Below are positions 1 to 33,303 of a stretch of 33,303 bases of DNA, one piece after another. Under the pieces are notes generated by a model. It ran no database searches. It saw only the letters and a program-made list of their open reading frames with translations, and was not told the origin of the DNA. A program made the position numbers and the translations under genes. Origin of the DNA: an uncultured Oscillospiraceae bacterium. GTDB taxonomy: Bacteria > Bacillota > Clostridia > Oscillospirales > Oscillospiraceae. Numbering within the stretch: the stretch's first letter is position 1; every line of letters starts with the position of its first letter. The DNA is taken from NCBI GenBank assembly GCA_947629975.1, contig CANRFU010000015.1, forward strand, positions 1 to 33,303. The letters are read 5' to 3'.

Positions 1-1227
1 GAGCTGGCCCTCACCGACAAGCTGGCCGACACCCTGAAGTTCATCCGCTACACCCCCGACACCTATGAGGGCACCGCCCTGGACACCTACGGCGCCACCC
101 TGGAGGCCAAGAACGGCCTGTCCCTGTCCAAGATGATCGGCAAGTCCTTCGACGATCCCGACTGGTACAAGCTGCTGGACCAGCTGACCTTCGACGAGAT
201 GAGCCAGATGATCACCCTGGGCTTCCACAACACCAAGATGGCCCGCTCCATCCACAAGAACGCCACCCACGATGAGAACGGTCCCCAGGGTCTGACCACC
301 AGCCTGACCGGCGGCGGCTCCGCCACCTGCTACACCTCTGAGGACATCATGGCCGCCACCATGAACCTGGAGCTCATCACCGACCTGGGCCGCTGCATCG
401 GCGAGGACTGCCTGAACTACGTGCCTATGCACTCCGGCCTGTACGGCCCCGGCATCAACATGCACCGCACCGCTTACTCCGGCCGTAACTTCGAGTATTA
501 CTCCGAGGATCCCTTCGTGTCCGGCGCCATCTGCGCCGCCGAGTGCGCGGGCATCCAGTCCAAGGGCGTGTATGTCTACCTGAAGCACGTTGCCCTGAAC
601 GACTCCGAGTCCAGCCGCCGCGGCGTCAACACCTGGCTGCCTGAGCAGGCCGCCCGCGAGATCTACCTGGAGGTCGCCGACAAGGCCATCACCTCTCAGC
701 AGGCCGTCACCTTCACCGACCTGAACGGCGAGAGCCACACCATCCCCGAGGGCATCGGCGGCGCCTGGTGCGTCATGTCCGGCTTCAACCGCTGGGGCGC
801 TCTGTGGTGCGGCGAGGACTACAACCTCCAGACCGCTTACCTCCGCGGCGAGGCCGGTATGCGCGGCATGTCCATCACCGACTTCTCCGGCTCCAGCCAG
901 TACATGGACACCAGCGACGCTCTGCTGGCCGGCTCCGATATCTGGGACTCCCCCATGCCCATGATCCACACCGCCTATGTGAACGCCAACTTCCCCGGCG
1001 ACAATAACATGATCGCCGAGATGAAGGAGGCCATGCACAAGATCCTCTACACCGTGGTCAACTCCAACGCCATGAACGGCTGGGGCCCCGACACCCAGAT
1101 CGTGGACTCCACCCCCTGGTGGCAGATGGCCATCTACGCTCTGATCGGCGTGGGCGCCGTGGGCACCGTGCTCTGCGCCGTCATGCTGGTGAAGAACATC
1201 CAGCTGAAGAAGAAGCAGAAGGGCTGA
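1..1227 (+). CDS. GH3 family glycoside hydrolase, C-terminal part (5' end outside window)
   Basis: The frame is open from the first base, so the gene starts upstream; 408 residues are visible. They match the GH3 (beta/alpha)8 catalytic domain: an ENGPQG segment, a NFEYYSEDP segment, KHVALND (K195 of the visible part) and GMSITDF, whose D294 aligns with the GH3 nucleophile. The catalytic domain lies at the C-terminus, followed only by a membrane helix (about 376-397) and a basic KNIQLKKKQKG tail. This is the same ending as in the complete paralogue at 17936-20977, so a reversed-order GH3 (C-domain, Fn3, then barrel) is inferred. Many members act on beta-glucosides or beta-xylosides; the substrate cannot be read here. 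The barrel should face outward, with the tail inside. A GPH symporter follows, suggesting hydrolysis coupled to uptake. Fold assignment is confident; anchoring is inferred. Confidence 0.88.
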   Translation, partial: ELALTDKLADTLKFIRYTPDTYEGTALDTYGATLEAKNGLSLSKMIGKSFDDPDWYKLLDQLTFDEMSQMITLGFHNTKMARSIHKNATHDENGPQGLTTSLTGGGSATCYTSEDIMAATMNLELITDLGRCIGEDCLNYVPMHSGLYGPGINMHRTAYSGRNFEYYSEDPFVSGAICAAECAGIQSKGVYVYLKHVALNDSESSRRGVNTWLPEQAAREIYLEVADKAITSQQAVTFTDLNGESHTIPEGIGGAWCVMSGFNRWGALWCGEDYNLQTAYLRGEAGMRGMSITDFSGSSQYMDTSDALLAGSDIWDSPMPMIHTAYVNANFPGDNNMIAEMKEAMHKILYTVVNSNAMNGWGPDTQIVDSTPWWQMAIYALIGVGAVGTVLCAVMLVKNIQLKKKQKG

Positions 1228-1261
1228 GCGCCCGCCCATCCCCGCGAACCCCAAGGCAAAC

Positions 1262-1292
1262 GTCTCCCCCGTCCCGCCGGGGCGGGGGAGAC
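1262..1292 (+). terminator. Intercistronic GC-rich hairpin
   Basis: GTCTCCCCCG (1262-1271) pairs with CGGGGGAGAC (1283-1292), and an inner TCCC/GGGG extends the stem to 14 pairs with a 3-base loop. A short T run (CTTTT) only appears about 8 bases later, so this may be a leaky terminator, an RNA processing site or a 3' stabiliser rather than an efficient stop. It separates the GH3 gene from the symporter. Confidence 0.45.
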
Positions 1293-1325
1293 CGCGGATA
1301 CTTTTGAGAGAGGTGACTTCTGGTA

Positions 1326-2945
1326 ATGAGCGATACTTCCTCCGCCCCTGTCGCGACCAACCGCGCGAAAATGTACCAGCTGGCGCTGTTCCCCATGAAC
1401 AACGGCGCCACCAACGTCTACTTTGTGCTGATCCTGGCCTATGTGGCCCAGTTCGGCGACAACATCCTGCACCTGGGTATCTTCGCCTCGCTGATGGTCA
1501 CCGTGATGCGTGTGTGCGACGCCGTCACCGACCCCATCATCGGCGCCCTGATGGACCGCACCAGCACCCCCATCGGCAAATTCCGCCCGTTCATGATCAT
1601 CGGCTCCGCCATCATGGCCCTGAGCGTCATCGCCCTCTACATCCTGACCCCGTTCATCCCGGAGAGCATGATGTGGCTGCGCTATGTGGCCTTCGTGGTG
1701 ATCTACTTTATCTGGGTCATCGGCTACACCTTCCAGACCTCCGTGACCCGCGCCGGCCAGACAGTACTCACCAACGACCCCAACCAGCGGCCCATGTTCA
1801 CCATCTTCAATACCATCGGCTCTCTGCTGGGCATGGGCGTGATGCAGTTCCTCATCCCCCAGGTCAAGGCCGCGTTCGACGTGTATAAGGTGGACGCCGC
1901 GGGGAACTTCATCCTGGACGAAGCAGGCAAAAAGGTCCTCGACGTCTCCGGGATCGCCAACCCCGTGGTGTGGCGCATCATCACCCCCGTGGGCATCGTC
2001 ATCTCCGTGGCCCTCACCGCCCTGGCCATCATCGGCATCGCGGCCAAGGACAACCCCAAGTACTACGGCATCGGCGGCAAGCAGGAGAAGGTGAAGATCT
2101 CCGAGTACGTGGAGATCATCAAGAACAACAAACCCATGCAGCGGCTGATGGTGGCCGGCGGCGGGTGCAAGCTGGCCCTGGCCATCGCCACCAACACCAC
2201 GGTGCTGCTGGCCCTGTACGGCATCGTGATGGGCAATTACAACGCCCTGTATCTGCCCATGATGGTGCTGGGCTATGTGTGCGCGGTCCCCTTCTTCCTG
2301 CTGTCCATGCGGACCTCCCAGAAGAAAGGCCAGCGGGCCTCCCTGATCCGCTATGTCTCCGTGGCCCTGATCTGCTATGTGGGCGTGCTGGCCCTGCTGC
2401 TGATCAACTCCCACGGCAACCCGGCCACCACCCTGTCCTTCCCGTTCAACGGCGGCGGCGCCATCAACCTGTACACCATCCTGTTCATCGTGTTCTTCGG
2501 CATCGGCTACGGCGCGTACTACGCCACCGCCGATATGCCCATCCCCATGGTGGCCGACTGCTCCGACTACGAGACCTACCGCTCCGGCAAGTACATCCCC
2601 GGCATCATGGGGACCCTGTTCTCCCTGGTGGATAAGCTGGTGTCCTCCCTGGCGCAGACGCTGGTGGCCATCATCTTCCTGATCGCCACCGGGGTGAACA
2701 CGCTGCCCAACGACGCCACGCCCTACTCCACCGGCATCAAGGTGGCGGTGATCGTCATGTTCTGCGTGATCCCCATGATCGCCTGGGCGGCCACGCTGAT
2801 CGCCATGAAGGGCTATTCCCTGACCGGTGAAAAGATGAAAGAGATCCAGTCTACCAACGCCCTCCGCTCTCAGGCGGTAGCTCAGGGCATGACCCTGGAG
2901 CAGGCCATGGCCAAGTATCCCTCCACCCCGGCGAAAAAGACATGA
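1326..2945 (+). CDS. GPH family (MelB-like) sugar:cation symporter
   Basis: A 539-residue polytopic protein with about 12 hydrophobic segments, of the glycoside-pentoside-hexuronide:cation symporter family in the MFS fold. It shows the family's N-terminal pattern: CDAVTDPIIGALMDRT followed by GKFRPFM. A second conserved stretch, ATADMPIPMVADCSDYE, lies in the second half. Such proteins import mono- to oligosaccharides or glucuronides with Na+ or H+. The start is supported by GAGAGAGGTGA about 8 bases upstream. An unusual polar insert of about 25 residues (VYKVDAAGNFILDEAGKKV and beyond) lies between helices 5 and 6. Position between a surface GH3 enzyme and the glucuronate genes suggests uptake of glucuronides or GlcA-containing oligosaccharides, but the substrate is an inference. 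Confidence 0.9.
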   Translation: MSDTSSAPVATNRAKMYQLALFPMNNGATNVYFVLILAYVAQFGDNILHLGIFASLMVTVMRVCDAVTDPIIGALMDRTSTPIGKFRPFMIIGSAIMALSVIALYILTPFIPESMMWLRYVAFVVIYFIWVIGYTFQTSVTRAGQTVLTNDPNQRPMFTIFNTIGSLLGMGVMQFLIPQVKAAFDVYKVDAAGNFILDEAGKKVLDVSGIANPVVWRIITPVGIVISVALTALAIIGIAAKDNPKYYGIGGKQEKVKISEYVEIIKNNKPMQRLMVAGGGCKLALAIATNTTVLLALYGIVMGNYNALYLPMMVLGYVCAVPFFLLSMRTSQKKGQRASLIRYVSVALICYVGVLALLLINSHGNPATTLSFPFNGGGAINLYTILFIVFFGIGYGAYYATADMPIPMVADCSDYETYRSGKYIPGIMGTLFSLVDKLVSSLAQTLVAIIFLIATGVNTLPNDATPYSTGIKVAVIVMFCVIPMIAWAATLIAMKGYSLTGEKMKEIQSTNALRSQAVAQGMTLEQAMAKYPSTPAKKT

Positions 2946-2954
2946 CCCGACCGA

Positions 2955-2992
2955 AAACGGCGCCGTCCCGCTCAAGCGCGGCGGCGCCGTTT
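2955..2992 (+). terminator. Hairpin between symporter and uxuA
   Basis: AAACGGCGCCG (2955-2965) pairs perfectly with CGGCGCCGTTT (2982-2992), leaving a 16-base loop. Only three T residues end the right arm, so it resembles a weak terminator or attenuator. It could set a lower level for the downstream uronate genes relative to the transporter. Confidence 0.5.
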
Positions 2993-3024
2993 CCGGTTAA
3001 ATCGAACGACAAGGAGGAATCCCA

Positions 3025-4113
3025 ATGAAAATGACCTGGCGCTGGTACGGCGAGGGCAACGACCAGATCAAGCTGTCCGACATCAGGCAGATCCCGGGCG
3101 TAGAGGGGATCGTGTGGGCGCTCCACGACAAGATGCCCGGCGAGGTATGGCAACCGGAGGAGATCAAGGCCGTCGTGGATCAGATCGAGGCCGCCGGCTT
3201 CAACGCCGACGTGGTGGAATCGGTCAACGTCCACGATGACATCAAGATCGGCCTGCCCACCCGGGATCAATACATCGAGAACTACAAACAGACCATCCGC
3301 AACCTGGCCCCCTTCGGGGTAAAGGTGATCTGCTACAATTTCATGCCCGTGTTCGACTGGACCCGCACCGACCTGTTCCATCCGGTGGGAGACGGCTCCA
3401 CCGCGCTGTACTATGAGGCGTCCAGGATCCATGAGGATCCCAAAGAAATGGCTGATTATGTCATGTCCTTCACGGAGAAGTACCACATGACTTTCCCCGG
3501 GTGGGAGCCGGAGCGGATGGCCCAGCTGGACGAGCTGTTCGAGAAGTATAAGCCGGTGGACAAGGAGACGCTCTGGGCCAATTTGAAGTACTTCCTGGAG
3601 GCGATCATGCCCACCTGCCGGGAGTGCGGTATCAAGATGGCCATCCATATGGACGATCCCCCCTGGGACATCTTCGGCCTGCCCCGCCTGCTGGTGAACG
3701 GAGAGGCCATCGACCGCTTCCTGTCCATGGTGGACGACCCGTATAACTGCCTGACGCTGTGCTCCGGCAGCCTGAACGCCGACCCCGGCAACAACGTGGC
3801 CGACATCGTGCGCAGGCACTGTGACCGCATCGCCTTTGCCCACATCCGCAATGTAAAGCACTTCCCCAACGGCGACTTCTCCGAGGCGTCCCACCGGGAC
3901 TGCGACGGAGACACCGGTATTCTGGATATCCTCAAGGCATACCACGACTGCGGGTATGACGGATATGTCCGCCCGGACCACGGCCGTCACCTGTGGAACG
4001 AGGGCCCCGGCACTGTCCGCCCCGGCTACGGCCTGTATGACCGCGCCCTCGGCGTGATGTATATGATGGGCGTCTGGGATATGCTGGATAAACTTGACGG
4101 CGAGAAAGCCTAA
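3025..4113 (+). CDS. uxuA: Mannonate dehydratase
   Basis: A 362-residue cytoplasmic enzyme that dehydrates D-mannonate to 2-keto-3-deoxy-D-gluconate (EC 4.2.1.8). The N-terminus MKMTWRWYGEGNDQIKL and the segments VIWALHDKMPGEVW-like (residues 30-45), CYNFMPVFDWTRTDL, MAIHMDDPPWDIFGLPR and DGYVRPDHGRH are hallmarks of UxuA, a xylose-isomerase-like TIM barrel that uses Mn2+ or Fe2+. Length matches the shorter Firmicutes form rather than the roughly 394-residue E. coli form. AAGGAGGA lies 7 bases before the ATG. It is followed within 27 bases by the reductase that makes its substrate, giving clear pathway context. Identification is very secure. Confidence 0.97.
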   Translation: MKMTWRWYGEGNDQIKLSDIRQIPGVEGIVWALHDKMPGEVWQPEEIKAVVDQIEAAGFNADVVESVNVHDDIKIGLPTRDQYIENYKQTIRNLAPFGVKVICYNFMPVFDWTRTDLFHPVGDGSTALYYEASRIHEDPKEMADYVMSFTEKYHMTFPGWEPERMAQLDELFEKYKPVDKETLWANLKYFLEAIMPTCRECGIKMAIHMDDPPWDIFGLPRLLVNGEAIDRFLSMVDDPYNCLTLCSGSLNADPGNNVADIVRRHCDRIAFAHIRNVKHFPNGDFSEASHRDCDGDTGILDILKAYHDCGYDGYVRPDHGRHLWNEGPGTVRPGYGLYDRALGVMYMMGVWDMLDKLDGEKA

Positions 4114-4140
4114 AACGGCTGAACTAAGGAGGAAACCACC

Positions 4141-4995
4141 ATGGAAAAGAACGTTTTGAACACCGATCTGACCGGGAAAGTGGCCGTTGTCACCGGGGCG
4201 GGCGGCGTGCTGTGCTCCGCTTTCGCCAAGGTGCTGGCCCGGGCCGGCGCGAAAGTGGCCCTGCTGGACCTGAACGAGAAGGCCGCCCAGGGCTTTGCCG
4301 AGGAGATCGCCGCCGAGGGCGGCGTGGCAAAAGCCTACGCCTGCAACGTGCTGGACAAGGATGTGTGCTATGCCGTGGCCGACGCGGTGCGCGCCGACCT
4401 GGGTCCCTGCGACATCCTCATCAACGGCGCCGGCGGCAACAATCCCCGGGCCTCCACCGACAAGGAGTACTTCGAGGTGGGGGACATCGAGGCCGACACC
4501 AAGAGCTTCTTCGACCTGGACAAGAGCGGGGTGGAGTTCGTGTTCAACCTGAACTTCATCGGCACCCTGCTGCCCACCCAGGCCTTCGCCCGGCAGATGA
4601 TCGGCCGGGAGGGCTGCAACATTCTGAACATCAGCTCCATGAACGCCTACACCCCCCTGACCAAGATCCCCGCCTACTCCGGGGCCAAGGCCGCCGTCAG
4701 CAACTTCACCCAGTGGCTGGCCGTCCACTTCTCCAAGGTAGGCATCCGGGTGAACGCCATCGCTCCCGGCTTCTTCTCCACCAAGCAGAACGCCGCCCTG
4801 CTGTTCAACCCCGATGGCACCCCCACCGCCCGCACGGGCAAGATCCTGGCCGCCACCCCCATGGGCCGCTTCGGCGACACCGAGAAGGAACTGGCCGGGG
4901 CGGTGCTGTTCCTGCTGAACAACGAGGCCGCCAGTTTCATCACCGGCGTGTGCATCCCCATCGACGGCGGTTTCTCCGCCTACTCCGGGGTGTGA
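4141..4995 (+). CDS. uxuB: SDR-type D-mannonate oxidoreductase (fructuronate reductase)
   Basis: A 284-residue short-chain dehydrogenase. The nucleotide-binding motif is VVTGAGGVLCSAFAKVLARAG (residues about 18-38). The catalytic set is S166, Y179 and K183 within PAYSGAKAAV. It should interconvert D-fructuronate and D-mannonate with NAD(P)H. In Firmicutes this step is done by an SDR (Bacillus YjmF type) rather than the E. coli long-chain UxuB. Assignment among the many SDRs rests on the family-like GGVLC glycine motif and on its place directly after uxuA and before the KDPG aldolase. AAGGAGGAAACC precedes the ATG. The symbol is used in the Firmicutes sense; it is not homologous to E. coli UxuB. 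Confidence 0.88.
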   Translation: MEKNVLNTDLTGKVAVVTGAGGVLCSAFAKVLARAGAKVALLDLNEKAAQGFAEEIAAEGGVAKAYACNVLDKDVCYAVADAVRADLGPCDILINGAGGNNPRASTDKEYFEVGDIEADTKSFFDLDKSGVEFVFNLNFIGTLLPTQAFARQMIGREGCNILNISSMNAYTPLTKIPAYSGAKAAVSNFTQWLAVHFSKVGIRVNAIAPGFFSTKQNAALLFNPDGTPTARTGKILAATPMGRFGDTEKELAGAVLFLLNNEAASFITGVCIPIDGGFSAYSGV

Positions 4996-5007
4996 GGAGG
5001 GCCTGCC

Positions 5008-5655
5008 ATGAATGAGCTGAGTAAAAAGATCTCCGAGATCGGCGTGGTGCCTGTCATCAAGCTGAACCACCCCGAGCGGGACGCGGCCCCCCTGGCCCGC
5101 GCCCTCACCGCCGGCGGCGTGCCCGTGGCCGAGGTCACCTTCCGGGCGGCGGGGGCCGCCGCCGCCATCAGGCTGATGGCCCAGGAGTGTCCCGATATGC
5201 TGGTGGGCGCCGGCACCGTCCTCACCACCGCTCAGGTGGACGAGGCCCTGGCGGCGGGGGCGAAATTCATCGTCACCCCCGGCCTGGACCCCGACATCGT
5301 GAAGTACTGTCAGGGCAAGGACGTGCCCGTCTTCCCCGGCTGCACCACTCCCACCGACTACCACACCGCCTATAAGCTGGGCCTGGAGGTCCTCAAGTTC
5401 TTCCCCGCCGAGCAGTCCGGGGGCCTTGCCAAGATCAAGGCCATGAGCGCCCCCTTCCCCATGTTCAAGGTCATGCCCACCGGCGGCATCTCCCTGAAGA
5501 ACCTGGCGGATTACATCAAGTCCCCGGTCATCTGCGCCTGCGGCGGCTCCTACATGGTCACCGCCGACCTCATCGACAACAACAGGTGGGACGAGATCAC
5601 CGACCTGTGCAAAAAGTCCGTGGAAATCGTAAAGGAGGCCAGGAGCAATGGCTAA
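5008..5655 (+). CDS. eda: KDPG/KHG aldolase
   Basis: A 215-residue class I aldolase that cleaves 2-keto-3-deoxy-6-phosphogluconate into pyruvate and glyceraldehyde 3-phosphate. The Schiff-base lysine is K130 in EVLKFFPAEQ, and the conserved glutamate is E42 in VAEVTFR; both fall close to the E. coli Eda positions. GAGTVLT (about 70) and the PTGGI phosphate-binding loop (about 157) are present. The AGGAGG site sits right after the preceding stop codon, so coupling to the reductase is likely. Its 3' end overlaps the kinase gene that provides its substrate by 8 bases. Confidence 0.96.
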   Translation: MNELSKKISEIGVVPVIKLNHPERDAAPLARALTAGGVPVAEVTFRAAGAAAAIRLMAQECPDMLVGAGTVLTTAQVDEALAAGAKFIVTPGLDPDIVKYCQGKDVPVFPGCTTPTDYHTAYKLGLEVLKFFPAEQSGGLAKIKAMSAPFPMFKVMPTGGISLKNLADYIKSPVICACGGSYMVTADLIDNNRWDEITDLCKKSVEIVKEARSNG

Positions 5656-6676
5656 GATCGTCACCTTCGGCGAGCTGATGGTTCGCCTCCAGCCCTACAA
5701 CTATGAGCGGTTCGTCCAGGCCGACCACCTGGAGTTCACCTTCGGCGGCGGCGAGGCCAACGTGGCCGTGTCTCTCGCCAACTACGGCCAGGAGGCCGTG
5801 TTCGTCACCAAGCTGCCCGCCCACGCCATCGGCCAGGCGGCGGTGAACTCCCTGCGGCGCTACGGCGTGGACACCTCTAAGATCGTCCGCGGCGGCGACC
5901 GGGTGGGCATCTATTACAACGAAAAGGGCGCCTCCCAGCGGCCCTCCGTGTGCATTTACGACCGGGCCCACTCCGCCATCCAGGAGAGCGACCCCGCCGA
6001 CTTTGATTGGGACGCCATCTTCGAGGGGGCGGACTGGTTCCACTTCACCGGCATCACCCCGGCTTTGGGCCCCAACCTGGTGGAGGCCTGCAAGCAGGCC
6101 TGCATCGCCGCCAAGGCCCACGGCGTGAAGATCTCCTGCGACCTGAACTACCGGGGCAAGCTGTGGACCCGGGCCCAGGCCCGGGAGGCCATGACCGAGC
6201 TGTGCCAGTATGTGGACGTGTGTATCTCCAACGAGGAGGACGCCAAGGACGTGTTCGGCATCGAGGCGGAGCACACCGACATCACCGCCGGCGAGCTGAA
6301 CAAAGAGGGGTACAAGAGCGTTGCCCGGCAGCTGGCCGACAGGTTCGGCTTCGAGAAAGTGGCCATCACCCTCCGGGAGAGCAAGAGCGCCTTCGACAAC
6401 GACTGGAGCGCCATGCTGTACGACGCTGCCTCCGATGAGTACTGCTTCTCCAAGCTGTACCACCTGCACATCATCGACCGGATCGGCGGCGGGGACAGCT
6501 TCGGCGGCGGGCTGATCTACGCCCTGCTGAACGGCTATGATACCCAGGGCGCGGTGGAGTTCGCGGTGGCGGCCTCCGCGCTGAAGCACTCCATCGAGGG
6601 GGACTACAACTTCGCCACCACCGCCGAGGTGGAGAAGCTGGCCGGCGGCGACGGCTCCGGCCGCGTCCAGCGGTGA
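5648..6676 (+). CDS. kdgK: PfkB-family 2-keto-3-deoxygluconate kinase
   Basis: A 342-residue ribokinase-like sugar kinase that phosphorylates KDG to KDPG with ATP. GGGEANVAVSLANYG (about 35-49) is PfkB signature 1. DRIGGGDSFGGGL (about 277-289) is signature 2, with catalytic base D283. The start codon lies inside the end of eda and is served by AAAGGAGG, an arrangement of translational coupling. Substrate is assigned from context: dehydratase, kinase and aldolase are consecutive. A general fructokinase-like role is the alternative. Confidence 0.92.
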   Translation: MAKIVTFGELMVRLQPYNYERFVQADHLEFTFGGGEANVAVSLANYGQEAVFVTKLPAHAIGQAAVNSLRRYGVDTSKIVRGGDRVGIYYNEKGASQRPSVCIYDRAHSAIQESDPADFDWDAIFEGADWFHFTGITPALGPNLVEACKQACIAAKAHGVKISCDLNYRGKLWTRAQAREAMTELCQYVDVCISNEEDAKDVFGIEAEHTDITAGELNKEGYKSVARQLADRFGFEKVAITLRESKSAFDNDWSAMLYDAASDEYCFSKLYHLHIIDRIGGGDSFGGGLIYALLNGYDTQGAVEFAVAASALKHSIEGDYNFATTAEVEKLAGGDGSGRVQR

Positions 6677-6715
6677 GGAAACGCCCGACCATACGGGCGA
6701 GATCGAGGTGCGGAC

Positions 6716-8149
6716 ATGAAAGAATTTATGGACAAGGATTTTCTGCTGGAGACGGAGACGGCGAGGCACCTGTTCCACGACTACGCGGAGCATCTGCCCC
6801 TGGTGGACTACCACTGCCACATCCCGCCCCAGGAGATCTATGAGGACCGCCGGTTCGACAACCTGGTCCAGGTGTGGCTGGGCGGCCAAAACCCGGACGG
6901 CACCTATTTCGGCGACCACTACAAGTGGCGCGTTATGCGCTCCAACGGCGTGAGCGAGGAGTACGTCACCGGGAACAAGCCCCCCTACGAGCGGTTCCTC
7001 AAGTTCGTGGAGGCCCTCCAGCTGGCCATCGGCAACCCCATGTACCACTGGTGCAACCTGGAGCTGCGGCAGTTCTTCGGCTATGACAAGCCCCTGACCC
7101 TGGAGAACGCCCAGGAGTGCTGGGACTTCGTCAACGAGAAGCTCCGCACGGACCCTGACCTGACGGTGCGCGGCATCATCAAAAAGGCCAACGTGGCCAT
7201 GATCGGGACCACCGACGACCCCATCGACACCCTGGAGTGGCATGAGAAGATCGCAGCCGACCCCTCCATCGGGGTGAAGGTGTGCCCCTCCTTCCGGCCG
7301 GACAAGGCGGTCAACATCAACAAGCCCGGGTTCGCGGAGTACATCGGGAAGCTGGCAAAATCCGTGGGCAAAGACAGCCTGGACACCGTGGAGGACGTGA
7401 AAGCGGCCCTGACGGAGCGGCTGGAGTTCTTTAAGACGATGGGCTGCCGGGCCAGCGACCACGGCCTGGACTACGTTCCCTACCGCCCCGGCTGCCCCAA
7501 GTGCGTCAACGAGATCTACAAAAAGGCCATGGCCGGCCAGGAGATCACCGTGGAGGAGGCGGAGAAGTACCAGACCGCCATCCTGCTCCACCTGGGGCGG
7601 GAGTATCACCGGCTGGACATCGCCATGCAGCTGCACTACTCCTGCAAGCGCAACGTGAACACCCGGCTGTACGCCGAACTGGGCCCGGACACCGGCGTGG
7701 ACATGATCGCCCAGAACACCTGCGGCGGCGCCGTCGCCGACCTGCTTGCCGCGCTGGACGAGACGGGGGAGTGCCCCAAGACCATCCTGTACTCTCTGAA
7801 CCCGGCGGACAACGAGCAGCTGGGCACCCTGATCGGCTGCTTCCAGACCGACGAGATCCCCGGCAAGATCCAGCACGGCTCCGCCTGGTGGTTCAACGAC
7901 ACCAGGAGCGGCATGGAGGCCCAGATGAGGTCCCTGGCCAACCTGGGGCTGCTGGGCAATTTCGTGGGGATGCTCACCGACTCCCGGTCCTTCCTGAGCT
8001 ACGCCCGGCACGACTACTTCCGCCGCATCTTCTGCAACCTGGTGGGTAACTGGGTGGAGAACGGCGAGTATCCTGACAATGAAGCCGCGCTGAAGCGCAT
8101 CGTGGAGGGCGTATCCTATGCCAATGCCGCCCGGTACTTCGGGCTGTAA
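6716..8149 (+). CDS. uxaC: Glucuronate (uronate) isomerase
   Basis: A 477-residue amidohydrolase-fold isomerase that converts D-glucuronate to D-fructuronate, and D-galacturonate to D-tagaturonate (EC 5.3.1.12). The N-terminus is typical (FMDKDFLLETETARHLF), with the metal motif DYHCHIPPQEIY (H33, H35). GTTDDPIDTLEWH, ASDHGLDYVPY and GSAWWFNDTRSGMEAQM are also characteristic. Length matches the family. It is the entry step but the last gene of the cluster. The ribosome site is weak (GAGGTG), and a small CGCCCG/CGGGCG hairpin (6682-6699) precedes it. No altronate-branch genes are present here, so glucuronate rather than galacturonate is the inferred substrate. Confidence 0.97.
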   Translation: MKEFMDKDFLLETETARHLFHDYAEHLPLVDYHCHIPPQEIYEDRRFDNLVQVWLGGQNPDGTYFGDHYKWRVMRSNGVSEEYVTGNKPPYERFLKFVEALQLAIGNPMYHWCNLELRQFFGYDKPLTLENAQECWDFVNEKLRTDPDLTVRGIIKKANVAMIGTTDDPIDTLEWHEKIAADPSIGVKVCPSFRPDKAVNINKPGFAEYIGKLAKSVGKDSLDTVEDVKAALTERLEFFKTMGCRASDHGLDYVPYRPGCPKCVNEIYKKAMAGQEITVEEAEKYQTAILLHLGREYHRLDIAMQLHYSCKRNVNTRLYAELGPDTGVDMIAQNTCGGAVADLLAALDETGECPKTILYSLNPADNEQLGTLIGCFQTDEIPGKIQHGSAWWFNDTRSGMEAQMRSLANLGLLGNFVGMLTDSRSFLSYARHDYFRRIFCNLVGNWVENGEYPDNEAALKRIVEGVSYANAARYFGL

Positions 8150-8176
8150 GCGCGGGAACGTTTGATTTTCCCTCCG

Positions 8177-8212
8177 AAGGGCCGCAAAACCGCAAGGTTT
8201 TGCGGCCCTTTT
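8177..8212 (+). terminator. Rho-independent terminator after uxaC
   Basis: A perfect 15-bp stem, AAGGGCCGCAAAACC (8177-8191) with GGTTTTGCGGCCCTT (8196-8210), is closed by a GCAA tetraloop and runs into TTTT. It ends the glucuronate operon. Confidence 0.93.
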
Positions 8213-8292
8213 CGCGGCCCCGCGCGCCCTGGCGGACGATCGGGCAAATCTTTCGGATTTCTGCAAAAAAGGTGGCGCGATCTTTCGGAGTA

Positions 8293-8301
8293 TGCTATAA
8301 T
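8293..8301 (+). promoter_or_regulatory. Extended -10 promoter of pfkA
   Basis: TGCTATAAT (8293-8301) contains a perfect TATAAT preceded by TGn. A -35 at 17 bp would be TGGCGC, which is poor; the extended -10 probably compensates. The pfkA start codon lies 66 bases further on, behind AAGGGAGG. Confidence 0.75.
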
Positions 8302-8367
8302 GATTGCACGCGGCCAGTTCGCGCGCATCAAATAGCGATATAACAACGATCAAGGGAGGCTTCGGAA

Positions 8368-9372
8368 ATGAGCAATGCAGCAGTGAAGCGGATCGGCGTT
8401 TTGACCAGCGGCGGCGACGCCCCGGGCATGAACGCGGCGATCAGGTCGGTCGTTCGCACGGCGATGAACAAGGGGATCGAGTGCATCGGGATCCGCCGTG
8501 GCTGGAGCGGCCTCATCAACGGCGACTTTGTCAGACTGAACAGCGACAGCGTGAGCCATATCATCAACAAGGGCGGCACCATTTTGTACACCGCCCGCTG
8601 CCCGGAGTTTTTGGACCGCGAGGGCCGGGCCAAGGCCATCGCGACCTGCAAAATGCTGGGGATCGACGGCATCGTGGCCATCGGCGGAGACGGCACCTTC
8701 CGCGGCGCCCTGGCTCTGACCCGGCAGATCGCTGAGACGGGATACAATCTCTCTGTGGTGGGAGTCCCCGCCACCATCGACAACGACATCGGCTGCTCCA
8801 ACTACACCATCGGCTTTGACACCGCCGCCAACACCGCCATCGAGTGCATCGACAAGCTGCGGGACACCATGCAGTCCCACGAGCGCTGCTCCGTGGTGGA
8901 GGTCATGGGCCGGCACGCGGGCTTCCTCGCCCTTTACGTAGGGATATCGGTGGGCGCCACCGCCGTGCTCATCCCGGAGCGGGAGGTGGATTTTGACCGC
9001 GACGTCGTGGAGAAGATCCGGAGCGCGCGTCTGGCCGGCACCACCCATTTCATGATCGTGGTGGCCGAGGGCGCGGGCAGCGCGGTGGAGATCGGCAGGC
9101 GGATCCATGATGAGATCGGGATCGACCCCCGGGTCACGGTCCTGGGGCATATCCAGCGGGGCGGCGCGCCCACCGGCCGCGACCGGGAGACCGCCAGCCG
9201 CATGGGGTATGAGGCGGTAAACGCCCTCCTCGCCGGCAAGGGCAACCGCGTGATCGGGACAAAAGAGGGCAGCCTTGTGGATCTGGACATGGAGGAGGCG
9301 CTGGCCATGGTCAAAAACCTTGAGATGTACCGGTATGACGTCCTGGAGGCCCTGTCCCCCAGCGGGACGTAA
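8368..9372 (+). CDS. pfkA: ATP-dependent 6-phosphofructokinase
   Basis: A 334-residue glycolytic enzyme that phosphorylates fructose 6-phosphate. It has the N-terminal ATP motif TSGGDAPGMNAAIR and AIGGDGTFRGA with G109. That glycine corresponds to the residue that marks ATP rather than PPi use (PPi enzymes have Asp). The catalytic loop reads VPATIDNDIG (132-141), so the common glycine before TIDND is alanine. The fructose-phosphate motifs MGRHAGFLAL and LGHIQRGGAPTGRDR are intact. It has its own promoter and terminator, so it is a stand-alone housekeeping gene between two unrelated units. Start at ATG behind AAGGGAGG. Confidence 0.96.
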   Translation: MSNAAVKRIGVLTSGGDAPGMNAAIRSVVRTAMNKGIECIGIRRGWSGLINGDFVRLNSDSVSHIINKGGTILYTARCPEFLDREGRAKAIATCKMLGIDGIVAIGGDGTFRGALALTRQIAETGYNLSVVGVPATIDNDIGCSNYTIGFDTAANTAIECIDKLRDTMQSHERCSVVEVMGRHAGFLALYVGISVGATAVLIPEREVDFDRDVVEKIRSARLAGTTHFMIVVAEGAGSAVEIGRRIHDEIGIDPRVTVLGHIQRGGAPTGRDRETASRMGYEAVNALLAGKGNRVIGTKEGSLVDLDMEEALAMVKNLEMYRYDVLEALSPSGT

Positions 9373-9422
9373 AGACTCCGCGCCGGCCGCCCGGTCAGGA
9401 CCGGGCAAGGTCCCCCGGATAA

Positions 9423-9464
9423 AAAGAGGCTGTGGGTCCCGATCCCGGGATCCACAGCCTCTTT
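9423..9464. terminator. Bidirectional terminator between convergent genes
   Basis: AAAGAGGCTGTGG (9423-9435) pairs with CCACAGCCTCTTT (9452-9464), and the stem extends inward by about five more pairs. A residues on one side and T residues on the other would let it work on both strands, ending pfkA (+) and the glycosyltransferase gene (-). Confidence 0.88.
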
Positions 9465-9483
9465 GTGTCGTCTGTCCGGCGGC

Positions 9484-10647
9484 TCAGCCCATCGCGGCGG
9501 CCGCCCCTGTATCCTGCGCCCCGGCCTGAACCGCCAGCCGCTCCCTGTCCCGCTCGATCAGGTCGCAGATGGCGGCGGTGGCGTGGGCGGGGATGACCCG
9601 CCCATCGCCGGGGCCGCGGTCATTGGCCCGCTCCCGGGCCAGCATCTCGTCACAGACCTTCAACAACTTCGGCCAGAGGAAGGGCACCGCCACCCCCAGG
9701 CCGTAGTGCTGAAAGAAGCGCATATTCCGTGTTTCGCACCCGGGGATGGGGGTGATGTGGATCAGGGAGGCCCCCGAGACCACCGCCTCCGTGGACGACA
9801 GCCCCCCCGGCTTGGAGATAAACAGGTCGCAGGCCCGCATGTATTTGTCCATATCGGGGGTGCTCCCCAGGACGGTACACTTTCCGCCGCAGCGCCGGCT
9901 CAGGCCGCGGTACAGCTTCTGGTTGTTCCCGCAGATGACGATCAGCTCGACGCTCTCCCGGTCATAATGGGCCAGCAGGGCGGACACCGCCTGGCCGATC
10001 TTGCCCGCGCCGATGCTACCCCCCGCCAGCAGGATGTACTGCTTGTCCGGGTCCAGCCCCAGCGCCGCGCGGAGTTCCGCCCGGTCGGCGTGCTGGTAGA
10101 ACTGTTCCCGCACGGGGATGCCCAGGGGGTAGAGCCGCTCCCGGGGGATGCCCCGCCGGCAGAATTCCGGGATCAGCTTCTCCGAGGGGATGATGTAGCC
10201 GTCGCACTCGGTCTCCTCGGTGAAGGGGATGCAGGTGTAATCGGTGGCGATGTAGTAGATCCTGGGAAGGGGGAAGCCCCTGTGCCGCAGGCTGGTCAGT
10301 ATCTCCGCCGGGAAGATGTGGGTGGAGACGATCACGTCGAACCGATGCTCCGACAGATACCGGCCCAAATAGGCCGCCATCCGCCCGTTCACGTAATAGA
10401 CCGGGGAGCGGAAGGGCACCCGCCGGTAGGCGTTGCCCAGAGAATAGACCACGCCGAACACATGGGGGGCGGTCTGGACCAGCTTGACATAGGCGGCGTT
10501 CACCGCCGATTCCACATGGCGGCCCCGCAGGGAATAGGGATTCAGCAGCTGGGCGGAGTGGCCCCGGGCGGTCAGCTCCTGCTGGATGGCCCTGGCCGCG
10601 GCGTTGTGCCCGCCCCCCGTGCCGCAGGAGAGGATCAGCGCTTCCAT
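9484..10647 (-). CDS. GT28-type diacylglycerol glycosyltransferase (MGDG synthase/UgtP-like)
   Basis: A 387-residue member of the MurG/MGDG-synthase superfamily, which transfers a sugar from a UDP-sugar to diacylglycerol to make membrane glycolipids. The N-terminus ILSCGTGGGHNAAARAI is the MGDG-synthase signature. The C-terminal nucleotide-sugar motif is SKPGGLSSTEAV (S278 onward). PSEKLIPEF and AGGSIGAGKI lie in between. The ATG at 10647 is chosen because it starts exactly at the family's N-terminus; the frame stays open upstream but overlaps plsY. The gene overlaps plsY by 13 bases, so the pair is co-translated, linking phosphatidate and glycolipid synthesis. Sugar donor (UDP-Glc or UDP-Gal) and processivity cannot be told. 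Confidence 0.88.
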   Translation of the reverse strand: MEALILSCGTGGGHNAAARAIQQELTARGHSAQLLNPYSLRGRHVESAVNAAYVKLVQTAPHVFGVVYSLGNAYRRVPFRSPVYYVNGRMAAYLGRYLSEHRFDVIVSTHIFPAEILTSLRHRGFPLPRIYYIATDYTCIPFTEETECDGYIIPSEKLIPEFCRRGIPRERLYPLGIPVREQFYQHADRAELRAALGLDPDKQYILLAGGSIGAGKIGQAVSALLAHYDRESVELIVICGNNQKLYRGLSRRCGGKCTVLGSTPDMDKYMRACDLFISKPGGLSSTEAVVSGASLIHITPIPGCETRNMRFFQHYGLGVAVPFLWPKLLKVCDEMLARERANDRGPGDGRVIPAHATAAICDLIERDRERLAVQAGAQDTGAAAAMG

Positions 10648-11249
10648 GTCAGCTTCACCGTGATCTTCTCCCGCTCCTCTTTGCTCATGTGCAGCTTGAG
10701 GCACACCGTGGCGGAGATGATCAGAAAGGCCACGCACACCCCGTCGGCGACGCGCAGGAGGGGCAGCAGAGCCAGGGTGGCGATGTAGGCGAAGATGGTC
10801 CGGTAGAAGTGGGGGGAGACCTTCAGGACCACCGAGAAAAAGATAAAGGAGGCGGCGAACAGGGTGAAAGGAAGGGTATAGGGGAACAGCCCCAGCAGGC
10901 AGCCGAAGGTGACCGCGATGCCCTTGCCGCCCCGGAAGCGGAAAAAGACCGGGAAGGCGTGGCCCAGCACCGGCGCGGCCACCACCAGAGCGTACCGCCA
11001 GTCCAGCGTCTGAGCCGGGACCCCGAGGGTGAGCAGGAACACGGGAACGAACCCCTTCAGAACGTCGCCCAGCAGCGTGCAGACGCCGCACCAAAAGCCG
11101 CCGTAGAGGAAGGCGTTGGCCACGCCCGGATTCCCATCCTTGCTGGGGGCGAGGATGTCGCCCCTGCGGAACAGGCGGGCGAACACCCGGGCGAACAAAA
11201 CGCTGCCGCACAGGTATCCGAACACCGTAAAGATCAGCAGCCTCATCAT
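10635..11249 (-). CDS. plsY: Acyl-phosphate:glycerol-3-phosphate acyltransferase PlsY
   Basis: A 204-residue integral membrane protein that makes lysophosphatidate from acyl-phosphate and glycerol 3-phosphate. Motifs in order: GYLCGSVLFARVF (11-23), DGNPGVANA (38-46; the usual first residue is Ser, here Asp) and GHAFPVFFRFRGGKG (96-110). About five hydrophobic segments are visible. It starts at tandem ATG ATG behind a GGGGGA ribosome site. The C-terminal tail is charged (MSKEEREKITVKLTWKR) and longer than usual. First gene of a two-gene lipid operon with its own promoter. Confidence 0.92.
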   Translation of the reverse strand: MMRLLIFTVFGYLCGSVLFARVFARLFRRGDILAPSKDGNPGVANAFLYGGFWCGVCTLLGDVLKGFVPVFLLTLGVPAQTLDWRYALVVAAPVLGHAFPVFFRFRGGKGIAVTFGCLLGLFPYTLPFTLFAASFIFFSVVLKVSPHFYRTIFAYIATLALLPLLRVADGVCVAFLIISATVCLKLHMSKEEREKITVKLTWKR

Positions 11250-11326
11250 ACACAGATCCCCCTTCCGCCGGGGCCGGACGGCGCTGCGCCATGCCGCCGC
11301 CGGCCTCCGCCGTCATGCCGCACTAA

Positions 11327-11355
11327 AGTGTAACAGATGCCATGGCAAAAATCAA
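11327..11355 (-). promoter_or_regulatory. Promoter of the plsY-glycosyltransferase operon
   Basis: On the minus strand TTGATT (11355-11350) and TACACT (11332-11327) are separated by 17 bp, about 80 bases before the plsY start. This is a good vegetative sigma-factor match. Confidence 0.72.
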
Positions 11356-11473
11356 GTGGTTCAGCGGACCTCATCCGGCCGGACACGCCCCCTGTTTTTT
11401 CCAAAACGAAAAAAAGGGAACACTTTTCGGCAAAGGCCGCAAAAATGGATAGCGTCCGGCGCAAATTTAGTCC

Positions 11474-11502
11474 TTGCGTTTCCCCGGCGTCAATAATACA
11501 AT
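11474..11502 (+). promoter_or_regulatory. Promoter of the two-component operon
   Basis: TTGCGT (11474-11479) and TACAAT (11497-11502) are 17 bp apart, upstream of the regulator ATG at 11531. A small palindrome, ATACAA-TAT-TTGTAT (11496-11510), covers the -10 and could be an operator. The intergenic stretch from 11356 to 11473 is A-rich and otherwise shows nothing I can name. Confidence 0.72.
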
Positions 11503-11530
11503 ATTTGTATCAGAGAGCTTGAGGGAGGGA

Positions 11531-12247
11531 ATGCCTGTGACACGCGTCGCTTTGGTAGAGGACGATCCCGTCTGCCGCGGGCAGTTGAAAGAATATCTGG
11601 ACCAGTATTCCAGGGAGACCGGCCATGAGTTCTCCATCCGGGTCTTTGAGGACGGGGAGGACATCGTCAGCGGCTACCGGCCCGAGTTCGACGTGATCCT
11701 CATGGACATCCAGATGAAATATTTGGACGGTATGACCGCCGCCGAGGAGATCCGCAGGATCGACGCCGGGGTCGTGATCCTGTTCATCACCAGCCTGGCC
11801 TCCTACGCCATCCGGGGCTACGCGGTGGACGCCCTGGACTACATCCTGAAACCGGTGACCTATTTCGCCTTCTCCCAGAGCCTCCGCCGGGCGCTGGACC
11901 GGCTGGAGCGCCGCCGCCGACGCTATGTGGTGGTGAGCCACAGAAACGGCGCCCGCAGGGTGGACTGCTCCCGCATCTACTACATCGAGATCGACGGCCG
12001 CAACCTGATCTACCACACGGAGGACGGCGACCTGGCCGCCGCCGGCAGTATGCGGGATGTGGAGGAGAGCCTGGAGGGCGGGCCCTTCTTCCGGTGCAAC
12101 AAGGGCTATCTGGTGAACCTGGAGCATGTGGACGGCCTGGACGGGGAGGACGCCCTTGTCCACGGCGTCCGGGTCCAGGTGAGCCGCTCCAAGAAAAAAG
12201 CCTTTCTGGACGCCCTGAACCGCTGTTTCAACGAGGTCGGCCAATGA
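11531..12247 (+). CDS. LytTR-family response regulator (AgrA/LytR-like)
   Basis: A 238-residue regulator. The receiver domain (about 4-120) has the acidic pocket E10/D11/D12, phospho-acceptor D59 in VILMDIQMKYLDG, and K107 in DYILKPV. A LytTR DNA-binding domain (about 135-238) follows, with RRYVVVSHRNGARRVDCSRI, a YYIEIDGRNLIYH stretch and FFRCNKGYLVNLEHV. LytTR proteins bind paired direct repeats near promoters. ATG 11531 is chosen because GAGGGAGGGA precedes it and the receiver begins there; a TTG further up the frame is the -35 element itself. The stop overlaps the kinase start (ATGA), so the pair is co-translated. Targets may include the GH78 promoter downstream. Confidence 0.93.
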   Translation: MPVTRVALVEDDPVCRGQLKEYLDQYSRETGHEFSIRVFEDGEDIVSGYRPEFDVILMDIQMKYLDGMTAAEEIRRIDAGVVILFITSLASYAIRGYAVDALDYILKPVTYFAFSQSLRRALDRLERRRRRYVVVSHRNGARRVDCSRIYYIEIDGRNLIYHTEDGDLAAAGSMRDVEESLEGGPFFRCNKGYLVNLEHVDGLDGEDALVHGVRVQVSRSKKKAFLDALNRCFNEVGQ

Positions 12248-13566
12248 GCAGCGAGCTGCAGAACGTGCCCGCCCTGTGGACGGCGGTGTTCCACTGGCTG
12301 GCCTGTCTGGTGTATCTGTCCCTGCTGCCCCGGCGGCGCTCCCTGAGCCAGTGCGCTCTGGCGGGGACGGCCCTGCTGGCGGTGATGATCCCCTATATGA
12401 CCCTGATCGCCCCTCTGGACGGCGTGCCCTTCAACCTGGGTATGACGGGCTTCGCCGCGCTGACGCTGCTGCCGTTCCTGTTTTTGTGCGGGGGAGACGT
12501 GTACCATCACCTGTACTACTGCGCCCGGGCCTTCATCCTGGGCGGGTTTACGGTATCCCTGGCCTGGCAGCTGTACAGCTATTACAGGCAGCGGGCCGCC
12601 TGGCTCAAGCCCCTGTGGGCGGAGGCGGCCTTCCTGCTGGCGCTGGGCTGCGGGGTGTACGCGGGGATGTATTTCCTGGAGCGGGCCCACCGCCGGGAGA
12701 TGCAGGAGATGGCCCCCTCACGGTTTTCCAGCCTGGGCGCGGTGCTCATCGCCTTTATCATCTATATCCTCAGCAGCCTCAGCTATTCCTCCCTGGAGTC
12801 CCCGTTCACCACCCATATCGAGGCGGAGGCCTTCAACATCCGCACCATCGTCTATCTGGGAGGGGTGGCCATCCTGTTCGCCTACCACCTCCAGCTGTGC
12901 GAGTCCTTCGCTCTGCAGGAGGTGAGCGCCCTGCAGAACGTGCTGGACATGCAGTACGCCAACTACCAGCAGAGCCAGGACTCCATCGACCGGGTGAATC
13001 GGACATACCACGACCTGAAGCATCAGATCGCCATGCTCCGGGCGGAGATCGGCGCGGAACAGAAGCTGGAGAGCCTGGATCAGATCGAGCGGGGCATCCG
13101 GTCCTACGAGGCCCGGAGCCAGACGGGGAACAAGGTGCTGGATGCCATCCTGACCCAAAAGAGCGCCTGGTGCATAGACCACGGCATCACCCTCACCAGC
13201 GTGGCGGACGGCTCCGCCCTGGACTTTATGAGCGCGGTGGACCTGAGCGCCCTGTTCGGCAATCTGCTGGACAACGCCATCGAGGGGGTGAGCCGCCTCC
13301 CCGACCCGGACCAGCGGCTGATCCACCTGACGGTGAGCCGGCAGAAGGGCTTTCTCCGCATCCGGGTGGAGAACCGCTGCGTGGACGGGCTGACGGTGGA
13401 CAACGAACTGCCCCGGACCACCAAGGAGGACAGAGGCCGCCACGGCTACGGCCTCAAATCCATCCGGGCCACCACCGAGAAGTACGGCGGCTCCATGACC
13501 CTGAAGGCGGAAAAGGGCCGGTTCGTGCTGGGGGTGCTCATCCCGATCCCCGCCGGCCGCGGATGA
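12244..13566 (+). CDS. GHKL-type sensor histidine kinase (AgrC-like)
   Basis: A 440-residue membrane kinase. Roughly the first 220 residues carry about six hydrophobic helices with no obvious extracellular domain, as in AgrC-like peptide or cell-surface sensors. A linker (LQEVSALQNVLDMQYANYQQ) leads to the H-box YHDLKHQIAML with H256, the N-box LFGNLLDNAIEGV (N340, D343, N344) and a G-box HGYGLKSI. These are features of the HPK10/GHKL subgroup, the usual partner of LytTR regulators. The start overlaps the regulator stop by four bases. No peptide-precursor or AgrB-like gene is visible nearby, so the signal is unknown. Confidence 0.93.
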   Translation: MSSELQNVPALWTAVFHWLACLVYLSLLPRRRSLSQCALAGTALLAVMIPYMTLIAPLDGVPFNLGMTGFAALTLLPFLFLCGGDVYHHLYYCARAFILGGFTVSLAWQLYSYYRQRAAWLKPLWAEAAFLLALGCGVYAGMYFLERAHRREMQEMAPSRFSSLGAVLIAFIIYILSSLSYSSLESPFTTHIEAEAFNIRTIVYLGGVAILFAYHLQLCESFALQEVSALQNVLDMQYANYQQSQDSIDRVNRTYHDLKHQIAMLRAEIGAEQKLESLDQIERGIRSYEARSQTGNKVLDAILTQKSAWCIDHGITLTSVADGSALDFMSAVDLSALFGNLLDNAIEGVSRLPDPDQRLIHLTVSRQKGFLRIRVENRCVDGLTVDNELPRTTKEDRGRHGYGLKSIRATTEKYGGSMTLKAEKGRFVLGVLIPIPAGRG

Positions 13567-13578
13567 AAAAACGGATAC

Positions 13579-13620
13579 AGCGCCCCGGTTTGGCAAAATG
13601 CCAAAATCCGGGGCGCTTTT
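13579..13620 (+). terminator. Terminator of the two-component operon
   Basis: AGCGCCCCGG (13579-13588) pairs with CCGGGGCGCT (13608-13617), with an inner TTGGCA/TGCCAA stem, followed by TTTTC. It separates the kinase from the rhamnosidase promoter region. Confidence 0.9.
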
Positions 13621-13646
13621 CTTGTGGAAAATCGATAGTTCCTCAG

Positions 13647-13678
13647 ACGGATTAAGCGGCTAAATCAACGGATTGCGC
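13647..13678 (+). promoter_or_regulatory. Direct repeat pair, candidate LytTR binding site
   Basis: ACGGATT occurs at 13647-13653 and again at 13668-13674, exactly 21 bp apart. Both copies are followed by nnGC (ACGGATTaaGC, ACGGATTgcGC). The second copy ends 12 bases before the GH78 -35. LytTR regulators such as AgrA bind two imperfect direct repeats about two helical turns apart in this position; a LytTR gene lies just upstream. Confidence 0.5.
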
Positions 13679-13686
13679 AAAAAATC

Positions 13687-13715
13687 TTCACAAGGGAAGG
13701 CCGGCTTGTTATAAT
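13687..13715 (+). promoter_or_regulatory. Promoter of the GH78 glycan locus
   Basis: TTCACA (13687-13692) and TATAAT (13710-13715) are separated by 17 bp, with an added TGn before the -10 (TGTTATAAT). The -35 differs from consensus at two bases, which suits a promoter helped by an activator. Confidence 0.82.
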
Positions 13716-13772
13716 GTGCCCAAGTTAAAATCCCAAGAGAGGGAGAAGCCAGAAGCGAAAGGGGAGGACGTT

Positions 13773-16334
13773 ATGCTGAAGATCACACGATTCACCGTGG
13801 AAAATCTGACGACAGGCTGCGTCACCGATGTGGAGCGGCCCCGGTTCTCTTTCACCCTGGACAGCGACCGGCCCGGGGCCGCCCTGAGGAAGGCCGTGCT
13901 CCGCATGGGCAGCTGGCAGACGGAGACCGCCGAACAGATCGCCGTGCCTTACGGCGGCCCGGCGTTGAAGCCCTTCACGTCTTATACCGTGGAGCTGACC
14001 GCCGAGGACGACGCGGGGGAGACGGCGAAGTCCTCCGTCACCTTCGAGACCGGGCGGCTGGACACCCCCTGGGCGGGCCAGTGGATCAGCGACCCCCGCT
14101 ATCAGTTCACCGAGAAGAAGGTCAGCCCCGCGCCCATGACCTTCCGCCGGCGGGTCAGGACGGAGAAGCCGGTGGCCTCCGCGAAGATCTGCGCCACCGC
14201 CATGGGTATCTACGAGCTGGACCTCAACGGCAAAAAGGTGGGGGACCGGTACTTTGCCCCCGGCTTCACCTCCTATCAGACCAACCTCCAGTACCAGACC
14301 TACGACGTGACCGGCCTCATCACCGGGGACGACGTGATCGACGTGGTGGTGGCCGGCGGCTGGGCGGTGGGCTCCTTCGTGTTCACGAGGGCAAACCGCA
14401 TCACCGCCGACCGGCAGGCCCTGCTGCTGGAGCTGCGCCTCGCCTACGCCGACGGGACGGAGGAGGTCATCGGCACCGACGAAAGCTGGTTCGTCACCGA
14501 GGGCGGCCCCTATAAGATGGCCGATCTCTACGACGGCGAGACCTACGACGCCACAGAGGCCGGCTATGACAAGGCCCTCTGGGGCGCGGCCGCCCCCGAA
14601 AAGCTGAAGATCAGCCCGAAGATCATGGCCGACTACGGCGCCCCCGTCAGAGCTCACGAGCGGCTGGCACCGGTTTCCTGCACGGAGCGCTCCGACGGCG
14701 CTCTGATCTACGACTTCGGCCAGAACTTCGCCGGCGTGGTGGAGCTGCGCCTGAACGGGAAGCGGGGCCAGACCGTGACGGTCCGCCACGCGGAGATCCT
14801 GAACCCGGACGGCACCCTGAACACCCAGTTCCTCCGCACCGCCAAAGCCACGGCCACATACACCTGCGTGGACGGGGAGCAGACCTGGTCCCCCCGGCTC
14901 ACCTACATGGGCTTCCGCTACATCAGCGTGGAGGGTGCCGCCAAAGAGGACGTGACCGTCACCGGGGTGGCCCTCTACTCCGATGTGGAGCGCATCGGCG
15001 ATTTCGCCTGCTCCAACGAGATGCTCAACCAGCTCCAGAGCAATATCGTCTGGGGGGCCAAGTCCAACTTCGTGGACATCCCCACCGACTGCCCCCAGCG
15101 GGACGAGCGCATGGGCTGGACCGGCGACATCGCCGTGTTCTCCCCCACCGCCTGCTTCAACTTCGACATGAGCCGTTTCCTGGACAAGTGGCTGCTGGAC
15201 GTGAAGGCGGAGCAGTTCCCCGGCGGCGGCATCCCCAACACGGTGCCCCGGCAGAGCTACGGCTTCCCCGCCACCATGCCGGACATGGCGGTGGACTGGT
15301 GGGACGACGCCTGTATCCTGGTGCCCTGGGCGGAGTACCGGGCGAGAGGGGATGTGGAGATCCTCCGCCGGAACTACCCCGTGATGAAGAAGTACGTGAA
15401 GGCGTGTACCTTCTGGGCGGGGCTGCTGAGCTTCGGCAAAAATAAGTACATCTGGCACACCCCGGCGGTGTTCCACTTCGGGGACTGGGTGGCCCCCGAC
15501 GTGCCCAAGATGGGCCAGTGGCAGGCCCGGTCCAAGTGGACGGCCACCGCCAGCCTGAAGAACACCAGCGGCCTCCTGGCCCGCATCGCGGAGATCCTGG
15601 GAGAGACCGCCGACGCGGCCCGCTACAGGGATCTGAGAGAAAAGGTGGCCGACGCCTACTGCTCGGTGCTCACCGACGGGAACGGCAAGATCCTGGGCGA
15701 CGAGTTCCAGACCGCCTATGTACTGCCCCTGTATCTGGATATGTTCCCCAACGCGGGGGTCAAGGGCAAAGCGGCGGACAATCTGGCGGCGCTGGTGGAG
15801 AAGAACGGCTGCCGCATCGGCACCGGCTTCCCCGGCACCCCCTTCATCCTGTTCGCCCTGGCGGACAACGGCCACGCCGACACGGCGTTCAAGATGCTGC
15901 TGAACACCGAATGTCCCTCCTGGCTGTACGAGGTCAAAATGGGGGCCACCACCATCTGGGAGCGGTGGGACGGCCTGGACGAGAACGGCGTGTGCCCCAT
16001 CGGGGACGACGGCACCGATATGATGATCTCCTACAACCACTACGCCAGCGGCGCGGTGGGCGACTTCCTCTACCGCCGGGTGGCGGGCATCGAGGCCGTG
16101 GAGCCGGGCTATAAGACCTTTGCCGTGAAGCCCCTGGTGGGCGGCGGCATCACCTGGGCCAGGGCCCATGTGGACACCCCCTACGGCCGGGTCTCCTCCG
16201 ACTGGAAGGCGGAGGGGAAAAACTTCACCGTCACCGTCCGGGTGCCTGTGGGGACCGTCTGCCGGCTCACCCTGCCCGACGGCTCCGGCCAGGAGCTGAC
16301 CAGCGGCGTCCACACGGCCGGCTGCGCCCTCTGA
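13773..16334 (+). CDS. GH78 alpha-L-rhamnosidase
   Basis: An 853-residue enzyme expected to release terminal alpha-L-rhamnose. Beta-sandwich domains come first (VENLTTGCVTDVERPRFSF; about 120-270 is the Bac_rhamnosid N region with GIYELDLNGKKVGD). An (alpha/alpha)6 barrel then carries the DCPQRDERMGWTGD cluster (D439, D444, E445, D452) and TIWERWDG with E730, where GH78 catalytic acids lie. A small C-terminal beta domain ends it. No signal peptide is seen, so it should be cytoplasmic and act on imported oligosaccharides. ATG 13773 is chosen because AGGGGAGG precedes it and the upstream in-frame GTG at 13716 touches the -10 box, so it cannot be in the transcript. First gene of the locus. Confidence 0.95.
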   Translation: MLKITRFTVENLTTGCVTDVERPRFSFTLDSDRPGAALRKAVLRMGSWQTETAEQIAVPYGGPALKPFTSYTVELTAEDDAGETAKSSVTFETGRLDTPWAGQWISDPRYQFTEKKVSPAPMTFRRRVRTEKPVASAKICATAMGIYELDLNGKKVGDRYFAPGFTSYQTNLQYQTYDVTGLITGDDVIDVVVAGGWAVGSFVFTRANRITADRQALLLELRLAYADGTEEVIGTDESWFVTEGGPYKMADLYDGETYDATEAGYDKALWGAAAPEKLKISPKIMADYGAPVRAHERLAPVSCTERSDGALIYDFGQNFAGVVELRLNGKRGQTVTVRHAEILNPDGTLNTQFLRTAKATATYTCVDGEQTWSPRLTYMGFRYISVEGAAKEDVTVTGVALYSDVERIGDFACSNEMLNQLQSNIVWGAKSNFVDIPTDCPQRDERMGWTGDIAVFSPTACFNFDMSRFLDKWLLDVKAEQFPGGGIPNTVPRQSYGFPATMPDMAVDWWDDACILVPWAEYRARGDVEILRRNYPVMKKYVKACTFWAGLLSFGKNKYIWHTPAVFHFGDWVAPDVPKMGQWQARSKWTATASLKNTSGLLARIAEILGETADAARYRDLREKVADAYCSVLTDGNGKILGDEFQTAYVLPLYLDMFPNAGVKGKAADNLAALVEKNGCRIGTGFPGTPFILFALADNGHADTAFKMLLNTECPSWLYEVKMGATTIWERWDGLDENGVCPIGDDGTDMMISYNHYASGAVGDFLYRRVAGIEAVEPGYKTFAVKPLVGGGITWARAHVDTPYGRVSSDWKAEGKNFTVTVRVPVGTVCRLTLPDGSGQELTSGVHTAGCAL

Positions 16335-16394
16335 TTTCGTTGGTTTTCTCGGAGAGGTTCGAGGATCAAAATAACTGAGAAAGGATGAATCCCC

Positions 16395-17858
16395 ATGAGC
16401 AAAGAAAAGCAAGGGATCTGGAGCAACCCCCTGTTCAGCTCCAAGATCAAGTCTCAGGACGTGCGGATGCCGGAAATGCTGATCGGCTACCTGATCGGCC
16501 CCTTCGGCGCGCTGCTGTCCTCCGGCATCTTCACCAGCTTCCTGAACAAGTATTTCACCGACGTACTGCATCTGGACACCGCGTTCCTGTCCGGCCTGCA
16601 GCTGGTGTCCACGGTCTTCATCGTGGCCGCCAACCTGATCGTGGGCCAGCTCATCGAGCGCACCAAGACCCTGGCCGGCAAGGCCCGCCCCTGGGTGCTG
16701 CTGTCCGCCCTGACCCTGTCGGTGGCCAGCCTGCTGATGTTCATCGTCCCCTTTGAGGGTATGGCCAAGATGGTGTGGGTGGCCATCGCCTACAACCTGT
16801 ACTACTCCATCGCGTACCCCATCTACAATACCGCCAACTCCACCCTGGTCCCCGTCTCCACCCGGGACAGCGGACAGCGCGCCTCTCTGGCCTCTTTCAC
16901 CAACATCGCCGGCCTGGGCGTCATGGGCGTGGGCTCCATGATCTTCCCCATCCTGGTGGCCAACGTGCTGGGCAACAGCCAGGCCATGTGGACCCTGGTG
17001 ATGGTGGGCGTGGCCATCTTCACCGCCCTGACCATCTTCCTCCAGTTCCAGTTCACCCGTGAGCGCGTCACCGAGGAGAGCATGGATTCGGCCGCCGACA
17101 CCCAGCAGCCCGGCGCCCCCTCCATCGGCGATCAGCTGAAGGCGGTCACCAGCGAGAAGTGGTGGTGGATCGTCATCCTGTTCTACCTGTTCTTCCAGTG
17201 CTCCGGCGCCATCAAAAACGGCTCCATGAGCTACTTCTGCCAGTGGGTGGTGGACTCCACCGGCATCGCCGGCGGCTGGGGCACCGTTCAGACCATCCTG
17301 GCCGTGCTGGGCGCCATCCCCATGGCCGTGGCCGCCGTGTTCGTGGTGCCTCTGGCCAATAAGTTCGGCAAGCGGATGGTGGTCTTCGCCGGCATGGTCG
17401 TGGGCGTCATCGGCGGCGTCATCGCCGGCCTCGGCAACGGCGCCATCGTCCCGACGGCCATCGGCGTGGCCCTGAAGTGCCTGGGCTCCTCTCCCGCCGC
17501 TTACCTGATCCTGGCCATGCTGGCCGACGTCATCGACCACATCGAGTACAAGCACAACATCCGCACCGACGGCCTGACCATGTCCATCTACAGCTCCGTC
17601 ATGGTGGCAGCCACCCCGATCATGAACGCCGTCTTCATGGCCCTGCTGAACGGCGCGGGCTATGTGGCTCCCCCCGAGGACGCCGCCGCCGCTGCCGGGA
17701 TGGTCCAGAACGTGAATACCCAGGTGGCCATCGGCATCAGCTACATCTGGATCGAGACCGTGGCCTATGCCGTCTGCGCGGTGCTGATGCTCCTGTGGAC
17801 GGTGGAGAAGAACCTGAAGGACGAGCAGGCCGCCATCGCCGCCCGGAAGGGCAAGTAA
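16395..17858 (+). CDS. GPH family sugar:cation symporter
   Basis: A 487-residue transporter with about 12 membrane segments, a second GPH symporter but clearly diverged from that at 1326-2945. Family features are LIVGQLIERTKTLAGKARPWVLL (about 82-104) and MLADVIDHIEYKHNIRTDG (about 375-393). The cytoplasmic central loop has DSAADTQQPGAPS. It lies 60 bases after the GH78 gene and just before a membrane-tethered GH3 gene, so it probably imports the rhamnose-capped oligosaccharides that the signal-less GH78 cuts. The substrate is inferred. Ribosome site AAAGGATG is moderate. Confidence 0.9.
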   Translation: MSKEKQGIWSNPLFSSKIKSQDVRMPEMLIGYLIGPFGALLSSGIFTSFLNKYFTDVLHLDTAFLSGLQLVSTVFIVAANLIVGQLIERTKTLAGKARPWVLLSALTLSVASLLMFIVPFEGMAKMVWVAIAYNLYYSIAYPIYNTANSTLVPVSTRDSGQRASLASFTNIAGLGVMGVGSMIFPILVANVLGNSQAMWTLVMVGVAIFTALTIFLQFQFTRERVTEESMDSAADTQQPGAPSIGDQLKAVTSEKWWWIVILFYLFFQCSGAIKNGSMSYFCQWVVDSTGIAGGWGTVQTILAVLGAIPMAVAAVFVVPLANKFGKRMVVFAGMVVGVIGGVIAGLGNGAIVPTAIGVALKCLGSSPAAYLILAMLADVIDHIEYKHNIRTDGLTMSIYSSVMVAATPIMNAVFMALLNGAGYVAPPEDAAAAAGMVQNVNTQVAIGISYIWIETVAYAVCAVLMLLWTVEKNLKDEQAAIAARKGK

Positions 17859-17935
17859 CGTGAAGCAAGCCCCCCGGGGCCTGTGGATAGAGGAACAGCA
17901 ACAAAGGAAAGGAATCAAAACAAGGAGGGTAAAAC

Positions 17936-20900
17936 ATGAGCAAAAGCACGAAAAGCGGTCGGGGCGCACAGCCTGTCTGGCGCGGCCTGACCACCGTCTG
18001 CGCCGTGATCCTGGCGGCTGCCCTGAGCGCCCAGCCTCTGGTGAACACCTTCAGGACCGACATCGACAAATTCCTGGGTACCCAGAGCACCCAGATCGTC
18101 ACCGACGACGCGGGCGACGCCGAGAACCTGTACACCTACACATCCGACTACTCCAGCACCAAGGAGCTGGTCACCGCCATCGCCGATCTGGGCGAGCGGG
18201 TGAGCGAGGAGGGCACCGTCCTGCTGAAGAACAACGGCGCTCTGCCCCTCACCGCCGACGAGACCAAGAAGGTCTCCCTGCTGGGCTTTTCCAGCTACTA
18301 TCCCGTCCGGGGCGGCATCATGGGTTCCAGCCTGACCGAGAACGTGGGCACCGACGCCGACACCGTTGATCTGGTGCAGGCGCTCACCGCCAGGGGCTTC
18401 GGCCTCAACCCCGACCTCCAGCCCCTGTATCAGTCCCTGGAAGCGGTGTTCACCACCGAGGTCCAGAGCTGGGGCGGCACCATCACCTATAAGACCATCA
18501 CCGCGCCCAGCGTGGGCGGCGTGTTCTCCAGCAAGGAGCCCTCTCAGGCCCAGATGGACGGCGCCAACGCCAACTGGAAGAGCGGCCTCAGCGACTACAA
18601 CGTGATGGTGGTCACCCTGGCCCGGGCCGGCAGCGAGAACGGCACCTATATGCCCGGCACCGCCGGCGTGGATCCCTCCCAGAACCTGAACCAGCGGGAT
18701 CCCCTGGGCCTCAGCGATGACGAGCGGGATCTGATCCAGGCCGCCGTGGACGCCAAGGGGAGCAACGGCAAGGTCATCGTCCTCATCAACAGCTCCAGCG
18801 CCATGGAGCTCCAGGAGGTCCAGGACAACGAGGGCGTGGACGCCATCCTCCAGATCGGCCTGCCCGGCGGCTACGGCTTCTACGGCGTGGCCGACATCCT
18901 CTCCGGCGCCGCCAACCCCTCCGGCCACCTGTCCGACACCTACGCCGTCACCATCGCCGACTCCCCGGCGGCGCAGAACTTCGGCAACTTCGAGTGGACC
19001 AACCCCGATCCCTCCATCACCGTCAACTCCGAGATCGTCCAGGCCGAGGGCATCTACATCGGCTATAAGTACTATGAGACCCGCTACGCGGACGTGGTGC
19101 TGGGCCAGGGCAACGCCGGGAACTGGAACTACGCCGACGAGGTCACCTATCCCTTCGGCTACGGCCTCAGCTACACCACCTTTGAGCAGAAGCTGAACAG
19201 CGTCCAGGTGGACCTGACCGCCAAGACCGTCACCGCCAACGTGACCGTGAAGAACACCGGCTCCGTGGCCGGCAAGGACGCCATCCAACTGTACGTCTCC
19301 CTGCCCTACATCCAGGGCGGCGTGGAGAAGGCCGCCATCCAGCTGCTTGATTTCGCCAAGACCGACGAGCTGCAGCCCGGCGAGAGCAAGGACTACACCC
19401 TGGTGGCTGACGCCCAGAATATGACCAGCTGGGACAGCGACGCCAACAACGCCGTGGGCACCAAGGGCAACTTCATCCTGGATCCCGGCACCTACTACTT
19501 CACCGTGGGCGCCGACGCCCACGAGGCCGTCAATAACGTCCTGGCCGCCCAGGGCGCCACCGTGGACGGCGGCAGCGCCGACAACACCCAGACCTGGGAG
19601 CTGGCTCAGCGCGACGAGACCACCTTTGCCCGCTCCAAGGCCGGCGTGGCCGTGGAGAACCAGCTGGCCGACATGGACGTGAACTATTGGCTGCCCGGCA
19701 CCGCCTCCTATCTGTCCCGGTCCGACTGGGAGGGCACCTGGCCCAAGACCTATTCTGGTCTCACCGCCACCGCCGATATGCTGGCCATCATGGACAACGA
19801 CATCTATGAGCTGGGCTCCGGCACCGGCGACCCCGTCACCTTCGGCGCGGCCAACGGCCTGACCCTGGCCGACCTGAAGGGCGTCACCGATCTGGAGGAT
19901 CCCCGCTGGTCCCAGCTGATGGACCAGATCACCCTGGAGGAGTGCATGATCCGCACCGGCTTCGGCGGCACTTCCACCAAGGCCATCGAGTCCATCATGT
20001 CCCCCGAGGCCATTCAGAACGATGGCCCCAACGGCATCTACTCCTATCCTCTCGGCCAGTACGCCAACAAGACCGACGACAAGGATCCCTGCAAGGTGGA
20101 CGCCAACGACCCCAACCTGGGCTTCACCTTCGGCACCATGCCCAACGCCACCGTCATCGGCCAGACCTTCAGCAAGGAGCTGGCCCGCGCCTTCGGCGAG
20201 ACGGCCGGCAACTACTCCCTGTGGGCCAACCTGACCATCTACTGGGGCTGCGGCGTCAACCTGCACCGGGTGCCCTACAACTCCCGCAACCATGAGTATT
20301 ACGCCGAGGACTCCGTCCTGTCCGCCGGCCTGGGCAACGAGTTCGTGCAGGGCGGCCTGAAGTACGGCTGCCTCATCGCCCCCAAGCACCTGGCCTTCAA
20401 CGACACCGAGATCAACCGCTCCGGCGTGGCCACCTTCATGACCGAGCAGCAGGCCCGCGAGAATGAGCTGCGCTGCTTCCAGTCCATCGTGGAGAACGGC
20501 GCCTTGGCCCTGATGACCGCCTACAACCGGGTCGGCATCACCCAGGACAACGCCCATACCGGCCTGATGATGAACATCCTGCGCAAGGAGTGGGGCTTCA
20601 AGGGCCTGATCTCCGAGGACTTCATCATGGACGCCAACTACACCGTGCTGAAAGAGGCCGTTATGAACGGCGTCACCATGAGCTGCAACACGGGCGACAA
20701 CAGCATCGCCGCCGTCAGCGAGAAGTACAGCTACTGGACCGTGGAGAACGTCGGCAAGGATCCCGCCATGCAGGCCGCTCTGAAGCAGGCCATGACCTGG
20801 CAGAACTACGCCCTGGCCAACTCCAACGCTCTGGACGGCCTGTCCTCCAGCTCTCACCTGGTCAGCGTCCGCACCTGGTACGACAACGCCATCACCGGTC

Positions 20901-20977
20901 TCCAGATCGGCTCCGGCGTGCTCACCGTCCTGTGCGCCGTGGCCTATGTGATGTCCGGCAAGCGCAAGGAAAACTGA
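17936..20977 (+). CDS. GH3 glycoside hydrolase with reversed domain order, anchored at both ends
   Basis: A 1013-residue protein. A signal-anchor helix (about 17-36) follows a basic N-terminus. The GH3 C-terminal domain comes first (EGTVLLKNNGALPL from 92), then a fibronectin-III-like domain (PFGYGLSYTTFE, about 405-530). The catalytic barrel is last (about 635-960): GPNGIYSYPLG, HEYYAEDSV, KHLAFND at K817 and nucleophile D895 in GFKGLISEDF. A C-terminal helix (about 986-1005) and SGKRKEN tail end it. This reversed order is known in some ruminal GH3 beta-glucosidases. Two membrane helices with basic inner ends would hold the enzyme flat on the outer face. AAGGAGGG precedes the ATG. Specificity (glucoside, xyloside or arabinoside) is not readable. 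Confidence 0.93.
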   Translation: MSKSTKSGRGAQPVWRGLTTVCAVILAAALSAQPLVNTFRTDIDKFLGTQSTQIVTDDAGDAENLYTYTSDYSSTKELVTAIADLGERVSEEGTVLLKNNGALPLTADETKKVSLLGFSSYYPVRGGIMGSSLTENVGTDADTVDLVQALTARGFGLNPDLQPLYQSLEAVFTTEVQSWGGTITYKTITAPSVGGVFSSKEPSQAQMDGANANWKSGLSDYNVMVVTLARAGSENGTYMPGTAGVDPSQNLNQRDPLGLSDDERDLIQAAVDAKGSNGKVIVLINSSSAMELQEVQDNEGVDAILQIGLPGGYGFYGVADILSGAANPSGHLSDTYAVTIADSPAAQNFGNFEWTNPDPSITVNSEIVQAEGIYIGYKYYETRYADVVLGQGNAGNWNYADEVTYPFGYGLSYTTFEQKLNSVQVDLTAKTVTANVTVKNTGSVAGKDAIQLYVSLPYIQGGVEKAAIQLLDFAKTDELQPGESKDYTLVADAQNMTSWDSDANNAVGTKGNFILDPGTYYFTVGADAHEAVNNVLAAQGATVDGGSADNTQTWELAQRDETTFARSKAGVAVENQLADMDVNYWLPGTASYLSRSDWEGTWPKTYSGLTATADMLAIMDNDIYELGSGTGDPVTFGAANGLTLADLKGVTDLEDPRWSQLMDQITLEECMIRTGFGGTSTKAIESIMSPEAIQNDGPNGIYSYPLGQYANKTDDKDPCKVDANDPNLGFTFGTMPNATVIGQTFSKELARAFGETAGNYSLWANLTIYWGCGVNLHRVPYNSRNHEYYAEDSVLSAGLGNEFVQGGLKYGCLIAPKHLAFNDTEINRSGVATFMTEQQARENELRCFQSIVENGALALMTAYNRVGITQDNAHTGLMMNILRKEWGFKGLISEDFIMDANYTVLKEAVMNGVTMSCNTGDNSIAAVSEKYSYWTVENVGKDPAMQAALKQAMTWQNYALANSNALDGLSSSSHLVSVRTWYDNAITGLQIGSGVLTVLCAVAYVMSGKRKEN

Positions 20978-20995
20978 GATAGGAGGGAATCAGAG

Positions 20996-21424
20996 ATGAA
21001 AAAATCCGCCGGCTTCTTCATGACCATCCTGTCCGCCATCGCGGCTGTGGTGGGCGTGGTCGCCTACATCATGAACACCCGCACGAACTACTTCATCAAC
21101 CTGGGCGTGAATACCGTCGTGGTCGTCTGCGCCGTGGCCGCCATCGTCATCCAGGTGGTGTACCTGATCGCCAGCGGCAAGGGCCACAACCTCTTTGTCG
21201 ATCTTCTGGCCGTGCTGCCCCCCGTGCTGCTGATCGTGGCCGCCATCACCCTGGTGTCCACCCGCATCAACGGCATCGCCGCCATCATGACCTTTGAGAA
21301 CAACGCTCAGAACATGGCCGATCTGACCAGCGCCATCGTCGGCATCGCCGGCTGCGTGGTGGCCGCCCTCATCGGCGTGATCGCCTCCTTCTTTGACGCC
21401 GCCAAGGCCAAAGAGGCGAAATAA
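20996..21424 (+). CDS. Small four-helix membrane protein, function unknown
   Basis: A 142-residue hydrophobic protein. Four membrane segments are visible, at about 5-25, 34-57, 68-87 and 108-130. A polar outer or inner loop, MTFENNAQNMADL, lies between helices three and four, and a short DAAKAKEAK tail ends it. I do not recognise a named family. It starts 18 bases after the GH3 stop with AGGAGGGA and ends just before a terminator, so it is the last gene transcribed with GH3. A partner role for the tethered GH3 enzyme or the symporter, such as assembly or stability, is possible but unproven. Confidence 0.8.
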   Translation: MKKSAGFFMTILSAIAAVVGVVAYIMNTRTNYFINLGVNTVVVVCAVAAIVIQVVYLIASGKGHNLFVDLLAVLPPVLLIVAAITLVSTRINGIAAIMTFENNAQNMADLTSAIVGIAGCVVAALIGVIASFFDAAKAKEAK

Positions 21425-21443
21425 CCCCGGATTACCCGCCGAC

Positions 21444-21488
21444 GCATCCTGCCCTCCCCCGCACGGGGGAGGGCGGCGATGCCTTTTT
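21444..21488 (+). terminator. Terminator after the small membrane protein
   Basis: GCATC (21444-21448) pairs with GATGC (21478-21482), and GCCCTCCCCC (21451-21460) with GGGGGAGGGC (21465-21474), followed by TTTTT at 21484-21488. The stem core resembles the C-rich hairpins at 1262 and 31136. Confidence 0.85.
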
Positions 21489-21514
21489 CACAGACGTGAA
21501 AGGAGGGGCGAGAC

Positions 21515-23299
21515 GTGAAACGGATCCGCTTTTTCGCCGTGTTGTCTCTCCTTTTGTGCCTGTTGGGATGTACCGCCGTACAAAACGGCCCCCGGCCCGC
21601 CCTTTGCCGGGTGGTGCTGGAGGAGGGAGACGGCTTCTCCGCCGACTCCTACGTGGCCGACGCCGCCGTGGGGGAGGACGTGCGGTTCACCCTCACTGAG
21701 GACAACGGCTGCACCGTCTCCGCCGCCGATTACCCGGGCGCGGAGCTGATCCGCGAAGCAGGGGGGACGCTCACCCTCCGCCTGCCCGAAATCAACTACT
21801 CCGACACGGTGCGCCTCACCGTGGAGCGCAGCGCCGTGACCCTGGCCTACCACGCCAACGGGGGGACCCGTCTGGACGGGGGCGATCCCGCCAGGCCCGT
21901 GGAGGTCCCCGTGACCCCCTCCCATCTGCGGCTGAACACCGCCGCCGGCGGGCTGTTTGCCCGGGACGGCTATACCCTCACCGGCTGGAACACCGCACCT
22001 GACGGCTCGGGGCTGGCGGTGGGGCTGGGCAGCCGCGTTTCCCCGGAGGACGGGCTGGTGCTCTACGCCCAGTGGAGCCCCTGGACCGACGCCGCTCTCT
22101 TTGAGACGGAGGTCCTGGGGGATGGGGTGGCCGTCACCGCCTACGCCGGCCGCGAGGAGGTCCTCACCGTCCCCGCCGAGATCGGCGGCAGGCCGGTCCG
22201 GTCCCTGGCCGCCGGGGCTTTCGCGGGGGCGGACGCCCGCACGGTGATCCTGCCCGACACCCTCTGGTCGGTGGACAATGGCGCGTTCACCGGCGCGGCC
22301 CTGTCCGAACTGTACCTGTCCGACAACCTCCGCACGGTCAGCGACTACTCCTTTGAGGGGTGCGAGACCCTTCAGACCCTCCATATCAACGCCGCCGCCT
22401 CCCCGGTGTACAGCGGCACTTACTACGCTGCCTTTGCCGACAAGTTCGACCGGCTCCTGAGCCTCTGGGGCAGCCGCAAGATCATCCTGTTCTCCGGTTC
22501 CTCCGCCCGTTTCGGATACGACAGCGCCGCCATCGACGCGGCCTTCCCGGGCTATGATGTGGTGAACATGGGCGTGTTCGCCTACACCAACGCCCTGCCC
22601 CAGATGGAGCTGATCCTGACCTGCGTGGGGGAGGGAGACGTCCTGGTCCACTCCCCGGAGTTCGACGCCGCCCAGAGGCAGTTCTGCACCTCGGCCAATC
22701 TGGACGCCCCCTTCTTCAACATGATGGAGGCGGACTACGACATGCTGGCCCTGCTGGATCTGCGGCGGTACGGCCAGGTGTTCACCGCCTTCTCCGCCTA
22801 CCTGGACAGCCGGGAGGGGATGAGGGCCCGGAACTGGGCCCTGTCCCCCGCTGATTATGACGAGGACGGAAATCCGGTGGATACCCCCAGTTATAACGAG
22901 TACGGGGATTACATTTTGTATCGGCCCAACGCCGCCGACGAGGCCCCGGTCTACGGTCTGCCGGTGGACTACACCGCCCGCTCCTTCCCCAGGGCGGCGT
23001 TCATCGATCCGCTGAATGCCGAGTACCGGCGCTTTCTGGACGCCGGGGCGGAGGTCTTCTTCACCTACGCCCCCCGGAACCGGCTGGCCCTGTCCGAGGC
23101 CAGCACCCCCGAGGCCCGCTCCGCCTTGGACGCGTATTTTCGGGAGGCCCTGTGCGTCCCCGTGCTGGAGGACATAGAGGACTCCCTGGTCAGCGGCGTG
23201 TACCTCAGCGGCACCGACAACCACCTGTCCACCGAGGGGGTCGCCCACCGCACCGAGCGGTTCATCGCGGCGCTGTCCGTCGCCCTGCCCCCGGAATGA
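21515..23299 (+). CDS. Lipoprotein with InlB-like, LRR and SGNH-like hydrolase domains
   Basis: A 594-residue surface lipoprotein with a GTG start behind AAAGGAGG. The signal peptide ends in LLLCLLGC (C19). An InlB/Listeria-Bacteroides-type repeat follows (about 108-190: YHANGG, GYTLTGWNT, YAQWSP). BspA-like leucine-rich repeats come next (about 220-300: FAGADARTVILPDTLWSV, LYLSDNLRTVSDYSFEGC). The C-terminal half resembles an SGNH/GDSL esterase: KIILFSGSSARFGYDS with S329 or S330 as candidate nucleophile, VVNMGVF, and TDNHLSTEG with D568 and H570. It could deacylate a glycan or be a carbohydrate-binding or adhesion factor. The SGNH call is by motif only and the active site should be treated as tentative. 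Confidence 0.78.
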   Translation: MKRIRFFAVLSLLLCLLGCTAVQNGPRPALCRVVLEEGDGFSADSYVADAAVGEDVRFTLTEDNGCTVSAADYPGAELIREAGGTLTLRLPEINYSDTVRLTVERSAVTLAYHANGGTRLDGGDPARPVEVPVTPSHLRLNTAAGGLFARDGYTLTGWNTAPDGSGLAVGLGSRVSPEDGLVLYAQWSPWTDAALFETEVLGDGVAVTAYAGREEVLTVPAEIGGRPVRSLAAGAFAGADARTVILPDTLWSVDNGAFTGAALSELYLSDNLRTVSDYSFEGCETLQTLHINAAASPVYSGTYYAAFADKFDRLLSLWGSRKIILFSGSSARFGYDSAAIDAAFPGYDVVNMGVFAYTNALPQMELILTCVGEGDVLVHSPEFDAAQRQFCTSANLDAPFFNMMEADYDMLALLDLRRYGQVFTAFSAYLDSREGMRARNWALSPADYDEDGNPVDTPSYNEYGDYILYRPNAADEAPVYGLPVDYTARSFPRAAFIDPLNAEYRRFLDAGAEVFFTYAPRNRLALSEASTPEARSALDAYFREALCVPVLEDIEDSLVSGVYLSGTDNHLSTEGVAHRTERFIAALSVALPPE

Positions 23300-23348
23300 G
23301 ATGTTGGTCATACCGCTCTGAGCGGAAACAAATAGAGGAGGAAACGAT

Positions 23349-24818
23349 ATGAAGACCAAGCAGGCATTCAATCCCTACATGCCCAGCTGGGAGTATGTCC
23401 CCGACGCCGAGCCCCACGTGGTGGACGGCCGGGTGTACGTCTACGGCTCCCATGATCTGTTCAACGGCCTCAATTTCTGCCTGGGGGACTATGTGTGCTG
23501 GTCCGCCCCGCTGGACGATCTGGGGAACTGGACCTATCACGGCTGCATCTACAAGCGGGAGCAGGACCCCGCCGCCCCCAAGATCCGGCTCACCAACGGC
23601 CTGGCCGCCCCCGATATGGTCCAGGGGCCCGACGGCCGGTTCTACCTCTACTACTTCATGGGCGGCACCAAGATGATCTCCGTGGCCGTGTGCGACGAGC
23701 CCGCCGGCAAGTATGAGTTCTACGGCTATGTGAAGTACAAGGACGGCACCCCCATCGGCAAGCGGGGCGAGCCCTTCCAGTTCGACCCCGGCTGTCTGAA
23801 GGACGACGACGGCCGCCTGTACATGTACACCGGCTTCGCCTTCGGCGGCAACCCCATCCTGCTGGACGGCTCCAGGCCCACCTCGGAAGGGCCCATGTGG
23901 TTCGAACTGGACACCAGCGACATGCTCACCGTCCTCTCCGGGGACGAGCTGAACTACCTGGACGTCCTCACCGGGGAGAAGGCCAAGGGCACCCCCTATG
24001 AGGAGCAGCCCTTCGGCGAGGCCAGCTCCATGCGGAAGTTCAACGGCAAGTATTACTTCATTTACTCCTCCCTGAACAGCCACAACCTGTGCTATGCCGT
24101 CAGCGACAGGCCCACCGGCGGCTTCACCTACGGCGGCGTGCTGGTCAGCTGCGGCGACATCGGCCTGCCCGGCGTGCCCGACGCGAAGCACGCCCGCATG
24201 GACACCGGCAACACCCACGGCTCCCTCATCGAGTTGAACGGGAAGTATTACGTCTTCTACCACAGGCACTCCAACCGGAAGCAGTCCTCCCGTCAGGGCT
24301 GTGCCGACGAGATCCAGTTCGTGGACGGCAAGTTCCAGCAGGCGGAGATGACCTCCTGCGGCCTCAATGGCGGCCCGCTGGCCGGGAAGGGGCACTATCC
24401 CGCCTACATCGCCTGCAACGTCTATGGCAGGAACGGCACCCGGTTCCTGTCCATGCTGAAGTATCCCCTGGGCATGTGCCCCTTCCTGACCCAGAAGGGC
24501 GGCGACCGGGACGAGGGGCCCAGCGACCAGTATGTGTCCAACTTCTGCACCGACTGCACCGTGGGCTTCAAGTATTTCGACCTGCGGGAGACGAAGGAGA
24601 TCACCGTGAACCTCCAGGGCTACGGGGACGGCTGCGCGGTGACGGTGCGCACCCAGGAGCACGGCGATGTGATCTGCCGCATCCCCGTGTCCACCTGCAA
24701 GCAGCAGAAGGGCTTCACGGGCGCTCTGCCCGCCGGCCTGGGCGGGAAGGAGGCCCTGTACTTCTCCGTGGAGGGCAAGGGCGGCACCTTCGACTTTGTG
24801 TCCTTTGATCTGAAGTGA
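23349..24818 (+). CDS. GH43 family glycoside hydrolase with CBM6-like tail
   Basis: A 489-residue enzyme of the beta-xylosidase/alpha-L-arabinofuranosidase family, with a five-bladed propeller fold. NPYMPSWEYVPDAEPHV gives the base D19. FDPGCLKDDDGRLYMYTG gives D146, the likely pKa modulator. FGEASSMRKFNGKYYFIYSS gives E224, the likely acid. A jelly-roll CBM6-like region follows (about 395-489). No signal peptide is present, so it is probably cytoplasmic and works on imported arabinose- or xylose-bearing oligomers. AGAGGAGGAAACG precedes the ATG, 49 bases after the lipoprotein stop. Last gene of the locus before a terminator. Confidence 0.93.
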   Translation: MKTKQAFNPYMPSWEYVPDAEPHVVDGRVYVYGSHDLFNGLNFCLGDYVCWSAPLDDLGNWTYHGCIYKREQDPAAPKIRLTNGLAAPDMVQGPDGRFYLYYFMGGTKMISVAVCDEPAGKYEFYGYVKYKDGTPIGKRGEPFQFDPGCLKDDDGRLYMYTGFAFGGNPILLDGSRPTSEGPMWFELDTSDMLTVLSGDELNYLDVLTGEKAKGTPYEEQPFGEASSMRKFNGKYYFIYSSLNSHNLCYAVSDRPTGGFTYGGVLVSCGDIGLPGVPDAKHARMDTGNTHGSLIELNGKYYVFYHRHSNRKQSSRQGCADEIQFVDGKFQQAEMTSCGLNGGPLAGKGHYPAYIACNVYGRNGTRFLSMLKYPLGMCPFLTQKGGDRDEGPSDQYVSNFCTDCTVGFKYFDLRETKEITVNLQGYGDGCAVTVRTQEHGDVICRIPVSTCKQQKGFTGALPAGLGGKEALYFSVEGKGGTFDFVSFDLK

Positions 24819-24835
24819 CCTGTCTTCTCTGAAAG

Positions 24836-24871
24836 CAAGACCGCCGCGGTCCCACAGCCGCGGCGGTCTTG
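24836..24871. terminator. Hairpin between convergent GH43 and GH78-like genes
   Basis: CAAGACCGCCGCGG (24836-24849) pairs perfectly with CCGCGGCGGTCTTG (24858-24871) around an 8-base loop. There is little T run on either side. Its position between two convergent stop codons supports a shared terminator. Confidence 0.75.
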
Positions 24872-24880
24872 CCAAAGTCC

Positions 24881-26446
24881 CTATTTGCAGAAGTATGTGC
24901 GGATGAAGTAGGAGGGCGTACCGCTCCAGGCGTGGCAGAAGCTGTTCACCAGCCGGGAGCCGTAGGGGGAGGCGTACCGGTCCTCCGGGTCGTACAGTTC
25001 CCAGAAGGTGTCCGCCCCGTCCTTTATCATCTCCCCCCAGTAGCCCTTCATGGCCGCCAGGGCCTCCGCCTCCATGCCGCAGCGGAGCAGCGCGTCGATG
25101 AAGTGGTGATACATGTAGGGGGTCACCATGGGCACGCCGGGGTCCCGCTCCATCAGGTGCTTCAGAAGGGCGGCGTTTTGCTCCCGGCCGAACACCTCCG
25201 CCAGCGCGAACCACACCTGGGAGGCCCAGGACACCTGCCGCTCCGCCCCGCTGACGAAGAAGCCCAGCTTCTCGTCCCAGAGGTGCTCCAGCGCGGCATC
25301 CGTTAAGGCGGCGATCTGGCTCTCATACCCGGCGGCCCTGGACGCATCCCCCAGCGCCCGGGCGGCCTCCGCGGCCCGCCGCAGGGAGTAGATCAGCACC
25401 GCGTGGGCGCCGGCCTGCTTGTTGAGGCCGTCGCCCCAGTCCAGGAAGCACCACCAGCCCTCCCGGTCGGCCACCAGCCCCCGGCTGTCCACGTCCCTCA
25501 AGGCCAGTTCGATCTGCCGCCAGGCGGTGGGGGCCAGTTCTCCCAGCGTCTCCCGGTCCCCCGTGGCCTGAAAGTAGTCCCACAGAGCGCACGGGAAGAA
25601 CAGAGAGAAGTCGAACAGGGCGGTGTCGTCCACCTGAGGCGAGGGTTCGGTGAACAGGCAGGCCCCTACCCGGCCCTCGTTCTGGGTGAGGCCGGCGAAC
25701 AGATACAGGCACCGCTTGACCAGATCGTTGTTGCGGAAGGCGGCGTAGTTGGTCAGCGCCTGGAGGCGCAGATCCCCCATCCACAGCCGCCGGTCCCGCT
25801 TGGGCCCGTCCTCGAACACCGTCTGCATACAGTCCCGCATGGTGCGCAGGGCGGTCCGGTCCAGCCGGATCAGATCCTCGTCGTCGGTCCGCAGCGGCGG
25901 CACCGCCGCCATGTCGGCGGAGGTCACGCTCCGACAGACCACATCGCTGACCACCACCCTGTATTTTGGCGATGTGTCCAGCACGGCGAGCTCCAGATAG
26001 CGGAAGGCGTACCGCCGGGGCAGGGACACCTGGCGGGGCAGCACATCCACATGGATGATCTCCTCCTGAATCCAGGAGCGGCTGATCTCTCCGTCATATT
26101 GAGAGGGGTCCGCCGCGATCTCATAGGGGATCTCGCCGAATCTCAGCCGCAGCAGGGCGGGCGCGTCGGCGGGGGACCCGACCGGCGTCAGGGAGAAGGT
26201 CACGTATCCCACCAGATGCTCCCCAAAATCCAGACACAGCCTGTTGCCCCGGCCCATGGGGGCGGAGCGGTCAAAGGCGGGGGACGCGGTCTCGGCCGCG
26301 TAGTCCTCCCCGCGGGGGACGATATTCACGGTGCGGACCGGCGCGGCCTCTCTCTCGATGAGCCTGGGCGTCAGCGCCTGGGCCTTGGCCACGAAGGCGT
26401 CGTTGACGATGGGGCGGAAGTCCTTGATGGCGTTGGTGATGGCCAT
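24881..26446 (-). CDS. GH78-like (alpha/alpha)6-barrel glycoside hydrolase
   Basis: A 521-residue protein related to alpha-L-rhamnosidases but shorter. A beta-sandwich N-terminal part (to about 175) leads into a helical barrel with VFEDGPKRDRRLWMGDLRLQ (D213, D218, D225) and, near the end, TFWELYDPEDRYASPYGSR with a conserved Glu. These align with the catalytic segments of GH78. In the first motif the Glu of the RDER form is replaced by Arg, so the acid may differ. No signal peptide. ATG at 26446 is chosen for its AAAAGGAGG site. It is transcribed alone, divergently from the AraC gene, which probably controls it. Target is probably a rhamnoside; GH78 versus a neighbouring six-hairpin family is uncertain. 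Confidence 0.82.
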   Translation of the reverse strand: MAITNAIKDFRPIVNDAFVAKAQALTPRLIEREAAPVRTVNIVPRGEDYAAETASPAFDRSAPMGRGNRLCLDFGEHLVGYVTFSLTPVGSPADAPALLRLRFGEIPYEIAADPSQYDGEISRSWIQEEIIHVDVLPRQVSLPRRYAFRYLELAVLDTSPKYRVVVSDVVCRSVTSADMAAVPPLRTDDEDLIRLDRTALRTMRDCMQTVFEDGPKRDRRLWMGDLRLQALTNYAAFRNNDLVKRCLYLFAGLTQNEGRVGACLFTEPSPQVDDTALFDFSLFFPCALWDYFQATGDRETLGELAPTAWRQIELALRDVDSRGLVADREGWWCFLDWGDGLNKQAGAHAVLIYSLRRAAEAARALGDASRAAGYESQIAALTDAALEHLWDEKLGFFVSGAERQVSWASQVWFALAEVFGREQNAALLKHLMERDPGVPMVTPYMYHHFIDALLRCGMEAEALAAMKGYWGEMIKDGADTFWELYDPEDRYASPYGSRLVNSFCHAWSGTPSYFIRTYFCK

Positions 26447-26464
26447 GGAACAGCCTCCTTTTGT

Positions 26465-26482
26465 ATGGGGTCTTTCCCCCAT
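26465..26482. promoter_or_regulatory. Inverted repeat at the GH78-like transcription start
   Basis: ATGGGG (26465-26470) and CCCCAT (26477-26482) flank a 6-base centre. It touches the minus-strand -10 and covers the expected start point, a common operator position. Confidence 0.35.
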
Positions 26483-26509
26483 TATCCCCGTTTTTTGCGC
26501 GTCTGTAAA
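26481..26509 (-). promoter_or_regulatory. Promoter of the GH78-like gene
   Basis: On the minus strand TTTACA (26509-26504) and GATAAT (26486-26481) are 17 bp apart, about 35 bases before the start codon. No convincing promoter was found for the divergent AraC gene in 26510-26594. Confidence 0.75.
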
Positions 26510-26594
26510 GAGAAAAAATGCGCCGCCGCTGCCCCTGGTATGCGGTTTCTATCCGATTTTGCACACCCATCCACAGAAAGACGAGGTGATCCCC

Positions 26595-27563
26595 ATGCGG
26601 GAGTATGTTTTGCGCCGTCTGGCGGAGATCTCCGAGGAGGAACAGGCCCTGCTCCACGGCGCGCCGGTGGATATGTCCCAGTACAACCGGGCGGGGGAGG
26701 CGGTGATGGAGTCCTCCAAGCTGCTGCCGGGCAGCAAGCTGTTCGGCATCCGCACCCATACCCGCTTTGCCGATTTTCCCCGCCACAGCCACAGCTATGT
26801 GGAGATGATCTATCAGGTCAGCGGCTCCACCGCTCACGTCATCGACGGCCGGGAGCCCCTCACCCTGGAGGCGGGCAACCTGCTGCTGCTGGGCCGGGGC
26901 ACGGAGCATGAGATCAAGGCCGCCGGCCGGGACGACATCGCCGTCAACTTCATCCTGGTGCCCGCCTTTTTCGACAACGCCGCCATCAGCATCGGCGGCA
27001 GCAACGCCCTGTCTCTTTTTTTGCAGAGCAATCTCCGCCGGGACGCCTCCCCCTGTTCCCACCTGGTATACGATGTGGCCGGGGAGCCTATCCTGGAGAA
27101 TCTGCTGGAGAATCTGGTCCTGCTGGAGATGGACGGCGCCCCGCTCCAGCGGCAGGAACTCCAGCAGAAGACCCTGGAGCTGCTGTTCCACCACCTGTCC
27201 GGCCAGTCCGCCAAGCTGGTGGCCGCGGGCAGGCGGGAGCGGGAACAGGCCATTGTGCTGTCGGTGCTGAGCCGCATCGAGTCGGACGTGCAGTGTACGC
27301 TGTCCGCCCTGGCGGAGGAGCACCACATGGAGATGTCTTCCCTGAGCCGCCTGATTCGCCGGCACACGGGCTGTACCTTCACCGAGCTGCTCCACACGGC
27401 CCGGTTCAACCGGGCGGTGGTCCTGCTGGCGGATACGGACCTGAGCGTGGCCGACATCGCCGCTGCCGTGGGCTATGAGAACACCGCCTTTTTCTACCGC
27501 CGGTTCGCTCAGCGGTTCGGCTGCACCCCGGCGGAATACCGCGCCGCCCACCGCCGCGTCTGA
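26595..27563 (+). CDS. AraC-family transcriptional regulator
   Basis: A 322-residue regulator with an N-terminal cupin sensor: FADFPRHSHSYVEMIYQVSG (H64, H66) and LEAGNLLLLGRGTEHEI. A C-terminal double helix-turn-helix (about 225-322) reads LSALAEEHHMEMSSLSRLIRRHTG, then LSVADIAAAVGYENTAFFYRRFAQRFGCTPAEYR. Such proteins usually bind a sugar and activate catabolic genes. It is divergent from a GH78-like gene and upstream of the rhamnose operon, so a RhaS/RhaR-like role for L-rhamnose is the natural inference. ATG 26595 follows GAGGTGAT; the reading frame runs on upstream, but that part overlaps the divergent gene. Confidence 0.93.
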   Translation: MREYVLRRLAEISEEEQALLHGAPVDMSQYNRAGEAVMESSKLLPGSKLFGIRTHTRFADFPRHSHSYVEMIYQVSGSTAHVIDGREPLTLEAGNLLLLGRGTEHEIKAAGRDDIAVNFILVPAFFDNAAISIGGSNALSLFLQSNLRRDASPCSHLVYDVAGEPILENLLENLVLLEMDGAPLQRQELQQKTLELLFHHLSGQSAKLVAAGRREREQAIVLSVLSRIESDVQCTLSALAEEHHMEMSSLSRLIRRHTGCTFTELLHTARFNRAVVLLADTDLSVADIAAAVGYENTAFFYRRFAQRFGCTPAEYRAAHRRV

Positions 27564-27567
27564 ACGC

Positions 27568-27591
27568 CGCCCCGGCCTCCGGGCCGGGGCG
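27568..27591 (+). terminator. Terminator after the AraC gene
   Basis: CGCCCCGGCC (27568-27577) pairs with GGCCGGGGCG (27582-27591) around a TCCG loop. The tail TTCTCTCCTT is only partly T-rich. Confidence 0.7.
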
Positions 27592-27627
27592 TTCTCTCCT
27601 TCAGGAATCTGCAAAATCGGATACATC

Positions 27628-27652
27628 AAAAACAAGGTACGTCCTTGTTTTT
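27628..27652. promoter_or_regulatory. 25-bp palindrome over the rhamnose operon -35
   Basis: AAAAACAAGG (27628-27637) and CCTTGTTTTT (27643-27652) are perfect inverted arms around TACGT. The right arm contains the proposed -35 (27645-27650). This is a strong operator candidate. A weak terminator for araC is the alternative because the right arm ends in six T residues. Confidence 0.6.
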
Positions 27653-27672
27653 TCCATCCGGAGGAGTACAAT
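27645..27672 (+). promoter_or_regulatory. Putative promoter of the rhamnose operon
   Basis: TTGTTT (27645-27650) and TACAAT (27667-27672) have a 16-bp spacer. It lies before the rhamnulokinase remnant, whose own ribosome site (GAGGAGGGA) is still intact. The operon's first working gene starts 259 bases further on. Confidence 0.55.
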
Positions 27673-27710
27673 AAAATCATCGGAAGGAAGACGCCAGAGG
27701 AGGGAAGAGC

Positions 27711-27815
27711 GTGAAATACTATCTCGCCATCGATATCGGCACGTCCAGCGGCCGGCCGGCAGATCGGAGGCGCGGTGGCCTACCGGGACAGTTGTACTGC
27801 CGGGATGGACGCCAT
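27711..27815 (+). pseudogene. Remnant of a rhamnulokinase 5' end with an internal deletion
   Basis: After a good ribosome site, GTG opens VKYYLAIDIGTSSGR, a FGGY kinase N-terminus. Bases 27726-27756 match 28273-28303 of the intact kinase gene at 29 of 31 positions. From 27758 the match jumps to 28526 and continues without gaps to 27813 (46 of 56), encoding QIGGAVAYRDSCTAGMDA in another frame. About 220 bases are missing, the frame shifts at the junction, and all catalytic parts downstream are absent. What can be translated from the GTG is a 55-residue peptide ending at 27878. The divergence shows a related kinase gene, not a recent copy. Confidence 0.88.
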
Positions 27816-27930
27816 CATACTCCTTGGCAACATGGAAAAACGTATCTCTTTCCATCGCTATTGTATATTTCGTGTTGAGCGGCTCTCTACTTACTTTAAT
27901 GCGCTACTACAAAATAATAGGAGGCACAAA

Positions 27931-28245
27931 ATGGTCAGGAAAGGTTTCAAGATGTTTCTGAATCCGGGCATGGCGGCGGAGTATGAAAAACGCCATAATG
28001 AGCTGTGGCCCGCGATGCAGGAGATGATTCATCAGTACGGCGGGCGGAACTATTCCATCTTTCTGGACGAGGAGACGAATGTCCTCTATGGATACATTGA
28101 GGTAGAGGACGAGTTGAAATGGTCCCAGTCCGCCGATACGGAGATCAATCGGAAGTGGTGGGATTTTATGGCGGATATTATGGAGACCAATTCGGATAAC
28201 AGCCCGGTAAGCATCGACCTTCGTCCGGTGTTTCACCTGGAATAG
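27931..28245 (+). CDS. rhaM: L-rhamnose mutarotase
   Basis: A 104-residue protein that interconverts alpha- and beta-L-rhamnose (EC 5.1.3.32), exactly the family length. YEKRHNELWPAMQEM carries the catalytic H22, and NYSIFLDEETNVLYGYIEVE, RKWWDFMADIM and NSDNSPVSIDLRPVFHLE match RhaM closely. ATG 27931 follows AGGAGG; the frame runs upstream into the kinase remnant by chance. Base use differs from the neighbours: 60-base samples count 30 (28021-28080) and 26 (28141-28200) G+C against 38 in a sample of the isomerase gene, with many A/T-ending codons. That suggests separate acquisition. It lies 9 bases before rhaB. Confidence 0.96.
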   Translation: MVRKGFKMFLNPGMAAEYEKRHNELWPAMQEMIHQYGGRNYSIFLDEETNVLYGYIEVEDELKWSQSADTEINRKWWDFMADIMETNSDNSPVSIDLRPVFHLE

Positions 28246-28254
28246 GAGGGCCAT

Positions 28255-29706
28255 ATGGGACGCTGCATTTTAGCCATCGACATCGGCGCGTCCAGCGGCC
28301 GGCACATCCTGGGCCATGTGGAGGACGGGAAGATCGTGCTGGAGGAGGTCCACCGGTTCGACAACAAGCAGGTCCATGTGAACGGCCACGACTGCTGGGA
28401 CATGGACAACCTGTGGGCTGGCATCGTGGACGGGCTGAAAGCCTGCAAAGCCCTGGGCAAGATCCCCAACACCGTGGGCATTGACACCTGGGCGGTGGAC
28501 TACGTGCTGCTGGACGGGGAAGGCAGGCAGATCGGCAACGCCGTGGCCTACCGGGACGACCGCACCGCCGGGATGGACGCCCTGGTGGACGCCATCGTGC
28601 CCCGGTCGGAGCTGTACGCCAAGACCGGCATCCAGTACCAGACCTTCAACACCATCTACCAGCTCATGGCGCTGAAACAGGAGCACCCGGAGCAGTTAGA
28701 GGCGGCGGAGTCCCTGCTGATGATCCCGGACTACTTCAATTATAAGCTCACCGGAGTGAAAAAGCAGGAGTACACCAATGCCACCTCCACCAGCCTGGTG
28801 AACGCAGCGGCCAAGACCTGGGACATGGACCTGATCCGGCGGCTGGGTCTGCCGGAAAAGCTGTTCGGGGCGCTGTCCATACCGGGAACGGTGGTGGGGG
28901 ACCTGACCCCGGAGATGCAGGCGGAGGTGGGCTTCAACACCACCGTCATCCTCCCCGCCACCCACGACACCGGCTCCGCCTTCCTGGCCGTCCCCGCCCG
29001 GGACGACAGGGCGGTGTTCCTCTCCAGCGGCACATGGTCCCTCCTGGGGGTGGAGAACGAGGTCCCCATCACCACCGAGGAGAGCCGGGAGGAGAACTTC
29101 ACCAACGAGGGCGGGGCCTGGTACCGATACCGGTATCTCAAGAACATCATGGGCCTGTGGATGATCCAGTCCATCCGCCGGGAACTGAACGGCGTGGCCT
29201 ATGTGGAGGGAAAGACCAGCCAATACGCCTCCGGCCGCACCTATTCCTTCCCCGACCTGATCGCCGAGGCCAAGACCGCCGCTGATTTCCCCTCCATGGT
29301 GGACGCCAACGACGAGTGCTTCCTGGCCCCGGACAGTATGATCGACGCCATCAAGGCGTTCTGTGAAAAATCCGGCCAGCCGGTGCCTCAGACGGTGGGG
29401 GAGATCATGCAGACGGTCTATTCCTCCCTGGCCATGGCCTATGAGAACGGGATCGCCGCCTTGGAGGACATGACCGGGAAGCATTACACCAGTCTGAACA
29501 TCGTGGGCGGCGGCTGCCAGGATATGTACCTGAACCAGATGACCGCCAACGCCACCGGCCTGCCCGTGTTCGCCGGCCCGGTGGAGGGCACCGCCATTGG
29601 CAACCTCATCGTCCAGATGATCGCCGGGGGCGAGTTCACATCGTTACAACAGGCGCGTGACGCCATAAAAGACAGCTTTGACATCAAGGAGGTAACGCCA
29701 TGTTAG
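28255..29706 (+). CDS. rhaB: Rhamnulokinase
   Basis: A 483-residue FGGY kinase that phosphorylates L-rhamnulose at O-1. ILAIDIGASSGRHILG (5-20) is the ATP-phosphate loop of RhaB-type kinases. GIDTWAVDYVLLD (75-87), AYRDDRTAGM and LPATHDTGSAFLAVP, with catalytic D238, are also present. SSGTWSLLGVE and NIVGGGCQDMYLNQMTANATG mark the C-terminal lobe. AGGAGGG precedes the ATG. The last 7 bases overlap the isomerase start. A broken relative lies about 540 bases upstream. Confidence 0.96.
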   Translation: MGRCILAIDIGASSGRHILGHVEDGKIVLEEVHRFDNKQVHVNGHDCWDMDNLWAGIVDGLKACKALGKIPNTVGIDTWAVDYVLLDGEGRQIGNAVAYRDDRTAGMDALVDAIVPRSELYAKTGIQYQTFNTIYQLMALKQEHPEQLEAAESLLMIPDYFNYKLTGVKKQEYTNATSTSLVNAAAKTWDMDLIRRLGLPEKLFGALSIPGTVVGDLTPEMQAEVGFNTTVILPATHDTGSAFLAVPARDDRAVFLSSGTWSLLGVENEVPITTEESREENFTNEGGAWYRYRYLKNIMGLWMIQSIRRELNGVAYVEGKTSQYASGRTYSFPDLIAEAKTAADFPSMVDANDECFLAPDSMIDAIKAFCEKSGQPVPQTVGEIMQTVYSSLAMAYENGIAALEDMTGKHYTSLNIVGGGCQDMYLNQMTANATGLPVFAGPVEGTAIGNLIVQMIAGGEFTSLQQARDAIKDSFDIKEVTPC

Positions 29707-31121
29707 TGGAAACCAAAGCCCGTGTGGGCGTGTTCGCCATCGCCCTGGGGGCCTATCTGCCCCAGTTCCCCTCCCTGGTCCCCGAGTTCGAGGGCCAGTA
29801 CGCCGACTTCAAAAAGCGCATCCCCGACACGGTGGAGCTCATCGACGGCGGCATCGTCACCACCAAGGAGCTGGCCCAGGCCGCCGGCGACAAGTTCCGG
29901 GCTGCCGACGTGGACCTGGTCATCCTCCAGCTGCTGACCTACGCCACCTCCTACAACATGCTCCCCGCCGTCCGGGATCTGGACGTGCCCGTGGTGCTGG
30001 TGAACCTCCAGAAGAAGAAGGCCCCCGACTACGCCAACACCGACACCGCCACCTGGCTGGGCGAGCTGTACGCCTGCGGCGCGGTGGGCGAGATGGTGGC
30101 CGATCTGGAGCGGGCGGGCAAGCGCCACGCCGTCATCACCGGCGTGGTGGAGGGGGGCGACCCCCACGCCCAGGCGGAGATCGAGGACTGGTGCAAAGCC
30201 GCCCAGGTCCGCCGCCGCTTCCGCGACACCAACCTGGCCCAGATCGGCCGGCCCTACCCCGGCATGATGGACCTGTACATCGACGAGACCAACCTCTACC
30301 ACCGGATGTGGCTCTACACCAAGCAGTTCGACTGGGAGAAGATGTGGGCCATCGCCGACGACATCACCGACGAGGACGCCATCCGGGCCAAGGCCCAGGA
30401 CATCCTGGACACCTTCGATATCGAGGGTGGCGGCACCATCGAGAAGGTCTGGGACATGGCGAAATACGTCGTCGCTTTCGAGCGGTGGGTGAAGGAGGAG
30501 AAGCTGGGCTTCGTGGCCTCCCACTACGACGGGTTCGCCCAGGGGGTGGCCGGCAGGCTGGACTCCATGCTCATCCCCGCCTTCTCCATGCTCATCAAGC
30601 AGGGCACCGCCTGCGCCGTGGAGGGGGATATCAAGGTGGCCATGGCCATGAGCATTTTGAAAACCATCTCCGGCACCGGCCAGCTGTCCGAGATGTACTC
30701 CATCGACTTCGAAAAGGACATCTGCATCATCGGCCACAGCGGCTCCGGGGACGCGGACATCTCCCAGGCAAAAAAGCCCACCATGAAGATCGTCCCCGTG
30801 TTCCACGGCAAGACCGGCGGCGGCTACCTCACCCAGTTCTATCCCCCGGTGGGCCCCGTCACCTATCTGGGCATCACCCAGGACAGGGACGGTCACTTCA
30901 AGTTCGTGGTGGCCGAGGGGGTCAACGAGGAGGGCCCCATCTTCACCTTCGGGGACACCAATATGCGCACCCGCTTCACCTGCGGGGCCCGGGAATTCTG
31001 CGACCGCTGGAGCGAGGCCGGTCCCACCCACCACATGGCCGCCGCCGCGGGCCGCCACATCGACACCATTTTGAAAGTCGCCAAGATCTTCAACGTCCCC
31101 GCGGACATTATCACCCGCTGA
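29700..31121 (+). CDS. AraA/FucI-superfamily sugar isomerase, likely the L-rhamnose isomerase of this operon
   Basis: A 473-residue isomerase of the L-arabinose/L-fucose isomerase superfamily. RVGVFAIALGAYLPQFP and VPVVLVNLQ match the AraA-like N-terminal domains. Four residues align with the Mn2+ and catalytic set of E. coli AraA (E306, E333, H350, H450): E308 in CAVEGD, E331 in LSEMYSIDFEKD, H346 in IIGHSG and H445 in GPTHHM. It is not related to RhaA or RhaI. It sits where a rhamnose isomerase is needed, between rhaB and rhaD, and no other isomerase is in the operon. L-rhamnose to L-rhamnulose is therefore the inferred reaction; L-fucose or L-arabinose isomerisation remains possible. AAGGAGG and the ATGTTAG overlap couple it to rhaB. 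Confidence 0.85.
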   Translation: MLVETKARVGVFAIALGAYLPQFPSLVPEFEGQYADFKKRIPDTVELIDGGIVTTKELAQAAGDKFRAADVDLVILQLLTYATSYNMLPAVRDLDVPVVLVNLQKKKAPDYANTDTATWLGELYACGAVGEMVADLERAGKRHAVITGVVEGGDPHAQAEIEDWCKAAQVRRRFRDTNLAQIGRPYPGMMDLYIDETNLYHRMWLYTKQFDWEKMWAIADDITDEDAIRAKAQDILDTFDIEGGGTIEKVWDMAKYVVAFERWVKEEKLGFVASHYDGFAQGVAGRLDSMLIPAFSMLIKQGTACAVEGDIKVAMAMSILKTISGTGQLSEMYSIDFEKDICIIGHSGSGDADISQAKKPTMKIVPVFHGKTGGGYLTQFYPPVGPVTYLGITQDRDGHFKFVVAEGVNEEGPIFTFGDTNMRTRFTCGAREFCDRWSEAGPTHHMAAAAGRHIDTILKVAKIFNVPADIITR

Positions 31122-31135
31122 CCCGGTATCTATGC

Positions 31136-31159
31136 CTCCCCGCCCGTGGGGCGGGGGAG
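31136..31159 (+). repeat. C/G-rich intercistronic hairpin
   Basis: CTCCCCGCCC (31136-31145) pairs with GGGCGGGGGAG (31149-31159) with one bulged G and a tight loop. No T run follows. It resembles hairpins at 1262 and 21451 in sequence and probably affects mRNA stability or partial termination between the isomerase and aldolase genes. Confidence 0.5.
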
Positions 31160-31191
31160 ATCACATAAAACGATGAAAGGGAGTTTTCACC

Positions 31192-32019
31192 ATGAAAGTT
31201 TTGGACGCTGAATTTGTCAGGGGCTTCATGCGCATGGCCGACGACGGCTGGCAGCAGGGCTGGCACGAGCGCAACGGCGGCAACCTCAGCTACCGTATCA
31301 AGCCGGAAGAGGTAGAGTCCGTCAAGGAGGAGCTGCACCCCGGCGAGTGGAAGCCCATCGGCACCACCGTGCCCAGGCTGGCCGGCGAGTACTTTCTGGT
31401 CACCGGCTCCGGCAAGTACTTCCGCAACGTGACCATCAAGCCCGAGGACTCCTTCTGCATCATCGAGCTGGACCAGGCCGGTGAGAACTACCGCGTCTGC
31501 TGGGGCCTGGTGAACGGCGGACGGCCCACCAGCGAGCTGCCCTCCCACCTGATGAACCACGAGGTGAAGGTCATCGCCACCGGCGGCAAGCACCGGGTCA
31601 TCTATCACGCCCACCCCGCCAACACCATCGCCCTCACCTTCGTGCTGCCCCTCACCGACGAGGCATTCACCCGTGAGCTGTGGGAGATGGCCACCGAGTG
31701 CCCGGTGGTGTTCCCCTCCGGCGTGGGCGTGGTGCCCTGGATGGTCCCCGGCGGCCGGGACATCGCCGTGGCGACATCTGAACTGATGAAGCAGTACGAC
31801 GTGGCCATCTGGGCCCACCACGGCATGTTCTGCTCCGGGGAGGACTTCGACCTCACCTTCGGCCTCATGCACACCGTGGAGAAGTCCGCCGAGATTTTGG
31901 TAAAGGTGCTCTCCATGGGGGCTGGCAAGCGGCAGACCATCCAGCCCGACGACTTCCGGCATCTGGCGGTGGACTTCAACGTCACCCTGCCGGAGAAGTT
32001 CCTGTTTGAAAAGAAGTAA
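31192..32019 (+). CDS. rhaD: Rhamnulose-1-phosphate aldolase
   Basis: A 275-residue class II zinc aldolase that splits L-rhamnulose 1-phosphate into dihydroxyacetone phosphate and L-lactaldehyde. WHERNGGNLSYRI and LVTGSGKYFRNV bind phosphate. Metal and catalytic residues are visible as E115 (TSELPSH), H139 and H141 (YHAHPANT) and H209 or H210 (AHHGMFCSGED), close to the E. coli positions. Length matches the family. AAAGGGAG precedes the ATG. Very secure. Confidence 0.97.
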   Translation: MKVLDAEFVRGFMRMADDGWQQGWHERNGGNLSYRIKPEEVESVKEELHPGEWKPIGTTVPRLAGEYFLVTGSGKYFRNVTIKPEDSFCIIELDQAGENYRVCWGLVNGGRPTSELPSHLMNHEVKVIATGGKHRVIYHAHPANTIALTFVLPLTDEAFTRELWEMATECPVVFPSGVGVVPWMVPGGRDIAVATSELMKQYDVAIWAHHGMFCSGEDFDLTFGLMHTVEKSAEILVKVLSMGAGKRQTIQPDDFRHLAVDFNVTLPEKFLFEKK

Positions 32020-32064
32020 ACCCGGTGAAACTCACCACAAATTCATAAAAGGAGTGTATGTATC

Positions 32065-33213
32065 ATGGCTGATCGTATCGTTCTGAATCCCGTCTCCTAT
32101 CACGGCAAGGGCGCAATCGAGAACATCGTCCCCGAACTCAAGGGACATGGCTGCGCCAAGGCCTTCGTGGCCACCGACCCCGACCTGCTGAAGTTCGGCG
32201 TCACCGGCAAGGTCACCGCCCTGCTGGACGCCGCCGCCTTCCCCTATGAGGTCTACTCCGACATCAAGGCCAACCCCACCATCGAGAACGTCCAGACCGG
32301 CGTGGCCGCCTTCAAGGCATCCGGCGCGGACTGCATCGTGGCCGTGGGCGGCGGCTCCGCCATGGACACCGCCAAGGCCATCGGCATCATCATCAACAAC
32401 CCCGAGTTCGCCGACGTCCGCTCTCTGGAGGGGGGCGCCCCCACCAAGAAGCACGCGGTGTTCACCGTGGCCGTGCCCACCACCGCCGGCACCGCCGCCG
32501 AGGTCACCATCAACTACGTCATCACCGACGTGGAGAAGAAGCGCAAGTTCGTCTGCGTGGACGTCCACGACATTCCCGAGGTGGCCGTGGTCGATCCCGA
32601 CATGATGTCCACCATGCCCAAGGGCCTCACCGCCGCTACCGGCATGGACGCTCTGACCCACGCCATCGAGGGCTATATCACCAAGGGCGCCTGCCCCATC
32701 TCCGATATGTTCCACCTGGAGGCCATCCGGCTGATCTCCGCCAACCTGCGGGGCGCCGTGGCCAATACCGACGAGGGCCGCACCGGCATGGCCCTGGGCC
32801 AGTATATCGCCGGCATGGGCTTCTCCAACGTGGGCCTGGGCATCGTCCACTCCATGGCCCACGGCCTCTCCGCCCTGTACGACACCCCCCACGGGGTGGC
32901 CTGCGCCATCATCCTGCCCACCGGCTTGGAGTATAACGCCCCCGTGGCCGGCAAGCGCTACCGCGCCGTGGGCAAGGTCATGGGCGTGGAGGGCATCGAC
33001 GCCATGAGCGACGAGGACGCCGCCAACGCCACCATCGCGGCGGTGAAGAAGCTGTCCGCCGACGTGGGCATCCCCGCCGACCTGAAGGGCATCCTGAAGG
33101 AGGAAGACGTGCAGTTCCTGTCCGAGTCCGCCTATGCCGACGCCTGCCGCCCCGGCAATCCCAGGGACACCAGCGTGGATGAGATCGCCGATCTGTACCG
33201 CGGCCTCATGTAA
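32065..33213 (+). CDS. fucO: Iron-dependent lactaldehyde reductase (1,2-propanediol oxidoreductase)
   Basis: A 382-residue group III alcohol dehydrogenase that reduces L-lactaldehyde to 1,2-propanediol with NADH. The nucleotide motif is GGGSAMDTAKAIG (about 94-106). Iron ligands D195 and H199 (GMDALTHAIEGY), H262 (VHSMAHGLSALYD) and H276 (TPHG) match FucO positions within one residue. KGAIENI and PTTAGTAAEVT are family-typical. As the last gene of the rhamnose operon it removes the toxic lactaldehyde made by rhaD and restores NAD+. AAAGGAGTG precedes the ATG. Confidence 0.96.
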   Translation: MADRIVLNPVSYHGKGAIENIVPELKGHGCAKAFVATDPDLLKFGVTGKVTALLDAAAFPYEVYSDIKANPTIENVQTGVAAFKASGADCIVAVGGGSAMDTAKAIGIIINNPEFADVRSLEGGAPTKKHAVFTVAVPTTAGTAAEVTINYVITDVEKKRKFVCVDVHDIPEVAVVDPDMMSTMPKGLTAATGMDALTHAIEGYITKGACPISDMFHLEAIRLISANLRGAVANTDEGRTGMALGQYIAGMGFSNVGLGIVHSMAHGLSALYDTPHGVACAIILPTGLEYNAPVAGKRYRAVGKVMGVEGIDAMSDEDAANATIAAVKKLSADVGIPADLKGILKEEDVQFLSESAYADACRPGNPRDTSVDEIADLYRGLM

Positions 33214-33230
33214 AACAGCCTCTATCAAAT

Positions 33231-33261
33231 AAATATCCCCCCGCGAAAGCGGGGGGTATTT
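33231..33261 (+). terminator. Terminator of the rhamnose operon
   Basis: CCCCCCGC (33237-33244) pairs with GCGGGGGG (33249-33256) around a GAAA tetraloop. AAATA (33231-33235) and TATTT (33257-33261) extend the stem past one bulged base. The remaining bases to 33303 show nothing I can name. Confidence 0.88.
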
Positions 33262-33303
33262 CAGTTTCGGGCATAGCCCTAATATTACAGGCGGCGCACA
33301 AGT

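Follow-up and report, generated by a model that had tools for sequence, protein, structure and literature searches.

Several described systems resemble the locus analyzed here. GlyA1 (PDB 5k6l) is a ruminal GH3 of 921 residues with a permuted topology, and GlyA1-type GH3s are found in gut bacteria, mostly Firmicutes (PMC5104943). The Butyrivibrio enzymes Bgl3A and Bgl3D are GH3s with a C-terminal transmembrane helix and have been termed possibly membrane-anchored (PMC5217386, PMC5716241). Gram-positive polysaccharide utilization loci combine glycosidases with a transporter, sometimes of the GPH type, and a regulator (PMC5320581); general background on GH3, GH78, and flavonoids is available in PMC11170127. 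Published work thus already covers both the reversed GH3 domain order and GH3s with a C-terminal helix.

This study analyzed a window of 33,303 nucleotides from an uncultured Oscillospiraceae bacterium. The initial annotation had proposed that a GH3 tethered at both ends forms a dedicated membrane complex with a GPH symporter and a small four-helix protein (SP, the tetraspan). We consider it somewhat probable that the locus encodes a two-part membrane-tethered exo-glycosidase, in which the GH3 and its dedicated tetraspan form an obligate pair feeding a rhamnoside importer and a cytosolic rhamnosidase.

The GH3 enzyme and its four-helix neighbor

The Pfam domain positions bore out the reversed domain order that had been noted for the 1013-residue GH3. 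Glyco_hydro_3_C was located at residues 94-413, the Fn3-like domain at 450-527, and the Glyco_hydro_3 barrel at 733-903, all above cutoff and in the GlyA1-type permuted order, which the annotation had rightly called known. Of the PDB entries, GlyA1 matched the window GH3 best (207.6 bits), and all seven NCBIfam equivalog matches in the NCBIfam profile search were far below cutoff. By motif, we take E234 to be the acid/base and D895 the nucleophile (Table 1).

The helices of both proteins were predicted from hydropathy only, and the prediction agreed with the annotation in placing a hydrophobic helix at each end of the GH3 and a basic tail behind the second. The best Kyte-Doolittle windows were 1.92 for the N-terminal stretch (approximately residues 14-36) and 1.79 for the C-terminal stretch (approximately residues 985-1003), with GKRKEN as the tail. 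Among the other permuted GH3s, the helix near the C-terminus was missed in L148, L152, and L130 (truncated at its contig end), and in L157 it sits approximately 230 residues before the C-terminus.

SP likewise matched its description as an unnamed 142-residue protein with four helices (Kyte-Doolittle maxima of 2.40, 2.94, 2.64, and 2.58). The window protein had no Pfam match at E 0.001 and no NCBIfam match at E 0.01, and it remained below every curated cutoff, the best scores being 15.6 versus 29.8 bits for Pfam and 11.9 versus 585 for NCBIfam. For its 38 relatives, E-values alone were compared. Of the 26 Pfam families matched at E 0.1 by the 39 SP members, 25 were listed; GtrA/DPMS (PF04138) was not one of these 25, and DUF7937 was the commonest weak match among them (9/39, best E 2.8e-5); DUF7937 was rejected as the SP family, and its matches were taken as hydrophobic similarity.

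Table 1. Positions of the annotated features in the window
Feature	Position	Strand	Basis
LytTR response regulator	11474..12247	+	Pfam Response_reg, LytTR
GHKL-type sensor kinase, N-terminal membrane helices	12094..13566	+	Pfam HATPase_c_5; five hydrophobic stretches
Promoter-like site, TTCACA-17-TATAAT, TG before -10	13687..13715	+	11/12 consensus matches; upstream of rhamnosidase gene
GH78 alpha-L-rhamnosidase, first gene of putative operon	13773..16334	+	Pfam Bac_rhamnosid domains
MFS_2 (GPH-like) symporter	16395..17858	+	Pfam MFS_2 (PF13347), 206.4 bits versus cutoff 27
Permuted GH3, 1013 aa	17936..20977	+	Alpha/beta sandwich, Fn3, barrel; hydrophobic helix at either end
W-R-G-L motif, predicted cytosolic end of GH3 N-terminal helix	17978..17989	+	Typical of partner clade
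N-terminal hydrophobic helix of GH3, residues 17-39	17984..18052	+	Hydropathy
Glu234, candidate acid/base	18635..18637	+	100% conserved in 46-row and 27-row groups
Asp895, candidate nucleophile	20618..20620	+	100% conserved in both GH3 groups (46 and 27 rows)
C-terminal hydrophobic helix of GH3, then basic tail	20888..20950	+	Hydropathy
SP, 142-aa four-helix partner, no named family	20996..21424	+	Hydropathy, gene neighborhood, GH3 tree
SP loop 1, residues 27-38, predicted outward	21074..21109	+	Mean column entropy 1.19; hand-set boundaries
SP loop 3, residues 89-111, predicted outward, most conserved region	21260..21328	+	Mean column entropy 1.00; hand-set boundaries
Intrinsic terminator, 39-nt hairpin then CTTTTT, directly 3' of SP	21444..21488	+	Folding energy versus shuffles
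Lipoprotein-like SGNH-type protein, LRR_5 repeat	21515..23299	+	Pfam LRR_5
GH43 enzyme, signal sequence not seen by eye	23349..24818	+	Pfam Glyco_hydro_43

Gene pairing, the GH3 tree, and the wider locus

The annotation had staked its proposal on the small protein adjoining GH3 genes rather than occurring mostly away from them, and the neighborhoods bore out this adjacency. The GH3 was the next gene upstream of SP in 47 of the 48 named-genome loci with enough sequence (45 from the neighborhood scan, with L064 and L078 read separately), not all of them independent because several come from near-identical genomes. SP occurred without a GH3 at one locus (L077), and an SP half-gene without a GH3 at another (L136). 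When 300 family genomes were searched with SP as bait, all 14 matches had a GH3 or its remnant upstream, a count that includes L018 (GH3 in pieces), L022 (truncated at its contig end), L026 (frameshift), and L027 (only the C-terminal tail); six of these loci are contigs of named loci (L015=L059, L016=L072, L017=L058, L018=L064, L019=L085, and L020=L081). SP matches were found in 8 of 394 order genomes after removal of four matches of 19-24 bits (L142-L145), which lay in longer or unrelated proteins or lacked a broader-profile match and were taken as chance.

In the search baited with GH3, 50 permuted GH3 genes had readable DNA downstream, and 21 of them were directly followed by a small gene with three to five helices. 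This count leaves out seven weaker matches (G104, G114, G001, G046, G080, G110, and G061), its 29 genes without a partner include two partial ones (L115:1-1302 and window 1-1227), and a contig end truncates the matches L130 and L132. Most gaps between GH3 and SP measured -3 to +34 nt, and upstream alternative starts probably account for larger overlaps. Paired loci were present in Butyrivibrio (L073, L087), and the isolates carrying the pair include Gemmiger sp. An50 and Butyrivibrio proteoclasticus P18. Chance alone does not explain the arrangement, given its conservation across many genomes.

The 46 rows with a directly downstream four-helix gene, including the window GH3, grouped as one clade (SH-aLRT 100) in a tree of 73 permuted GH3s, and all 27 rows without such a gene fell outside it. 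Partner presence required one change on this tree versus a mean of 22 changes after shuffling, and again one change on an earlier tree of 53 partner and 18 other rows. The earlier tree excluded GH3 ORFs shorter than 850 aa, together with 12 loci that overlapped or nearly duplicated others (L048, L052, L053, L054, L062, L063, L066, L080, L083, L094, L120, and L134); for the 73-row tree, one canonical GH3 (L151_1320) and a further 11 partner rows almost identical to others were dropped. L078 was labeled a partner row by hand because its small gene is 280 nt downstream. For four of the 46 partner rows (L110 twice, L114, and L117), the small gene had no significant profile match and was identified from its size, number of helices, and position. 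Some gut Clostridia thus make a GH3 predicted to be tethered at both ends; in the sampled genomes, one branch of these enzymes occurs with SP, which is probably its dedicated partner.

The annotation of the upstream transporter as a GPH symporter held in part: the protein exceeds the Pfam MFS_2 cutoff and falls below the NCBIfam GPH cutoff (TIGR00792; 177.1 versus 231.35 bits). Of 39 loci, 29 had a symporter homologue upstream in the same orientation, and 10 lacked an upstream symporter. MFS_2-type transporters also adjoin GH3s without SP, both in L149 and in the window itself, where a partial GH3 (1-1227) is followed by such a transporter (1326-2945). The symporter is therefore a common neighbor rather than a defining partner, and the proposal is supported for a dedicated pairing of GH3 and SP (47/48 loci; 46/46 versus 0/27 rows) and only partly for the symporter as a member of a dedicated complex.

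The transcription unit probably starts with the GH78 gene and ends at a strong terminator after SP, which makes it longer than first stated. The GH78 ORF opens at 13716, and the start in Table 1 was our choice; a signal sequence was not seen by eye, and 28 of 39 loci had a GH78 homologue upstream in the same orientation. The promoter-like site is weak because one site was found where shuffles expect 1.4. The terminator region (21425-21495) folded with an MFE of -39.7 kcal/mol (z -6.1; none of 200 shuffles was as stable) and was not picked up by a simple terminator scanner. Terminator hairpins followed SP in 26 of 53 loci versus 1 of 30 symporter-GH3 gaps, a rough comparison because the hairpin in several cases overlaps the beginning of the following gene. 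The gene after the terminator presumably encodes an SGNH-type lipoprotein, both labels being taken from motifs, and 29 of 48 loci had a homologue of it in the same orientation within 500 nt downstream. Beyond the parts named in the annotation, the cassette contains the GH78 gene, rhamnose pathway genes (downstream), SGNH genes, and MBOAT genes.

Proposed anchoring of the GH3 and possible roles of the tetraspan

In the reading we favor, the permuted GH3 would be exported, and one helix at each end would keep it on the outer face of the cytoplasmic membrane. The tetraspan would be its dedicated membrane subunit, with its four helices packing against both GH3 helices. A likely contact would be the W-R-G-L end of the first GH3 helix, and the two conserved outward loops of SP would hold or orient the GH3 ectodomain near the membrane. 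The GH3 may cut terminal sugars off rhamnose-containing glycosides. The co-transcribed symporter could then take in the product, the cytosolic GH78 (and GH43) could complete its degradation, and the downstream rhamnose genes could use up the rhamnose. The pairing of the genes can also fit an assembly factor or a shared function without stable binding, and the two-helix GH3s of the 27 rows outside the clade do without SP.

Against a double anchor, the N-terminal helix may instead act as a signal peptide and be cleaved off, in which case the GH3 would be anchored by its C-terminal helix only and the tetraspan would bind that helix alone. Inspection by eye shows small residues close to a possible cleavage site in the hydrophobic N-terminus, and B. 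proteoclasticus Bgl3A is described as having a signal peptide and a C-terminal helix (PMC5217386). However, the uncharged N-terminal stretch in the partner rows is long (median 23 residues, 44 of 46 rows measured), certain related GH3s have two N-terminal helices, and W-R-G-L is conserved at the predicted cytosolic end of the helix. In the 46 partner rows, the column frequencies were W.74, R.85, G.91, and L.83, versus W.30, K.30, I.33, and L.30 in the 27 others; R and G occurred together in 38/46 versus 1/27 rows. For W981, the corresponding frequencies were.87 versus.22. We regard anchoring at the C-terminus only as possible but improbable; it is a sub-question of the main reading, and its probability does not add to those of the alternatives below.

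The immediately downstream position of the SP gene, the confinement of the pairing to one GH3 clade, and the clade motif within the first GH3 helix would also suit an insertion or assembly factor that places both GH3 ends in the membrane and is not part of the finished enzyme. This role appears unlikely. The loops predicted to face outward, rather than the helices or inner parts, are the best-conserved parts of SP by column entropy; K+R content per residue is.17-.29 in inner parts and.05-.07 in outer loops. Moreover, the partners in L023 and L026 have gained a fifth helix and, by predicted topology, an outside domain, suggesting a lasting surface part.

We judge it quite unlikely that SP acts beside the symporter, either as a small transporter or channel through which the sugar released by the GH3 passes or as an aglycone exporter. 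Small transporters can be of four-helix size, SP has conserved charged residues (D69, R90, E101, and D109), and the 10 loci lacking the upstream symporter keep the GH3-SP pair. However, these charges sit in loops or at helix ends (hand-set boundaries), no transporter family exceeded its cutoff for the window SP, and the weak matches of the 39 relatives were scattered among unrelated families. That SP is a passenger with no functional link to the GH3 would fit the conservation of the entire neighborhood, rhamnosidase and symporter included, but is highly improbable: the GH3-SP link outlasts the other neighbors, is kept in the distant clade members L110, L114, L117, and L153-L156, and follows the GH3 tree.

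Comparison with known systems

The window GH3 shares with GlyA1 the identical order of alpha/beta sandwich, Fn3-like domain, and barrel; unlike the window enzyme, GlyA1 has an extra C-terminal segment of approximately 120 residues (PMC5104943). The words transmembrane and signal peptide are absent from the GlyA1 paper, and its available text describes no four-helix partner (PMC5104943). Bgl3A and Bgl3D resemble the window GH3 in their C-terminal helix, and B. proteoclasticus Bgl3A also in its signal peptide; the accessible portions of these reports describe no partner protein or pairing (PMC5217386, PMC5716241). The Gram-positive loci of PMC5320581 likewise unite glycosidase, transporter, and regulator in one locus, and the part of that paper available mentions no membrane-tethered GH3 or tetraspan partner. 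The available content of two further papers (PMC11127362, PMC10318527) was unrelated to the GH3-SP pair, and no mention of the four-helix partner was found in the published literature searched.

The GH3-SP pairing is conserved enough for defining a new protein family. It is doubtful that the tetraspan founds a family of dedicated membrane subunits whose six-helix base with the GH3 would fix the active site just above the membrane and pass the product to the symporter; if true, this would be a Gram-positive hydrolase-importer assembly whose subunit has its own outside domain in some species. Bacteroides can use their outer membrane to retain released sugars, whereas Gram-positive gut bacteria have none. 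A glycosidase strapped to the membrane at both ends, with its own partner and an importer from the same operon, would be one solution to this problem of sugar retention in Gram-positive gut bacteria.

The GH3 gene and its neighbours in the window

The window comprises the whole of contig C15, and the source genome is incomplete (1.86 Mb, 98 contigs). Pfam placed the GH3 domains in the order Glyco_hydro_3_C (residues 94-413), Fn3-like (450-527), and Glyco_hydro_3 (733-903), confirming the reversed order described in the initial annotation. A Kyte-Doolittle scan predicted one hydrophobic helix near each end of the enzyme, as had been claimed; the best-scoring windows were residues 18-36 and 985-1003. 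The same scan predicted four hydrophobic helices for the small protein encoded downstream, which had no Pfam match at E 0.001 and no NCBIfam match at E 0.01. The transporter encoded ahead of the GH3 had been named a GPH symporter; it belongs to MFS_2 and resembles that family, yet scores below the NCBIfam GPH cutoff.

Features of the window and of loci from other genomes (prefix L)
Feature	Location	Description
MFS_2 transporter	16395-17858	gene preceding GH3
GH3 gene	17936-20977	1013 residues
Small gene	20996-21424	142 residues, four predicted helices
SGNH-like protein (putative)	21515-23299	near GH3-tetraspan genes
MBOAT/SGNH-like genes	L047:9478-12310 and other L046-L097 loci	near GH3-tetraspan genes
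Extended partners	L026:6322-8523, L023:9451-10515	fifth helix and further domain

A promoter-like site was located at 13687-13715, ahead of the GH78 rhamnosidase gene (chance alone would be expected to yield roughly one), and a hairpin followed by CTTTTTC was located after the small gene (21444-21482; -39.7 kcal/mol, z -6.1). These two signals suggest that the transcription unit probably consists of the rhamnosidase, symporter, GH3, and small-protein genes; the proposed cotranscription of the last three thus probably holds, with the unit starting earlier than had been suggested. A minus-strand antisense frame of 1414 codons spanning the rhamnosidase and symporter genes (13725-17969) was taken as a non-gene, and we ascribe it to high G+C content.

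Among 39 loci, 28 had the rhamnosidase upstream and 29 the symporter, a neighbourhood kept less tightly than the pair of GH3 and small gene. Downstream of the small gene, the window encodes a putative SGNH-type lipoprotein, and many relatives carry genes for an MBOAT acyltransferase and for another SGNH-like protein. MBOAT genes, on either strand, were present in 29 of the 42 loci whose downstream DNA reached 4 kb or more; the window had no MBOAT match at E 0.01. The stretch 1-2945 holds part of another permuted GH3, of which the C-terminal portion is present, including a C-terminal helix; an MFS_2 transporter comes directly next, with no small protein, and locus L149 is arranged similarly.

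Adjacency of the small gene and GH3 in other genomes

Among 300 genomes searched from the source organism's family, 12 carried the small protein (14 matches, the window's own included), and a GH3 or its remnant lay directly upstream in all 14. The upstream GH3 was split in two pieces in L018, interrupted by the contig end in L022, frameshifted in L026, and reduced to the last codons of its tail in L027, where a regulator gene is joined to that tail (L027:5300-6202) in an apparently chimaeric contig. We also scanned named genomes by using two short peptide patterns, which reach close relatives only, and obtained 52 loci among 89 candidate stretches. The records were mostly uncultured Oscillospiraceae, Lachnospiraceae, and other Clostridia, together with Gemmiger, Faecalibacterium, and Butyrivibrio, including B. 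proteoclasticus P18. The upstream sequence reached 300 nt or more in 48 loci, and 45 of these had a GH3 within 150 nt; adding L064 (GH3 pieces, the last ending 16 nt ahead) and L078 (a GH3 280 nt upstream) raised the count to 47, leaving L077 as the only one of the 48 without a GH3. Near-identical genomes and six contigs common to both searches mean that these counts are not independent events. The question of how often the small protein adjoins a GH3 is thus answered by 14/14 family matches and 47/48 named-genome loci, and its homologues do not occur mostly away from GH3 genes.

An order-level profile search (394 genomes, E 0.001) yielded matches in 12 genomes, four of which were judged to be chance. 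Among the remaining matches, L136 lacks a GH3 and retains just the latter half of the small gene, which lies beside MBOAT and rhamnosidase genes. At phylum level (398 genomes, E 1e-5), nothing was found beyond the window's own protein, indicating that the family is rare and patchy.

For the converse test, the GH3 served as bait and the small protein was unused (120 family, 345 order, and 391 class genomes, in overlapping draws); downstream DNA was inspected for most matches. The DNA downstream was readable for 50 permuted GH3 genes, of which 21 were directly followed by a small gene encoding three to five helices, mostly 130-160 residues long, and 29 were not. The partners in L110 (two), L114, and L117 were too divergent for the profile, and their size, helix count, and position match the others; that at L110:3730-4134 has three helices by the hydropathy measure. 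In L131 and L125, a canonical helix-less GH3 and a GtrA-like four-helix protein (PF04138; L131:2120-2716, 24.0 bits; L125:5907-6536, 27.1 bits; cutoff 26.1) neighbour GH3s that carry two N-terminal helices and lack a tetraspan.

Phylogeny and conserved residues of the pair

In an unrooted tree of 73 permuted GH3s with near-identical rows thinned, 46 with a partner (many from small-protein-baited sets) and 27 without, partner presence required one change and defined one clade (SH-aLRT 100; 46/46 rows inside, 0/27 outside), whereas shuffled labels required a mean of 22 changes. One change also sufficed in an initial tree of 71 rows (53 with, 18 without). In L110, three tandem GH3 genes are followed by a small gene; the leading two fall in the non-partner group and the third in the partner clade. 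Overall, L110:849-14812 holds four permuted GH3 genes arrayed with two small membrane-protein genes.

The first GH3 helix in the partner clade bears W-R-G-L at its cytosolic end (.74,.85,.91, and.83 of 46 rows), with R and G together in 38/46 partner rows versus 1/27 others; in our judgement, this constraint is unusual, exceeding what a plain signal peptide usually shows. W981, immediately before the second helix, is conserved in.87 of the partner clade versus.22 of the others. In an alignment of 39 close relatives of the small protein, with hand-set boundaries, the two predicted outward loops were best conserved (mean entropy 1.00 and 1.19; helices 1.5-2.0, inner parts 1.7-2.3). Lysine plus arginine per residue was.17-.29 in inner versus.05-.07 in outer parts, and positive charge favours the inside. 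The further domain of the extended partners is predicted outside; it is built of repeats in L026, and the extensions gave weak DUF3048_C and lipocalin-like Pfam matches below cutoff. The most likely reading, which we hold with moderate confidence, is a lasting complex of GH3 and tetraspan; next in rank, the tetraspan would be an assembly factor for the GH3.

Sugar-pathway setting and known systems

The window also encodes a GH43, a second GH78 (minus strand), an AraC regulator, rhamnose mutarotase, an FGGY kinase, a class II aldolase, an Fe-ADH, and an isomerase-like protein scoring under Pfam cutoffs. Upstream genes encode mannonate dehydratase, glucuronate isomerase, KDPG aldolase, and a sugar kinase whose similarity to KDG kinases stays under the cutoff. 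The hexuronate (3025-8149) and rhamnose (27775-33213) pathway genes flank the cassette on opposite sides, and gene content points to a likely role in the breakdown of glycosides that contain rhamnose and perhaps uronate. Arabinogalactan-type glycans and flavonoid rhamnosides are presumably both compatible substrates. Since the rhamnosidase and GH43 have no signal sequence by eye, the GH3 could reasonably trim outside the cell, with final cleavage inside by these enzymes.

Searches of the accessible literature, in which subscription journals are largely outside coverage, turned up no mention of a four-helix GH3 partner. Reversed GH3 order is already known, as had been stated: according to the portions consulted, GlyA1 is permuted (PMC5104943), and its structure, 5k6l, is the top PDB match of the window GH3; the word "transmembrane" is absent from that paper. 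Excerpts on Butyrivibrio report GH3s with a C-terminal helix, one possibly membrane-anchored (PMC5217386, PMC5716241).
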